A DNA stretch of 64,000 nucleotides from the NCBI GenBank assembly GCA_937936465.1, contig CALDDH010000004.1, positions 62,001-126,000 of the forward strand, in the 5' to 3' direction. Positions within the stretch are counted from its first letter, which is position 1. Each line of letters opens with the position of its first letter. Positions 1 to 64,000 of the stretch are shown here, in pieces. A program made the position numbers and the translations under genes. The notes beneath the pieces are model-generated. The model was given only the letters and a program-made list of their open reading frames with translations. It searched no databases and had not been told where the DNA came from. Source of the stretch: an uncultured Mycoplasmatales bacterium. GTDB taxonomy: Bacteria; Bacillota_I; Bacilli_A; UBA3375.

Positions 1-126
1 CATTGATTGAACAAGTCCTAACTCAGAATGTTGCTCAAGTATTGAAATATTTAAATTGTATTTTGCCAATTCATATGCAATGGATAAACCAATAACACCA
101 CCACCGATTATTATAATGTCTTTAAT
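1..126 (-). CDS. FAD-dependent oxidoreductase, N-terminus only (GlpO/GlpA-like)
   Basis: This is the 5' end of a gene that runs off the left edge. The translated 42 residues contain a dinucleotide-binding fold: IIIIGGGVIGLSIAYELAKY followed by a strand ending in LEQ, the usual acidic residue that binds the ribose. The fold is typical of FAD-dependent glycerol-3-phosphate oxidases and dehydrogenases and other DAO-family enzymes. Its position divergent from glpF-glpK favours oxidation of glycerol-3-phosphate, but this is inferred from context. No ATG, GTG or TTG lies in frame at the expected place. The codon behind the purine-rich GGAGG is ATT (124-126), and a TAG stop lies upstream in the same frame (142-144). 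ATT therefore appears to be the start, unless it is a sequencing error for ATG. Confidence 0.7.
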   Translation of the reverse strand, partial: MKDIIIIGGGVIGLSIAYELAKYNLNISILEQHSELGLVQSM

Positions 127-130
127 AAAT

Positions 131-226
131 CCTCCCCCCCTCTAATACACTTATATTATAACACAAGAGAAAACGTTTGCAATATATTTTTTAAAGTGTA
201 TAATACATTTATAAAGGAGGATACAA
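131..226. promoter_or_regulatory. Divergent promoters with a shared palindromic -35 and a cre-like site
   Basis: For glpF, TTGCAA (177-182) and TATAAT (199-204) are spaced by 16 bases, followed by AAAGGAGG (213-220) six bases before the ATG. TTGCAA is its own reverse complement. On the minus strand the same hexamer lies 16 bases from another TATAAT (155-160), giving the left gene a mirror-image promoter. A 14-base sequence at 168-181, AGAAAACGTTTGCA, matches the CcpA cre consensus at all but two positions and overlaps the shared -35. Carbon catabolite control of both units is therefore plausible but unproven. Confidence 0.6.
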
Positions 227-2450
<2,224 letters not shown>

Positions 2451-2451
<1 letters not shown>

Positions 2452-2492
2452 TAACAAAAAAAGACTTAAATAATAAAGTCTTTTTTTTGTTA
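2451..2492. terminator. Bidirectional intrinsic terminator between convergent genes
   Basis: Long inverted repeat. ATAACAAAAAAAGACTT (2451-2467) pairs with its complement at 2476-2492 across an 8-base loop, with one extra T. The A-rich and T-rich arms give a U-tract in both directions, so it can end both glpFK and the minus-strand unit that finishes at 2493. Confidence 0.85.
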
Positions 2493-4151
2493 TTATTCTG
2501 CTTCTTTATATAAATATAGTGAATTGTTAGTAATATCTCTTTTACCAACTGGTTGAATATTATTATATTTATAATATAATTTTGTTGCTGATAAATATAA
2601 AAACTTTTGATCTAATTCTTCTTCTTTTAATGTTTTAAAAGGAATTGTTTTAATATATTTAATATTAGGAAAATTTTGAATTAGTTTAAAAATAATATTT
2701 GCTGAATAATGTTCTCTTACTGATCCAATCATTATTATTTCCCTATTTTCAGATTCAGATACTATTTTATTATTATAATTTAATAAATAATTATCAATAT
2801 CCTTTAGGATATTAATATCATCCATATTTAAATCTATTGCTATTATTCTATTTGTATAAAATTTTGTATCACTTGAATTTCTATTAGATTTATATTCTTC
2901 AATAATTGTTTTCTTTTTAGTAATCGTTATAAAAATATTATAAAAAATACTTTCACGCTGATGAATTGATTTTCTTTTCTTTTCATGATAAATCTTTTTA
3001 AATTCTTTATAATTATATAAATATTTCTTATTAATTAAATTCCTTGTATATATATTATAACTTTTAATTTTACTCATGCATCTATAATAAAAAAACAATT
3101 GAAAATATTCTGTTTTTAATAAATTATCTGAATTATCTAAATCTAATTTATCCATTAATATTAATATTTCATAATTTAAATAAGATTGATTTTTTTCAAT
3201 AACACTTGGATATATTATAATATTCAGATCATATAACAAATTATTTTTTATTAAATTATGAATTAGAAAACCTTTTTTCAAATAAAAATCTTCTTTTTCT
3301 TTATATTCAGTTTCATATATTGGATAAAAAAAATTATAATTATATTTTTTTAACATTTGAGCAACATAATCTTTATTCTCATCATGAATCCAATACTGTA
3401 CTAATATAGTGTAAATTATATTTATATTATATCTATACTTATAATCTTTAAATATCTTTTTAATTGAAACTTTAAAATGATCATCAATTGGACTTTCATA
3501 GTTCAAAAGAACATCATTATTTAATATTTCAAATAATAAGTATGAATACATCACCATATAATCTGAATCAAATATTTTTAATCCATTTTCTTTTTCTAAT
3601 TTTAAAATTGTATTATTTATTTCATTATCTATTTTAGTAAAATCTAATTCAATATTATTAACATTGAAAAATTCTTTAATAATTTCTTTTCTTTCTGAAA
3701 AAACACAAACTCTAGTTAAATATGTAACAAAAAAGTTTAACCTTTCATTTTCATTTAATTGTGGTGCTTTCTTTCCAGAAATTTCTATAACTCTTTTATT
3801 TAAAATATATTTTGTAATCATATTTTTTTCAGCAATTTTATATATATCATTTGTTCCATAAGAAATCATATATGCTATTTTAAAATTATCTTCTTCAAGT
3901 GCTATAAATTGTTGAAATAATAATTCATAAAAATGTTTTTTACTTTTATTTGTTTTTAAAAGTATTGAACCATCAGAAAATTTTTCAATTATATAATCTG
4001 GTTTTAATTTCCAACTTAAACTATTTAATACTTGAGTTATTTCTGTCCTTGTTAAATTTTTAAAAAAATTTATTTGTTTATAGACTGTTTTTTCATTTAA
4101 TCTAAGTGAATTTAAAATGTAAAATTCTTTTTTATTTAATTGTACTTCCAT
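2493..4151 (-). CDS. Possible Mga/PRD-like transcriptional regulator
   Basis: A 552-aa protein without a clear family match. A GTG nine bases further upstream also opens the frame, but AAGGGTGG lies 5 bases before the ATG at 4151, so that start is chosen. The first 90 residues are consistent with a helix-turn-helix and short wing (near EKFSDGSILLKTN). The middle is long, alpha-helical and rich in Tyr, Lys and Asn. The last 110 residues contain REIIMIGSVREHYSANIIF, which could be an EIIB-like fold as found at the end of Mga and PRD regulators. Size and layout fit Mga-type regulators, but the similarity is weak. It is the last gene of a minus-strand unit, 11 bases after the glycosyltransferase pair, which it might control. 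Confidence 0.4.
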   Translation of the reverse strand: MEVQLNKKEFYILNSLRLNEKTVYKQINFFKNLTRTEITQVLNSLSWKLKPDYIIEKFSDGSILLKTNKSKKHFYELLFQQFIALEEDNFKIAYMISYGTNDIYKIAEKNMITKYILNKRVIEISGKKAPQLNENERLNFFVTYLTRVCVFSERKEIIKEFFNVNNIELDFTKIDNEINNTILKLEKENGLKIFDSDYMVMYSYLLFEILNNDVLLNYESPIDDHFKVSIKKIFKDYKYRYNINIIYTILVQYWIHDENKDYVAQMLKKYNYNFFYPIYETEYKEKEDFYLKKGFLIHNLIKNNLLYDLNIIIYPSVIEKNQSYLNYEILILMDKLDLDNSDNLLKTEYFQLFFYYRCMSKIKSYNIYTRNLINKKYLYNYKEFKKIYHEKKRKSIHQRESIFYNIFITITKKKTIIEEYKSNRNSSDTKFYTNRIIAIDLNMDDINILKDIDNYLLNYNNKIVSESENREIIMIGSVREHYSANIIFKLIQNFPNIKYIKTIPFKTLKEEELDQKFLYLSATKLYYKYNNIQPVGKRDITNNSLYLYKEAE

Positions 4152-4162
4152 AATAACCACCC

Positions 4163-4627
4163 TTATTTAATTCTTTTTTCAATATCTGAAAACAAATTAT
4201 TATTATCATCAAATTTATACTGTTTAAAAGACATTTTAACAACCTTATCAATTATATAATTTATATTATCATTTTGATTTAATAAATATAAGTAATTATT
4301 TTTTGAAAATTTATTTGTAATTTCTTCTTGATGATCATTAACATGCTCAGCATATTTTTTTTTCCTTGGCATTACTATTAATTTTTTCTGATGTTTTAAT
4401 GCAAGTATAATAGTAGCAATTCCACCGTGTGAAATTATTATATCATTTTCTATAATAAACTGCTCAATATTATCATGAAATTCGAAAACTTTAATATCTT
4501 TATTTAATTTCAATTTACTATAACCTTTTTGAACTGTAATATTAGCATTTTCAATTTTATTTGCATGATTAAGTAAACGTTTAAAATTATGCTCTTGTGT
4601 ACCAACTGTAAAAAAAATATTAATCAA
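4163..4627 (-). CDS. Glycosyltransferase catalytic subunit, PssE/Alg13-like
   Basis: A 154-aa protein resembling the C-terminal half of GT28/GT-B glycosyltransferases. The N-terminus INIFFTVGTQEHNFKRLL is typical, and ENDIIISHGGIATI is the nucleotide-sugar binding loop (SHGG). In this family it is a soluble subunit that binds UDP-sugar and works only with a membrane partner (PssD/Alg14 type), adding a second sugar to a lipid-linked glycan. The partner is the next gene upstream and overlaps it by 4 bases, so the two are translationally coupled. Donor and acceptor sugars cannot be told from the sequence. Confidence 0.8.
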   Translation of the reverse strand: MINIFFTVGTQEHNFKRLLNHANKIENANITVQKGYSKLKLNKDIKVFEFHDNIEQFIIENDIIISHGGIATIILALKHQKKLIVMPRKKKYAEHVNDHQEEITNKFSKNNYLYLLNQNDNINYIIDKVVKMSFKQYKFDDNNNLFSDIEKRIK

Positions 4628-5082
4628 TATAATCCCCCTAAATAAATACTATTTTTATAAACATTTAGTAATTCCTTATGCTGAACATATGTTATATCAA
4701 TAAATCTTGATGCTAATTTATATGATAATGATTTACTATAAACTTTAGCAAAACTTTCTATATATATAGTTTTAATATTGAATATCCATCCAATAATGAA
4801 AAACATAACACATACATGTGCTCCTGTTGATATAATGGTTGTTGGTTTTTCTTTTAATAATATATAAAATGTTAGGTATAAATTCTTAATAAATACAAAT
4901 ATATATTTAAAAAGATTTTTTCTACTTCCATTATTTAAATAATAGTCTATTTTATCATGTTTATTATTTAAAGGGCTTGTTTCAGTGACGACAATAAAAT
5001 TATTAATACTTAATTTATTAATTAATATTTTTAATTCAGAATAATGTCCACCTGATGAAGAAACAAACAAAATTTTACTCAT
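4624..5082 (-). CDS. Glycosyltransferase membrane subunit, PssD/Alg14-like
   Basis: A 152-aa protein beginning SKILFVSSSGGHYSELKIL. The SSGGH loop near the N-terminus is the hallmark of the Alg14/PssD/CpsF family, the N-terminal half of a split GT-B glycosyltransferase. A hydrophobic stretch around residues 90-107 (IISTGAHVCVMFFIIGWIF) fits the membrane-associated surface. Its product recruits the PssE-like subunit encoded immediately downstream. It follows the cation exchanger gene by one base. The likely role is assembly of a surface glycolipid or polysaccharide. Confidence 0.78.
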   Translation of the reverse strand: MSKILFVSSSGGHYSELKILINKLSINNFIVVTETSPLNNKHDKIDYYLNNGSRKNLFKYIFVFIKNLYLTFYILLKEKPTTIISTGAHVCVMFFIIGWIFNIKTIYIESFAKVYSKSLSYKLASRFIDITYVQHKELLNVYKNSIYLGGLY

Positions 5083-5083
5083 A

Positions 5084-6037
5084 TTATCCTCTCGTTAAAA
5101 AAAAACTAATGTATATAATTATTAATAATATTGATGGAAATACATTGTAGATTTTATTATTAATTTTAAATCTCAGTGTAACTAAATATATACTTGTAAA
5201 TATTATACCAATTATTATTAAACCAAGTACAATATTATTTAAATATTCTAATAATGACGTTGGATATATTATATCAAGTATTGCTAAGATTAATAAATTA
5301 AATGCATTAGATCCAAGTACACTTGAGGCAGCTATTGTATAACTTCTATTTTTAATTAGTGAAAAACAACTACTAAGCTCTGGAAGTGATGTTGCAATCC
5401 CTATGAATAAAGCGCCAACAATAACTGAGTTCAATCCAGTTTGAATGACAATCAAACTAGCATTTTTAGCTAATAAAATAGCTGCTATTGTAATTATAAT
5501 ACTTAATAAAATAAAGTTTCTAATAATTTTATTTACATTGTATAAGTTATCACTATTATTATTTTCTATAACTTCTTCACTTTGATTATTTGTTGTTTTT
5601 ATTAAAAACAAGTAAGAGATGATAATTATGATTGATGTAAAAGCTATTCTACCTAATATTATAATACTATCAACAATCACGAAATTTAATAGTAATGCAA
5701 TGTACATAACTAAAACAAAAAAATTTATCTTGTTAACACTTTTATCAACTTGATATATAAACAATTGTTTAATAAATATTATATTTAAAAATGCTAATAT
5801 TAATAAATTAAAAGCATTTGAACCTAATATATTACCAAGTACCATTTCTTCTTGTCCAATGAATAATGATGTAAGACCTGTTATTAATTCAGGAAGAGAT
5901 GTTGCAAATGCTAAAATAATTCCAATTATTGCAGCATTTATCTTAGTACTTCTTTCTAACTTTTCAGCCTCTTTAGAGAGTTTAACAGATGAAATCACAA
6001 CAATCATAGAAATAATTATAAAATTAATAAAAATCAT
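5084..6037 (-). CDS. CaCA-family cation (Ca2+ or K+/Na+) exchanger
   Basis: A 317-aa membrane antiporter with about ten hydrophobic segments. It has the two inverted alpha-repeats that define the family: ATSLPELITGLTSL followed by GSNAFNLLIL in the first half, and ATSLPELSSCFSLI followed by GSNAFNLLIL in the second. Both acidic cation-binding residues (the Glu of each SLPEL) are kept. The hydrophilic loop between the halves is rich in Asn and Glu. The length matches YrbG-like bacterial exchangers. The start overlaps the gpsA stop as ATGA. The ion cannot be assigned from sequence, with Ca2+/Na+ the default for the family. Confidence 0.87.
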   Translation of the reverse strand: MIFINFIIISMIVVISSVKLSKEAEKLERSTKINAAIIGIILAFATSLPELITGLTSLFIGQEEMVLGNILGSNAFNLLILAFLNIIFIKQLFIYQVDKSVNKINFFVLVMYIALLLNFVIVDSIIILGRIAFTSIIIIISYLFLIKTTNNQSEEVIENNNSDNLYNVNKIIRNFILLSIIITIAAILLAKNASLIVIQTGLNSVIVGALFIGIATSLPELSSCFSLIKNRSYTIAASSVLGSNAFNLLILAILDIIYPTSLLEYLNNIVLGLIIIGIIFTSIYLVTLRFKINNKIYNVFPSILLIIIYISFFLTRG

Positions 6038-7023
6038 TTTTCTCCTATTGTTTCATTTTTCAATGATCTTGTTTTAATTAAATTAATAATTACTTGATTA
6101 ATATCTTCTTTACAAATTAAAATTTTATATATACTTCTAATGATAGGTGACTCTAATTGATATTTTTCAACTAACTGATACATTGCTTCAATTGAATTTA
6201 ATCCCTCAACAACCATTTTTATTTGATTAAGTGCCTCTTCATGTTCAATTCCTTGTCCAATTAAGTCTCCAAATTTTCTATTCCTTGAATGTTTACTATT
6301 TGCAGTTACAATTAAATCTCCTAGTCCTGTTAAACCATAAAAAGTATCTTTTTTTGCACCTTCAAGTATACCAATTACCATAAGTTCTTGTAGACCTCTA
6401 GTTAACAGTGCTGCTTTTGTATTATCACCGAGCATTGGGTGTGAGTCACAGACACCAGCAGCAATTGCTAAAACATTTTTCCCGGCCCCTAATATTTCAA
6501 CACCAATTATATCACTTTGGGTATACACTCTTAAATAATCATTATTAAACATTTTTTGAACAACACATGCTAACTTATCATTTAAAGAAGTTGAAACAAT
6601 TGTAGTTATTTTTTTTAAGGCTAATTCTTCAGCATGAGTAGGACCAGATAAAATAACAATATCATCTTTAAAATTAAGTTCTTTTAATATATCATAACCA
6701 CTTTTCAATGTTTTGGCATCTAATCCTTTTGTACAAATAATTTGAATCTTATTATCAAAATTTAGTTCTTTAATTTGTAAGGCAATACCTTTAAAAGCAG
6801 TTGATGGAATTACATATACAATTGCTTGATAATCTTCTATTTCACTTAAGTTATTTGTTATATAAATTGATTTATCAATTTCCTTACTTATATCTTGTTT
6901 ATATTTTAATTTTTCTAACCCTATTATGCTATGTGACCATAATAAAACTTGATGATGATTTTCAATTAATAAATTAGCTATTGCTGTTCCAAAAGAACCG
7001 GCACCCAATATTGCTACTTTCAT
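6034..7023 (-). CDS. gpsA: Glycerol-3-phosphate dehydrogenase [NAD(P)+]
   Basis: A 329-aa cytosolic enzyme interconverting dihydroxyacetone phosphate and glycerol-3-phosphate, the backbone for phospholipids. The N-terminal Rossmann motif AILGAGSFGTAIA is clear, with the substrate domain signature ATKGL-like CTKGLD, the catalytic Lys in GAGKNVLAIAAG, and GLTGLGDLIVTANSKHSRNR. The length is usual. It overlaps the upstream Xer gene (ATGA) and the downstream exchanger. It complements GlpF/GlpK at the left end of the window, giving this cell two routes to glycerol-3-phosphate. Confidence 0.96.
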   Translation of the reverse strand: MKVAILGAGSFGTAIANLLIENHHQVLLWSHSIIGLEKLKYKQDISKEIDKSIYITNNLSEIEDYQAIVYVIPSTAFKGIALQIKELNFDNKIQIICTKGLDAKTLKSGYDILKELNFKDDIVILSGPTHAEELALKKITTIVSTSLNDKLACVVQKMFNNDYLRVYTQSDIIGVEILGAGKNVLAIAAGVCDSHPMLGDNTKAALLTRGLQELMVIGILEGAKKDTFYGLTGLGDLIVTANSKHSRNRKFGDLIGQGIEHEEALNQIKMVVEGLNSIEAMYQLVEKYQLESPIIRSIYKILICKEDINQVIINLIKTRSLKNETIGEK

Positions 7024-7895
7024 TCTTTCTCCTTAAATATACTATGTTCCAAATATGATTTATGTAAATCATCACTATTAACATGTGTATAAATTTCTGT
7101 AGTTGATATATCACTATGACCAAGGATCATTTGAATCATTCTTAAATCAGCCCCACTATTAATCATATGTGTTGCAATGCTGTGGCGAAATATATGTGGT
7201 GATACATTATTTAAACCAATTAACTTTGTTGTTTTTTTTACAATATAATAAAATGATTGTCTTGAAATTGGTTCACCATTTTTATTGATAAATAAATAAT
7301 CAGTTGGATCATTTAATAGCTTAACTCTAATCTTAAATAAATATAATTTCAATGATTTAAGTGCTTGTTCATTTAAAATAACTATTCTTTCTTTATTTCC
7401 TTTACCGACAACATTAATAATTTTATTATCTATATTCAGATTATTAATCTTAATATTAACTAGCTCAGATACTCTCATTCCTGTACTGTATATAACTTCA
7501 AACATTGCTTTGTTCCTTATATCAATTGGGGTAATATCTTCTAAAGAATCCATTAGTCTTGTAATCTCTTGCTGTGATAAGAAGTTAGGTAATTTAGTTA
7601 CTTTTTTATTTAATTTTAATAAATCTATATATTTATTAAAGCCATATCCATTAATTAATAAATATTTATTAAAACTTTTGATTGCTGATACTTTTCTTAA
7701 TTTAGAAGACTGTTTATATGAAGATAAATATTGTAAATACATATCAATTTCTTCTTTTGTTATATCATATAATTCTTTTTTAAAAAATTTATTAAATTGC
7801 ATTAAATCAGATTGATATGCTTTTTTTGTTTCAATACTAACATTTTTTTCAATTACTAAATATTCTAAAAAATTAAAAATTAATATATCATTCAT
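7020..7895 (-). CDS. Tyrosine recombinase, XerC/XerD type
   Basis: A 291-aa protein with an N-terminal SAM-like core-binding domain (residues 1-85) and a C-terminal catalytic domain. The catalytic set is complete: Arg in YSTGMRVSELVNI, Lys in GKGNKERIV, His-x-x-Arg in SPHIFRHSIATH, His in MILGHSDISTTEIYTHV, with the Tyr nucleophile of IYTHV. Size and motifs match XerD-like enzymes that resolve chromosome dimers at dif. It sits in a housekeeping operon with no flanking att-like repeats, so a phage integrase is less likely. FtsK/SpoIIIE, its usual partner, is encoded at 19184-21325. No dif site was recognised. Confidence 0.9.
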   Translation of the reverse strand: MNDILIFNFLEYLVIEKNVSIETKKAYQSDLMQFNKFFKKELYDITKEEIDMYLQYLSSYKQSSKLRKVSAIKSFNKYLLINGYGFNKYIDLLKLNKKVTKLPNFLSQQEITRLMDSLEDITPIDIRNKAMFEVIYSTGMRVSELVNIKINNLNIDNKIINVVGKGNKERIVILNEQALKSLKLYLFKIRVKLLNDPTDYLFINKNGEPISRQSFYYIVKKTTKLIGLNNVSPHIFRHSIATHMINSGADLRMIQMILGHSDISTTEIYTHVNSDDLHKSYLEHSIFKEKE

Positions 7896-7905
7896 AATAC
7901 CTTCT

Positions 7906-8586
7906 TTAATTACATAATATATTTATTAAGTTTATATATTTTTCTGATACAATGTGCATATATTGATTAAAATCTTTAGTCGCATTACCATTTGCATTAT
8001 CTGATATTCCTCTAATGATATATGTATCAATTAAATAAGCTTGTCCACATTGGACTAAAGCTGTTGCTTCCATCTCAATGCATTTACAGTTATTAAATTC
8101 TTTAATGATGGCTTCTTTTTTAACTTGATCATCAATAAAACTATCTCCAGTTAAAACTGTTCCAATTGACCAATTGTGATCAATATTTTTAATTATATTT
8201 TCAATATATGATATGTTATTAATTTTAAAGTATTTTTCTTTGCCAGGAAGTTGTCCATATTCATAACCAAAAGATGTAACATCAACATCATGATATGCAA
8301 CGTAGTCTGCAACAACTAAGTCTCCTATTTCCAACTTATTATCTAAAGATCCACTTGTTCCAATATTAATAATTTTATTAACTTGATATTTTTGTAAAAA
8401 TAAAGTTAAAGATATAACAGATGAAACTTTACCAATTCCTAAACTTAATATATATATTTTGGTCTCATTATCAGAATATTGATATAAATTCAAATTATTA
8501 ATGCTATCAATCACTTTCAATTGAAAGTGATTGACTATTTGATTGATTTCCTCTTGCATTGCACTAGCAATTAATATATTATTCAT
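7906..8586 (-). CDS. mtnN: 5'-methylthioadenosine/S-adenosylhomocysteine nucleosidase
   Basis: A 226-aa enzyme that cleaves adenine from MTA and S-adenosylhomocysteine, clearing products of SAM use. Motifs: ILIASAMQEEI at the N-terminus, INIGTSGSL (phosphorylase-like loop), CIEMEATALVQCG (substrate Glu) and IRGISDNANG with the catalytic Asp of ISD. It lies 10 bases after the mtnN-proximal greA stop on the minus strand, the neighbourhood seen in Bacillus (greA and mtnN close to yrrM-udk). The ribosome binding site is weak, which suggests reduced translation or coupling to greA. Confidence 0.94.
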   Translation of the reverse strand: MNNILIASAMQEEINQIVNHFQLKVIDSINNLNLYQYSDNETKIYILSLGIGKVSSVISLTLFLQKYQVNKIINIGTSGSLDNKLEIGDLVVADYVAYHDVDVTSFGYEYGQLPGKEKYFKINNISYIENIIKNIDHNWSIGTVLTGDSFIDDQVKKEAIIKEFNNCKCIEMEATALVQCGQAYLIDTYIIRGISDNANGNATKDFNQYMHIVSEKYINLINILCN

Positions 8587-8596
8587 TGTAATTTTA

Positions 8597-9070
8597 TTAA
8601 TTAATTTCTAATATCTTTAGTTTAATTAAACCTTGTGGAATTTCTATTTCAACTTTATCTCCAACTTTTTTACCAAATAATCCTCGTGCAATTGGTGTTG
8701 ATGTTGAAATAGATGGCTTATCTTCACTAAGAGGATTAGCCCCAACACCAGTAATCATATATTCTGATTGAACTTTAGATTCAATATCTTCATATTTAAC
8801 AATTGTTCCTAGTGCCACTACATCACTATTTATATGTTCTTTAATAATTTGTGCATTAAAAACAACTGCTTCTAATTCTTTTATTTTAGCCTCAACAAAA
8901 GCTTGCTCTTCTCTTGCTGAATCATATTCTGAATTTTCTGATAAATCACCAAAAGATTTTGCTTCCTTAATTCTCTCAACTATTTCAGATCTTTTTGTGT
9001 GAATATAATAGTTATATTCTTCTTTAACCTTATCTAATTGTTGTTTCGTTATAAAAATGTCATTATTCAT
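8597..9070 (-). CDS. greA: Transcription elongation factor GreA
   Basis: A 157-aa GreA/GreB factor that enters the RNA polymerase secondary channel and stimulates cleavage of backtracked RNA. Residues 1-75 form the antiparallel coiled coil. The acidic tip motif appears in AKSFGDLSENSEYDSAREEQ, whose Asp and Glu coordinate the catalytic Mg2+. The C-terminal globular domain has ISTSTPIARGLFGKKVGD. The ATG overlaps the udk TGA, and AAGGAG is placed for reinitiation. Length and motifs are standard. Confidence 0.96.
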   Translation of the reverse strand: MNNDIFITKQQLDKVKEEYNYYIHTKRSEIVERIKEAKSFGDLSENSEYDSAREEQAFVEAKIKELEAVVFNAQIIKEHINSDVVALGTIVKYEDIESKVQSEYMITGVGANPLSEDKPSISTSTPIARGLFGKKVGDKVEIEIPQGLIKLKILEIN

Positions 9071-9690
9071 TTTTTTCTCCTTATTGCTTCTTTATATAAA
9101 CTATCACTTATTAATTTGATTGCAAAATCATTTTCTTCACCTGGAATGATAATATTTGCATTGTTTTTTGATGGTAAAATATATTTTAAATACATTGGTT
9201 TTACAGTTTTCAAATATTGGTTAGTAATTGATTTGAATTTTCTTTCTCGTTCTAACATATCTCTATTTATTCTTCTAATTAAACATTCATCAATATCTAA
9301 TTCAACATAAATTTTTAAATCTAAATATTGTAATAATTGTTCAAATTCTAAAACCAATATTCCTTCTACTATTATAACATCTACTGGTTTAATTTCCAAT
9401 GATTTTTTACTTCTTGTTAATGTTTTAAAATCATAAGTTGGAATAGTAACAGCTTTATCTTCTTTTAATTGTTTAATATCTTTTAATAAAAGTTCTTTAT
9501 CAAATGCTTTAGGATGATCATAATTAACAGCTATTCTCTGGTCCATTGATAATTCTTCTTGATCTTTATAATAATTATCATAAGGAATTATATTTACATT
9601 TAATTTTTCAGATAAATTATTTTTAATCTTTGATGCCATTTCTGTTTTTCCACTTCCTGAAGCACCTGCTATTCCAATTATATATGTCAT
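9067..9690 (-). CDS. udk: Uridine kinase
   Basis: A 207-aa pyrimidine salvage kinase phosphorylating uridine and cytidine. The P-loop GIAGASGSGKTEMA is at the N-terminus, IPYDNYYKDQEEL carries the substrate Asp, and VDVIIVEGILVLE is the Walker B-like strand. RRINRDMLERER is the lid region. A longer frame exists, but AAAGG lies 6-10 bases before the ATG at 9690, and that ATG overlaps the U32 gene stop as ATGA, so 9690 is the start. The order trmR, U32, U32, udk, greA is the same as in Bacillus subtilis (yrrM-yrrN-yrrO-udk-greA). Confidence 0.95.
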   Translation of the reverse strand: MTYIIGIAGASGSGKTEMASKIKNNLSEKLNVNIIPYDNYYKDQEELSMDQRIAVNYDHPKAFDKELLLKDIKQLKEDKAVTIPTYDFKTLTRSKKSLEIKPVDVIIVEGILVLEFEQLLQYLDLKIYVELDIDECLIRRINRDMLERERKFKSITNQYLKTVKPMYLKYILPSKNNANIIIPGEENDFAIKLISDSLYKEAIRRKK

Positions 9691-10907
9691 TTTACTGCCT
9701 TTCTCATCAACCAATCTTTTTGAAGTTTATTATCGACTTTTATATATACATTTGTTAAAGGTTGATTAACTCTTTGAACTGGATTCATATCAAGATCATA
9801 CATTTGTTCAATTACTATTTCAATTAAATCATTTTCTGGACCAAAAAACTCAACAGAACTTCCAATTGAAAAATGATTTCTTTGTTCAACTAAAGCTAAT
9901 TTAGTATCTTCATTATAATCTAGAACATAACCACAGTATTCATGAGTGTTTCTTTGATACTGGTTACCAAACAATTGCCCTTTCTTTGATAAGTCAGAAA
10001 TCATTGCACCAGTATATGTTTCTCTAGATTCAGCTTTTTGAAGCTCTAATTCCCACTTGGGATTTACTTGATAATTATCCGGGTCTTTTAAATACAAATC
10101 AATTGCTTGACGATATATTTTAGTAACTGTTGCTAAGTAGTGAAATGATTTCATTCTCCCCTCAACTTTTAATGAATCAACACCAATTTCAATCAATTTA
10201 GGAATTTCTCTTAAAGCATTCATATCTTTTGCACTCATATTGAATTTAACTTCTTCTTGATCAAGTTCAACTGCTATATATTGATCATCTTCTTTATACA
10301 TCAGTTCATACTCCCAACGACAACTTTGAGAACAACCCCCACGGTTACTATCTCTCATTGTCATGTGATTAGACATTGTACATCTTCCTGAATACGATGA
10401 ACAAACTGCTCCATGAATAAAGACTTCTATCTCAACACTTACTCCATTAGTAGTTTCTTTAATTTCCTCTAATGACAATTCACGTGCAAGTACTACACGG
10501 TGAGCACCAAGATTTTTATAATATTCAACTGCATATTTATTTGCTGCTGATTGTTGCGTTGAAATATGAATTTCAATTTTAGGTGCAACTTTTTGACATA
10601 TTTCTATATATCCAGGGTCAGATACAATAATTCCTTTAACACCTGCATCTTCTAAATCTTTTACAAATTCAGCAAATCCTTTATAATTATTATCGTGTGC
10701 ATAAATATTTGTTGTTACATAAATATCAGCATTATAAGTCTTAGCAAATTCAACACCTTCTTTAATGTCTTGGATTGTAAAATTATCCGAGTTAGAACGA
10801 AGTCCAAATTCAATTCCACCAATAAATACTGCATCTGCTCCATACATACATGCTATTTTTAATTTTTGTAAATTACCAGCAGGACATAATAATTCAGGTT
10901 TTTTCAT
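9687..10907 (-). CDS. U32 family protein, tRNA 5-hydroxyuridine formation (TrhP/YrrO-like)
   Basis: A 406-aa member of the collagenase-like U32 family. The N-terminal TIM-barrel begins KPELLCPAGNLQKLK. The family signature is present as EIEVFIHGAVCSSYSGRCTMSN, followed by the cysteine cluster in RGGCSQSCRWEYEL, together giving the Cys residues thought to hold an Fe-S cluster. A C-terminal beta domain follows residue 320. In Bacillus and E. coli such proteins, once called peptidases, are needed for prephenate-dependent 5-hydroxylation of U34 in tRNA. The neighbouring trmR then methylates ho5U. The assignment rests on motifs plus conserved gene order. Confidence 0.87.
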   Translation of the reverse strand: MKKPELLCPAGNLQKLKIACMYGADAVFIGGIEFGLRSNSDNFTIQDIKEGVEFAKTYNADIYVTTNIYAHDNNYKGFAEFVKDLEDAGVKGIIVSDPGYIEICQKVAPKIEIHISTQQSAANKYAVEYYKNLGAHRVVLARELSLEEIKETTNGVSVEIEVFIHGAVCSSYSGRCTMSNHMTMRDSNRGGCSQSCRWEYELMYKEDDQYIAVELDQEEVKFNMSAKDMNALREIPKLIEIGVDSLKVEGRMKSFHYLATVTKIYRQAIDLYLKDPDNYQVNPKWELELQKAESRETYTGAMISDLSKKGQLFGNQYQRNTHEYCGYVLDYNEDTKLALVEQRNHFSIGSSVEFFGPENDLIEIVIEQMYDLDMNPVQRVNQPLTNVYIKVDNKLQKDWLMRKAVK

Positions 10908-10916
10908 ATAATCTCC

Positions 10917-11831
10917 TTAATATATTGTTTCTTTATAAAAGAATCCAGTTGAAAACTTTTTCTGTGGGTTATTTGTTTTAATTTCATTTAAGAAATCATT
11001 TTTATTATCTTGATATTTATTAGGGTTCTCAATTAAAAGCTTATATGCAATCAAATATGTAGCAATAATATCATTATAATTACTTTCAGTATAACCAAAT
11101 CCATCTATCTTTAAACCATCTATTAATTCAATATTTATTTTATCTAAATAATTAACCATACACAAATCATTTGAAGATAATATATGAGTACCTTGTTCAT
11201 TTTCAATTATTGGATAATATACTTTTCTTTCAGAATCAAAAAGAAAATAATCTTTTTGTTCAATATCTTTTTTTTGAAATTCTAAATAGTTATTTAATAA
11301 TTTTCTAACTGATTGATACATATATAAATGACCATGTAAATAAATAGATATTTGACTTTTTTTATTTTCAGCAATATGATGTATTTCATCAAGTGTTATT
11401 TCTTTAGCTAATTCTATACTTTGACATTCATTATCAAATGCAAATTTCGAAAATGATGTGTTTGTAATTGTAGTTTCTGTTATATATTCAAGTAATAAAT
11501 TTAGATTTTTAGATTTAACAATTGATAATACAGCTAAGTCAGAAAAAGTTACTCCATCAACACCATTATCATCAAGTTCTTTTAAAAAAAATTCTAATGA
11601 ATTTAAATCTCTATTATGCATTATTTTATTTACATTAACAAATAATTTTACATTATTTATACTAGTTAATTCAGCAGTTTTTTTGATTTGACTTAAATTA
11701 AATTCTCCAATATGTCTTAAACTATATTTATTTCCACCAATTACTAATCTATTCATTTGACTGTGGTAGTTAGTAACTAAGAACTTCGCATGTTCATAAT
11801 TAAATGCTGTTAAAATAAATTTTTTTTCCAT
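10917..11831 (-). CDS. Second U32 family protein (YrrN-like)
   Basis: A 304-aa shorter U32 paralogue paired with the 406-aa protein downstream. ELAKEITLDEIHHIAENKK and the HGHLYMY region parallel the larger protein. The cysteine-rich motif is missing: HGHLYMYQSV stands where HGAVCSSYSG would be. It therefore probably lacks an Fe-S site and acts as a partner rather than as the active subunit. The same long/short pair (YrrO/YrrN) exists in Bacillus. It lies 1 base from trmR and 9 bases from the larger U32 gene, so all three are co-translated. Confidence 0.8.
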   Translation of the reverse strand: MEKKFILTAFNYEHAKFLVTNYHSQMNRLVIGGNKYSLRHIGEFNLSQIKKTAELTSINNVKLFVNVNKIMHNRDLNSLEFFLKELDDNGVDGVTFSDLAVLSIVKSKNLNLLLEYITETTITNTSFSKFAFDNECQSIELAKEITLDEIHHIAENKKSQISIYLHGHLYMYQSVRKLLNNYLEFQKKDIEQKDYFLFDSERKVYYPIIENEQGTHILSSNDLCMVNYLDKINIELIDGLKIDGFGYTESNYNDIIATYLIAYKLLIENPNKYQDNKNDFLNEIKTNNPQKKFSTGFFYKETIY

Positions 11832-11832
11832 T

Positions 11833-12420
11833 TTATACCTTTCTCTTTAAAATTCCAATTCCATCACCTTCAGGAATGATTTTAAACTCATAATTATCTA
11901 ATTGTTTTATTTGATTAATAAAATTTTCAAGTTTCCTTACAAGTGCTCGAATATTACGTGAATGGTTACTCACAGCATCTGAAAAAACTAATCCATGAAA
12001 ATTTAAGTTATCAAAAATCATAATACCATCTTTTTTTAAATTATCAATATAATGATTAAAAAAATTATAGTATTGTGCTTTTGCTCCATCAATATATATA
12101 CAGTCATATTTCTTATCATTATCTATATTAATTTTTAATGCATCACCTAAAATTACATTTATTCTATTATCTAAATTAAATTTATTAACATTTGTTTTAG
12201 CAATATTATATAAGTCAATATTTCTTTCTATTGTATCGACATAACATTTCTCTTTTAAGCTGAAATTAATTGCTGAATATCCAATTGCTGTACCAATTTC
12301 TAATATAGTATTAATATGATGTTCTTTAATTAATTTAATGATGATTTCTAATCCTTCTTTTTCAATTATTGGAATTTTGTTTTCAACTGCATAGTTTTCT
12401 AATTCAATTAATTTGTGCAT
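11833..12420 (-). CDS. trmR: tRNA 5-hydroxyuridine O-methyltransferase
   Basis: A 195-aa class I SAM-dependent O-methyltransferase. Motif I is ILEIGTAIGYSAI. The acidic end of the second strand is in VDTIERN. YDCIYIDGAKAQYYNFF holds the metal-binding Asp, and GIMIFDNLNFHG holds further ligands. These are shared with the catechol-O-methyltransferase-like family that includes Bacillus TrmR (YrrM), which makes 5-methoxyuridine at tRNA position 34. Two U32 genes follow, which supports that substrate. The start overlaps the engB end by 17 bases. Confidence 0.88.
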   Translation of the reverse strand: MHKLIELENYAVENKIPIIEKEGLEIIIKLIKEHHINTILEIGTAIGYSAINFSLKEKCYVDTIERNIDLYNIAKTNVNKFNLDNRINVILGDALKINIDNDKKYDCIYIDGAKAQYYNFFNHYIDNLKKDGIMIFDNLNFHGLVFSDAVSNHSRNIRALVRKLENFINQIKQLDNYEFKIIPEGDGIGILKRKV

Positions 12421-13003
12421 TATTAATTAATTGATCAATTTCTAAATGAATTTTTTCAATATCAATCTTATTTTCAGATGAATAAAAGTATATTATTTGA
12501 TCATCTAATATATTCATTTCTTTCTTGATTAAAGCCTTTTGCTTATCTCTAGCAGTTATTTTTATTTTATCAACTTTTGTACAAATTATTAAAACTTGAA
12601 TTTGATAATATCTCAGAAAATCGAACATTATTAAATCATCTTTAGTTGGTCCAACTTTAAAATCAATTAATAGTATTGCAAAAACAAGATTATTTCTTTT
12701 TGTTAAATATTCTTCTATCATATTTCCAAATTCAACTCTTTTTTGTTTACTAACTTTTGCATATCCATATCCAGGAACATCGACTAAAGATATATCTTTA
12801 TTTACTTTGTAAAAATTAAGAGTCTGAGTCTTACCAGGATTAGATGAGATATAAGCTAACTTTTTTCTTTTACATAATTTATTAATAAACGTCGATTTCC
12901 CAACATTAGAACGACCTAAAAGAACAATTTCTTTTAGGTCATGTTGAGGATAAAATTTTTCTTCTACACATATTGTTAGTAATTCTGGATTATTAATTTC
13001 CAT
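12404..13003 (-). CDS. engB: Ribosome biogenesis GTP-binding protein EngB/YsxC
   Basis: A 199-aa TRAFAC GTPase required for late 50S subunit assembly. G1 is [13 protein letters not shown]2 lies in [14 protein letters not shown]3 is [11 protein letters not shown] and G4 is CTKVDKI. G5 appears as FYSSENK. The length is normal. Its ATG is embedded in the end of clpX (11-base overlap), with AAAAGGATAATG as the upstream signal. The order tig, clpX, engB is the same as in Bacillus, apart from the lon genes, which are absent here. Confidence 0.95.
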
Positions 13004-14222
13004 TTTTCATTATCCTTTTTGGTTTTTCTTGTCCTAATACAGACTTTTTAGTAATCTTAATTTGTTTAAGGCCATCTGTTGTTGGTATTTCATACATTAA
13101 ATCTAAAACCATAGTTTCAATTATAGAATTCAATCCACGAGCACCAGTATTTTTATCGATTGCTATTTCAGCTATTTTATCAATGGCTGCTTTATCAAAT
13201 GATAATTTTACATTATCCATTTCAAATAATTTTTGATATTGTTTGACTAATGAATTTTTAGGTTCAGTTAATATAAATGCTAAATCTTTTTCATCTAATG
13301 GTTTTAAAGGAGCAATGTTGGAAATTCTACCAACAAATTCAGGTATTAATCCATAATCAATTATATCATCATGAATAATATTGTTTAAAACATTATCAAC
13401 TAATACTTTATTATTTTCACCTTTTGTATCAAAACCAATATTATTACCTTTGTGTCTTTTTTTAATTATTTCTTCCATACCTGGGAATGCTCCCCCAACA
13501 ATAAATAATATGTTACTTGTATTAACTTTAATCATTTCTTGATTAGGGTTTTTTCTTCCTAAACTTTCAGGAACAGCGGCTTCTGTTCCTTCCATTATTT
13601 TAAGTAAAGCTTGTTGGACACCTTCACCAGAAACATCACGTGTAATACTTACTCCACTTGATCTTTTAGCTATTTTATCAATTTCATCAATATAAATAAT
13701 TCCTTTTTCTGCAAGAGCAACATCACCTTTGGCATTGTCAATAAGTCTTGTTAAAATAGTCTCAACATCATCTCCAACATAACCGGCTTCTGTAAGTGAA
13801 GTTGCATCAGCAATCGCAAATGGTAAATTCAATGTTTTTGCTAAAGTCTTAGCAAGCAAAGTTTTACCAACACCTGTCGATCCTAGTAATAGAACATTAT
13901 TTTTATCTAATTCAATTTCATTATCTTTATTATTATTAATTAATCTTTTATAATGATTATAAACAGCAACAGATAAAACTTTTTTAGCTTTATCTTGACC
14001 AATAACATGTTTATCTAATTCTAACTTCAATAAATTAGGTTTCATAATATTAAAGTTATCTATTAATTTATCTTCAGTTTTATTATTTTCTGCTGTTAAA
14101 ACATTATAGGCATTATCAATACATATATCACATATAAATACTTGTGGTCCTGCCACTAAATGTTTAACTTCTTCTTGCTTTCTTCCACAGAATTCACAAA
14201 AATTAAGATTATTAACACTCAT
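12993..14222 (-). CDS. clpX: ATP-dependent Clp protease ATP-binding subunit ClpX
   Basis: A 409-aa AAA+ unfoldase feeding substrates to ClpP. The N-terminal zinc-binding domain has four cysteines (CEFC near residue 9, CDIC near residue 31). Walker A is [13 protein letters not shown], Walker B is [11 protein letters not shown], and sensor 2 is [10 protein letters not shown]. The IGF loop in KGNNIGFD is the ClpP-docking tripeptide, so a ClpP must be encoded elsewhere. It follows tig by 11 bases. Motifs and length are fully canonical. Confidence 0.97.
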
Positions 14223-14233
14223 TTTACTCCTTA

Positions 14234-15511
14234 TTATCCAATAATTTTATTGTAGGCTTTTTGATAATTTATTTCATTAATAATTTTATCTTCTCCACCA
14301 ATCATTTCAATTACTTTATCTTCTTCTAAGTTATATACTTCAGAAAATTCTGATACTTTTTTAGCTATTTCATCTTTAGATACTTTTTCTTCAATTGTTT
14401 TCATAACTGTTGATATAATTAACATTTCTTCAACTTTTCTTTTTGATTCTTTATCAATATCAGCACGCAATTGTTCTTCATTCATACCTAACATAGACAT
14501 GTAAGTTTCAAAATCAATTCCTTGCGTACTAATTTGTTTTTTAAAGTTTTCAATTGTTATGTCTGTTTCTTGCTTGATCATTGCTTTTGGTACAGTAAAA
14601 TTGCAATCTTCAATAATTGCTGTAAAAATTTGACGATTATAGTCATTTAATACTTCAGAATCTTTTTTAGTTTTTAAATCTTTTTTAATAACTTTTTTAA
14701 ATTCATCTTCAGTTTTCACATCATATTCTAATTCTTTTAATAATTCTTCAGTAATTGCTGGAACCATCAATGTTTTAATTTCATGAATTTTACACTTAAA
14801 GATTGCCTCTTTACCTTTTAAATTTTCAGCATGATAATCATCTGGGAAATTAACTTTAACATCTTTATCATCACCAGCTGACATTCCAATTAATTGTTCT
14901 TCAAATCCTGGAATAAAACTATTTGATCCAATTACAAGTTCATGATTTTCAGCTTTTCCACCATCAAATGCAACACCATCAATAAACCCTTCAAAATCAA
15001 AAATTACTGTATCATTATTTTCAACAGTTCCTTCTGTTTTTAAATCATATGTTGATTTATCTTTTAAAAGTATACTTATTTCAGCATCAATATCAGCTGC
15101 AGTTACAGTTGACTTTCCTTTTTTAATTCCTTTTTTAATTAATTCATAATCACCAACTTCAATTTCTGGCATTAATTCAACAGTTCCAGAAACTTCTAAT
15201 CCTTCGGATGAAATTTTTGCATTCATCCAATCAAATTCAGGAGATGCTACAACATCTAATTCATTTTTAGTAATTAGTTTTGGATAAACATCATTTAAAG
15301 CTAAATCTGATGCAGTTGGATATAAGCTTTCTTCACCATATTTTTTCATGAAAATTGCTTTAGGCATTTTTCCTTTTCTAAATCCTGATGCTTCTACCTT
15401 TTGTACTTCTTGATTAAATGCTTCTTCAAGATGTTTTGCAAATTCCTTACCTGTTAATGATATAAATATATCTGCTTTTGCGTTCTCTATCTTTTCTACT
15501 TTTAATTTCAT
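14234..15511 (-). CDS. tig: Trigger factor
   Basis: A 425-aa ribosome-associated chaperone and peptidyl-prolyl isomerase. The N-terminal ribosome-binding domain carries the signature [17 protein letters not shown] (residues 43-59). The FKBP-like PPIase domain is around residues 160-245 ([20 protein letters not shown]). The C-terminal arms are helical and rich in Lys and Glu. The ATG follows TGGAGG on the minus strand. It is first in a chaperone/protease block with clpX. Confidence 0.96.
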
Positions 15512-15521
15512 ATTTCCTCCA

Positions 15522-16649
15522 TTAATTATTTAGTAATGCCATTTCAATTAATATTAATTCATCTTGAACATCTTGTTCTTGTAAATTAAATACCTTCTCT
15601 ATTATAACATTAAATTGACTTTTAAAATTGTTATTACTAATAAAATATAAAAAAGCACAAATTATTGTATCTTTACTTTTTTTAGTTGGGATTAAAATGG
15701 GAAATGTTCTGGCGTACAGAAATTCAAATTTTTCCTCAGCTTCTTGTAAAAACTTACTATCTAATTGTTGACTTTTGTATAATCGATTAAACTTTTCTTT
15801 AATATCATTTTGTGTATTTCTTTCAAATATATTTTTTAGCTCTGATATATAACCAGTATACTCATCAGTTTCATTGGCTAAATAATGAACTTTCACATTG
15901 CCAATTACTTTATGTGTATACAGCTTATAAAATGCATAAAGAATTTGATTTTTAATTGCAAATGGTACATATTCATTAATTAAAATACTTTTATACATTT
16001 TACTTTTTAATAAATAAAGATATAAAGGTATATCAGATTCATTTGTGTTTAATATTTTGAAGATGGATTCAACTAAAGAAAATATTTTCTTTTGATCTTC
16101 CACTAATGCATCGTTAATTTGTTTTGCTATTTCATAATACTCTTGAATTAATGTTTTAAATTGATGATCTAATTTTTCAATTGATACACCTTTTTCATAA
16201 TATTCAATAAAGAAATCATGTTCCAAACTGTTAAATGGTAAGAAACTTAAGAATGCTGATTTTGTTTTATCATTTGGTTTAATAACATCTAAAAATTCTT
16301 TTACTTCTTGATCAATTATATCTATACTAGATTCAGACTCTTTCTCAGAACTGTCTTTACCATTTTTTAATTGATTATATACACCAACAATAACTTTTCT
16401 AAACTCATCATTAAGATCTTTTTTAGCAAGCATTTTCTCACACTTATCAATTGCTTGATCAACACGATTGGTATTTGAAAAAATTATTATATAAGCATAA
16501 TTAAGCATATTTTGATCAATATCTTTTTTAAACTTAACAGAAAAATTAAGTAATTTTTCTACTCGGTTATATTCATATTTTTCTAACAATGAGAATGCAT
16601 TAAAATATGAATCATCTACTATTTTTTTAATAACTATTATTTTATTCAT
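15522..16649 (-). CDS. Helical protein of unknown function, possibly TPR-like (YsoA position)
   Basis: A 375-aa predicted soluble, almost wholly alpha-helical protein. The N-terminal 110 residues contain helix pairs such as YAYIIIFSNTNRVDQAIDKC that resemble tetratricopeptide repeats. A Ser/Glu-rich linker (near KDSSEKESESSI) leads to a second helical domain. Bacillus subtilis has a TPR protein, YsoA, at the same place next to tig, so this may be its counterpart. The sequence similarity is not strong enough to be sure. No membrane segment or enzymatic motif is seen. It overlaps yvcK by 8 bases and precedes tig by 10, so it belongs to that operon. Confidence 0.6.
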   Translation of the reverse strand: MNKIIVIKKIVDDSYFNAFSLLEKYEYNRVEKLLNFSVKFKKDIDQNMLNYAYIIIFSNTNRVDQAIDKCEKMLAKKDLNDEFRKVIVGVYNQLKNGKDSSEKESESSIDIIDQEVKEFLDVIKPNDKTKSAFLSFLPFNSLEHDFFIEYYEKGVSIEKLDHQFKTLIQEYYEIAKQINDALVEDQKKIFSLVESIFKILNTNESDIPLYLYLLKSKMYKSILINEYVPFAIKNQILYAFYKLYTHKVIGNVKVHYLANETDEYTGYISELKNIFERNTQNDIKEKFNRLYKSQQLDSKFLQEAEEKFEFLYARTFPILIPTKKSKDTIICAFLYFISNNNFKSQFNVIIEKVFNLQEQDVQDELILIEMALLNN

Positions 16650-17592
16650 AATTTCCTTTAAAAATTTTTATTAAATCATTTTTGATTTTTTTTGAATCAT
16701 GCCTTATGTGTCCATCACTTGATATTTTCAAATATTTATTAACTATTATTTTTATTTTATCTTGATTTATATTTTGCAAATCTAAATTAACTATCTTTGC
16801 TTCTTCTTCAATATAATCATTTATAATTTTTTGATCAATTTCAATATCATTATTATTTACAAGTACATAATCTATAATATCTTCTTCAAAATATTGATTA
16901 ATTGCATTAATATGATCTGATACTTTAAAGTTATCTGTTTCACCTTTTTCAGTCATAATATTATTAATATAAATGATTTTTGCTTTTAATTTTGGTAATA
17001 TATCTAACATATTATCAAATACAAGATTTGATATTATTGATGTGAACAATGATCCTGTGGATAAAACAATGAAATCTGCTTCTATTAATGTATCAATTAT
17101 TTTTTTAGAAGCTAATTCATGATTTTTATAAAATATTTTTTTAATTTTACTGTTATACTTTACAATTTCTCTTTCTCCTTCAATTACTTGACCATCTTCC
17201 ATTAAAGCACTAATATGAACAGATTTATTGCTTATAGGATATATTTTTTTTGTAACATTTAACATTTGACAATATTTATCAACTGCTATTTCAAAGTCTT
17301 GTTCAATGTTTGTTAATGCAGTTATAATTAGATTTCCAATTGTATGATATTCAATGTTTTCATCAAATCGATAATTCATTAATTCTTCAATGTTTTCATC
17401 ATTTGATAAAGCAATGATTGCACGTCTTAAATCACCCACTGCAGGTATATCATAATAATTTCTTATTTTACCTGTAGAACCACCATTATCAGATGTTGTA
17501 ACAACTACTGTTAAATCAACCTCTAAATCTTTTAAACTTTCTAACAAATAAGTTAATCCTGTTCCTCCACCAAACATTATTACTTTTTTCAT
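16642..17592 (-). CDS. yvcK: Gluconeogenesis factor YvcK/GlmR
   Basis: A 316-aa CofD-like protein. The nucleotide-sugar binding loop MFGGGTGLTYLLESL starts the protein, VVTTSDNGGSTGKIR follows, and DLRRAIIALS is the third family motif. In Bacillus it binds UDP-GlcNAc and stimulates GlmS, adjusting carbon flow to cell-envelope sugars during gluconeogenic growth. Three Met codons lie within 12 bases. The GGAG at 17599-17602 fits only the third (17592) with a 6-base spacing, so that start is used. The gene opens a run that ends at the regulator at 2493. Confidence 0.9.
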   Translation of the reverse strand: MKKVIMFGGGTGLTYLLESLKDLEVDLTVVVTTSDNGGSTGKIRNYYDIPAVGDLRRAIIALSNDENIEELMNYRFDENIEYHTIGNLIITALTNIEQDFEIAVDKYCQMLNVTKKIYPISNKSVHISALMEDGQVIEGEREIVKYNSKIKKIFYKNHELASKKIIDTLIEADFIVLSTGSLFTSIISNLVFDNMLDILPKLKAKIIYINNIMTEKGETDNFKVSDHINAINQYFEEDIIDYVLVNNNDIEIDQKIINDYIEEEAKIVNLDLQNINQDKIKIIVNKYLKISSDGHIRHDSKKIKNDLIKIFKGNYE

Positions 17593-17613
17593 TTTCATCT
17601 CCATTTATAAATA

Positions 17614-17640
17614 AAACAAAAAGCAACCTAATGGTTGCTT
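17614..17640 (-). terminator. Intrinsic terminator after cspA
   Basis: On the minus strand AAGCAACC pairs with GGTTGCTT across a 4-base loop (17621-17640) and is followed by TTTGTTTT. It lies 33 bases after the cspA stop, making cspA a single-gene transcript and separating it from yvcK. Confidence 0.9.
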
Positions 17641-17673
17641 ATTTGAATTTATTTTAAACATTATGCTACGTTA

Positions 17674-17871
17674 TTATCTTTTTCTAACGCCAGCAGCTTG
17701 TTTACCTTTTTCATTTTCAATAATATCGAAGTCAACCTCTTCGCCTTCTTCTAAACTTTTGTATCCATCACTTTCAATACTTGAAAAATGAACAAAGTAA
17801 TCATTATTTTCTGAATCTGTTAAGAATCCATAACCTTTTTGGTTATCAAACCATTTTACTGTACCTATCAT
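17674..17871 (-). CDS. Cold shock protein (CspA/CspB family)
   Basis: A 65-aa single OB-fold protein that binds single-stranded nucleic acid and melts RNA structure. RNP1 is KGYGFLT and RNP2 is YFVHFSSI. GTVKWFDNQKGYG is the family signature. Length is exact for the family. It has its own promoter, about 110 bases of untranslated leader, the strong AAAAGGAG site and its own terminator. This isolated arrangement is typical of genes controlled through leader structure at low temperature. Confidence 0.96.
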   Translation of the reverse strand: MIGTVKWFDNQKGYGFLTDSENNDYFVHFSSIESDGYKSLEEGEEVDFDIIENEKGKQAAGVRKR

Positions 17872-18042
17872 TAGTACTCCTTTTCGTGTTATTTATGTAT
17901 AAAATAATTCTCATCACAAATGTTCATAAGTAATAATAACATCCTATCGAAAACCACTTTGATCCCAATTACATTTATACTAATTATATTATAACATATT
18001 ATTTAAAATAAATCAATTTATTATACATAAATATAATGATTA
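17872..18042 (-). promoter_or_regulatory. cspA promoter and long 5' leader
   Basis: TTGATT (18011-18016) and TATAAT (17989-17994) on the minus strand are spaced by 16 bases. Transcription would begin near 17982, leaving a leader of about 110 bases before the cspA ATG. The leader contains the more GC-rich patch GATCAAAGTGGTTTTCGATA, which could fold (GATC and GGTTTTCGAT partly pair) and act as a temperature-sensitive leader as in other csp genes. That function is inferred. Confidence 0.65.
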
Positions 18043-19200
18043 TTATTTTAAAACACCATACGTTAATACTTCAATTGTTTTAAAACATTCTAATATTTCA
18101 TCTTTATCTATATTCTTAATTTTTTCAATTATATTATCAAACTCTAACTCTTCTCCATTAACATAATTATTATTTACAATATTATTTTGTAGACCAAATG
18201 AATCACTATGCATTTTCAATTCAGATATATAATTTATTTTTGAACTTATAAATTCATCATCAAAATAACCAGCTTGTAATTTTTCAATGATTAAATTTAT
18301 TTGTTTAAATATTTTATCAATGTTGTCAACATTAACACCACCATTAATCGTAATTAAATTTTTAGCTTGTACACTACTCCTAATATTATAACTATAGTTC
18401 ATTTGTTCCCGAATTATCTTAAATAATTTTGATGAAACATCTCCACCCAAAATTGAATTGACAATAATCATATGACTACTACTTGGAACATTTATTTTTA
18501 ATGGAATTGATATATAAGCTTGTTTTAATGATTTATTAATTACAATATTTTCAGTATTTTTAAATTCATTTATTTTAATATCAATTTCTCCATCATTTAA
18601 ATCAATTGGTAAATCAAACTTTTCATAATTTGATGAAAATAAATATCCATTTGCATTTTTAATTTGATTAATAATGGGTTGTAAGTCATTAATCTTAACA
18701 ACTTTTAAATATTCTTTTATTTCAGTAATTTTAATTTGATATGGATCTTCACTAATTGATTCAATTACTTCAAGTTTAATTGAATTCTGTCTACTTTCCA
18801 AATAACTATCAATAATTAATTTATACTCATCAAGAATTTGATTAAATGTTGCTTGCTCAATTTCTTTTGAAACTAGAAAATTATTAAAGACACTCGTAAT
18901 TTGATCTTCAATTTTATTTGGTAAAAATTTTTCATTTATAAATTCAAGATTGTAACTTACTTTATTAAAATTTTGTACTTCAGATATTTTAATGAAAATT
19001 TTAGCATCATAACATGCAAGCATTTCAGATGTAAATTCTTTTTTTGTATAATACTCTGATGCTAAGTTCATTGCCATTGCAAATAATTGTAAATTCACAC
19101 TATCATATTTACTTTTTTTTTCAATAAACTTAGCAACAATTAATTTTTTAGATTTAGATGTTTCATTAATAACACTATATTCATTATTGTTTTTCTTCAT
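18043..19200 (-). CDS. Inactive M16 peptidase-like protein (YmfF-like)
   Basis: A 385-aa protein with the fold features of M16 (insulinase/MPP) peptidases. The C-terminal half has VNSILGGDVSSKLFKIIREQMNYSYNI, which is the usual 'large family signature' around the Arg-Tyr substrate site (consensus GG-SSRLF--IREk--L-Y). The N-terminal zinc motif HxxEH is absent, so this copy cannot cut peptides by itself. In Bacillus, two such proteins (YmfF, YmfH) are encoded next to spoIIIE, and one of them lacks the motif. The present gene overlaps ftsK/spoIIIE by 17 bases in the same neighbourhood. Confidence 0.78.
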   Translation of the reverse strand: MKKNNNEYSVINETSKSKKLIVAKFIEKKSKYDSVNLQLFAMAMNLASEYYTKKEFTSEMLACYDAKIFIKISEVQNFNKVSYNLEFINEKFLPNKIEDQITSVFNNFLVSKEIEQATFNQILDEYKLIIDSYLESRQNSIKLEVIESISEDPYQIKITEIKEYLKVVKINDLQPIINQIKNANGYLFSSNYEKFDLPIDLNDGEIDIKINEFKNTENIVINKSLKQAYISIPLKINVPSSSHMIIVNSILGGDVSSKLFKIIREQMNYSYNIRSSVQAKNLITINGGVNVDNIDKIFKQINLIIEKLQAGYFDDEFISSKINYISELKMHSDSFGLQNNIVNNNYVNGEELEFDNIIEKIKNIDKDEILECFKTIEVLTYGVLK

Positions 19201-21325
19201 TTTTTTTCCTCTCTGGTATATGAATTATTTGTCGTGCCTTTGTTCCACATGCAGGGCCAACTACGCCTCCATCTTCTAATTGATCCATGATTGTATTAGC
19301 TCTATTAAATCCTATTTTTAGCTTTCTTTGTAACATTGATGTTGATGCACCTTTTTCATTCTCAAGTAAATCAATTGCATCCCAATAATATGCATCTTGT
19401 TCACTTATTTTATTTATATTTTCTAACGAATCAGAAAATTCTTTTTTATCTCTTTCACTTGTATCACTATTATTATCAATAATAAAATTAGTTATTTTTG
19501 TAATTTCTTCATCTGATAAATATGTTCCTTGTATTCTATTTAAAATATTTTTCCCATTTTCAGATAAAAGCATATCACCTTTACCTAGTAATTTTTCTGC
19601 GCCTTGTACATCTAAAATAGTTCTTGAATCAATTCCTGAAGACACACCAAAGGCGATTCTAGTCGGTATATTAGCTTTGATCAAACCAGTTATCACATCT
19701 GTTGATGGTCTTTGAGTTGCAACAATCAAATGGATTCCAGCAGCTCTAGCCATTTGTGCCAACCTTGCAATCGTTGTCTCAACTTGACTTGATGCAACCA
19801 TCATTAAATCAGCCAACTCATCAATAATGACTACAATATATGGTAATTTTTTAAAATGAAGGTAATTATTATCTTTTATTTTCTTATTAAAACTTTCAAT
19901 GTTCCTTGTATTAGTCTGAGCAAACATCTCATAACGCTCTTCCATTTCTAACACCATTTTATTTAAAACTATTGCAGCTTTTTTAGGTTCAGTTACTACC
20001 GGTGTTAATAAATGTGGTATTCCATTATAAGGCGTTAATTCAACTTTTTTCGGATCAATCATTATCATTTTGACTTCATCAGGACTAGCTTTTAATAAAA
20101 TAGATACAATAATTGAATTAATACAAACAGATTTACCACTTCCCGTAGCACCCGCCACTAATAAATGTGGTGCTTTATCAAGGTCAAGAAAAATAGATTT
20201 ACCTGTTATATCTTTACCTAAACCCACTTGCAATTTATGATTAACTTTATTAAATGGTGATTCTAAAACTTCTTTTAAACCAACCATCATTAATTTTTGA
20301 TTGGGAATTTCAATCCCAACTGCAGCTTTACCTGGTATTGGTGCTTCAATCCTAACAGTTTCTGCTGCTAGTGCTAAGGCTAAATCATTTGAGAGTGAGG
20401 AAAATTTACTAACTTTAGTCCCCATTTCTGGTTCTAATTCATATTTTGTAATATTAGGACCAATCTTAATATTAGAAATATTAGCTTTTAAATTAAAACT
20501 TTTTAATGTTTTTTCCAATATATGGGCATTATCTTCTGCTAGTTTTTTTAAATCATTCATTTTTTCTGAATTATTTTCTAATTTATTTAATAAGTTAATA
20601 TTCGGTAACTTATAATCAACTTGAAGATCTATATTATCAAAATTATTATTTTTTATTTCTTCATTCATTGTTTCAATTGAGAACATATTACTATTGATAT
20701 CAGCTGTGTCTTTTTCAATGTAAACACCATATAATTCTTCAGCTGTTTTATCCTTATTATCAAATTCATTTTTATTTTCTTTTTTTCTTTTTTTATTCTT
20801 TTTTGGTTTTTTACTTTTTTTATTTGATATACTTATTAATTTATTCCAATTTAAATTAATTATAAATGTCAAACCAATTATAAATGTAGAAATTGAAATC
20901 AACCAAATACCAAAATTACCAAATAATGTAAATAAAGGTGTATATAAAATGTATCCTAATATACCACCATCAATGATATTTTTTATTGGTAATGATTGGT
21001 TAAACTTATCAAAAGAAACATTATTTTCTAAGATATTAAAATAATAATTATTAATTAATAAAAAAATAGAAAAAACTATTAATAAAAGACCCCATATTTT
21101 TTTTTGTTTATAAAAAATAAATTGTTTATTTAATATAGTTGTGATACTAATAACAATTAAAAATATATAAAGTAAATATGTTATATCACCAAAGAGATAT
21201 AACATTATATTATTTATTATTTCACCAACCAGTCCGGCTTGAATTAAACCAAATGAAGCAATAACTAAAATTACACTAGATATCCATCTCTTAATATTTG
21301 ATTCTTTTTTTTTTCTTCGACCCAT
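19184..21325 (-). CDS. DNA translocase FtsK/SpoIIIE
   Basis: A 713-aa membrane-anchored DNA pump that clears chromosomes from the division septum. Four hydrophobic segments fall in residues 15-160. A Lys-rich linker (about 175-200) follows, then the motor domain with Walker A VAGATGSGKSVCIN, Walker B YIVVIIDELADLMM and ATQRPSTDVITG. The C-terminal winged-helix gamma domain (SMLQRKLKIGFNRA) reads KOPS/SRS sequences. AGGAG lies 4 bases before the ATG at 21325 and overlaps the RNase J stop, so this start is preferred over one 13 codons upstream. It probably activates the Xer recombinase encoded at 7020-7895. Confidence 0.94.
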   Translation of the reverse strand: MGRRKKKESNIKRWISSVILVIASFGLIQAGLVGEIINNIMLYLFGDITYLLYIFLIVISITTILNKQFIFYKQKKIWGLLLIVFSIFLLINNYYFNILENNVSFDKFNQSLPIKNIIDGGILGYILYTPLFTLFGNFGIWLISISTFIIGLTFIINLNWNKLISISNKKSKKPKKNKKRKKENKNEFDNKDKTAEELYGVYIEKDTADINSNMFSIETMNEEIKNNNFDNIDLQVDYKLPNINLLNKLENNSEKMNDLKKLAEDNAHILEKTLKSFNLKANISNIKIGPNITKYELEPEMGTKVSKFSSLSNDLALALAAETVRIEAPIPGKAAVGIEIPNQKLMMVGLKEVLESPFNKVNHKLQVGLGKDITGKSIFLDLDKAPHLLVAGATGSGKSVCINSIIVSILLKASPDEVKMIMIDPKKVELTPYNGIPHLLTPVVTEPKKAAIVLNKMVLEMEERYEMFAQTNTRNIESFNKKIKDNNYLHFKKLPYIVVIIDELADLMMVASSQVETTIARLAQMARAAGIHLIVATQRPSTDVITGLIKANIPTRIAFGVSSGIDSRTILDVQGAEKLLGKGDMLLSENGKNILNRIQGTYLSDEEITKITNFIIDNNSDTSERDKKEFSDSLENINKISEQDAYYWDAIDLLENEKGASTSMLQRKLKIGFNRANTIMDQLEDGGVVGPACGTKARQIIHIPERKKNEEKQ

Positions 21326-21332
21326 TTCACTC

Positions 21333-22970
21333 CTACTTGAATTGTTTTTTAGATTGAACTTCAATTCTAACAGGTAATACTATTGGGTTTTTACCTATTT
21401 TACTGCTTAAATAACGACTAACTTTAATTTTTATTTTATTTACAAGCTCTCTCGGTTCAGTTGTTGCAAGAATTGTTTTTTCAACAATTTTCAAACAATT
21501 TTCTATAATAACTGGATCATCAAAAGAACTTAATCCTCCTGATATTAGTGAAGGTTTTTGAATTAAATCAGTTGTTCCTTTAGCAAATGGCATAACAATT
21601 AGTATGTATCCATTTTCTAATAATATTTCACGATCAGATAATATAATAGGGTTTGTTGTCTTAGAAGTATTTTCATTAATTAATTGATTAGTTAATTTCA
21701 ATGTTTCTGTTACAATTGCATCATTATTGAAAAATTCTAATATATCACCATTTTTTAAAAATTTTATTTTATCTGTCTCATAACCGACTGAAAGCAATCC
21801 ATCTCTCATATGAATAAATTTTCTATATTCACCTTTAATTGGGACAACATATTCTGGTTCAAATAAATTAACCATCATTTTTATATCATCAATATTCGCA
21901 TGTGATGAAGGATTTATTTTAGTTTCAGTAATATTAGCACCTGCTATAACAATACTATCTACTACCCTTTGAGCTAGAGCTTCTGTCTCATCTGTTGGCT
22001 TTGAAGCTATTAAAATATCATCTGTACTTTTCATTTTAATAATATTATGACTTTTTTTAGCCATTTTATCTAATTCTAAAAATGGATCTTCATAAAGTCC
22101 AGCAACAACAATTATTAATTGATTATCTTCATATTTACTAATTTCTTGAACACGGATAAATAATTCTCTTACATGTTCAACATATCCATATTCTTTAGCA
22201 ATATTTAAATAATTTAATAAATCTCTACCTATTATTACAATTTTTCTTTTATACTCTTGGGCAAGATTCATAATATTATTTAGTCCTGTTAAATTTGATG
22301 AATATAAACTAATTATTTTACGACCATCATTTTTTTCCATAAATCTTTTAAAAGGTTTCATATAATCTACAGAATTAATTTCATCATCAACTGCAAGACT
22401 TTCTGTTAATAATAATTTAATATTATAATCATTTGATAATTTTACAATTTTTTTAATATCAGTACGCGCAAATTTAGATGTTGTTTGATTAAAGTTATAA
22501 TCAGTAACATAAACAATTGCATCTTTACAATGATTAATTAAATATCCTAAATTACCAAATACAGCATGTGATAAAGAAAATGATTCAATATTTAATTTAC
22601 CACAATTTACAACACTATTATATTTCATGATATTTAATAAGTGATGTTTATCTTTGGGTACATTTGCCTTTAAAAATGAAATTGTATAATTACTCCCATA
22701 TACACCTACTTCTATTTCTTTTAATAAATATGTTAATGATCCCATTTGGTCAAAATGTCCATGTGATATAAATATCCCACGAATCTTATCTTTTCTTTCA
22801 ATTAAATAATTAAAATCAGGGATTACATAATCAATTCCTAAAATACGATTAGAAAAATTAGAAATACCTGCATCTAAAACTATTAAATCATCATTTGTTT
22901 CAATTATATATAAATTCTTACCATTTTCTTCTAACCCACCAAGGGCTAAAACTTTAAAATTACTATCCAT
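21333..22970 (-). CDS. RNase J paralogue with degenerate active site (RNase J2-like)
   Basis: A 545-aa metallo-beta-lactamase/beta-CASP protein of RNase J length and layout. LALGGLEENGKNLYIIE opens the domain. The metal motif HxHxDH reads HGHFDQ. Later ligands are also changed: YVTDYNF replaces the usual GDFKF, and IKGEYR replaces the usual HGEYR. Bacillus RNase J2 shows a similar loss (HGHDEN, NGEYR) and serves as a weakly active partner of J1. This copy is therefore probably a structural partner in an RNase J heterocomplex, with the active J1 elsewhere. It has AAGGAG before the ATG and its own -10. Confidence 0.85.
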   Translation of the reverse strand: MDSNFKVLALGGLEENGKNLYIIETNDDLIVLDAGISNFSNRILGIDYVIPDFNYLIERKDKIRGIFISHGHFDQMGSLTYLLKEIEVGVYGSNYTISFLKANVPKDKHHLLNIMKYNSVVNCGKLNIESFSLSHAVFGNLGYLINHCKDAIVYVTDYNFNQTTSKFARTDIKKIVKLSNDYNIKLLLTESLAVDDEINSVDYMKPFKRFMEKNDGRKIISLYSSNLTGLNNIMNLAQEYKRKIVIIGRDLLNYLNIAKEYGYVEHVRELFIRVQEISKYEDNQLIIVVAGLYEDPFLELDKMAKKSHNIIKMKSTDDILIASKPTDETEALAQRVVDSIVIAGANITETKINPSSHANIDDIKMMVNLFEPEYVVPIKGEYRKFIHMRDGLLSVGYETDKIKFLKNGDILEFFNNDAIVTETLKLTNQLINENTSKTTNPIILSDREILLENGYILIVMPFAKGTTDLIQKPSLISGGLSSFDDPVIIENCLKIVEKTILATTEPRELVNKIKIKVSRYLSSKIGKNPIVLPVRIEVQSKKQFK

Positions 22971-23051
22971 TAAACTCCTTATTTTTTTAAAAATTTTGAC
23001 TTTAAATATATTATAACACTTTTTATTATTTTATTATTTTATTATCAAACA
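22971..23051 (-). promoter_or_regulatory. Probable promoter for the RNase J-like gene and ftsK
   Basis: TATAAT on the minus strand (23010-23015) lies about 40 bases before the RNase J-like ATG, which is preceded by AAGGAG. No good -35 hexamer is seen at the proper distance in the AT-only sequence. The gap is the largest in this part of the minus-strand run, so a separate transcript starting here is likely. Confidence 0.45.
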
Positions 23052-26000
23052 TTAATTTATACTTTCATCAAAAGAAAATAAGTCAATTAATTCTTCTTTA
23101 CTTAAATCATGAATTAATTTACTGTCAATATCTAAAACGTTATCTGTCAAATTATTTTTTTTCCTTTGTAATTTATAGATTTTTTCTTCAATTGTATTTT
23201 TAGTTATTAATTTATTAACTTGTACTACTTTTTTTTGTCCAATTCTATGAACACGATCTGAAGCTTGGTTTTCAACAGAAGGATTCCACCATGGATCTAA
23301 GTGGATAACAGTACTTGCCCCTGTTAAGTTTAGTCCTACCCCACCAGCTTTTAAACTTATTAAAAAGACATCAATATCAGAATTATTAAATTCATCAACT
23401 AATTTTATTCTATTTTTAGAACTTGTTTTACCATCTAAATAACTAAAATTAATATCATTTTCAACAAGTGACTCTTTAACTATACTTAAAAATGATACAA
23501 ACTGAGAAAAGACTAGTATTCTGTTTCCATTTTCTTTATTTTCTTCAATTAGTTCAATTAATAAATCAAGTTTACCACTATCTCCTGTATAAGTTTCTGA
23601 TACTAATTTTGGATGACAAGTAATTTGTCTTAATCTCATAAGTAGTTTAAGTACGTGTAATTGAGATTCTTTATAATCATTTTCATCAAATAAATCAATT
23701 ACTTCATTTTGATATTCACCAACATACTGTTTATATATTTCTTTTTGTTTTTGTGTTAATTCACAATATACCGGTGTTTCAATTTTTTCTGGTAAATCTT
23801 TTAAGTATTCTTTTTTTGTTCTTCTTAATAAGAAAGGATTTATTTGATATTTCAATAAGTCATAATCATTTCGATCAATATAATTTTTTTTAAATTTTTG
23901 TTTACTTAATAAATATTTTGGTAAGCAATAATCAAAAATAGACCATAAATCTAATACATTATTTTCAATTGGCGTTCCAGTTAATGCAAGTTTAAAATTT
24001 GCATCAATCTTTTTTACTGCTTTACTTATTTTTATTGTTGGATTTTTTATATGTTGTGCTTCATCTATAATAACAACATCAAATTTATTTTTATAATAAT
24101 CAATATCAAGTCTTAACATATTATAAGATGTAATTTTAATTTCTTTATTACCTTTAGAAATAATTTTTAATCTATTTTCTTTATTACCATTAATAATTTG
24201 AAAGTCCATTTTAGGAAAAAATCTTTTAATTTCTTCACCCCAGTTATAGATAAGTGCTTTAGGAACTACTATTAAAACATTTAAATTAGGATTTTCTGAT
24301 AAGAAAGTTAATACTTGTAAAGTTTTTCCTAATCCCATTTCATCACCTAATAAACCACCTAAATTAAATTCATATAATGATTGAATCCAGTTAATACCTT
24401 GAACTTGATAATCACGAAGTTTAACATTTTCCAAACTATATTCTTTTTGATTAATATTATTTAATTTATCTAAGTAAAAATCTAATTCTTTTTCAATTGA
24501 TATATTTGTAAAATATTTCTCAATAATATTTTTTAAACCAAATAATCGATATAAAGGAATTAAATTACTTCCCTCTTTCCATTCGCTTTCAATTAAATGT
24601 AAAATTTTAATTTGCTCAACTAAATCATTATCATCAAGTGATAAATAATTTCCATTTTTTATAATATGGAATTTTTCTTCACTTTCAATACTTTTAATAA
24701 TATTTGATAAATCTTCTTTTTCAAATGTTTTAATATCATAATTAATTTCAAAAAAACTATTATCTTCTTTAAAATCCAAATCAATTGATATTAATGAATT
24801 TTTTGAATTAATTATTTTACCGCTTAAACTATCATTTACATTAACAGTTGCAAGTTCTTTAAGTTGTTTTATTTTATATTTAAATAAATCATAAATATAT
24901 TTATTATTATCAGCTTCAATATATCCTAACTCTGTTTGATTTGTTGGGTGTAATTTATTTTTACTCGGATTTAATATATCTAATATTGAATTTTCAACTT
25001 CTACTTGATGTTCAACAAGTTGTAAAGTTTTATTATTAGTAAATAAATCATATCCATACTGAATTTCTCCATATATAAATGCTAAATCAATTCTGACTTT
25101 ATTACTATCAATTTTAGAAATATTTATAATTGTTTTAAGGTCCTCTTTTAAAACTGGAACTTGAAATTTAGGAGAATAATTTATTTCAAATAAATTTTCT
25201 AATTTATTTTTTGAATTTAAAAAAAACTTTTCAAAGTATTTTAAATCTAAACTAATTTCTTTTACTTGATTATTTATTACTGGCTTTAATGTATTATATA
25301 AATTAGTTTGAACATCATTTAATAAATATAAGTTTTTATCAAATAAAAATATTTTATTTTTAATTATTTCTTTTACTTCCAAATTTTGATTAAAATTAAT
25401 TTTAATCTGATTATCCTGATCATAAATATTTAAAATAATTGGCAATGGTTTTTCTGTTACATAATATTCTTTAAAATTAACTTCAATGATATCATCAATA
25501 AATAATTTAAATATTTCAATTATTTCAATCTTTGATAAACTTACTCTGTTTTTTGTGTTTCCATAATTGTTTTCATTATTAATATTGCTATTAAGATTAA
25601 GAATATTAATTAATTTTTCAGTTCTTTGATTGATTTGATATTCATTTTTTTTAAGTTTCATCTTACTAACAATTTCAAGAGAACCATTATTTTTTAGTTT
25701 GTTAATAGTTTTATCAATATCTTTTACAATATATTCTCTTTCATTTTCAAATTTAATTATTAAATCTATATCAAATAAATCACTTTCTTCATTAATAAAA
25801 AATTTTGGTCTTAAATTTACAATTTTATAATTTTTACTATCATAATCAAAAAAATGCATAAAATTATAATTTACCAATTCATTTAAATCACTTGCATTGG
25901 AAGCTAGAATATCATCTTTTTCTTTAATACTTAATGCTAATGCTAATATATGTTGACACTTACCATAACTTGCATTCATTTGGCAGTTACATTTTGATCT

Positions 26001-26189
26001 TTCTAAATTTTTTTTATTAATTCCAACTTCAAATTCTAAATTACCTTCTATTATAACTGAGTTATATTGAAAATCATTTATTTTATTAATATATCCAATG
26101 TTTCTTTTCTTTATAATATTTTGACTTTTCTCATTTAAAAATTTACTTGCTGCAACATATTCTTTTATTTGATTATCAGTTATCTTCAT
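23052..26189 (-). CDS. SWIM/SNF2-family helicase-like ATPase
   Basis: A 1045-aa Swi2/Snf2 DNA-dependent ATPase. The N-terminus carries a SWIM zinc-finger (C-x-C at residues 64-66 and C-x-H in KCQHILALAL). The motor begins near residue 590 with GLLGDEMGLGKTLQ (motif I), followed by DEAQHIKN (motif II), LTGTPIENN (III), ILVFSQF (IV), SLKAGGVGLNLT (V) and QASDRVHRIGQ (VI). Bacterial members such as Bacillus YwqA are thought to remodel protein-DNA complexes, including RNA polymerase. The exact target is unknown. The ATG overlaps the dnaI stop (ATGA), so the gene is coupled to replication and repair genes. Confidence 0.92.
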   Translation of the reverse strand: MKITDNQIKEYVAASKFLNEKSQNIIKKRNIGYINKINDFQYNSVIIEGNLEFEVGINKKNLERSKCNCQMNASYGKCQHILALALSIKEKDDILASNASDLNELVNYNFMHFFDYDSKNYKIVNLRPKFFINEESDLFDIDLIIKFENEREYIVKDIDKTINKLKNNGSLEIVSKMKLKKNEYQINQRTEKLINILNLNSNINNENNYGNTKNRVSLSKIEIIEIFKLFIDDIIEVNFKEYYVTEKPLPIILNIYDQDNQIKINFNQNLEVKEIIKNKIFLFDKNLYLLNDVQTNLYNTLKPVINNQVKEISLDLKYFEKFFLNSKNKLENLFEINYSPKFQVPVLKEDLKTIINISKIDSNKVRIDLAFIYGEIQYGYDLFTNNKTLQLVEHQVEVENSILDILNPSKNKLHPTNQTELGYIEADNNKYIYDLFKYKIKQLKELATVNVNDSLSGKIINSKNSLISIDLDFKEDNSFFEINYDIKTFEKEDLSNIIKSIESEEKFHIIKNGNYLSLDDNDLVEQIKILHLIESEWKEGSNLIPLYRLFGLKNIIEKYFTNISIEKELDFYLDKLNNINQKEYSLENVKLRDYQVQGINWIQSLYEFNLGGLLGDEMGLGKTLQVLTFLSENPNLNVLIVVPKALIYNWGEEIKRFFPKMDFQIINGNKENRLKIISKGNKEIKITSYNMLRLDIDYYKNKFDVVIIDEAQHIKNPTIKISKAVKKIDANFKLALTGTPIENNVLDLWSIFDYCLPKYLLSKQKFKKNYIDRNDYDLLKYQINPFLLRRTKKEYLKDLPEKIETPVYCELTQKQKEIYKQYVGEYQNEVIDLFDENDYKESQLHVLKLLMRLRQITCHPKLVSETYTGDSGKLDLLIELIEENKENGNRILVFSQFVSFLSIVKESLVENDINFSYLDGKTSSKNRIKLVDEFNNSDIDVFLISLKAGGVGLNLTGASTVIHLDPWWNPSVENQASDRVHRIGQKKVVQVNKLITKNTIEEKIYKLQRKKNNLTDNVLDIDSKLIHDLSKEELIDLFSFDESIN

Positions 26190-26971
26190 CTGTCCTCTGT
26201 TCTATAGTCATCGCCAAACATTTCAATTGGGTTTGCTAATTTTTGTATTTTTAAGAAGATACTTTTTATTTTTTTTGCTTCTATTTCTCTTAGAGTATAT
26301 AAATTTTGTAATTCTTTCATTTCATAATTAGATGTAATGATTGTATTTAATTTTTTTTCTAAACGATACGTAATAATCGGATTTAATAAATCATCTCTTG
26401 ACCATTGGGAAATTGATTCTTGTCCTAAATCATCAATTATTAAATATTTACAATGTTTTATTTTTTCCATTAAGATATAACTATCCTTAGCAAATTTTTT
26501 CATCTTTTGCACAAAGTCTGGCCAAAATACAAATAATGTTTTTTTCTTTGTATTTTGATACCTTAAATTAGCAAAGGCAACTGAAAAATATGTTTTACCA
26601 ATTCCATTGTTCCCAGTAATAAAATACCCTTGGTTAGGTTTTTCTAAAATTTTCTCAACAGTCTTACCTTTAGATTGACTATCTAATTTTAAGTTTTCAA
26701 TATCCATATGATTAAAAAATAATGATTCAGCTAAAAAATATAATCCAGGATTGATTATTTTATACTTAGAAATCAATTCAACCATTCCATTCCAATTTAA
26801 ATCATAATGATCTTTATGATTTATATAAACTTGTAAATCAGGATAATATTCTATTAAGATTTCAATGTTTAAATTATATTTATCAATAAATTTAACAATA
26901 TCTTGATCCTCAAAGATATCTAAATCTAATTTGAACTTATTAATCTTTATTAATTTTGATAATTCCTTCAT
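26186..26971 (-). CDS. dnaI: Primosomal protein DnaI (helicase loader)
   Basis: A 261-aa AAA+ protein of the DnaC/DnaI family that loads the replicative helicase. The N-terminal domain (1-105) lacks the clear zinc-binding Cys set of Bacillus DnaI. Walker A is ITGNNGIGKTYFSV, Walker B is KYLIIDDLGQESIS, and sensor 1 is TIITSNYEMKEL. The Arg finger is likely in SIFLKIQKL-type sequence near the end. The GGGGGA site sits 4 bases before the ATG. It is followed by the SNF2 gene through ATGA overlap. In Bacillus dnaI pairs with dnaB, which is not in the window. Confidence 0.87.
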   Translation of the reverse strand: MKELSKLIKINKFKLDLDIFEDQDIVKFIDKYNLNIEILIEYYPDLQVYINHKDHYDLNWNGMVELISKYKIINPGLYFLAESLFFNHMDIENLKLDSQSKGKTVEKILEKPNQGYFITGNNGIGKTYFSVAFANLRYQNTKKKTLFVFWPDFVQKMKKFAKDSYILMEKIKHCKYLIIDDLGQESISQWSRDDLLNPIITYRLEKKLNTIITSNYEMKELQNLYTLREIEAKKIKSIFLKIQKLANPIEMFGDDYRTEDR

Positions 26972-26983
26972 TGTTCCCCCTAC

Positions 26984-28357
26984 TTAAATCAAATCTTTAA
27001 AATAATTTACTAATTTATCTATTTCTATTCTTTTTTGCTCCATGCTATCTCGATCTCTAATTGTCACACTTTTATCATCTAAACTATCGTAATCAAATGT
27101 TAAACACCATGGCGTACCGATTGCATCATATCGTCGATATCTTTTACCAATTTTTCCAGCGAAATCAAACTCAACATTAAACTCTAAACTTAATAATTTA
27201 AAAACTTCTAAAGCTTTATCACTTAATTTTTTGACAAGTGGTAACACAGCAATTGTGATTGGCGCAACTTTTGGTGATAATTTTAAGACTTCTCTAAATT
27301 GACCATCTTCTAATTCTTCTTTATGATAACCATTTACTAAAAGCGATAAAAACAAACGATCAACCCCAACACTTGGTTCAATCACATGTGGAAGATAACG
27401 ACTATTATCTTGTGGATCACGATATGTTAAATCTTCATTAGAATGATCTTGATGTTGTTTTAAATCATAGTTCCCACGGTTTGCAAGACCCCATAATTCC
27501 CCCCATCCAAAGGGAAATTTAAATTCATAATCAATTGTTTGACTAGCATAATGTGCAAGTTCTTGATCTGAATGCTTTCTTACTCTAAAATTATTTTGAT
27601 CAATTCCTAATTCAATTAAAAATTTATTAATTTCTTCTTGCCAAAAACCAAACCAATCTTTTGGATCATTAGGATTGATAAAAAATTCTAATTCCATTTG
27701 TTCAAATTCACGAGTTCTAAAAATAAAATTACCAGGAGTTATTTCATTTCTAAATGATTTACCTATTTGACCAACACCAAATGGTAATTTCTTTCTAGAT
27801 GTTCTTTGAATATTTTTAAAGTTAACAAATATACCTTGAGCATTTTCTGGTCTTAAGTAAACATTTGAACTTTCATCTTCTAACACGCCCATATTTGTTT
27901 TAAACATTAAATCAAATTGACGAATGCCTGTATAATTAAAATTTTTACATACAGGACATACAATATTATGGTCTTCTAAATATTTAATCATTTGTTTACT
28001 ATCCCAACCATCAACAACAAGGTCTTCATCAGTTGATTCTTCAATTAACTTATCAACACGAAAACGTTGCTTACACTCTTTACAATCAATTAATGGATCA
28101 GAAAAACCACCAACATGTCCAGAGGCTTCCCAAACTTTAGGATTCATTAAGATTGATGAATCTAATCCAAGATTATTTGGATTCATTTGAATAAAATTTT
28201 TCCACCACAAATCTTTGATGTTTTTCTTCATTTGTGAACCTAATGGACCATAATCCCAAGAGTTTGCCAAGCCACCATATATTTCACTTCCTTGATATAT
28301 AAATCCAGATACTTTTGCAGCTGTTACTATTTCTTCCATTGTATATTTTTGTCCCAT
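26984..28357 (-). CDS. glyQS: Glycyl-tRNA synthetase (alpha2 type)
   Basis: A 457-aa class II synthetase charging tRNA-Gly. This is the dimeric single-chain type, not the alpha2beta2 type. The open frame extends 18 codons upstream, but AAAAGGAGA lies 3 bases before the ATG at 28357, and the family starts at this Met. Motif 2 is FRNEITPGNFIFRTREFEQMELEFF, and motif 3 is VIEPSVGVDRLFLSLL. The zinc-like CKECKQRF and CPVCKNF pairs are present. The C-terminal anticodon-binding domain begins near residue 360 (APITIAVLPLV). It follows recO by 16 bases, as in many Firmicutes. Confidence 0.96.
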   Translation of the reverse strand: MGQKYTMEEIVTAAKVSGFIYQGSEIYGGLANSWDYGPLGSQMKKNIKDLWWKNFIQMNPNNLGLDSSILMNPKVWEASGHVGGFSDPLIDCKECKQRFRVDKLIEESTDEDLVVDGWDSKQMIKYLEDHNIVCPVCKNFNYTGIRQFDLMFKTNMGVLEDESSNVYLRPENAQGIFVNFKNIQRTSRKKLPFGVGQIGKSFRNEITPGNFIFRTREFEQMELEFFINPNDPKDWFGFWQEEINKFLIELGIDQNNFRVRKHSDQELAHYASQTIDYEFKFPFGWGELWGLANRGNYDLKQHQDHSNEDLTYRDPQDNSRYLPHVIEPSVGVDRLFLSLLVNGYHKEELEDGQFREVLKLSPKVAPITIAVLPLVKKLSDKALEVFKLLSLEFNVEFDFAGKIGKRYRRYDAIGTPWCLTFDYDSLDDKSVTIRDRDSMEQKRIEIDKLVNYFKDLI

Positions 28358-28373
28358 TGTTCTCCTTTTAATT

Positions 28374-29045
28374 TTATAAATATATTCCACTATTTTGTTG
28401 TAAAATTTCACTTAAAAACTTACTGACATTTTGACTATATTTGATGTAATATAATTTATTTAAATCACTATTAAATAATAATTTTAATGCCTTAATCTCA
28501 TCAAATTTCATTACTTTTTCACCGTTATAACACCTTTGACAAATCAATCCACCTTCATAACTATTAATAGTTATAATTTGATCAACATTACCACATTTTT
28601 GACAACAACTAAAATCTAATATAAAATTTTCTTTTTTTAATAAAAATATTTTCCAAAAGTCAAATAAGTATTGAGCAGGTATTTCTTCAAGATTATCAAT
28701 CGTATATTCAAATAATAATAAACTTGTTTTATCGTGTAATTCTTTTGTACTTAAAATCAACTTAATGATTTTAATGTATTCTAAATATAATTGATAATCA
28801 TCTGTAATAATATTTGAAAATTTTAAAATATCAAAATCTTTAATAGCAAAGAAGTTTTTTTTATCATACCCATATATAGTTACATGGATACCCCGATTAA
28901 CTAATGCATGATATTTATTTTTAATATTTCGGTATCCACGACCATAAACATCCTTGATACCATCTTCTGTTAAAATAGTTAAAATAGTATCTGTTTCATT
29001 TAAATCTTTATTATTAATGATAAATGCATCTAACTTTTTAATCAT
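28374..29045 (-). CDS. recO: DNA repair protein RecO
   Basis: A 223-aa mediator of RecF-pathway recombination. The N-terminal OB-fold has INNKDLNETDTILTILTEDG and GRGYRNIKNKYHA. A helical core and a four-cysteine zinc site (CCQKCG and ICQRCYNG) follow. A TTG start 5 codons upstream is possible, but the ATG at 29045 overlaps the polA stop as ATGA and matches the family N-terminus. The gene order polA, recO, glyQS ties repair and translation genes in one unit. Confidence 0.9.
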   Translation of the reverse strand: MIKKLDAFIINNKDLNETDTILTILTEDGIKDVYGRGYRNIKNKYHALVNRGIHVTIYGYDKKNFFAIKDFDILKFSNIITDDYQLYLEYIKIIKLILSTKELHDKTSLLLFEYTIDNLEEIPAQYLFDFWKIFLLKKENFILDFSCCQKCGNVDQIITINSYEGGLICQRCYNGEKVMKFDEIKALKLLFNSDLNKLYYIKYSQNVSKFLSEILQQNSGIYL

Positions 29046-31660
29046 TTGACTTCTAACCAATTATTACCAATTCCAGCATCAACTTTTAGAGGAACATCTA
29101 ATTTAATAATATTTTCCATAATTAATTTAATTTTTTCAATATGTACATCTAATTCCTTTTCTGGAATTTCAAAAACTAATTCATCATGAATTTGCATAAT
29201 CATTTTAATATCAAAATCTTTAATATATTTGTCAACATCGATCATTGCTAATTTAATTAAATCAGCTGATGTTCCTTGAATTGGTGTATTAATGGCCATT
29301 CTTTTTGCATGTTCTTTTTCACTATGTTTACCAGTATTTAAATTATCAATCTCTCGTATTCTCCCAAACATTGTTTTAACATATCCATTATCAATTGCAA
29401 ATTTAATTTTCTGATTAATATAAGTTTGAATATTTGGATATTTTTTAAAATATAAATTAATAAATTCTTCGGCTTCTTGAACAGTTAAATCAACTTGTTT
29501 TGACAATCCATACTTACTCATTCCATAGATTATTCCAAAATTGATTGCTTTAGCTTTTGATCGATGCTCACTATCTGAGTTATTGAAAATTGCTTGTGCT
29601 GTTGAACTATGAATATCTTCTTTATTTTTAAAGGCTTTTATTAATCTTGGGTCTTGTGAAATATGTGCCATAATTCTTAATTCAATTTGAGAATAATCTA
29701 AGGCAACTATTTTATACCCTTCTTTAGCAACAAATAATTCACGGATTAATTTACCTTCTTTAGATTGAATTGGAATATTTTGAATGCTAGGGTCTTTTGT
29801 TGATAATCTACCTGTTTCACTTAGTAATTGGTGATATAAAGGGTGTATTTCATTATTCATTAATATATGTTTTTGTAATCCATTAATATATGTTGACAAT
29901 ATCTTTTTATCTAAACGATAATCTAATATTTTTGAAATAAACTGATTGTCTTCTTTTGATATTTCTATTTCATCTAATATAAATTGTAAATTATCAACAT
30001 CTGTTGAATAGCCTTTACTAGTTCTTTTTAACCCTTTTGTTGGAATCATTTTTTGATCAAACAATAATTCTGCTAATTGAAAAGTTGAATTAATATTTAT
30101 ATCTGTATACTCTCTTATATTATATTCAAGTAAAAGTAAACGTTTTTGATAATCTTTTTTTAATTGAATTAAGCCTTTTTGATTAATAACTATTCCATTA
30201 ACTTCCATTTGACTCAATGTATAACTAAGTGGCATTTCTATTTTATATAAAACTTCATCTAATTTTAATTCAATAATTTTATCACAAATCTTATGGTAAG
30301 TTTCTTTTATTCCAAATGCTTTCGTTGCAATATCTTCGGATAATAAATCTATTTCAGGTTTTTTCGGATTTGAATATACTTTATAAACTTCTTCAAATGT
30401 ATATAAATTATTAACACCATATTTGTTCATTAGAAAATCAATTGAACTTTTTGCATCTTTTACTTCAATTAATGAAGTTGCTAAAAAGCTATCAAATATA
30501 AAATTATTAAATTTAATTTCTGGATACATAGACTGCATTCGCTTTAAATCAAAGGTAATCTTCTGATTATCTGATTTTAACCAATCAGCAAAACTATTAG
30601 TTATGTTTTCAATTGGCAAGTAAAAATTACCAGTTTCACTACTAATACCAAATCCTAATTTTTCTGATTGAAAATAATTTTCTGATAATGTTTGAGTATA
30701 AACTGCTGTTAATTTGCTAGCATGATCACCACTTGAAAATTCTTCAATTATTTGATAGTCAATTTTTTGTCTTTTTCTTTTTTGATTTACTTTAGCTGCA
30801 AAATCACTGGCTAATTTTGTAAAACCCATTTCTTGTAAATAATTGAAGAAATAATCATTGGATAAAGTATCAAATTTCAATTGATCAATTGGCATTTCTA
30901 ACTTCACATCATCAATTAGAGTAACAAGCTCAATATTAAGTTTAATCGCATCAATTGAAGAAACAATATTTTCTCCTACCTTACCTTTGATCTCACCTAA
31001 TTTTGCAGCATTAATTATTGCATCAATATTTGGATATTGTAAAATTAGTTTTCTAGCGGTTTTATCACCAATCTTCTCAACACCAATAATATTATCAGAT
31101 TTATCTCCAACTAAGGCTTTATATTCAATAAACCTTTCAGGCATAAAATCAAATTTTTCTTGAAATACTTGATCATTATAATTACATTCTTTACTAAAGC
31201 CCATCTTTGGTGTAAATACTTCAATTCCATCTTCTACTAATTGTAATAAATCTTTATCTCCAGTTACAATTTTAACTGGGATATTTTGCTTTTTAGATAA
31301 CTTAGCATATGTTGCAATTAAATCATCTGCCTCGTATCCTTCTACACCATAATGTTTGATTTCCATTGCATCATACATATCAAACGACATTGGGAATTGA
31401 TCTTTTAAATTTTGTGGAGTAAGTGATCTGCCTGCTTTATATTCTGAATACATTTGATGCCTGAATGTAGGACTTTTCATATCATGTGCAATAAAAACAT
31501 GACTCGGTTTTTCAACTTCTATGATTTTATTAATCATTGAAATTAATGTTTTAATGGCATTTGCAGGCCTATTATCTAATGTTTTAATATTTAATTTTTC
31601 AGATGCATAATATGCTCTAAATATTAAATTTGAACCATCTATTAATAATAATTTTTCCAT
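29042..31660 (-). CDS. polA: DNA polymerase I
   Basis: An 872-aa three-domain enzyme. Residues 1-290 are the 5'-3' exonuclease (LLLIDGSNLIFRAYY, VEGYEADDLIATYA, TGDKDLLQLVEDG, LVGDKSDNIIGVEKIGDKTA). Residues about 310-480 are the 3'-5' exonuclease-like domain. It lacks a full DEDD set and is probably inactive, as in Bacillus Pol I. The rest is the polymerase: motif A DYSQIELRIMAHIS, motif B RSKAKAINFGIIYGMS and motif C QIHDELVFEI. AGGAAG lies 4 bases before the ATG at 31660. It has a full domain set, whereas many Mollicutes keep only the exonuclease. Confidence 0.96.
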   Translation of the reverse strand: MEKLLLIDGSNLIFRAYYASEKLNIKTLDNRPANAIKTLISMINKIIEVEKPSHVFIAHDMKSPTFRHQMYSEYKAGRSLTPQNLKDQFPMSFDMYDAMEIKHYGVEGYEADDLIATYAKLSKKQNIPVKIVTGDKDLLQLVEDGIEVFTPKMGFSKECNYNDQVFQEKFDFMPERFIEYKALVGDKSDNIIGVEKIGDKTARKLILQYPNIDAIINAAKLGEIKGKVGENIVSSIDAIKLNIELVTLIDDVKLEMPIDQLKFDTLSNDYFFNYLQEMGFTKLASDFAAKVNQKRKRQKIDYQIIEEFSSGDHASKLTAVYTQTLSENYFQSEKLGFGISSETGNFYLPIENITNSFADWLKSDNQKITFDLKRMQSMYPEIKFNNFIFDSFLATSLIEVKDAKSSIDFLMNKYGVNNLYTFEEVYKVYSNPKKPEIDLLSEDIATKAFGIKETYHKICDKIIELKLDEVLYKIEMPLSYTLSQMEVNGIVINQKGLIQLKKDYQKRLLLLEYNIREYTDININSTFQLAELLFDQKMIPTKGLKRTSKGYSTDVDNLQFILDEIEISKEDNQFISKILDYRLDKKILSTYINGLQKHILMNNEIHPLYHQLLSETGRLSTKDPSIQNIPIQSKEGKLIRELFVAKEGYKIVALDYSQIELRIMAHISQDPRLIKAFKNKEDIHSSTAQAIFNNSDSEHRSKAKAINFGIIYGMSKYGLSKQVDLTVQEAEEFINLYFKKYPNIQTYINQKIKFAIDNGYVKTMFGRIREIDNLNTGKHSEKEHAKRMAINTPIQGTSADLIKLAMIDVDKYIKDFDIKMIMQIHDELVFEIPEKELDVHIEKIKLIMENIIKLDVPLKVDAGIGNNWLEVK

Positions 31661-31681
31661 TGTTCTTCCTCTCAAACTTAC

Positions 31682-32620
31682 TTATTCATTTATTTTCTTG
31701 ATTACATCTAAATTATTTTCTAATAAATCTTGATAAGTAATATTTTCATCAATTGATTGCTTATCTATAGTTGACATATTATGTAAAGTAAGAATTTGTG
31801 TATCAGTTTCTGCTTCTATTTGTTTGATTACTTTATTATCCAAATCATTTTGTTCATTATAAATATATTTAATATCTTGATCATTTATATCATCAATAAT
31901 AGATTCAATTTCTTTTGAACTTGGTTCATCAAGATGGTCAAGTCCAAACACGCCTTCAATCTCAATGTTGTAATCTTTATTTAAGTATGAATATGCATCG
32001 TGTGCTACATATACAGTTTTATTTTGCTCACTTGCAAAATCTTGATATTTTTGATCAATTTCTTCTAATTCGGTGATTACACTATTTCCATTTTTCTGAT
32101 ATTGACTTTTATGATCAGGATCAATTTGACTTAATTGATTGACTATTACTTTTGTAACTAAAATCCCCTTTTCTGGACTTATATAAAAATGAGGATCAAT
32201 AATACTATTAACTATTGTTTCACTATCTTCTAATTTTGATTCTCCATATAAACTTTGATCTACCGAACTTTTAAAAAGATCATCTTCTGATATATCAACT
32301 AGTATTAGATCTGAATCATTATCTTGAACAATTTGTTCAATTTCACTTTCTAATTGACTATTACTTTTAGCTCCATAGATAAACACATCACTTTCAAGTA
32401 ATTCAAGCATTTCTTTTGATGATAATTCAAAGTGATGTGGATCAACATTTTCTGGATAAATACTTTCAACATTAACATACTCTTGACCAACTTGCTCAAT
32501 TAATGAATAATATGGAAATGATGTGGTTTTTATATCTATTTCTGTAGATTCTTCAATGTCATTTTGACAACCAGCAAGCACAAAAATTACTATTATTAGT
32601 ATGCTAAATATTTTTTTCAT
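31682..32620 (-). CDS. Zinc/manganese ABC transporter substrate-binding lipoprotein (orphan)
   Basis: A 312-aa ZnuA/TroA (cluster A-I) binding protein. The signal peptide ends in the lipobox LAGC (Cys18), so it is a lipoprotein tethered outside the membrane. Metal ligands can be placed in NVDPHHFELS, IDPHFYISP and VAHDAYSYL. The region between the first two, rich in Asp, Glu and Ser, is less His-rich than typical zinc proteins. No ATPase or permease gene is adjacent: polA follows and the aldehyde dehydrogenase gene is divergent. The partners must be elsewhere or the protein has another role. It has its own promoter. Confidence 0.87.
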   Translation of the reverse strand: MKKIFSILIIVIFVLAGCQNDIEESTEIDIKTTSFPYYSLIEQVGQEYVNVESIYPENVDPHHFELSSKEMLELLESDVFIYGAKSNSQLESEIEQIVQDNDSDLILVDISEDDLFKSSVDQSLYGESKLEDSETIVNSIIDPHFYISPEKGILVTKVIVNQLSQIDPDHKSQYQKNGNSVITELEEIDQKYQDFASEQNKTVYVAHDAYSYLNKDYNIEIEGVFGLDHLDEPSSKEIESIIDDINDQDIKYIYNEQNDLDNKVIKQIEAETDTQILTLHNMSTIDKQSIDENITYQDLLENNLDVIKKINE

Positions 32621-32732
32621 TTTACTCTCTCTTTCAACAATATATTATACCATACTTTATTGATTATTTTGCTTTTTATTTACTTATTATATCAAGAATC
32701 AATTATAATATTATATATAGAAAGGAAATACT
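32621..32732. promoter_or_regulatory. Divergent promoter region (binding lipoprotein / aldehyde dehydrogenase)
   Basis: The plus-strand TATAAT (32704-32709) lies shortly before AGAAAGGAAA and the ATG at 32733. The minus-strand TATAAT (32644-32649) lies 24 bases before the lipoprotein ATG, whose ribosome binding site GAGAGAG is weak. Neither has a convincing -35. No Zur-like palindrome could be recognised by eye. Confidence 0.5.
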
Positions 32733-34055
32733 ATGCATACAGAGATTGTTAATAAACAACGAAATTATTTTAAAGAAAATTCTCATTCAACCTTAAGTTT
32801 CCGATTAGAACAACTACAAAAATTAAAAAAGATAATTAATCAAAATGAAGAGGATATATGTCAAGCTATTTTAAAAGATTTAAATCGTCCGATCCAAGAA
32901 ACATATTTATCTGAATTACATATAATATATGGTGAGATTAAATACTTTCAAAGGAATTTAAAAAAACTGATGAAAAAGAAAAAAGCATACTATAACATTA
33001 ATACATTATTTGATAAAATGTATTATACTAATGACCCTAAAGGTACAACACTTATCATCTCACCATGGAACTACCCACTTTATTTGTCAATTGTGCCATT
33101 AATTGCCAATATATGTTCTGGTAATACAACTATTTTAAATTTATCACCAAGAACACCAAAAATCAATAAATTACTTTATAAATTAATTAATCAAGCATTT
33201 GATAGTAATTATATCTTTGTTCTTGACCCATCTAATACACATTATGAGATAACTAAACAAAATTTTGATCATATCTTTTTTACTGGTAGTCAAGAAGTTG
33301 GGAAAATAATTATGGAATCTGCTAGTAAACATTTAACGCCAGTAACTTTAGAATTAGGCGGTAAATCTCCAGTTGTAATTACTAAAAATGCAAATATCAA
33401 AAAAGCTGTTAAAACAATTTTATGGGGTAAGATTTTAAACTCATCTCAAACATGTGTTGCACCTGACTTTGTATTAATCGATGAAAATTTATATGATTTA
33501 TTTATAGAAGAAATTGATTATCAAATTAATGGTTATAAAAAAGAATCTAGATCATTAGTTGATCAAAAACATCAAGATATAACAAATCAATTATTAGGTG
33601 AAAATACAATTAAATCATATCAATTAAATGGTATTGAACTTCATTTAACAGATGGATTTACAAGTTATACAGTTGATCAGGAATTATTTTGTCCGATCCT
33701 TCCAATTATTAAATTTAAAAATATAAATGAAACATTAACATATATTAAGTATCCCCTAGCATTATATATATTTACACAAAATATCAAAGAACAAAACTAT
33801 ATTATCCAAAACACTTTATCAGGTGGAGTTATGATCAATGGAACAGTCAAACATTTATCAAATAATAAATTACCTTTTGGAGGAATAAAAACTAGTGGTT
33901 TTGGTAGATATCATGGAAAATTTGGTTTTGAAGAATTAACTTATAAAAGATCAGTTTTAAAAACTAATTTTTTTGATCCATTCTTTATTTATCCACCATA
34001 TATAAAACAAAAAAAACTAATGAAACTTTTAAAGTTTATTAATCTTTTTGAATAA
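32733..34055 (+). CDS. Aldehyde dehydrogenase, class 3 type
   Basis: A 440-aa NAD(P)-dependent aldehyde dehydrogenase of the short class-3 family (fatty or aromatic aldehydes, like Bacillus YwdH). Motifs: SPWNYPLYLSIVPL, FFTGSQEVGK (nucleotide loop), VTLELGGKSPVV with the general-base Glu, and SSQTCVAPDFVL with the nucleophilic Cys. FGGIKTSGFGRYHGKFGFEEL is near the end, followed by a basic-hydrophobic tail typical of membrane-associated members. It stands alone on the plus strand, convergent with the glycosyltransferase gene 5 bases away, and may remove reactive aldehydes from lipids. Confidence 0.93.
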   Translation: MHTEIVNKQRNYFKENSHSTLSFRLEQLQKLKKIINQNEEDICQAILKDLNRPIQETYLSELHIIYGEIKYFQRNLKKLMKKKKAYYNINTLFDKMYYTNDPKGTTLIISPWNYPLYLSIVPLIANICSGNTTILNLSPRTPKINKLLYKLINQAFDSNYIFVLDPSNTHYEITKQNFDHIFFTGSQEVGKIIMESASKHLTPVTLELGGKSPVVITKNANIKKAVKTILWGKILNSSQTCVAPDFVLIDENLYDLFIEEIDYQINGYKKESRSLVDQKHQDITNQLLGENTIKSYQLNGIELHLTDGFTSYTVDQELFCPILPIIKFKNINETLTYIKYPLALYIFTQNIKEQNYIIQNTLSGGVMINGTVKHLSNNKLPFGGIKTSGFGRYHGKFGFEELTYKRSVLKTNFFDPFFIYPPYIKQKKLMKLLKFINLFE

Positions 34056-34060
34056 GTAAC

Positions 34061-35710
34061 TTAATTTAATTTTATTTTATATGTACTCAATACTTTTGTA
34101 ATAAACCAAAATGTTAAAACATAAAATAGTAATAAATAAATTGGATATGAATTAAAAATTGTATAGTCTATTAAATCAAATACAAGTAAAAAAATACCAA
34201 GTATAAGCATACTTACATTAATTAAGTTCAAATAAAAAGCACTGTTTTCAGTTGTTTTATATTTACGTCCCACTAATTTATTTCCAACTTTAAACTTATT
34301 AAAGTAAACGTATATAAAAATAATTAATGCAACAACATAACCGATTATTATTCCTTTAAGATATATTGGATCTATTAATGTGTGGATATCTTCAAATACC
34401 TCAAATATAACACGTGTTAATACAATAGTTATTATTGAATCAGTAATAATTGCAAAGTAATAGCGATTTTTTTCTGAATTTTTACCTCGCCATTTACCAT
34501 GTTCTTTATTTTTGAATACATTTATAAACCCTTTGACAAAACCAAGAGGCTGGATTAAAAAGAAAATAAAAGGTAGATAAAAATAATATTTTAAATATAG
34601 TTTTATATTTTCATTATCATTTTGTGAAATATAATATGAAATCAGTGATAATGAAATAGATGCAATTAGTATAATAATTGATGAATATAAAAAGTCTAAC
34701 AAACGAATATTTTCAATTACTTTTGTAATTATATTCAATATATAATAACCTGTTACAAATAAAAAGACAAATGACCAAATTGATGATAAAAGCATTTCAA
34801 TTCCATATAATTTTAATTTATTATTTTTAAAAGAAAAAAATGATGACATATTTGCAAATAATGTTTGGTATAAACCTGTAGTCCACCTAGATCTTTGATT
34901 AATAACATCAAATGTATTACCAGGACATGCAACCGCTATCTTAACACCTGTTACATATTTTATGTTATATCCCGATTGATTAAACAGCCATGATATGTTG
35001 ATATCTTCTGTTGCATTTTCAACATTAAACATTCCAACATCTTTAACAGCTTGTGTATTATAAACGGAGAATGCACCTGATAATGTCATGATACTATTTG
35101 TAAAGAAATACTGTGAACGTTTAATCATATCAATTAGCATTCTGTATTCGATCTTTTGTAAAAAATATAATTTACGATATTCATCTCCTTCATAATGAAC
35201 TGTTATGTTACCAGTATATCCAGCTACTTTGTAATCATTTTGATCAAGATATATTTGTTCGTTAATTAGTTGTAATGCATCTGCTTGTATTCTAGTATCA
35301 GAATCTATCACAATAAAATGTTTTGTTTTGATCATTTCAATATATTTATTTAAAGTGGCAGCTTTTCCTAAGTTAATTTCATTTTGATAAATAGTAATTT
35401 TATCAGAATTTATTTTTTGAATTTCTGAAAATGAATTATCTGTTGACATATCATCTATTACCCATATTTGATAATTATTATAATCAACCTTCAATAAATT
35501 TTGAATGTTTTGATAAATTTCATCAGCTTCATTAAAAACTGGAACTAGTATAATAAATGGTTCCTCTTTTTCAATCTTTTTTGATTTATATTTTCTTTCT
35601 ATTAAAAAATGATGTAATATAGCACCTATAATCCAGAAAAAAGACATAAATATTGGGTAAATAAAAACAAAAACAGATATAATTTTAACTCCATTTGATA
35701 ACTCTTGCAT
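34061..35710 (-). CDS. Processive family 2 glycosyltransferase (PgaC/hyaluronan synthase-like)
   Basis: A 549-aa membrane enzyme that polymerises and exports a beta-linked polysaccharide. A TM helix at residues 10-35 precedes the cytosolic GT-A domain: FIILVPVFNEADEI, WVIDDMSTDNS, FIVIDSDTRIQAD (metal-binding DSD), NATEDINISW (TED base) and QRSRWTTGL (QxxRW of processive synthases). About six further TM helices follow. The motif set matches PgaC/IcaA and cellulose synthase-like enzymes. The gene lies 55 bases after an Ig-repeat surface protein, suggesting a joint adhesion or biofilm unit. No deacetylase (PgaB) is adjacent. AGGAGAAG precedes the ATG. Confidence 0.9.
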   Translation of the reverse strand: MQELSNGVKIISVFVFIYPIFMSFFWIIGAILHHFLIERKYKSKKIEKEEPFIILVPVFNEADEIYQNIQNLLKVDYNNYQIWVIDDMSTDNSFSEIQKINSDKITIYQNEINLGKAATLNKYIEMIKTKHFIVIDSDTRIQADALQLINEQIYLDQNDYKVAGYTGNITVHYEGDEYRKLYFLQKIEYRMLIDMIKRSQYFFTNSIMTLSGAFSVYNTQAVKDVGMFNVENATEDINISWLFNQSGYNIKYVTGVKIAVACPGNTFDVINQRSRWTTGLYQTLFANMSSFFSFKNNKLKLYGIEMLLSSIWSFVFLFVTGYYILNIITKVIENIRLLDFLYSSIIILIASISLSLISYYISQNDNENIKLYLKYYFYLPFIFFLIQPLGFVKGFINVFKNKEHGKWRGKNSEKNRYYFAIITDSIITIVLTRVIFEVFEDIHTLIDPIYLKGIIIGYVVALIIFIYVYFNKFKVGNKLVGRKYKTTENSAFYLNLINVSMLILGIFLLVFDLIDYTIFNSYPIYLLLFYVLTFWFITKVLSTYKIKLN

Positions 35711-35765
35711 ATCTTCTCCTCTTTATTATATAGTAACACAAACAACTATTCCTTACAATTTATTA

Positions 35766-37909
35766 TTATTCCTTTTTTCTAATTAAAAGAAATCCAGAAA
35801 GTGATAAAATAAATATCCCTAAGATACTTTTTAAATCAAGTGATATTGCTTCTTTTACAATAACATCTTGATTAATTTGCTCACCTGTTGTTGGATCTTC
35901 ATAAAAAAGTTGATATTGTCCATTTTGATTGAGATTAATATTATTATAAATTAGTGTTAATTCTTTAGTTATATTCTGACCATCTTGATTTTCAACTTTT
36001 AGTCTTTTTGGTTTACTTGCATCATTTTTCTGACCTTCTTTTAAAATAATATTTTTATTTTTAACTATTATTTCATTATTTTCATTTGATTTATCTGGCT
36101 CTACAGTAACTATAATTTCTTTGTAACTAATATTATCATCACTATCTATCACACTATATTTAACTTGATATATTCCTGGAGTATTTACATCTACATTGTT
36201 ATTTAAAACATTAATATCACTTGTAATGTCACCATCCTCTTGGTCACTCGAAATCAGATCATTATTTGCATTAAGTGGATTAAATTCATCTCCTAGTTCA
36301 ATAGAAATATTATTAGCTTCAATGGTTAGACTAACATCTGATAAAACTTTAACAGTTATTTCTTTATATCCAATGTTTCCATCGTAATCCTCTACACTGT
36401 ATATAACCTGATATAAACCTATTAATTGATTATTTACATTATTACTTACTATTTTTATTTCATCAATTAAATTACCTTCTTCTAAATCTAAAGCAGTTAA
36501 TCCTATATCCAGACTTAATGGGTCAAACTCCTCTCCCTCTTTTATACTGACATCATTGGCATTAATAGTTGGAGCTTGATTTGTTCTAACAATTACTGTT
36601 ATATTTTTTGTTACTGTATTTCCATCACTATCTATTACTTGATATACTACTTGATAATTACCTGGTGTATTTGCATCTACATTATCACTTATTACAGTTA
36701 TATCTTGAGTCAAGTCTCCATCCTCGAGATCTGTTGCCACTAAGTTATTTCCAGCATTCATTGTATCAAACGAGTCTCCCTCTTTAATAATGACATTATT
36801 AGCCTCAAGTGTTGGCGCATTATCAGTTCTGACTATTACTTCAATCTCTTTAAACGTTATATTCCCATCACTATCTTTTGCGCTATATGTTACTTGATAT
36901 ACTCCTGGTCTATTTTGATCCACATTAGTACTTGCGACTACAATTTCAGTTGTTATATCTCCATCTTCAGGGTTTATTGCCACTAAGTTATTATTGCTAT
37001 TCAGCGGATCAAAAGAATCACCTAATTTTATTGATATATTATTTGCAGTAATAGTTGGATTATTATCAGTTACAACAGTTATCATTATTTGTTTTGTTGT
37101 AATATTTTCATCCTATCTGTTACTTGATATATAACTTTATAAGATCCAGGGACTTGATTATTTACATTATTCTCCATAATTTTAATTTCACTTGTTAAAT
37201 TACCATCTTCAGGGTCTATTGCTACTAATCCATTATTTTGATTTAAAGGATCAAATTTTTCACCAACCTTTATTTGCATATCATTTGCATTAATAACTGG
37301 ATAGTTATTTGATTCAATATCTAAAATATTAAGTTTAAATTCTAATTCACATCTTTTTTCATCACTATTTAAATTAAAATTCAGTATATCTTGATTTAAA
37401 AAAGTCAATTTTGGTTTATTTTCTTGATTTAAATAATTTTTTCTTTTAATAGAACTAACTTTATTATTATTTAATAACATATTATCATCTGGTAAATTAC
37501 TTTTATAAATTGTTTGATTAAAAGTTAAATTTATTTTTTTAGATGTTTTCAATATAATTAATTCAAAATCTACAAATATTTGTTCATTTGTATTTTGATC
37601 GAAAAATGTTAATTTAATTGGATTAATTCCTTCTTCAAATTTAATATTAACATTAAGTTTATTATTACTATTTTTAATTTTCATTTTATTTTTATTACTT
37701 TGATCAAATTTAATATCCAAATAAAATTGATAATCAGTTTGAATATCTTTAAATTTAATAATACTATTATATTCATCAGTTTCAATTGATGTTATCTGAT
37801 AATTAGATTGATCATTATTTTCACTTGAATCAGCATGTAAGTGTAAATATAAATTAGATATAAAGAATGTTAATATTATTAAAAAAACAACAACTTTATT
37901 TATTTTCAT
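35766..37909 (-). pseudogene. Ig-like (DUF5011-type) repeat surface protein, split by a one-base deletion
   Basis: Two frames, 37909-37085 (274 aa) and 37085-35766 (439 aa), are one gene of about 714 aa interrupted at 37112/37113. The first ends YQVTD then shifts. Adding one base after the AG of the next codon gives DSDENITTKQI, exactly the repeat consensus, and continues into the second frame. The N-terminus is a signal peptide (VVVFLIILTFFISNLYLHLHADS). A 180-aa beta-rich region follows, then five tandem repeats of about 81 aa (consensus PEDGDLT--I-V--NNVD---PG-YQV-Y-V-DSDGN) and one degenerate copy. The C-terminus is a TM helix followed by RKKE. It probably displayed an extracellular stalk. 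It may be a pseudogene, a phase-variable gene or a sequencing error. Confidence 0.8.
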
Positions 37910-37911
37910 AA

Positions 37912-38178
37912 TTAATTTATAAAATCATTGAAGATTTTTTCTTTTTTCTTATTATTAGGTAATTTACTTCCAATAAATAATTGTTTAACTAACATTTCTT
38001 TACTAGTTGTTTCAAAAATATATTTACTATCTTTTTTCATATCAAACTTTAAAAACTGATTAAACTCTGCTTTTTTGACATCTTTTTTATTGTTTATATA
38101 TTCGACAGATAAATTTAATGTATCATAATTACTTTCAATATTAATTGGTAATTTATTTTTAAAGTAGCTAATTTCAAA
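37912..38178 (-). pseudogene. Open fragment without start codon (possible remnant)
   Basis: An 88-codon open stretch bounded upstream by TAG (38179-38181) and ending TAA just 2 bases before the Ig-repeat gene ATG. It contains FEISYFKNKLPINIESNYD and FETTSKEMLVKQLFIGSKLP, a composition and beta/alpha pattern that look coding. There is no ATG, GTG or TTG near its beginning and no ribosome binding site. The first Met is in FDMKKDSKY. It could be the tail of the small membrane gene upstream after another frame loss, or of a separate lost gene. I do not recognise its family. Confidence 0.4.
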
Positions 38179-38198
38179 CTATTTATAAAGTTAAATGA

Positions 38199-38641
38199 TT
38201 ATAACATAGCATTATAATTATCAATATCTCTTCTTAAATCTTGGTTTAATTGTTTTATTTGATTACTCATTTCAAATAAATCACTTCCAATTATAGAATA
38301 TTTTTCATTATCTTCTTTTTCAATTTTATGATTAAAAGAATTAATTATTTTTAAAACTTCAAAATAATAATTATTAATTATTCTTTTTTGATTATTTCTT
38401 AAAGGTATTCCGGCTTTTTTTCTAATAAATCAGCTTCAGCTATTTCTTGATTTTTATAACTCATAACTTTGTCCATACTTGTTATGAATGAAAACACAAT
38501 TAATAAAACCCAAAATGGAATTGAATAGCCCCTTGTTGTTAAATAATTCATATTATCTATTTTTAATAATATTAAAATAATCAAAATTAATGATAATGGT
38601 AAATAAAGAAATCTTAATTTATATAATATATTTTTCATCAT
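38199..38641 (-). CDS. Small two-helix membrane protein joined by a -1 frame (A AAA AAG site)
   Basis: The ATG at 38641 (GGGGAG 5 bases upstream, its own -10) opens an 80-aa frame with two TM helices (residues 9-25 and 43-58) that ends at 38399 after LLEKKPEYL. At 38414-38420 the frame contains A AAA AAG, the canonical bacterial -1 slippery heptamer, correctly phased. Slipping there gives LLEKKAGIPLRNNQ and then 60 more residues of plausible coding sequence (IINSFNHKIEKED, DLFEMSNQIKQLNQDLRRDI) ending at TAA 38199. The joined product would be about 147 aa: two TM helices plus a cytosolic coiled coil, faintly like XpaC-type proteins. It may be programmed frameshifting or a mutation. Confidence 0.5.
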
Positions 38642-38680
38642 AGTTACTCCCCTTGTTATCTTATATTATATTATAACATT
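38642..38680 (-). promoter_or_regulatory. Promoter of the small membrane protein / Ig / glycosyltransferase unit
   Basis: Minus-strand TATAAT (38670-38675) is followed by AAGATAACAAGGGGAG and the ATG at 38641. It lies directly after the terminator of the ATPase/giant-protein operon, so a new transcript starts here and probably continues to the glycosyltransferase at 34061. No clear -35 is visible because the T-tract of the terminator occupies that position. Confidence 0.55.
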
Positions 38681-38687
38681 TTAATAT

Positions 38688-38730
38688 GAAAAAAAATAAA
38701 GAGAAACGAAAAGAATTTTTTTCGCCCCTC
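38688..38730 (-). terminator. Strong intrinsic terminator ending the ATPase/giant-protein operon
   Basis: On the minus strand GAGGGGCGAAAA (38730-38719) pairs with TTTTCGTTTCTC (38712-38701) over 12 positions, including three G-U pairs, across a 6-base loop, and runs into TTTATTTTTTTT. It begins 8 bases after the stop of the 3965-aa gene and defines the 3' end of the operon. Confidence 0.88.
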
Positions 38731-38738
38731 TTATCAAA

Positions 38739-41700
38739 TTAATGTTTATATTTGATATAATAAATTATTAAAACAGGTGTAATTAGTATAATAATCCAAA
38801 TAATTATATGATTATTATTCTCAATTTCATGTGGAATAGTTACTGATGTTGATTTATTTATATTAGTTTTACTATTTTTATTTTCATAATTTTCTTGTTC
38901 ATCTTCATTAACTTCTAAATTAATTTGATTAATTTCACTTTCTACTTCTTCTTGATTAAACTGACCATTTTCTTGTTCTTGATAAATATAATTAACTTGA
39001 TTTGCATATTCATCATATGTATTTGCATCTAAATTATTTAATTCAATTAATTGTTCATAATCATTACTACTTGGAATTAAATTAATTAAAAATTTATTAT
39101 TATAATTATATATATCTTCATAATCTAGATTTTGATTTTGATCACTATTTGATATTGATATGTTTGTTTGAATATTATTAAATGATATTTTAACTTTACT
39201 TTGAATTATATTTAAGTTATATTTAAAACTATTATTTTTGCTTCCCAATACATTCTGTGTATAAATTATTTCTTCTTTTTGATTATTTATAGTTGTAATA
39301 ACATATGTGAAATCATTTGATCTATCTTCAATTTCAGTATAGTATTCTGATTTTACACCAGAGATATTTTCAGCTATTAAAAATTGATCATTTAATTCAA
39401 TGTTATCAAGACCTTCATTTAAGTATATATTATAGACTTTATCTTTATCACCAGTAAATGTTAATGATAATCCATCTTCTAAATATAATAATTCTACTTT
39501 AATTTGCTGATCATCTTGTGTACCTTTAGAACTTTTATTATTTCGCATACTTGATGGTCTTGGTGTATTATATAATGTTGGTTGATTATTTATTGATACA
39601 TTATCAACATTCCATGGTTCATCAGAGTTGTACCCCACATCAAATCCTAATTTATCACTATACCAACTAGCCTCTCCAAGGTTATAACTTGAAATTTGGT
39701 ATCCCTTTTTATTAGTATAGACTGGACTGTTATTCTCATAATAATAATAATAGTTATCAAAATAAATATTTCCAAAGCTTAATGAAGAAAATTCAGTTTC
39801 ATCTTGATACTTAACACTAGTTCCACCATAATATGAATTAACAACATTTGCACCATCATTTGCATAACCAATCATTCCACCTATTTTTAATTTATCTGAA
39901 TCAAAATCTCGTGTATCAAAACTTACATTACTATAAGATTCATGAATATAAGTTTGTGATGATGCGACACCAACCATTGATCCAACATAAGATGTTTCAT
40001 ATGTTTGACCACTTAGATTAATATTTCCACTAGCAGATGAATTACTTATCTCTAAACTTCCTCTACTCTCACCTACAAACATCCCAATACTTGGTGAATA
40101 ATAATCTTGATCATAATCAATATTACCAATAATTGCTAAATCTAATATTTGAGCATCTTTAGTTGATGAGAACAAACCATTATCTGATGTTAAATTACTA
40201 ATTGTATATCCATTACCATCAAATCTACCAGAATAATTATAAGCACCTGTGTAATCAATTCCTGAACAGTTGATACTCTTTGTCAATATATAATTATTTG
40301 ATGAATTATTCTCAATTGCATCTAATTGACTACAACTTTCTATTTCTATAATGTCTGAATACTCAACTTCATAATCTATCGGTTGACTACTTATTGATTC
40401 ACCATCTTCTAAATTATAAGTTATATAATATTGATAAGAATATTCATATGGCTTTTGTAATTCATAATTATAATATTTTTCATTTCCATTTAATGTATCA
40501 ATAATATGATCATTACCATTTGTAATTTCATGTACATCAATTGTATCAATTACTAGTTGTTCCGGATTATATAAATTATCATCAAACATTAACTCAATTG
40601 ACCCCTCGTCTCCATTTACTTCAATATCTTTAATTATTCTAAGTTCATTATTCAACGTTGGATAATTAATTAAATTTACATTTTTAACATTAAAGATTTC
40701 ATCAGTATCCCACTTTAAATTATCTGCATAGAATTGACTATCACTTATTTGTTCACTAGTTACTTTAATTACATCATCTTCTTGAATGTCTTCTTCATAT
40801 TCACCATAATAATAATTATTTGTCTGTTCTCCACCATTTGCAATTAAATGTGTACTTGAACCATAATTTTTCATAAAACCAGTATATAAATTATTTTCAA
40901 ATATTGTCTCAGTTGCACTATATACTAGACCAGAAGAATCTGTCCTACCACCTGTTTGATTAATTAAATCTACACTAGAATAAATATTTTCAACTTCACC
41001 ATTTTCAGTATATCCAGCCAGTGAGCCTATTTTAAATGGGTCCTCCCTATAAGCATAATCACTAATACTTCCAGTTAATATTAAGTTCTCAACAACTGTA
41101 TTTTTCATTGATTTGGCCACTAATCCCATAGGACTATCATTACTACTATTATATTCTAAATCAGAATTCAAATGAAAATTATGAATATATGCATTTTCTG
41201 TATTTTCAAATAAAGTATCAGTCAGTCCATATACCTTATAACCATTTCCATCTAATTCACCTTTAAAATCATATGAAGGAGTAAAATCATTATTTGAACA
41301 ATTTATATTATCAGTTAATATATATGAAATTGATGTGTCATTTGGAATTGCATCTAGTTCTTGACAACTATTAATTTCAATTTTTTCTGGACTTTCTAAA
41401 ATAACATCATATACTGGTAATGAACCTACATACTGATCATCATTTGTATATTCAATATAAAATTCATAATGTTCCCAACTTGATAATTGATCTATTGAAT
41501 AAATTAACTCAGTATCTTTTGGACTTACACTGTCAAGTAATTTTTTTTTATTGTCCAAATAATTACCATAATAAATATTAATATTATCAAATTCTGCATC
41601 AGTTATTTCTTCTCCCCAAGATATTATAATATTTTCTTGAGAATCATCATATTCAACTTCTACAGCATCATCCGTTCTAATTTGATTATACAAAGTTGGA

Positions 41701-44700
41701 TCATTATCAATACTCACACTTTCAACATTAAAAATATTTTCCTGATTATAAGAACCTGTTGACCAATTAAGTGTATCACTATACCAATTAGGATTACTTA
41801 AACTAGAATCTGATACCATTTCAACTCCATCATCTTCATTAGTGTCTAAATAAGAGTTAGAAGTCTTATAATTATTTTTACCATTATCACTGGATATAGA
41901 TTCCATTAACTCAAAACCATATATATTTCCATCAAATAAACTATTTTCTACATTTGCCTCTTTATTAATACCATAAGCATAACTATCATGATTATTATTT
42001 ATATCACCAATTAAATCAACTGAAGAATAAACATTTGAAATATTTAAATCCTCTGATCCTTTACCTACCACTCCTCCATAATTATTGTTACTATTATGCG
42101 AATAAATTTCACCATCAACTATTATGTTTTCAACACTAACATTACCCGATGTTTTATTTGCTATTACACCAATTGCTTGTTTAGTAGAATCATTTATTTC
42201 TTCTGAAACAGATAAATTTTTAACAACAGACCCATCACTTAATGATTCAAACAAACCACCATCTGTAGAATATAAATTTGATATTTGATATCCATCTCCA
42301 TTAAATTCTCCACTAAAATGGCTTGCACCACTATAATCTTGAATACTAGAACAATCAATACTATTTATCAAAATATAATTATAAGTACTATCATCTTCAA
42401 TATCATCTAATTCTTGACAAGTTGATATGGGAATATATGTAGTTTCTTCTATTTTAAATGATAATTGATTTGATGATATTGAACTTCCATCAGCAAATAC
42501 ATATTCAACATTAATTTCTGAAACTTGTGTTTTTGGTCTATACATATATTCTGTTATATTTTTATCAATTTCAATAGTTTCTGAATTACCTTTTGAATCA
42601 TAACTATTTATATTTATATGATCGATATCAACATTATATTCTGGTTTATTCCATCTTAATTCAAAGGTTTGATTATCTGAATTATAATCATCTTCAACTA
42701 ATTCAATGTTAGTTGGAATCATATTAAATAAAACTGGCGGATTTACTTCACTTAGACTTGAGGTGTTCCATGTGTTTATTGTGTCCCATTTTAAATCATC
42801 ACTATAAAATTTAATATCTGATAATTTATTATTACTAATTTCATTTACTTGATTTTCTTGATTTATTACTTGTCCATTAATAATTTCTGCTGAATCACTA
42901 TAATATGAATTACTAATATTAGTGTTTTCTTCACTACTTATTATATAACCAACATCAATGGTTGAACCCGCAGGCAATGATATTTTACTACCACTATATA
43001 AAACATTATTAATCTCAGGTTGAGATGATTGATCAACAGAATTAACAACACCGGATACTTTCCCACCTGAATTAATTTGATTATTAATATAAATATTTAC
43101 TTTTGAGTAACAATCATTGATAGTAAGACCATCACTTTTAGAATTTCCTATCATTCCTCCAATACCAGAAGAAGTATTACTAGCAGAAGATATTGATCCT
43201 TCTACTCCAACATTTTCTATTATTATATCAGGTCCATTTGTTATGTTTGCAAGCATCCCAATATCACCATGACTAACACTAGAATCTTTTGTATTAATAT
43301 TCCCTTTAATAATTAGATCATGGACATATGCTCCAGTGCTTAATGATGCGAAAACTCCATCAGATTCTGTATGAAAATTATATATTTGATAACCATTTCC
43401 ATTAAATTCTCCTGAATATGACCCTGGTGAATTATAATCATTAACATCTGCGCAATCAATATCATTCATTAATGTGTAATTTACTTCACTAAAATTTGGA
43501 ATCAAATTTAATTCTTGGCATGTATATATATATTGAGTATTAGTATTTAAGGTAATATTTACATTTTTTGAATAGTATGTATTATACTCGCCATTTACTT
43601 TTAAGTAATAAATGTGCTCTCCACTTGGATATTGATCATCATATTTATATGTATAAGTAGTTTGATTTGAGTCTAATGTTTTTAAAGTCGTTTCTTCTAC
43701 ACTATATCTATCAATTATTTCTAATGATTGAATTTGATCATTTAAAATTTTTAAATCTTCAAATTCAAATTCAAGCTGTTGCTTTTCCTCATCATTTACA
43801 ACACTAAATTCATAAATACTTAAACTGTTGTATAAATTTGGTTGATGACCGAGAGAAGCTTCCTCAACATACCACGGACTTTGTTCTCCAGTTGCACCTG
43901 TATTCCATTTTAAAACGTTACTGTACCATAATGGCTCAGCTAGTTCATTAGCATCTGCTTCCGTATAATTATCATGACTAGTACTTGCTTCTGATATATA
44001 AGTAACATAATTATTTGTTGAATCACCATTTGTAATAAAATAAGTTGATGAAGTTGCAGCTCCACTTAGAGAACCAGAATAAATACTATTTTCCACATTT
44101 GTATAATAACCAAATCCTGCAATAGTACAAACTGTTGAAGTATTAACATCAATATTAACAGATGAGTAACTTTCATGTATATTTGTTTCACCACTACTTG
44201 AACCTTTTCCAATTACTCCTCCAATGAAAATTTGATTTTTAGCATCAACTAAAATATCCCCATCAACTAAAATATCATATATTTCCACATTTCCTGATGT
44301 GCTATTTGCTATCATTCCAACTGAAGATTTAGAGTAATCAATGTATATATTCCCAATTACTTGAACATTCTTAATTACAGCTCCATCTATTAAACTATTG
44401 AATAGACCTGAATAATCTGATTGAATATTAGAAACAGTATAACCATTCCCATTAAATTCTCCACTATAATTACTTGCACCAGTGTAGTTACCATTTGAAT
44501 TACAATCAATATTTTGTGTTAATTGATAATTCACATCACTATCATCAGGTATTTGATCTAAATCTTGGCATGTACTTATATCTTGATAATCAACTTCAAC
44601 TACATCTGAAGTTGAATCAGCAAACATTTGCCACTCCTCATCAGGCATATAATATACTTCCGTTTCAAATATATCAATATTATCAATATCAGTTTGAACA

Positions 44701-47700
44701 ACTAATTTATTTTCTCCATTTGCAATGTCAAATTGAAAATCTTCAGAACCACTATAAGTATCTTCTGAACTTACAAAATCAACATTCCATATATATGATC
44801 CATCATTCATTTGTTTTAAATCAACTAACTCAAATAAAATGTTATCAGTTACATTCTTAATTGATAATGTATTATCTGTGAATCCCATACTACTTGAATT
44901 CCCACTAGGTTTGCTACATGAATTATCCATATTAATATTTGTTGAAGTTCCTCCTTCTGTATAATTCAAACTACTACATTGTCCATTATATTGTGTTGAA
45001 TTATTCTCATAAGCAAATTGATCATTGTATTTTCCCTCTTCATCATATACATAATTACCTGGATTTTTAGTTTCAGTTCCCACAACATTATTTAATCCAA
45101 CTAATTGACCAAATGAATAATATTTATCATTAAGTGGTGATTTATAAATAAACGTACCAAAATTATCATTTAATTTATAACTATTACCTTCTTCTAATTT
45201 AGAATTTATTACTACTTCATAAAATTCTTGATTATCACTTCCATAGTAATCCATTACTTTTGAATTATCATATACAGCATTAATCGTATATTCAAAATTA
45301 GGATTATTTTGAATTGAATACTCATAAGTTTCGATTGTTGAATCAATATTTGATTCTACTAATTGATAATCTTTTTGATCAATATTTAATTCAATATTTA
45401 ATTGTTCATGTCCAGGATTATAAATTTCAATTGTTGAATTGACAGCATTACTACTTTCAATATTTGTTATATTTGTAATTTGAGGTGAAATATATTTATT
45501 ATACTCTGTCTTAATTGTTCCTTCAATTGGCTCATTATTTATAACCTTTACATACTCATTACCTTCATAATCATCATAAGATGCTTGAACATCAATTGAA
45601 AATTGATCTCCAGGATTATAATCTAAAACAATGAAACCATCATCTTGTACAATATAATTATTGGATATCTCTTTGCCTGTTTGACTATCAATTAATTTAT
45701 ATGTAGCATCAGTATTTTTATATTCATAAGATTCACTTATCAAAATTGAATCAGTAGCAATATCTTTTAGATTAAATTCTGGATTTATTGGATTATAATT
45801 AATAAACCTACGCTGATCTTGACTATCTGAGACCAAGTAATAATCATTTTCATTATCATACATTACTCCATTGATCCCAGTTGTAATTTCTGTCTTATCA
45901 TTTACAGGCACTACTTTACTATTATTTTGATATTTATTTTTGATTTGCTGATCACCACTTTGCTCACATTGATAATTAGTCCCATCTTCATAAGTTACAT
46001 AAATATTAGAATATTTTGTATCATCAATATTATATCCTGTTGCACTATCAATGTTTTTTACTTTTTTATCTTCAGGTTTACAAGCTTGACTACTTTCTTG
46101 TGCATCAGTTTTAATAACATAGATATTTCCTAAAACATCTTGGATATAAGTTGCTGATAAGGTATATTCAATATCTACTATTTTTAAACTTCCATTTAAA
46201 ATAGTTATAGGAATTGGATTGATTGTATGTGATCCTTCAGGTGAATCTGATCCAACCATTCCAAAGGTTCCATCATCTCTTATAAAATATATAATATCTT
46301 GATTACCAGTTGCATAAATCATATTTTCATCTTCTAATTCATTAACATCCCAATTTATTGATTCACTATCTGCTATAACCAATTGATTTTTTCCATTATT
46401 CATATATAAATTAATTATCGGTAAATTACTGCCATTAATCACTCCAATAATTTGGAAATCTATTATACCACCTTGATAGATACTAAATAATTGTTCGTAT
46501 TGATCTACTTGTTCTTTTTCTCCCCAAACATCAATACTTTTATCATCTTTTAATCCAAAATGAACTTTACCAATTGAATCTATTTTTATATAATTATCAT
46601 TTTCTGGCATAGCAATATAATCATTGTATTGCTCATTATCTTCAGATATTAATTTTCCACTTTGTTGTTGCGTAGTTACAGAATCACTTGTCATGTATGA
46701 TCCTTGGACATTATCTACAGTATTAATATAATTACTTTCATAAGTTTCAATACCATTTGTAACTTGCACTTGAACTATTATATTTTGATCAATATCTTCA
46801 ATTATATAATTTTCTTTATTTGGAGAAAAAGATTCGATTTCCTTGTATTCTGTATCTTCTTCTCTCATAGATATTTTAATATCACTACTATTATCAAGCA
46901 TACCATATGAAACAACTAAATTAGAATCAATTCCTTGATGTACACTAATACCTTCTGAATATTCAATTAAAAATGACGGGAAATTATCAGTATATTCATA
47001 CTCATATATTTCATCAAGATTATATCTATTTTGATATGTAATATTTGTAATTTTATATTTATTTTTTCCAACTTCACCATTTAAATCTAAATTATACATT
47101 TGGACTTCATCATATAAATGTTCATTTAAGGCTTCATATGTTTCTTTTTTACCATCTTCATCTTCAATTGTAATATCTTTTACAATTAATCCATCTAAAT
47201 TATTTTCTAAATTAAATTTAAACGTTCCAACTTCACCAGGAATAATTAAATCTGGATTTTGATAGATCATTTCTTGATTAATAATATTAGGAATATGATT
47301 GATTTGATTTATATTTAGAAAATTATTTTTATCACTTCCATAAGCAGTATATGTTCCGTCTTGATAATAAACGATGGCATTATTTGTTGTTTGAACATCT
47401 ACTTTAATTACTTGCTTTAAATTACCTAATATATAATCTGGAACGTCTTGAATTATTAAAGTGGCTTCCGGATTGCTAATTATTTCTAATGTTTGATCAG
47501 TTAGTGCTATAAGTATTGGTTTATTATCAATGTTTACATATTGTAATTGTTTATATTCATCATTTACTTCATAATCAGGATTCCCATCTAACTTATCATA
47601 ATAAGAAATATCATCTTCATCTGTAAGTGTAAAAGCACTTTGACCTAATGAAAAATCTAACACATTTATTTTTTGATTAGTATAATTTCTTGGAATTAAA

Positions 47701-50636
47701 TCAATTGTCTGATCTTGTTTCTCATCAGTTGATCCACCAACATATAATTCCCCTTCTTCAGTTATTAGACTTACTGAATAATCATTTATATATAATTTAC
47801 TTACTTGTTCTTTGTTTAAGTAAGGTGCTAAACTAATTCTTTGATGATCATCTGTTCCAATAAGTTGATATGTTCCATCATCTAACACAACACCAACAAG
47901 ATAGCTATCCGCTTGTTGAGTTGGACTTAAATAAATATCAATGATATGTCCTTGATATTGTTCTAACTCAGAATTAATTAAATCAGCATTTATACCCCAT
48001 GCAACTGCTTCTTTACTTTTATTATTCAAAGCCATAGCAGTATTTTGTTCAGCTATTATTTTATTATATTCACCTTTTGGAACATCTAATAATACTGAAT
48101 CATCTTCGCCATACGCCATTAATTCATTATTATCTTGAATATATATTGAAGTATCTTCTGTTATTGCAGATGTTGAAATTTTACTTGTAAAAAGAATTTC
48201 ATCACTAGAAAGGTTAATCATATTAACTTCTGTATTTTCTGAAGAAATACTACATTCAATATTCCAAATACTATCAGTTTGATAGTTCATATCAAATTCT
48301 ATTTGATTATATCCTTCACTTAGTACTTCAGAATATTCTTCTGTATGATTCCCATCATTAATTACTATGTTTAAAGTGTAATCTTCTCTTGTTTGTGCAA
48401 ATTGCCAGTCAACAACAATTTTATCATTAGTATTAACATATATCTCTGGTTCAATCAAATGGGTTGAAATCATTTTCTCATTATAAGTATAAACTTCTGT
48501 TTGATCTAGTGGATTTATATATTCAATTTCTGTAAGTATGTAAGTTTCTTCACTATATTCTGTAGAATTTGAAAAGGGGATACTACTAACTTTATATAAT
48601 TCTTGATCTACTTCAACCACATTTTTATATTTTTTATCATTTAATGTTACAGATTCAATTTGATATTGATCTGGATTATCTATTTCTAAAAATAGATTTG
48701 TATCATCTTGATCTACAATAACTTCTGACATATATGAGTCATTTAATTCAGGAGTTTTAAAGGGAATTTTGATACTATCATTTTCAATGAAATTATATTC
48801 TGATATTTCTCCATTACCAAGATCACTAAAGATAGTTATTGAAAATATATAATCAATACCTGCTTGTATATTTTCAAAAATAAATTTATACTCACCATTT
48901 GCCTTGTTATTATTAGTAATAGTCGCAACTGATTGATCAGTTTCTTTATCTAATAAATTTATTTCAATATTTTTAATTGATTGTTCAGGATCATCAACTG
49001 TTAAATTATAAATTATATTTCTATCTTCATCAATTGTAAAATTAGTTTTAATTGAATTTTGATCATATTTTTCTTTTAAAATATATCCACTTATTTGATT
49101 ATAAACACTTTGATTAGAATTATACTTTTTATTATTATAAGTAAAATCATATGAATCAATAAGTCTATCAATTTTACCTGGAATTTCACTATCAACTTCA
49201 ACATCATTCACTACAATTTGATTATCTGAAATTTTTTCAATATTTGTATATGTAACTCCCTCAATTACAACCTTATTTATTTTCATATTTTTTATTGAAT
49301 CTGAAAATGTGATTATTAGATCTGATGATTTAGCATCTGATTTAACATAACCAAAATCAGATGTTAAAATATAAGGCACATTTTCCACTGTATAATCTAA
49401 ACTATAATCTAAATCAATTATATCAGAGCTATCTTTTGAGACTATTAGACTTGTAAGACCAAGTCTATATTGACCTGCTTTTTTTGGAGATAGATTAAAA
49501 TAGAATGACCCATTCTTATCGGTAGAATTAATCATAAAAGTTCCTTCAGATGTGTTTAAACTTATAATTTCAAATTCATCTGGATTTTCAATATCAATTC
49601 TAACTTGAATTGGTTCATATGGAGTTATATCTTTTGTTACTATTTCAGCATTTGTTATACTAGGGTTTGTGTAATTTTCAATTGGCTCAGTTACTTCAGG
49701 ATTTTCAGGTTTATCTTCTCCTCCTCCATTATTATCAGCATTAATCTCTCCTTCAATATTGTTATTGTTATTATTGTTTTCACTAATGTCATTATTTTCA
49801 CTATTATCAATCGTTTGTTCGATAACTTCGGGTTCTGATATAATACTTACTGGCTTAACAGTTAATTGATCAATGATTTGTCCATCTTCATTAATAATTG
49901 TATTGTTTTCATCAATGAATGCCTCTTCAAAATTCAAATCTTCACTTTTTACGCATTCAATATATTGGCTATCATTTATAGTGTCTTCATCAATTGATAA
50001 GTCCCCATAATCAATTGAATAGAAACCAGAATACTCATATTCAGAAGCCGTTAATTGTCCATTCAACATTGTATAAATATTTATTATATCCTCATCTACT
50101 TTATAAAAACTCATTGATGGAATAATAATATCTTCTTGACCAACATTTAAAATTGATTCATAAAATAAAAAGTATTCAAATTCATTATAATAAATAAATG
50201 TATCACCATATTTTTCTTTAGTTTTATTAATATCTAATTCAATACTTTCTAAAGATAAACTATTTTTATTTGAAACACTCATTTCACCATTATTATCCTT
50301 TACAATACTAGATGGTTTTAGTTTTATAGAGTAAGGTGTTTCATCAAAAATTAATAGTTCTGAGTCCGTTGTTGTTTGAACTGTTTTTTCATCTTTAGAA
50401 AATAATGGTATATTACTTAAATTATATATAAGACCATTTTGATTATCAATTTTAGCAGAATCATCATTTGTTGAAAAAGATAGTTTACTATCAACATCAA
50501 CTATATTATTGTTACTTAATACAGTTTGTGAATCAGCATAAACTTTATGGAAAATATTATTGTTAATAAATAAATATATAAATCCAATTACTATTATTGA
50601 AACAATTAAACCTAATACACTTTTTTTATTTAACAT
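38739..50636 (-). CDS. Giant secreted modular protein (3965 aa) with RCC1-like, FN3-like and GLUG beta-helix modules
   Basis: The true ATG is at 50636, 5 bases after GGGAGA. It overlaps the end of the 5-helix membrane gene by 11 bases, so the protein is translationally coupled to the ATPase operon. Residues 5-30 form a signal helix with a probable cleavage at VYA-DS. Next come a 200-aa unique domain, an Asn/Glu/Pro-rich linker (about 275-325) and FN3-like domains. Two stretches with RCC1-like blades follow (about 815-1135 and 1315-1610, e.g. AVAWGIN, LYVGGSTDE, IDVWGEKEQ). Residues about 2020-3690 are five copies of a 350-aa module. The C-terminus is a TM helix and short basic tail (YYIKYKH), anchoring the protein outward. 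The size, about 430 kDa, recalls gliding or adhesion giants of Mollicutes. Function is inferred only. Confidence 0.85.
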   Translation of the reverse strand: MLNKKSVLGLIVSIIVIGFIYLFINNNIFHKVYADSQTVLSNNNIVDVDSKLSFSTNDDSAKIDNQNGLIYNLSNIPLFSKDEKTVQTTTDSELLIFDETPYSIKLKPSSIVKDNNGEMSVSNKNSLSLESIELDINKTKEKYGDTFIYYNEFEYFLFYESILNVGQEDIIIPSMSFYKVDEDIINIYTMLNGQLTASEYEYSGFYSIDYGDLSIDEDTINDSQYIECVKSEDLNFEEAFIDENNTIINEDGQIIDQLTVKPVSIISEPEVIEQTIDNSENNDISENNNNNNNIEGEINADNNGGGEDKPENPEVTEPIENYTNPSITNAEIVTKDITPYEPIQVRIDIENPDEFEIISLNTSEGTFMINSTDKNGSFYFNLSPKKAGQYRLGLTSLIVSKDSSDIIDLDYSLDYTVENVPYILTSDFGYVKSDAKSSDLIITFSDSIKNMKINKVVIEGVTYTNIEKISDNQIVVNDVEVDSEIPGKIDRLIDSYDFTYNNKKYNSNQSVYNQISGYILKEKYDQNSIKTNFTIDEDRNIIYNLTVDDPEQSIKNIEINLLDKETDQSVATITNNNKANGEYKFIFENIQAGIDYIFSITIFSDLGNGEISEYNFIENDSIKIPFKTPELNDSYMSEVIVDQDDTNLFLEIDNPDQYQIESVTLNDKKYKNVVEVDQELYKVSSIPFSNSTEYSEETYILTEIEYINPLDQTEVYTYNEKMISTHLIEPEIYVNTNDKIVVDWQFAQTREDYTLNIVINDGNHTEEYSEVLSEGYNQIEFDMNYQTDSIWNIECSISSENTEVNMINLSSDEILFTSKISTSAITEDTSIYIQDNNELMAYGEDDSVLLDVPKGEYNKIIAEQNTAMALNNKSKEAVAWGINADLINSELEQYQGHIIDIYLSPTQQADSYLVGVVLDDGTYQLIGTDDHQRISLAPYLNKEQVSKLYINDYSVSLITEEGELYVGGSTDEKQDQTIDLIPRNYTNQKINVLDFSLGQSAFTLTDEDDISYYDKLDGNPDYEVNDEYKQLQYVNIDNKPILIALTDQTLEIISNPEATLIIQDVPDYILGNLKQVIKVDVQTTNNAIVYYQDGTYTAYGSDKNNFLNINQINHIPNIINQEMIYQNPDLIIPGEVGTFKFNLENNLDGLIVKDITIEDEDGKKETYEALNEHLYDEVQMYNLDLNGEVGKNKYKITNITYQNRYNLDEIYEYEYTDNFPSFLIEYSEGISVHQGIDSNLVVSYGMLDNSSDIKISMREEDTEYKEIESFSPNKENYIIEDIDQNIIVQVQVTNGIETYESNYINTVDNVQGSYMTSDSVTTQQQSGKLISEDNEQYNDYIAMPENDNYIKIDSIGKVHFGLKDDKSIDVWGEKEQVDQYEQLFSIYQGGIIDFQIIGVINGSNLPIINLYMNNGKNQLVIADSESINWDVNELEDENMIYATGNQDIIYFIRDDGTFGMVGSDSPEGSHTINPIPITILNGSLKIVDIEYTLSATYIQDVLGNIYVIKTDAQESSQACKPEDKKVKNIDSATGYNIDDTKYSNIYVTYEDGTNYQCEQSGDQQIKNKYQNNSKVVPVNDKTEITTGINGVMYDNENDYYLVSDSQDQRRFINYNPINPEFNLKDIATDSILISESYEYKNTDATYKLIDSQTGKEISNNYIVQDDGFIVLDYNPGDQFSIDVQASYDDYEGNEYVKVINNEPIEGTIKTEYNKYISPQITNITNIESSNAVNSTIEIYNPGHEQLNIELNIDQKDYQLVESNIDSTIETYEYSIQNNPNFEYTINAVYDNSKVMDYYGSDNQEFYEVVINSKLEEGNSYKLNDNFGTFIYKSPLNDKYYSFGQLVGLNNVVGTETKNPGNYVYDEEGKYNDQFAYENNSTQYNGQCSSLNYTEGGTSTNINMDNSCSKPSGNSSSMGFTDNTLSIKNVTDNILFELVDLKQMNDGSYIWNVDFVSSEDTYSGSEDFQFDIANGENKLVVQTDIDNIDIFETEVYYMPDEEWQMFADSTSDVVEVDYQDISTCQDLDQIPDDSDVNYQLTQNIDCNSNGNYTGASNYSGEFNGNGYTVSNIQSDYSGLFNSLIDGAVIKNVQVIGNIYIDYSKSSVGMIANSTSGNVEIYDILVDGDILVDAKNQIFIGGVIGKGSSSGETNIHESYSSVNIDVNTSTVCTIAGFGYYTNVENSIYSGSLSGAATSSTYFITNGDSTNNYVTYISEASTSHDNYTEADANELAEPLWYSNVLKWNTGATGEQSPWYVEEASLGHQPNLYNSLSIYEFSVVNDEEKQQLEFEFEDLKILNDQIQSLEIIDRYSVEETTLKTLDSNQTTYTYKYDDQYPSGEHIYYLKVNGEYNTYYSKNVNITLNTNTQYIYTCQELNLIPNFSEVNYTLMNDIDCADVNDYNSPGSYSGEFNGNGYQIYNFHTESDGVFASLSTGAYVHDLIIKGNINTKDSSVSHGDIGMLANITNGPDIIIENVGVEGSISSASNTSSGIGGMIGNSKSDGLTINDCYSKVNIYINNQINSGGKVSGVVNSVDQSSQPEINNVLYSGSKISLPAGSTIDVGYIISSEENTNISNSYYSDSAEIINGQVINQENQVNEISNNKLSDIKFYSDDLKWDTINTWNTSSLSEVNPPVLFNMIPTNIELVEDDYNSDNQTFELRWNKPEYNVDIDHININSYDSKGNSETIEIDKNITEYMYRPKTQVSEINVEYVFADGSSISSNQLSFKIEETTYIPISTCQELDDIEDDSTYNYILINSIDCSSIQDYSGASHFSGEFNGDGYQISNLYSTDGGLFESLSDGSVVKNLSVSEEINDSTKQAIGVIANKTSGNVSVENIIVDGEIYSHNSNNNYGGVVGKGSEDLNISNVYSSVDLIGDINNNHDSYAYGINKEANVENSLFDGNIYGFELMESISSDNGKNNYKTSNSYLDTNEDDGVEMVSDSSLSNPNWYSDTLNWSTGSYNQENIFNVESVSIDNDPTLYNQIRTDDAVEVEYDDSQENIIISWGEEITDAEFDNINIYYGNYLDNKKKLLDSVSPKDTELIYSIDQLSSWEHYEFYIEYTNDDQYVGSLPVYDVILESPEKIEINSCQELDAIPNDTSISYILTDNINCSNNDFTPSYDFKGELDGNGYKVYGLTDTLFENTENAYIHNFHLNSDLEYNSSNDSPMGLVAKSMKNTVVENLILTGSISDYAYREDPFKIGSLAGYTENGEVENIYSSVDLINQTGGRTDSSGLVYSATETIFENNLYTGFMKNYGSSTHLIANGGEQTNNYYYGEYEEDIQEDDVIKVTSEQISDSQFYADNLKWDTDEIFNVKNVNLINYPTLNNELRIIKDIEVNGDEGSIELMFDDNLYNPEQLVIDTIDVHEITNGNDHIIDTLNGNEKYYNYELQKPYEYSYQYYITYNLEDGESISSQPIDYEVEYSDIIEIESCSQLDAIENNSSNNYILTKSINCSGIDYTGAYNYSGRFDGNGYTISNLTSDNGLFSSTKDAQILDLAIIGNIDYDQDYYSPSIGMFVGESRGSLEISNSSASGNINLSGQTYETSYVGSMVGVASSQTYIHESYSNVSFDTRDFDSDKLKIGGMIGYANDGANVVNSYYGGTSVKYQDETEFSSLSFGNIYFDNYYYYYENNSPVYTNKKGYQISSYNLGEASWYSDKLGFDVGYNSDEPWNVDNVSINNQPTLYNTPRPSSMRNNKSSKGTQDDQQIKVELLYLEDGLSLTFTGDKDKVYNIYLNEGLDNIELNDQFLIAENISGVKSEYYTEIEDRSNDFTYVITTINNQKEEIIYTQNVLGSKNNSFKYNLNIIQSKVKISFNNIQTNISISNSDQNQNLDYEDIYNYNNKFLINLIPSSNDYEQLIELNNLDANTYDEYANQVNYIYQEQENGQFNQEEVESEINQINLEVNEDEQENYENKNSKTNINKSTSVTIPHEIENNNHIIIWIIILITPVLIIYYIKYKH
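39560..44585 (-). repeat. Five tandem ~1.05-kb coding modules (GLUG beta-helix plus FN3-like domain)
   Basis: Inside the giant gene, module starts lie near 44580, 43530, 42430, 41375 and 40345, a period of about 1025-1100 bases. Each begins with a variant of TCQELD-I----NY-L---IDC, then FNGNGY-I-N, GLF-SL--GA-VKNL, (I/V)GG-IGKG-type GLUG strands, an LxWYSD-LKW-T motif, P-LYN, and an FN3-like domain of about 80-90 residues. All five copies keep a Cys pair about 25 residues apart, which suggests a disulfide. DNA identity between copies looks low, so they are old duplications. Confidence 0.85.
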
Positions 50637-51096
50637 TTTTTCTCCCATTTAATATTATAATTTTATTTTTAAGCTGAAGTATAAGATATATATTTAAACT
50701 AAATAGTATAATTAATTGAAATAATAATAATGTTATTGAATATCCAAAAATAACATTATTATAAATTTGATAATAATACATTTTATTACTAATAAATAAG
50801 ATTAACATATTGATTCCTAAAAATAATAAATTATGTATATTATTTTTTGAAACAATAAAAAATATTATAGTTTGAATAACTATGATACATAAATATAAAA
50901 GAAAATAATTAAAAATTGTTGAATTAATAATTATCATAAGTAAATATACGTATACAAGAAAATTAACTAAAAGAATTGATAAATATATTTTATCTTTTTT
51001 AGTTCCTAATTTAATAATAATTTTTATTGATTTTTTAAGTGCTCTTTGATTTAATATTAAAATTAGAACACTGCTTATTAAGATTGTAATAATCAT
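50626..51096 (-). CDS. Five-helix membrane protein of the ATPase operon, unknown family
   Basis: A 156-aa very hydrophobic protein with about five TM helices and the basic loop KKSIKIIIKLGTKKDK between the first two. It sits between epsilon (1-base gap) and the giant gene (11-base overlap). It does not match subunit a: there is no Arg in a late helix with the usual polar partners, and it is too short. It does not match AtpI either, which would normally lie at the other end of the operon. A role as a membrane adaptor linking the ATPase to the giant protein is a guess from position. Confidence 0.6.
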   Translation of the reverse strand: MIITILISSVLILILNQRALKKSIKIIIKLGTKKDKIYLSILLVNFLVYVYLLMIIINSTIFNYFLLYLCIIVIQTIIFFIVSKNNIHNLLFLGINMLILFISNKMYYYQIYNNVIFGYSITLLLFQLIILFSLNIYLILQLKNKIIILNGRKNVK

Positions 51097-51097
51097 T

Positions 51098-53595
<2,498 letters not shown>

Positions 53596-53599
<4 letters not shown>

Positions 53600-55029
53600 T
53601 TAGAAATCCCGATTATTTTATTTAAATTTAAACTTAATTCTTTATTGCTAGTATCTTTATTTTCAATTATTTGAATAAACTCTTGAGTAATATTGTTTTT
53701 GATCTTTTCCTTAAAGATTGAAATATCTATTGAATTTAATTGATTACTTTTAAAGGCATGTAAACATATTAATTGCTCTACCTCAGACATTGGTGTCAAT
53801 TCATCTTGCTTAAATAATTCATATAACATTTTTCCATTTTCATAATCATTTTTCACTTGACCAATTAAATCCATACCAACAATTGAATTTTTCTCAATCA
53901 CTACGTATTTAATATATTGTGATAAAATATTTTTACTTTTTTCTTTCATTATTGTACTTTGTGCAGATGATCCAATTCTAGATACACTATATCCTAAATC
54001 AACACTTGGTTTAAATCCTTTTTGAAATAAATCACTAGATGTGAAAATTTGACCATCTGTAATACTAATTATATTTGTGGCAATAAAAGAAGAAATATCA
54101 CCACCTTGTGTTTCAATAATTGGTAAAGCAGTTATTGATCCTTTTTCAATACATGTTGCTCTTTCTAAAAGCCTTGAATGTAAGTAAAAAATATCACCTG
54201 GGTATGCTTCTCTTCCTGGTGGATTATTCATAAGTAATGACATACTACGATATATTTCAGAATGTTTAGTTAAATCATCGTATGTAATTACAACATCATA
54301 TCCTTTTAACATAAATTCTTCGGCAACACTTGTTGCTGAAAAAGGAATTAAGTATTTTGACATCATATTATCATTTGAAGAAGCAACGAATATTATTGTA
54401 TTATCCATAGCATTATTATTTATTAGTTGATCTTGAAGAATTTTTATTTTTGATAACTTTTGTTCAATTGCAACATATATATTTATTACATTATTATCAT
54501 TTTGATTAATCATTGTATCAACTGCAATTTGAGTTTTTCCAGTTTCACGATCACCAATTATAAGTTCTCTTTGGCCACGTCCAATTGGAATACAACAATC
54601 AATTGATAAAATACCTGTTTTAAGAGATCTATCAACTTTTTGACGATCAATCAATGGTATTAAATTCCTTTCAATCGGAACTTCTTTAAATTCAGTAATA
54701 TCTTCACTAACATCAATTGGGTTACCATTATAATCAACAACTTTTCCTAATAATTGAGATGAATATTTTACTGATATAATTTGATCAGTCATTTCAACAA
54801 AGCTACCTGATTTAATTTTACCCTTTGAAAGAATCCCAACTGTTGTTGTTTTTTCATCGTACTGTAAAATCAAACCTTTTTCTTGTTCACCAATTTTAAC
54901 AATTCCATTTAATTTAGGATTGTCTAATCCCATAATAGTTGCAATACCATCTTTAAATGAAGTTATATATGCAGGTTGTGTATTAAGGTGTTTTTTAATA
55001 CTTTTTTTAATCTCTACTTTATTATCCAA
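53596..55029 (-). CDS. F1-type ATPase alpha subunit
   Basis: A 477-aa alpha subunit, about 25 residues shorter than usual. The nucleotide loop is IIGDRETGKTQIAVDTMINQ, with Glu for the usual Gln. AIEQKLSKI stands for the usual AIGQKRS. NPPGREAYPGDIFYLHSRLLERA and ISITDGQIF are conserved. The Arg finger is kept in YSVSRIGSSAQ, so catalysis by alpha3beta3 should work. The changes at the non-catalytic site set it apart from housekeeping alpha subunits. It overlaps the b-delta gene by 8 bases. Confidence 0.94.
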
Positions 55030-55969
55030 TTTTTATACCTCCATCAATTATTTTAGTCTCAAAATTTTTAATTCCCTTTAATAATGTCAAATCAAACCGA
55101 TAAAATTGATCTTCAATGATTAATCCATCTAATATTTTATGGTCTTCAACAATAATTAATTCAATGTTTTTTAAGAACTTCAACTGTTTAATACTTTCAA
55201 TTATTTTTGATTTTTTTTGATTAACAATAATTTTTATATATCTTTTTTCTTTTTGTTTTTGAAGTATTAATTCTACTTCCTCAAAGATGCTTAATAGCTT
55301 ATCAAGATTATTTAGTATTATATTATAAAATGCATTATATATCTTTTGATCTAGCTTAAATTCTTGTAAAAATGAATTAATAATTAATTTCATTTTTTCT
55401 TTTTCAATATCTCTTAATAAATATATATCTGATAATTCAATTCCACTTTTAATTTGTGAGAATATTTCTTCATAATCTTTATTGCCATTAAATAATTTAA
55501 CTAAATTACTAGATTCTAAATAAAATTTATTAAATACAGAATCTCTTTTATAAATTTTATATAAATATGAGTCAAGATTTTTTGTCAATTCTACTTGGAA
55601 ATCAGTATAAATATTATCATTTATATATGCATAATATTTATTTAAATCACTAGGATTAATATAAATTTGTTTTAGTTCACTAATTTTCAATAGCTTTTCT
55701 ACTTCTTTATTTTCTAAATAAACTATTTTAGATTCATAGTTTTCTATTTTTTGCTTTAATTCTTTAATTTGATTATAATATTTCTTTTTTTCAACCTCAG
55801 ATTTTTCTTTAACATTATCTACAGATTTATTTATATCAATTTTCTTCTGATTAATCTGTTCCGATAGTAATTCTAATTCTTTATTCTCTTTATCTAATTC
55901 TTTAGTTTGTATTACTAACGAAACTTTATACACTAATATAGATAAAATTATTACAATAACTATAAACAT
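55022..55969 (-). CDS. Fused b-delta (peripheral stalk) subunit
   Basis: A 315-aa protein in the place of separate atpF and atpH. Residues 1-20 are a TM helix (FIVIVIILSILVYKVSLVI) followed by about 75 residues of Lys/Glu coiled coil, as in subunit b. Residues about 110-220 are helical, like the N-terminal delta domain. The last 60 residues (LIIVEDHKILDGLIIEDQF, then DLTLLKGI) resemble the C-terminal strands of delta (GG-----D---DGS---L--L). A b-delta fusion is known in mycobacteria, but there it has other domain details. This would make a complete stator stalk even though no subunit a is present. Confidence 0.75.
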   Translation of the reverse strand: MFIVIVIILSILVYKVSLVIQTKELDKENKELELLSEQINQKKIDINKSVDNVKEKSEVEKKKYYNQIKELKQKIENYESKIVYLENKEVEKLLKISELKQIYINPSDLNKYYAYINDNIYTDFQVELTKNLDSYLYKIYKRDSVFNKFYLESSNLVKLFNGNKDYEEIFSQIKSGIELSDIYLLRDIEKEKMKLIINSFLQEFKLDQKIYNAFYNIILNNLDKLLSIFEEVELILQKQKEKRYIKIIVNQKKSKIIESIKQLKFLKNIELIIVEDHKILDGLIIEDQFYRFDLTLLKGIKNFETKIIDGGIKIG

Positions 55970-55979
55970 AATTCACCCA

Positions 55980-56234
55980 CTATACCAAGTAAGGATTTGC
56001 GAAAAGCAAAATCCCTGCAAATAATAATATTATTATTAATACAACAAATGCCATAAATCCAATTATTAATGATGTTTGTAAAATTTCATTTTTCACATCT
56101 GGATTCCTACCAATTGCTGTTGCTGCTTTTGATCCTATCATCCCTAAAGATATTGCAACTCCTAGTGATCCTATTCCTACTATTAAACCTACTGCTTGCA
56201 AACTAGCACTTACTACTACTTCAATGTTTTCCAT
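55980..56234 (-). CDS. ATPase c-like subunit lacking the ion-binding carboxylate
   Basis: An 84-aa hairpin of two TM helices joined by the loop AIGRNPDV, the hallmark of subunit c (R-Q/N-P). A frame 7 codons longer exists, but AAAGG precedes the ATG at 56234 and overlaps the end of the 800-aa gene. Helix 1 (VGLIVGIGSLGVAISLGMIG) keeps the glycine pattern for tight ring packing. Helix 2 reads SLIIGFMAFVVLIIILLFAG: at the place of the essential Glu/Asp there is Val (or Phe in an ungapped alignment), and neither helix contains any acidic residue. The ring can probably assemble but cannot carry H+ or Na+. Confidence 0.85.
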   Translation of the reverse strand: MENIEVVVSASLQAVGLIVGIGSLGVAISLGMIGSKAATAIGRNPDVKNEILQTSLIIGFMAFVVLIIILLFAGILLFANPYLV

Positions 56235-56235
56235 A

Positions 56236-58638
56236 TTATAACCTTTCAATTCCATTTTTATTTAGTTTATATATTTCTTTTTCAATACCAACATATAGTT
56301 CTTCTTCTTCTTTAGATATATCATTTATTTCAACTTCATCTAACTCTTGGTACACATTATCTACATCATTATATATATGCATAACTTTTTTTTCATCAAT
56401 TGCAAAAATAACATCACCAATATTATATATTTCAATAAATTCATTTAAGATACTTATTTTATATTCATCAATTACTTGATCTGATTCTAAGTCATATTTT
56501 TCAATTGATGAACCCTTATTAATGTAATAATAATTGTCTGTATATAAATAATCATCAGAAATAATTGATGAATACTTAATTTCTTGAGTAACTAATTCAT
56601 CACCTTTTGAATCTACATATTTTAATTTATAATAATAATCACCAAACTGATTGCTTGTAAATTCAATTTTATTATCCATACCAACAATATATTCTTTTTT
56701 TACAATTTGATTATAATCTTGATTATTCACACTCATTAGTACACTAATGCTACAATTATTTAAAAGAATTGGCAACCCACTGAATTTTATTTGATATTTA
56801 TTATTTTTATTTGTGATGCTTTCAATTTTGAAATCAATTGAATAATTAGTATAAGGAGTAGTATATTGATCAACTATTTGCTCATCACTAATTAAGTTGA
56901 CTACAGCATAATATTCACCCTCTGAAACTAATCCATTTTCTAATCCAAAATCTTCATGTTGATCAATTGATTGTCTTTTTGTGACTAATTTATCATTTTT
57001 ATTGTATATATTATATTCAAGATAATCATATTCACCTTCAATACCTAAATCAATTATAACTTTATTATTATCACTATCAATTTCAACACTATTAAATGAA
57101 CTAGATTCTTCAAGTGTTGTAAAAAAGTATTCTCCATCAACATCTAACTCATTATTATTATAAACAGCATCAGTAATACTTACTTTATAATCTGTACCAG
57201 CTTTTAAATCAATAAACTCTACTGTTTGAAATGAACTAGTTGCTAATTTTGTGTTTAATGGAATTTTAATAAATTCTTCATATTCACCGCTATTATTTTC
57301 TTCTAACATAACATTTGCTGAATCTAATTCGATGTCATCTAGAATTGATACATTTACAATAGCACTATTAATTTTCATTAGTTCAACAACAATATTACTT
57401 TGAACACTTTCTGTTGAAAATTCTTTACTATCAATTGTTTCTTGTTCAATACCGGAACCAAGATCATATGAAACTTTTAAATTAGCAGTATATTTATTAT
57501 TTGGCTGTAAACCAACAATCTTAACAACACTCTCTTCAATTGTTTGAGTAAAAATAACTTGACCAGTTTCATCAACAATTTCAATTATTGGAGTTGTTAC
57601 TAATGAACCTGATAAATCTGAATAACTAGCATTTATTTCAGCACTAATTGCCGTTACATTATTAATACTTGATATTAAACCTGTAGGAACATGTTTTTTA
57701 AATAAATCTTCATACATATCCTCTGTAATAATTATATCTTCAGAACCACTACTTGAACTATTGGAGTTATCTTGATTAACTTGATTATCAGTTGTTGTAG
57801 TATTTTTTGTATCAGTTTTTTCAGTAGTTACATTATCATTATCAACCTGATTACTATCAGGTGTACTTTGAATTTTTTCATCACTAGTATTTGATGTATC
57901 ATTTTTTTCATCTTTTATTTCTTCTAATGTTTCCTGATCATCTGTTGATTTATTTAAATCTTCATACTGAGAGCTACTCCCACCCAATTCAGTTAGATCA
58001 GTAATACTTCCATCTGAATAAATCAATTGTTCATTTCCAGTTTTAAATATAACACCATTATTTAATTCGATATCTTTAGCTTCTGAATATTTATATACAT
58101 CATCTTTTGTATATAAAGTTGGATTACCAGCCTTATCAATAAAGACATCTATTATGCCTTCAATGTGCAAATCACCAACTGAAACATCACCTAATATAAT
58201 GTATTGGCGATCACCTGTCTTAATAACAGTTCCATTTGGTACAGTTGCTTGATCAATTGTATATGTATCTGCTTTACCATTTATTAAAGAGCCTTTATAT
58301 ATATTGAAAAATGAATTATCCTCTGTAACAACAACACCATCAGATAAAAGGGTTGCACTATTATCGTTTACAACTGGTGCTACTTTTGAATTTGATAACT
58401 TGATTTTTTGATCTTCATAATCAATACTTTGTTGCCCATTGTAACTTTCATTTATTACTGTCTGTTGACTTGTAATATACTTTTGATTATATTGATCGTA
58501 AAAGACCGTATCAGCATCAACAGTAATTGCTTCTTCTTTACCTTTAATTGCAAATAAATCCATCCCAATACAAAGTAATAAAACTATAATAATTGGAATT
58601 AAAATTATTATTAAATTCTTTATACTTATTTTTCTCAT
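56236..58638 (-). CDS. Membrane-anchored surface protein (800 aa) with FN3-like domains, coupled to the c-like subunit
   Basis: Residues 8-25 are a TM helix without a clear cleavage site, so the protein is probably an N-terminally anchored ectodomain. Residues 35-230 form a unique beta-rich domain (NSFFNIYKGSLINGKADTYT, IILGDVSVGDLHIEG). A linker of about 90 residues is rich in Asn, Asp, Ser and Thr (230-315). FN3-like domains follow (IVGLQPNNKYTANLKVSYDLG, IDLKAGTDYKVSIT). The last 110 residues look like beta-propeller strands (YYINKGSSIEKYDLESDQV). The stop is one base before the c-like ATG, and it stands where subunit a should be. Function unknown. Confidence 0.82.
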   Translation of the reverse strand: MRKISIKNLIIILIPIIIVLLLCIGMDLFAIKGKEEAITVDADTVFYDQYNQKYITSQQTVINESYNGQQSIDYEDQKIKLSNSKVAPVVNDNSATLLSDGVVVTEDNSFFNIYKGSLINGKADTYTIDQATVPNGTVIKTGDRQYIILGDVSVGDLHIEGIIDVFIDKAGNPTLYTKDDVYKYSEAKDIELNNGVIFKTGNEQLIYSDGSITDLTELGGSSSQYEDLNKSTDDQETLEEIKDEKNDTSNTSDEKIQSTPDSNQVDNDNVTTEKTDTKNTTTTDNQVNQDNSNSSSSGSEDIIITEDMYEDLFKKHVPTGLISSINNVTAISAEINASYSDLSGSLVTTPIIEIVDETGQVIFTQTIEESVVKIVGLQPNNKYTANLKVSYDLGSGIEQETIDSKEFSTESVQSNIVVELMKINSAIVNVSILDDIELDSANVMLEENNSGEYEEFIKIPLNTKLATSSFQTVEFIDLKAGTDYKVSITDAVYNNNELDVDGEYFFTTLEESSSFNSVEIDSDNNKVIIDLGIEGEYDYLEYNIYNKNDKLVTKRQSIDQHEDFGLENGLVSEGEYYAVVNLISDEQIVDQYTTPYTNYSIDFKIESITNKNNKYQIKFSGLPILLNNCSISVLMSVNNQDYNQIVKKEYIVGMDNKIEFTSNQFGDYYYKLKYVDSKGDELVTQEIKYSSIISDDYLYTDNYYYINKGSSIEKYDLESDQVIDEYKISILNEFIEIYNIGDVIFAIDEKKVMHIYNDVDNVYQELDEVEINDISKEEEELYVGIEKEIYKLNKNGIERL

Positions 58639-58664
58639 TTTATCTCCTTTCTTTAACTATTAAA

Positions 58665-61600
58665 TTATTCATATTTTTTATTTAATTGATATTGTTTACT
58701 TAGTTGATCAAAATCAATATTAGATGCTTTTTTATGTTTTTCTAATTGTTCTTGAAAGGTTAATTTATAATTATTTTCATTATTTGGATAAAAATAATTA
58801 CTTGCATCTAATGTCCCAGTTGTAGTATCAAGTAGTGTGTAATGATAAGTGGCATCCACTTTATATACATATCCTTCTAAATCTGGAATATTAATAAATA
58901 TATCATCGACTCCAGGTTCATGTACTTGTTCATCAGATGAATAAATTAAGTTTTCATTTGATACACCCGGATTTTCAAAAATGTCTATTTGGATCTTATC
59001 AACTTTTTGCTCATTACGTCCTATAAATTTAATTTTTACAGTATTAAGATCAATAAAATCAACACCAATACTTAGAAGATCAGGTATTAGTTCATAAGAG
59101 TCCAATTCCTCTAACCCAATTTCTATGCTTTCCGTTTTACACCGTCCATCTGTATCAATATCAGCTATAGCAACTAAATTATAATGTGTAAATTCTTTGT
59201 TAACCTTAAAATCATAATCATAGTATGCTTCTTCTCTATCTATAACTTCATCTCCAACAACTGTATATTCAGATTGATTTTCATCCTCAAACTCTCTTAA
59301 TTCTAAAGTAATATTACTTAAAAGAGTTGAATGATCGTCATATATATTAACAGTCCCACTTATTCCAGTCTCATCTGATATAGCTCCACCAGGAAAAGTT
59401 GCTTCAGCTATATTATATTCTAAGAAAAGAAGATCACTTGTTGCTGTTGTTGATGCTGTGCCATCATCATTACTTAATGTTAATTCAAAATAATAAGATT
59501 CATTTACATTTAAATCTTGAACAACTTCATCATTTAAATTATATTTTATATGTGTTGGGGATATATCACCATAATTACCTTCATCTGTTCCAATAATTTT
59601 ATCATCTTCATCATATATATCAAGTTTATATTTAGTTACAACTCCTAAATCATCAATTAATTTAAAATTTAAATTAATTTCTCTAGTTGATGCATTAAAT
59701 GTTGGTGATATAGTTTCAATTGATAAATCTTTAGGTAATGTTTTATATACATCTGATTTTATTGTATAATCAATATCTTCACTACCTTTTTCCTGATTAT
59801 TGATTTTTGTTGTAAATATTAATTCATACTCAGTATATGAATCTAATTCATCAAATGTAATATTATTTGTTTGGTTTTCTTTAACTTGACCACTTTCAAT
59901 AGAAGTCTCACTATCTGTTTTTTTAAACTCATAAACTATAGGTGCATTAACTATCTTACTTGGATCAGAAATTTTATACTGAAGTTTAATTGACTCCTCA
60001 CCTAAATCACTTGAATTTTCATAGTAAGTTGGTAATGTCGCTTCTTCAATATTCATATTAATTGTTTCAGATTTTTGCTTATTAATTGCCAAAAATTCAA
60101 ACTGATATGCATAATCAATATTATCAGTAATAGTGTACCTTTTATTACCAGCGTCATACTTTAAATAATTACCTAAATGATCCTGGATATAATAACCCCC
60201 ATCCTTATATTCAAAAATGAATGTCTCAGCTTTATCAATTACTGCTGATGAATTTAAGTATGAATTATTAAAATAAAGATAACCATCTGTTGTTTTAATA
60301 TGATAACCATCACCAGATTCCTCTAACGTTGCAATTGAACTAATAGAATTTTGATCAGCTGTTTCACTTGATACAAAATCATTAAAATTCATATATTTAT
60401 TTCCATCAGATTCATTAATTAGATATGATTGACCATCTTCTATTTCTGAAAAACTATAATCATTATAATATATTGTTGCATTAATTAAATAATCCATATT
60501 TTTATATATTTCCGGAATATTATAGAAAAAATCACCATTTGAAGATACTTTACTTTCAGTATCATATGAATAAATTAATTCTTCATTGTCTTTGTCAATC
60601 ATTTCAATTTCAACACCTAAAATATTATTTTGATTACCTGATATAGTATATTCATATAATAATTTTAATGTTTCTTGTTCTTTATCAATTGTAAATGTAT
60701 CAAATATTGGGATATCAGTACTACTTGCTTCAGTATTTAAATTAATATCAAGTATATTTTCATCTTTATCTTCATCCATATTATTTAAATCAGTATTAAT
60801 ATTCAATCTATATTCAGTTTTGGGACTTAACTTATCAAAGATTATTGTTTGTTCTTGACCAACTGTTATTTCTTTAGAATCAATATTATCATTTTCATTG
60901 AACAGTTCTAATGTGACTTTACCATCTGGAACTACATTATCTTCATCATTTATTATAATATCAAATGTTATGCTATTGTCAGATATAACAAAATCTGATG
61001 TTATAACTTCAGGCATTAATTCTTCAACTTTCACAGTATTAGTTTGACCCATAGAAATATTCTCATCATAATATCCATTATTATATTCAAGAAAGACATC
61101 TACAGTATAATAATATCCCTTTTGAACAACTTGTCCATCAACGATAATATCAGTACTTAAATTATCAATGTTTGTTTCTTCATAACTATTTATAAAATCA
61201 ATTTTATTTCCACTAGCATCAGATGTATACAAATCATATTGATAGTTAACAAAAGCATCGTCAACATCAGTAATATATCCATCTGAAATATTTAATAACA
61301 ATTCATCTTCTAAATAAGATAAATTATAACCCCTGTATGTTGGATTTATTTTCATTGTTATAAATGAATTATCAATCATGTTAGTTGGCATTTCATTTAC
61401 ACCATCAGTTACACCTAAAATATTTACAATATATTGTGTATTACTTTCTAATTCAGTAAAATTTAAATTTAAATTTGAATTTTTTTTAATGTTTTCTATT
61501 TCATCCACTTTTAAATCATCACGAATAATAGTATTGCCTAATTCATTAGATATAAGTTCAAATTCAGCAGATTCAATTTCTTCCAAATCACCATCAAATT

Positions 61601-63872
61601 GTAAATTTACATTGGCACTATTTGTTGTAATACAATTAGTTGCAGCATTACAGTCTGGATCTAATGGATCCAATGTGACATCAATGTCTTCATACACTGT
61701 TGTTGTAAATGCTGTTTCACCAATAATAACATCATAGAAAGTATTTCCATAACCTAAATCTAAATCAGCATGAATGCTTATATTATATGTTGTATCAGAA
61801 TATAAATCTGTTATTTCAAATTTATTGTTTATGTCTTCATTTAACTGTTCTTCAGCAACAACTTCAGAACCCATATAAATTTTTACACTTGCTGTATCAG
61901 GTATTACCGTTTTGTCAGGATCATTTATTATAATATCTGAAGTCATACCATTTGGCAAAGTATTAATATTTATAATATCAGCTGTAGCTGGTTTTAAAGT
62001 GTTTATTGCAAACCCTTGAGTATAGTCAGTTGTTACTTCAAATTTATTAATATTATTATCACCCTTTACAACACTACGAAATACATAAACTGTTTCTCGA
62101 GTTATTTTATTATCATCAATATAAAAGATAGCAGGATCATCTAGGTTATTACCACTTTTAGATATGCTATTTACCGGTTCCAACTCACCAGTTGGTAACT
62201 GTTCATACATTTGATATTCAATAGACTCAATAGATGAATCCTTATCTTCAATATTTTTAGAAAGAACTGAAAAACTTGAGTTTAACATATCAATAGCTAC
62301 ATCTGGTGTTTGAATATCAACGGAATCCTTCAATGTTTGAGTTATAATTGTTTGTTCAACATCAATTTCTGATCCACTAACAATTAAGTCTGCAACTTCA
62401 ATTATTATATTTGAATTACTTTCTAAATTATCAATAATAATATCTTGACCCTCATCTGTTAAAGCTTCCTCTACATTTATTTCATAAGTATCAACTGGTT
62501 CATTTACACCATCAATTATTGTATAAACATTTAAATTACCAGAATTAACATTTTGTGTATTATCTATTTTAACATTTATATTTATTGAATTTATACTTTG
62601 TTTAGTTACTTGGATATCAATATTGAAGCCAGTTGTTCTAATAGATGATTTGAAAAATGTCTCAGTAACATTTTTACCATCAGCGTTTTTATAAGTCCCT
62701 TCAATTTCAATATTATAAATGCTTTGTTCTTCTAAAGTGTTAAATTCTACTGCTTTAGTAAAATCATCAGTCTGTATAATTTGTTCTAAGCCACCTGCTT
62801 GATTATATAAATATATTGATATTTCATCAGTCATTAATTCATATGGATCATAAACTTCTGGTAAAACTTGAATACTTGAGAAGTTACTTGTTAAAGTTGC
62901 ATCTATTTTTGGAGATTGTATTTCACCTGAATTATTAACATAATCTAAAAAGTCATTTACTCCAGTCACTAAAGGACCATCAATAGGTTCACTATTATTA
63001 TTTGTTTGATCATTTATTTCTGTTTGAACAATAGTTGTATTTTCTTCATTATTTGTTGTTGTGCTACTTTCTACATTAGAAGAATCTGTTGAATGTGGAT
63101 TGCTTTCAGTTGATTGATTATTATTAACATCACTATTTTCATTGCTATTGTTATTTTTACTGTTATTGCTTTGTTTTATCTCAATGTCAGCATCACCAAA
63201 TGATAAACTATTAAAATCTGTAACATATTTAGCATCATATACTAAATCAGCAAATGAAAATATTCCAACTCCTGAATCTAATGTTATATCTTGTAGTAAA
63301 TAATTTTTATTTTCTAAACCAAATAAAGTAACTGTACCATTATTAGAAACCTGAGTAACAATCATATCAGATTTAAAGACTGCTTGATCTTTTGATTTAA
63401 AACTGATATTCGACCCTAAATTTATATAATAATCTGACATTGTTTTAATCATCATTGAGCTTGAATAAACTATTTGATCACCATCATCATATATTGAATA
63501 GCCATTATTTTCTTTAGTAATCTCAGTATATTCATCTGTTTCAATTACTTGTTCATTATCCGGAAATGCAATTATTGCTGGTTCAACCAAAATAATTGAT
63601 CCATTATCATAAATTAGCGGTGCTCCAGTATCGATATCATTATTATTAATAGATGATTTAGTATGCCCTAATTTACTTGAATATTCATATCCTGGTTGAA
63701 AGGCCACTTCTCCTTCTTCATCAAAACTATAACCAGAACTCTCTAAGACTATTGTTTCTGTTTGGATATTTTTGGCTACTATAATTGTAAATATTATTAT
63801 ACATATTATACATATAGCTACAATGAATGATACTAAACGGTTTTCTTTTAAAATTATTAATATATTTTTCAT
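58665..63872 (-). CDS. Large membrane-anchored surface protein (1735 aa) with FN3-like repeats
   Basis: It has the same plan as the 800-aa protein: a TM helix at residues 14-33, a beta-rich domain (45-230), an Asn/Ser/Thr linker (about 235-300), then many FN3-like repeats to the end. Repeat hallmarks are F--L---T-Y-I-I--DLDLG-GN (for example FEITDLYSDTTYNISIHADL and FDKLSPKTEYRLNINTDL). A different insert at about 1175-1265 (GYHIKTTDGYLYFNN, YYIQDHLGNYLKYD) looks like a beta-trefoil or AbfB-type unit. The C-terminus is a hydrophilic Lys-rich helix (KHKKASNIDFDQLSKQY), not an anchor. AAGGAG precedes the ATG. It lies 26 bases upstream of the 800-aa gene and is therefore in the same operon. Confidence 0.82.
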   Translation of the reverse strand: MKNILIILKENRLVSFIVAICIICIIIFTIIVAKNIQTETIVLESSGYSFDEEGEVAFQPGYEYSSKLGHTKSSINNNDIDTGAPLIYDNGSIILVEPAIIAFPDNEQVIETDEYTEITKENNGYSIYDDGDQIVYSSSMMIKTMSDYYINLGSNISFKSKDQAVFKSDMIVTQVSNNGTVTLFGLENKNYLLQDITLDSGVGIFSFADLVYDAKYVTDFNSLSFGDADIEIKQSNNSKNNNSNENSDVNNNQSTESNPHSTDSSNVESSTTTNNEENTTIVQTEINDQTNNNSEPIDGPLVTGVNDFLDYVNNSGEIQSPKIDATLTSNFSSIQVLPEVYDPYELMTDEISIYLYNQAGGLEQIIQTDDFTKAVEFNTLEEQSIYNIEIEGTYKNADGKNVTETFFKSSIRTTGFNIDIQVTKQSINSININVKIDNTQNVNSGNLNVYTIIDGVNEPVDTYEINVEEALTDEGQDIIIDNLESNSNIIIEVADLIVSGSEIDVEQTIITQTLKDSVDIQTPDVAIDMLNSSFSVLSKNIEDKDSSIESIEYQMYEQLPTGELEPVNSISKSGNNLDDPAIFYIDDNKITRETVYVFRSVVKGDNNINKFEVTTDYTQGFAINTLKPATADIININTLPNGMTSDIIINDPDKTVIPDTASVKIYMGSEVVAEEQLNEDINNKFEITDLYSDTTYNISIHADLDLGYGNTFYDVIIGETAFTTTVYEDIDVTLDPLDPDCNAATNCITTNSANVNLQFDGDLEEIESAEFELISNELGNTIIRDDLKVDEIENIKKNSNLNLNFTELESNTQYIVNILGVTDGVNEMPTNMIDNSFITMKINPTYRGYNLSYLEDELLLNISDGYITDVDDAFVNYQYDLYTSDASGNKIDFINSYEETNIDNLSTDIIVDGQVVQKGYYYTVDVFLEYNNGYYDENISMGQTNTVKVEELMPEVITSDFVISDNSITFDIIINDEDNVVPDGKVTLELFNENDNIDSKEITVGQEQTIIFDKLSPKTEYRLNINTDLNNMDEDKDENILDINLNTEASSTDIPIFDTFTIDKEQETLKLLYEYTISGNQNNILGVEIEMIDKDNEELIYSYDTESKVSSNGDFFYNIPEIYKNMDYLINATIYYNDYSFSEIEDGQSYLINESDGNKYMNFNDFVSSETADQNSISSIATLEESGDGYHIKTTDGYLYFNNSYLNSSAVIDKAETFIFEYKDGGYYIQDHLGNYLKYDAGNKRYTITDNIDYAYQFEFLAINKQKSETINMNIEEATLPTYYENSSDLGEESIKLQYKISDPSKIVNAPIVYEFKKTDSETSIESGQVKENQTNNITFDELDSYTEYELIFTTKINNQEKGSEDIDYTIKSDVYKTLPKDLSIETISPTFNASTREINLNFKLIDDLGVVTKYKLDIYDEDDKIIGTDEGNYGDISPTHIKYNLNDEVVQDLNVNESYYFELTLSNDDGTASTTATSDLLFLEYNIAEATFPGGAISDETGISGTVNIYDDHSTLLSNITLELREFEDENQSEYTVVGDEVIDREEAYYDYDFKVNKEFTHYNLVAIADIDTDGRCKTESIEIGLEELDSYELIPDLLSIGVDFIDLNTVKIKFIGRNEQKVDKIQIDIFENPGVSNENLIYSSDEQVHEPGVDDIFINIPDLEGYVYKVDATYHYTLLDTTTGTLDASNYFYPNNENNYKLTFQEQLEKHKKASNIDFDQLSKQYQLNKKYE

Positions 63873-63896
63873 TTTAATCTCCTTATTATCTTTTTA

Positions 63897-64000
63897 TTAA
63901 TTTGATACTGGCGTTGAAAATGTTTTTGTGTATATTGGATAATCTTTATAAATTCCATTATCATTATTCAAATTAAAAGTGGCGTTAACTATTAGTTCAT
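63897..64000 (-). CDS. C-terminal end of another surface protein (partial)
   Basis: The last 33 codons of a gene entering from beyond the right edge, ending TAA at 63897, 24 bases before the 1735-aa gene. The sequence contains YKDYPIYTKTFSTPVSN, the closing strand pattern of the FN3-like domains in the neighbours. The surface-protein part of the operon thus continues upstream outside the window. Confidence 0.65.
   Translation of the reverse strand, partial: ELIVNATFNLNNDNGIYKDYPIYTKTFSTPVSN

Follow-up and report, generated by a model that had tools for sequence, protein, structure and literature searches.

The operon described here is read as encoding one membrane machine, in which a rotary ATPase no longer moves ions and would instead drive surface proteins mechanically; we put the probability of this reading at about one in two. 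It is supported by intact catalytic motifs, a lost ion site, a surface protein in the slot of subunit a and a divergence specific to the ATPase. The formation of a single complex, the formation and turning of a c ring, the transfer of force to the surface proteins and the purpose of that transfer are the parts that we infer. The operon lies in a window (the whole stretch of DNA that was analysed, 64 kb of contig C4) from an assembly of 0.99 Mb that is 87% complete. The order to which the bacterium belongs is represented by only one other genome in the comparison set.

Read 5′ to 3′ on the minus strand, the operon begins with surface proteins of 713, 1735 and 800 aa, followed by a c-type subunit and a 315-aa protein. 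The F1 genes come next in the order alpha, gamma, beta and epsilon (N-terminal domain), and then a 156-aa membrane protein and, as the last gene, a giant surface protein (Table 1). From the 1735-aa gene through the giant, the intergenic gaps range from −23 to +26 nt, and both the c gene and the giant have overlapping starts. The FN3-like parts of the smaller surface proteins are related; the C-terminal part of the 713-aa protein matches those of the 1735-aa protein (E 4e-19) and the 800-aa protein (E 6e-10). The giant matches the 1735-aa protein only at E 0.01–0.02. An N-terminal domain common to all four surface proteins is not shown: two of the six pairs exceed shuffles (z 3.8 and 3.2) and four do not.

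Table 1. Features of the operon, with positions counted along the window.
Feature	Position	Strand	Basis or remark
713-aa surface protein, 3′ end in window	63897..64000	−	rest beyond window (L009 8038..5897)
1735-aa membrane-anchored FN3 surface protein	58665..63872	−	hydropathy, domain search
800-aa membrane-anchored surface protein, FN3-like region; in usual subunit-a position	56236..58638	−	
c-type subunit of 91 aa (84 aa if begun at the second ATG); RNP loop retained, F70 in place of the carboxylate	55980..56255	−	
315-aa protein in b/delta slot; N-terminal TM and long helix	55022..55969	−	weak FliH-like match
F1 alpha with P-loop and arginine finger preserved; retains a shortened helix-like stretch at the N terminus	53596..55029	−	
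F1 gamma, divergent	52706..53599	−	
F1 beta; catalytic motifs intact, above curated atpD cut-off	51343..52713	−	
Epsilon-like subunit, 82 aa, N-terminal beta-sandwich domain only	51098..51346	−	
156-aa membrane protein, 4–5 hydrophobic segments	50626..51096	−	overlaps giant start
Giant surface protein of 3969 aa (3965 aa if begun at the likelier start, 50636)	38739..50648	−	frame, hydropathy, module alignment, domain search, structure prediction
Five tandem modules of about 350 residues (GLUG-type beta-helix, then FN3-like)	39279..44582	−	residues 2023–3790; last boundary set by analyst
Terminator-like hairpin, 14-pair stem and T run	38699..38732	−	directly 3′ of giant

The intact motifs of alpha and beta suggest a catalytically competent F1 ATPase. 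Aligned with ten control sequences, beta keeps the P-loop, the GER motif with the catalytic glutamate, and Walker B; alpha, aligned with eight controls, keeps the P-loop and the arginine finger. Alpha, beta and gamma are all above their Pfam cut-offs. Against the NCBIfam models, beta scores 532 bits (atpD cut-off 463), alpha falls just below the atpA cut-off (459.5 against 484.45) and gamma well below its own (86 against 194). Within the 87% complete assembly, matches to the alpha and beta families are confined to this operon.

In the membrane sector, the ion-binding site of c has been lost and subunit a is missing from the 87% complete assembly, a feature that the earlier note does not mention. 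The c gene is readily recognised (PF00137, 31.1 bits against a cut-off of 24; best E 9.8e-13 against PDB chains of c subunits), and it is the only PF00137 match in the assembly. Its RNPD loop is retained. In the ion-site column, however, the window has phenylalanine where all 45 control c subunits (the loci in hand at the time, several of them near-copies) have glutamate. Leaving aside E12, which borders the first hydrophobic segment on its outer side, positions 13–52 and those after 57 contain no acidic residue. The slot before c, which holds subunit a in other genomes including the related G001, is here taken by the 800-aa FN3 protein.

The operon proteins scanned gave no Pfam match to subunit a. 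The sole PF00119 match in the assembly lies on contig C25 of G000 (L020, 1–14760; 14.8 kb), which was binned with the bacterium and carries what we take, by eye, to be animal mitochondrial genes (COX1–3, NAD subunits, cytochrome b and ATP6). Because this contig is present, the sample probably came from animal material. As the assembly is 87% complete, it could lack a subunit-a gene located elsewhere or a further c gene.

Five ATP synthase loci that were candidates for odd or second copies (L091–L095) have a canonical appearance, and each has a frame where subunit a is expected; that of L091 also matches PF00119. Their c subunits have glutamate: in L093–L095 it was located by alignment, in L091 and L092 it was recognised by eye near the frame's end. 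Judged by eye, the 591-aa alpha frames of L091 (11522–13297) and L092 (10682–12457) have an N-terminal extension, possibly a fused delta. The genomes of these two loci (G029 and G108) each have one more ATP synthase alpha, which lies on a different contig.

An ATPase that is still an ion pump or ATP synthase would have an undetected subunit a (the 156-aa protein or an unassembled gene) and an unusual ion site, and the surface genes would merely share its transcript. This is unlikely, and it keeps the weight it has because no other rotary ATPase is visible in the assembly and the cell may need one. The canonical gene order c–(b/delta)–alpha–gamma–beta–epsilon and the high atpD score of beta suit such a pump, but the replacement of the essential carboxylate and the surface protein in the subunit-a slot do not. 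The 156-aa protein is very hydrophobic, but it has no match in Pfam or NCBIfam, and its sole arginine near a hydrophobic segment, R18, borders the first of them. Were no other ion pump present, it would in turn have to be explained, on the motor reading, why the one rotary ATPase seen gave up ion transport.

Among the results that count against the reading as a mechanical motor, the 315-aa protein failed the sequence test as b/delta. Its position, its N-terminal TM segment and its long helix would suit a b–delta stalk. Own-built profiles of b and delta gave no significant match to it; it ranks 478th of 498 and 19th of 501, respectively, against its shuffles. The hhalign P values are 0.12 for delta (45 C-terminal columns) and 0.017 for b (17 hydrophobic columns). 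Predicted alone, the protein gives a poor model (mean pLDDT 43.8), and only about the first 90 residues, comprising the TM segment and the long helix, exceed 50. A search of 296 genomes at E 0.01 found matches in seven, namely itself and six others at E 0.002–0.008, none of them convincing. PDB sequence searches with the 315-aa and 156-aa proteins returned nothing useful.

The 315-aa protein also has a weak match to FliH (20.3 bits against a cut-off of 24.1). Together with the presence of exported giants in the same operon, this would suit an F1 part that powers the export or assembly of the surface proteins, in the manner of FliH/FliI, instead of moving them. Such a role seems decidedly improbable, since the scores of alpha and beta are much higher for F1 subunits than for FliI, and gamma, epsilon and c are all present. 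The surface proteins, moreover, bear ordinary signal or anchor helices, and no export-gate family was matched among the operon proteins scanned.

The gene for the giant is real. The uninterrupted frame of 11.9 kb described in the earlier note is present on the minus strand (50648..38739) and runs for 3969 codons from the first ATG. With the strand's base composition as the model, log10 P for this number of stop-free codons is about −180. The other five frames contain 250–818 stops, and G+C by codon position is 0.39/0.28/0.10. A chance origin of the open frame is excluded. A GGGAG motif, which resembles a ribosome-binding site, stands directly before the fifth codon; the start at 50636 (3965 aa, the length given originally) therefore appears likelier than the first ATG at 50648 (3969 aa). 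As had also been proposed, the start codon falls inside the preceding 156-aa gene, which ends at 50626; the overlap is 23 nt from the first ATG and 11 nt from the likelier start.

The anatomy of the region supports the giant as the probable last gene of the F-type ATPase operon. In the stretch 37000–39200, one terminator-like hairpin was found, directly after the giant, against 0.1 expected. A scan of 74 kb of the minus strand, made without a shuffle control, gave three such hairpins; the best-scoring is again the one directly after the giant, and the other two lie inside alpha and at 17643. The proposed coupling of the giant to the ATPase genes thus finds support in the gaps, the overlap and the hairpin. 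Promoter-like sites in the three stretches scanned are no commoner than in shuffles, and speak neither for nor against a separate promoter. A decaying ATP synthase of a host-dependent bacterium, placed by chance or for regulation beside adhesin genes of separate function, would fit the small assembly (0.99 Mb) and the fast evolution of the ATPase, but is a poor candidate in view of the intact frames, the preserved motifs of alpha and beta, the overlapping starts of the c gene and the giant, and the hairpin directly 3′ of the giant.

Behind the hairpin and ahead of an 80-aa frame with two TM segments is a promoter-like site (38692..38665, minus strand; TTTTCA, 16 nt, TATAAT). It may mark the beginning of another transcript; shuffles contain sites of this kind just as often. 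Further downstream (37909..35766, minus strand), abutting Ig-like surface frames of 274 and 439 aa overlap by 1 nt, and their repeat pattern crosses the junction. A single gene, broken by a frameshift or by an assembly error, is the probable explanation. Neither the Rfam nor the tRNA scan gave a match in the window.

The giant is strongly acidic (D+E 666, K+R 209); by hydropathy, it carries a signal helix at its N terminus and a TM helix at its C terminus. The domain layout in the earlier note holds for the signal helix, the five GLUG modules of about 350 residues and the C-terminal anchor. It fares less well for two supposed RCC1-like parts: one matches weakly (E 0.025; 14.3 bits against a cut-off of 150), and the domain search gave no match for the other. 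The N-terminal Ig/FN3-like matches are weak and below their cut-offs (SdrD_B, E 1.4e-4; fn3, E 0.011).

As cut, the five modules are 344–367 residues long and align with 31 invariant columns; modules 2–5 are 27–38% identical to the first. The structure of the first module was predicted from this five-row alignment (mean pLDDT 67.6, with the first 170 residues mostly above 80). According to this model, the modules are predicted to have the fold of the GLUG beta-helix domain. Six entries for the GLUG region of IgA1 proteases, among them 3n6z, 6xja and 7uvk, match it with Z 18.4–22.0 and rmsd 2.7–3.5 over 212–231 residues. Pectate-lyase-type helices are far lower, at Z 11.2 or less. The last 80 residues match FN3 domains with Z about 6. 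Foldseek also ranks IgA1 proteases at the top, yet with E of only 0.008 and 0.026.

Sequence profiles respond more faintly to the modules. Pfam GLUG matches two of the five, each below the cut-off, and the N-terminal region of M26 proteases matches one (24.3 against 27.7 bits). A profile of the five modules found no PDB chain at E 1, and in a whole-genome GLUG scan no match in the giant gene passed E 0.001. The giant also differs from the M26 IgA1 proteases, whose GLUG fold its modules appear to share, in the absence of the HExxH metalloprotease motif and in having five tandem copies that alternate with FN3-like domains. Unlike cell-wall-anchored LPXTG proteins, it has no C-terminal sorting motif; the pattern LPx[TAS][GAS] occurs neither in the giant nor in the three other surface proteins of the operon.

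Elsewhere in the genome, on contigs C1, C2, C14, C18, C20 and C24, the scan at E 0.001 found 25 GLUG-motif matches in frames of 388–1603 aa; none is on the ATPase contig. The start of the fifth module (residues 3435–3494, about 40167–40346 on the minus strand) matches phrog_30905 in two stretches (E 1.3e-11). This is a phage protein family of unknown function, and it is the sole kind of PHROGs match in the giant.

Comparable precedents for a mechanical role, by analogy, are the F1-like ATPases of mycoplasmas. In Mycoplasma mobile, according to the accessible text of PMC11864180, such an ATPase is put forward as the driver of the giant surface proteins that serve in gliding. In mycoplasmas with MIB–MIP, antibody cleavage needs an F1-like ATPase (accessible text of PMC12994834). 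The accessible portions of PMC3369863 and PMC12994834 describe the membrane parts of these systems as without homology to Fo or known proteins, and give the Type 2 and Type 3 systems as mycoplasma-specific. In the same portions, both types are defined by a seven-gene cluster with a 12-TM protein and a protein with two C-terminal TM segments; by hydropathy, the window's operon proteins include neither.

The Type 2 system of M. mobile (G1-ATPase) resembles the window in pairing an F1-like ATPase with a proposed load of giant surface proteins. It also has a stator-like protein, proposed to derive from fused b and delta, with which the 315-aa protein may be compared (PMC11864180 and PMC3369863, accessible text). 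Type 2, as described there, coexists with a genuine F1Fo, whereas no other F-type ATPase was found in the window's genome. Furthermore, the window keeps a c-type subunit, and TGA is a stop codon that closes its alpha and beta genes.

The Type 3 system (F1-like X0 ATPase with MIB–MIP) shares with the window an ATPase operon beside surface proteins, whose action, in Type 3, needs the ATPase (PMC12994834 and PMC3369863, accessible text). The window's membrane proteins are unlike X0 as characterised in those portions, and its alpha keeps an N-terminal helix-like stretch that is absent from the five Type 3 rows shown. No operon protein scanned matched MIB or MIP, the presence of such models in the libraries being unconfirmed. 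Against the NCBIfam models MSC_0619 and MMOB1660, alpha scores 317 and 386 bits, below the cut-offs of 520 and 600. With the F1Fo ATP synthase, finally, the window shares alpha, beta, gamma, epsilon and a c-type subunit in canonical order. It differs in having no subunit a, no carboxylate in c, unrecognisable b and delta, and surface proteins in the operon.

With ClpX as the one control gene, the divergence of the ATPase exceeds the pace of the genome as a whole, as a change of function would lead one to expect. Beta is 45–48% identical to six relatives, which are 66–79% identical among themselves; the corresponding ranges for alpha are 42–45% and 55–68%. For ClpX, which is encoded in the window, they are 46–56% and 50–66%. 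All these ranges leave out one close pair (G046 and G022, 94–97%).

In the best alpha tree, from which 9 of 60 rows had been removed beforehand as near-duplicates by name, the window groups with canonical F-type alphas, and its branch is very long (3.5). Full support separates it from 14 Type 3 rows and one row that we labelled Type 2-like. In the beta tree (3 of 28 rows removed by name, none by the motif filter), L075, which is Type 2-like by its alpha, falls among canonical rows; its beta match spans only 237 residues. An independent origin, the initial reading, was undercut by AU tests, which do not reject placement on the Type 2/3 side; this is 2.25 log units worse for alpha (p-AU 0.395) and 3.02 log units worse for beta (p-AU 0.281). 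The best tree thus suggests, short of proof, an origin independent of the mycoplasma Type 2/3 motors; a common origin with them is neither shown nor excluded.

Relatives of the alpha subunit are common. It has matches in 239 of 296 genomes, its own included, the best other match reaching 382 bits and 45% identity; those matched loci that were read are canonical ATP synthases. At E 1e-114, alpha has a single match among 392 genomes of the phylum, which is the window's own, and gamma likewise matches only its own genome among two of the order. An alpha search of genome contigs (154 pattern stretches; records of the own genome may be left out) and a search of viral contigs with the GLUG modules (38 stretches) found no relative.

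The homologues of the giant that the earlier note proposed to look for beside other F1-like clusters did not appear: residues 984–3969 are unmatched in four mycoplasma-like genomes with Type 3 clusters (G026, G038, G049 and G058). Among 60 relatives, the same residues match only themselves and, weakly, one place in G024 (E 1.8e-6), about 40 kb from the ATP synthase alpha of that genome. A second cluster of the window's kind was likewise not found in the genomes searched. The literature covered, which excludes preprints and most subscription papers, holds no report of such a system outside mycoplasmas. The system is known from one assembly, and that these searches found no homologue of it as a whole counts against the reading as a motor.

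As a mechanical motor, the ATPase would work as follows. ATP hydrolysis by alpha and beta would turn gamma and epsilon together with a ring of c-type subunits. In F-ATPases, gamma and epsilon sit on the polar loops of the c ring, and the putative ring here keeps the loop that would hold their foot. With no carboxylate and no subunit a to run against, it therefore could not exchange ions, and its use of ATP would be futile unless ring or stator did other work. The 315-aa protein would keep the F1 head still, and rotation or cyclic strain would cross the membrane to the surface proteins. The nearest candidates for the load are the four membrane-anchored surface proteins of the same apparent transcript; no sequence link between these and the c ring was found. 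The giant and the three smaller FN3-type proteins would be the working parts outside the cell, either moved over a surface (adhesion, gliding or stirring) or having their grip on a ligand reset.

Two proteins with transpeptidase domains are encoded in the genome, so the cell, unlike gliding mycoplasmas, is probably walled. This makes the gliding analogy weaker; surface chains of 700–4000 residues may cross a wall.

A wider proposal, tentative and somewhat against the odds, is that an ATP synthase became a mechanical motor outside the mycoplasmas. Subunit a would have been dropped and replaced by an FN3 protein, the ion-dead ring kept as a membrane rotor, and rotation passed to giant adhesin-like proteins. 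Such a motor could represent a third case of independent origin; alternatively, it could be a relative of the Type 2/3 ancestor that has survived with a remnant of Fo still visible. The retained c-type subunit is what sets the present cluster apart from the mycoplasma motors, as far as the accessible accounts of these go. In mycoplasmas, the route by which F1-like ATPases turned into motors that serve gliding and the removal of antibodies, and what stands in for Fo there, is an open question. A cluster of another lineage with an ion-dead c, no subunit a and an operon shared with surface giants would be anatomically intermediate, and would make it testable whether a c ring transmits torque to extracellular proteins.

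Follow-up and report, generated by a model that had tools for sequence, protein, structure and literature searches.

The ion coupling of rotary ATPases rests on a carboxylate in the c ring. The window (the whole stretch of 64,000 nucleotides that was analyzed) contains on its minus strand a gene for a c-ring hairpin in which this residue is missing (bp 55980-56234; 84 amino acids; here called c*), within an operon that also encodes an F1 motor and giant surface proteins. What could a rotary ATPase with such a ring be doing?

A c subunit without its carboxylate

The c* reading frame is intact (an alternative earlier start at 56255 would give 91 amino acids), and its product matches PF00137 (ATP-synt_C) above the gathering score (31.5 bits, E=2.2e-7), which bears out the initial annotation of this gene as subunit c. 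Helix 2 reads SLIIGFMAFVVLIIILLFAGILLF and has neither Asp nor Glu; the codons on which that annotation relied (GGA TTT ATG GCA TTT GTT GTA TTA) are the same on re-reading. With the loop Arg as the reference for numbering helix 2, the Glu of canonical c subunits falls at position 20. The window protein has Phe there, or Val with a one-residue shift, and these are the two residues that had been assigned to the ion-binding place. Its acidic residues are E2 and E5 at the N-terminus and D46 and E50 in the loop, and none lies inside either membrane helix.

The central claim of the initial annotation, a c-ring subunit that lacks the essential Glu or Asp, extends well beyond this one gene. Helix 2 is free of acids in 39 of 39 genuine c* proteins (the window and 38 from other genomes; L113, which would have been a 40th, is a spurious reading frame and was left out), so the loss is shared by every c* homolog, while 72 of 73 canonical c subunits gathered in the same way have Glu at position 20, a contrast well outside what chance would give. 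That position is mostly Thr, Ser, or Ala in c*, and an alignment of the homologs that was searched in both helices for a displaced carboxylate found none conserved; the observation that had been named as refuting the initial annotation, a displaced carboxylate in every homolog, thus did not appear. E39, a glutamate at the loop edge, occurs in c* and canonical c alike but is replaced by Thr in the window, and an N-terminal Met-Glu is nearly constant in c* and sits at the outer end rather than in mid-membrane. The C-terminus of all 39 c* proteins is Asn-Pro followed by a few residues, an ending found in only 4 of the 73 canonical proteins.

Close pairs of c* genes have dN/dS values of 0.006-0.05; the median over all usable pairs is 0.18, with dS near saturation in many of them. 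By these ratios c* is under purifying selection, and this, together with 39 sequences that have no acid, argues that the loss in the window is not decay. Decay or mis-assembly in the reduced genome of a symbiont might have been suspected, since the genome that holds the window is small, with a completeness of 87%, and the window alpha and beta sequences lie on a long branch. The window operon is intact and its genes are coupled, however, and the same loss recurs at low dN/dS in many lineages, isolates among them; the homologs refute this explanation for the window c*, and it retains scarcely any probability.

With a profile built from the window c and a single relative, seven c proteins that lack the acid (the window's among them) were found in 395 genomes of the class. 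They come from four families, and a clear score gap separates them from canonical c. Five of 397 genomes in a family sample around Kineothrix carry c*, and a scan of named genomes added many more. These come from Lachnospiraceae, with Kineothrix alysoides KNHs209 and strain G11 as isolates among them, and from Oscillospiraceae, Clostridiales Family XIII, Peptococcaceae, Erysipelotrichaceae, and other Bacilli. The distribution of c* is thus sporadic, across gut and host-associated bacteria.

The F1 motor, its putative stalk and the ion path

The usual gene order, seen in about 45 loci, is P1-P2-c*-b/delta-alpha-gamma-beta-epsilon-5TM-P3-P4, in which 5TM is a protein with five transmembrane (TM) helices and P1 to P4 are surface proteins; some members of family f10 depart from it, with gamma downstream of the gene for the TM protein and with P3 upstream of c*. 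The window operon comprises P1, P2, c*, b/delta, alpha, gamma, beta, epsilon, a TM protein, and a 3969 amino acid giant, with no separate P3, and its genes from P2 through the giant overlap or nearly abut. All of them are on the minus strand. Mycoplasma code 4 was considered for the window and dropped. TGG outnumbers TGA by 41 to 3 in sampled window genes, and two of the three in-frame TGAs stand directly before the C-termini of alpha and beta, where they are naturally read as stops; code 11 was therefore adopted, which the organism appears to use in place of the Mycoplasma code, and alpha and beta were re-bounded.

The F1 part consists of alpha (53596-55029; 477 amino acids, TTG start; PF00006), gamma (52706-53599; 297 amino acids; PF00231, E=8e-33), beta (51343-52713; 456 amino acids; PF00006), and a short epsilon with the N-terminal beta-sandwich only (51098-51346; 82 amino acids; PF02823, 28.3 bits). 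The catalytic Glu, P-loop Lys, and Walker B Asp of beta and the Arg finger of alpha are kept in the window and in 22 relatives (23 of 23), as the initial annotation had said for the window; alpha also keeps its P-loop. In one locus (L087:4888-9138, and at the same place in L138) alpha carries a C-terminal extension of about 950 amino acids that ends in repeated EMLD motifs, and shorter extensions are present in L094, L102, L126, and L130.

Between c* and alpha lies a gene for a putative peripheral stalk protein that resembles b and delta (55022-55969; 315 amino acids), with one N-terminal TM helix, a long coiled region, and a FliH/delta-like C-terminal end. The window protein matches PF02108 FliH below the cut-off (E=7.5e-4), and the profile of its family matches the C-terminus of canonical delta weakly (40%). 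Proteins at the same position in other loci likewise have one TM helix.

Subunit a, which would be needed to form the ion channel, was sought in the c* operons and is absent from every one of them. Six draft genomes (G054, G288, G330, G220, G534, and G535) have no subunit a anywhere, and c* is their only c; a borrowed subunit a or a mixed ring is thus unlikely in these. Kineothrix and two other genomes (G344 and G028) have a canonical ATP synthase in a separate operon. Only c* and its own alpha and beta were found in the assembly from which the window comes, and since that assembly is 87% complete, a canonical operon may be missing from it. A subunit a that did turn up there, on contig C25 (L047:1-14760), is ATP6 of a contaminating animal mitochondrial genome; this 14.8 kb contig carries COX1-3, CYTB, ATP6, and ND genes on one strand, and it was binned with the bacterium and probably comes from its host.

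Could c* enter a mixed ring with canonical c, borrow the subunit a of an ordinary ATP synthase, and serve as a regulator or a change of gear? The nearest solved relative of the c* profile is Acetobacterium woodii c1 (4bem_J), and A. woodii has a hybrid ring containing c1. The c* operons carry their own full F1, however, and with the six draft genomes that have neither another c nor a subunit a this makes a mixed ring very improbable.

A second way to keep pumping would be a displaced ion site, formed by the N-terminal Glu or the loop Glu of c*, or with a basic residue of the 5-TM protein acting as in subunit a. The near constancy of Met-Glu speaks for it, as does the middle of helix 2 in the 5-TM proteins, which has Arg or Lys in 74% (for example, residue 67 of L121:12045-13256) and faintly recalls the stator Arg of subunit a. 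Identity of the 5-TM protein with subunit a was rejected: the profile match is only 0.3%, and a match to solved structures is absent. The window counterpart by position, a polytopic membrane protein (50626-51096; 156 amino acids) that stands where other loci have proteins of four to five TM helices, had no family match and resembles the 5-TM profile weakly (10%). By eye, mid helix 2 is polar in the window and in some of family f10, and the window residue is apparently Asn, not Arg. Set against the absence of any conserved acid in either c* helix, the Thr, Ser, or Ala at position 20, and the missing subunit a, these features leave continued ion pumping quite improbable. The sequences give good support to the initial annotation's prediction that the enzyme hydrolyzes ATP and is unable to move ions: the catalytic residues are intact, and both the carboxylate and subunit a are gone.

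Surface proteins and the work of the motor

The surface proteins P1-P4 are membrane anchored and range from 240 to 3969 amino acids. In profile comparisons they have an N-terminal membrane-proximal domain in common (P1/P2 98%, P1/P3 91%, P1/P4 75%). In the window, P1 (58665-63872; 1735 amino acids) is a giant fn3-type protein with a TM anchor (PF00041 fn3, E=1.2e-8), and P2 (56236-58638; 800 amino acids) has a TM anchor, the membrane-proximal beta domain, and fn3-like repeats. The P4-like giant (38739-50648; 3969 amino acids) has N- and C-terminal TM helices and repeats, and its start overlaps the end of the preceding gene. Window P1 matches the P1 profile at 86%, P2 the P2 N-terminal profile at 97% (E=1.4e-11), and the N-terminus of the giant the P3 domain profile at 92% (E=5e-7); thus the window operon belongs to the same system beyond its c subunit. 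A further TM-anchored surface protein of 713 amino acids, whose 3' end is at 63897-64000 and whose remainder lies outside the window (L049:898-3039), is separated from P1 by 24 bases and is part of the same gene run. Downstream of the giant, two abutting reading frames (35766-37909; 439 and 274 amino acids) may be parts of one surface protein.

At nine loci, mostly in Lachnospiraceae, the 5-TM protein is fused to P3, which ties the membrane part to the surface domain. A model of one such fusion (pLDDT 92) has five TM helices, a sixth TM helix, and a beta domain, and comparison of that beta domain with solved structures gave no convincing relative. A P2 relative consists, by structural comparison, of a TM helix, a beta domain, and two fn3 domains, of which only the fn3 tandem matched a solved fold. 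The P1 of Kineothrix (L091:1697-8239) contains a collagen-like triple-helix stretch (PF01391, E=1e-12), and in family f10 genes that look like TasA/camelysin-type surface fibers follow the c* operon in place of P4 (L048:8024-11142 and L085:12588-13379). A promoter scan upstream of the surface genes gave sites not above chance, and comparison with PHROGs gave no match.

An operon so rich in exported proteins could also mean that nothing is turned. The c* ring would then be only a membrane anchor and F1 a cytoplasmic ATPase that, for example, feeds P1-P4 for export as FliI does; the weak FliH match of the stalk protein and the distant family relationship of alpha and beta to FliI fit such a role. 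But alpha and beta are both kept together with gamma and epsilon, the parts of a rotor shaft, and in the tree they group with F-type F1 and not with FliI or V-type proteins. In addition, the N-terminal TM anchors of P1-P4 are ordinary, and it is not obvious why mere anchoring should require a conserved hairpin that forms a ring. This explanation is unlikely, though it is the one among the alternatives to which we give real weight.

The reading that we favor, as rather probable, is that the c* complex is a mechanical actuator, a rotary F1 ATPase that has lost its coupling to ions. This reading draws on the acid-less c*, the absent subunit a, the intact F1, the synteny, the domain common to P1-P4, the 5-TM/P3 fusion, and the Mycoplasma precedent described below. 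The acid-less rotor, the missing ion-channel subunit, and the operon shared with giant surface proteins together suggest that the ATP hydrolyzed by the motor probably serves to move something at the cell surface and not to pump ions. In such an actuator, ATP hydrolysis in alpha3beta3 would turn gamma, epsilon, and the full c* ring, which would be unable to bind H+ or Na+ and would have no subunit a to form a channel. A stator made of the b/delta-like protein, and probably of the 5-TM protein as well, would hold alpha3beta3 fixed relative to the membrane, and rotation of the ring would be passed across the membrane to the TM-anchored P1-P4. Their common membrane-proximal beta domain could form a collar over the rotor, and their fn3, collagen-like, or repeat-built arms would be the parts that are moved, with an output of surface movement or remodeling such as adhesion, gliding, or ligand handling. 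The weak b/delta profile match, the Arg or Lys of 5-TM helix 2, and the nearly constant N-terminal Glu of c* count against an actuator. Whereas the loss of ion coupling is supported by sequence, the mechanical output is something that we infer; the initial annotation's choice between mechanical work and a mere anchor stays a matter of interpretation, for which giant surface proteins with a shared membrane-proximal domain now supply a strong operon context.

Relationship to other rotary ATPases

In trees of alpha plus beta that covered canonical F1, c*, and, of the Mycoplasma motors, Type 3, all canonical F1 (Bacillota, Chloroflexi, Patescibacteria, and Opitutales) lie on one side (100/99), and c* and Type 3 together lie on the opposite side. 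When Type 3 is left out, all c* proteins form one side of a branch (100/98); its inclusion puts it among the c* lineages, and an AU test then rejects a clade of c* alone (p=0.0135). The trees place Type 3 either next to the c* clade or inside it. With non-Bacillota F1 as the root, a single origin of c* is suggested, and Type 3 would descend from the c* clade. Both points are a lead and not a result, since the branches of the window and of Type 3 are long and the tree program issued a warning about long-branch joining.

The widest proposal, which is tentative and somewhat short of probable, is that a class of ion-uncoupled rotary ATPases occurs across Bacillota, in which a whole c ring would be the transmission that cranks giant surface fibers, and from which the c-less gliding and antibody-handling motors of Mycoplasma would descend. 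A conserved family that keeps the ring subunit without its carboxylate would separate rotation from ion transport in nature; it offers a testable system for F1 torque doing other work across a membrane, and it is present in a culturable gut bacterium, Kineothrix alysoides. The c* clade may also be an intermediate that helps to account for the origin, so far unexplained, of the gliding and MIB-MIP motors of Mycoplasma. A search of the open-access literature (most subscription papers and preprints were outside its scope) gave no report of an acid-less c ring, a Bacillota version, or this operon, and only the Mycoplasma papers were relevant.

Action on surface proteins has been proposed for both Mycoplasma motors: gliding is the proposed output of Type 2, and the extracellular MIB-MIP system requires Type 3 (PMC11864180, PMC12994834). 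The Type 3 F1-like X0 ATPase (PMC3369863, PMC12994834) resembles the c* system in having an F1-like motor that is tied to surface proteins and no subunit a, but it has no c, b, or delta homolog and has instead a 12-TM protein 1, a protein 2, and a protein 5, none of which gave a match in profile comparisons with the membrane, stalk, or surface proteins of the c* loci. Against the curated Type 3 alpha/beta families (MSC_0619, MSC_0618), window beta scores 439.8 bits (cut-off 570) and Kineothrix alpha 295.8 bits (cut-off 520). The Type 2/G1-ATPase of Mycoplasma mobile (PMC11864180, PMC8406192) is likewise an F1-like motor that runs on ATP, with giant surface proteins as its proposed load; it is a twin motor with GliD/GliE, reported from four Mycoplasma species and with no c ring homolog described, although a b/delta origin has been suggested for GliD. 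Kineothrix proteins score 379 against a cut-off of 600 bits and 376 against 850 bits in the curated Type 2 families (MMOB1660, MMOB1670). Because the Type 2 and Type 3 clusters have no c, b, or delta homolog, the c* system is a member of neither family, and it would work like them.

The F-type ATP synthase has in common with the c* system alpha, beta, gamma, the epsilon N-domain, the c hairpin, and, putatively, a one-TM stalk protein. The c* system departs from it in that its c has no carboxylate, subunit a is absent, epsilon is short, a single protein apparently takes the place of b and delta, and the operon includes surface proteins. N-ATPases (alternate F1F0) and the c* system are alike in occurring, in some genomes, as a second F-type operon. 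The N-ATPases retain both subunit a and the ion site, and the Kineothrix proteins are far below their cut-offs (TIGR03305/03322/03324), as they are below every relevant NCBIfam cut-off. In A. woodii c1 and in V-type c, the c subunit is duplicated and one hairpin has no carboxylate. Those rings keep the carboxylate in their other hairpins and pump ions, whereas c* is a whole subunit without a carboxylate, and several genomes that encode it have no other c.
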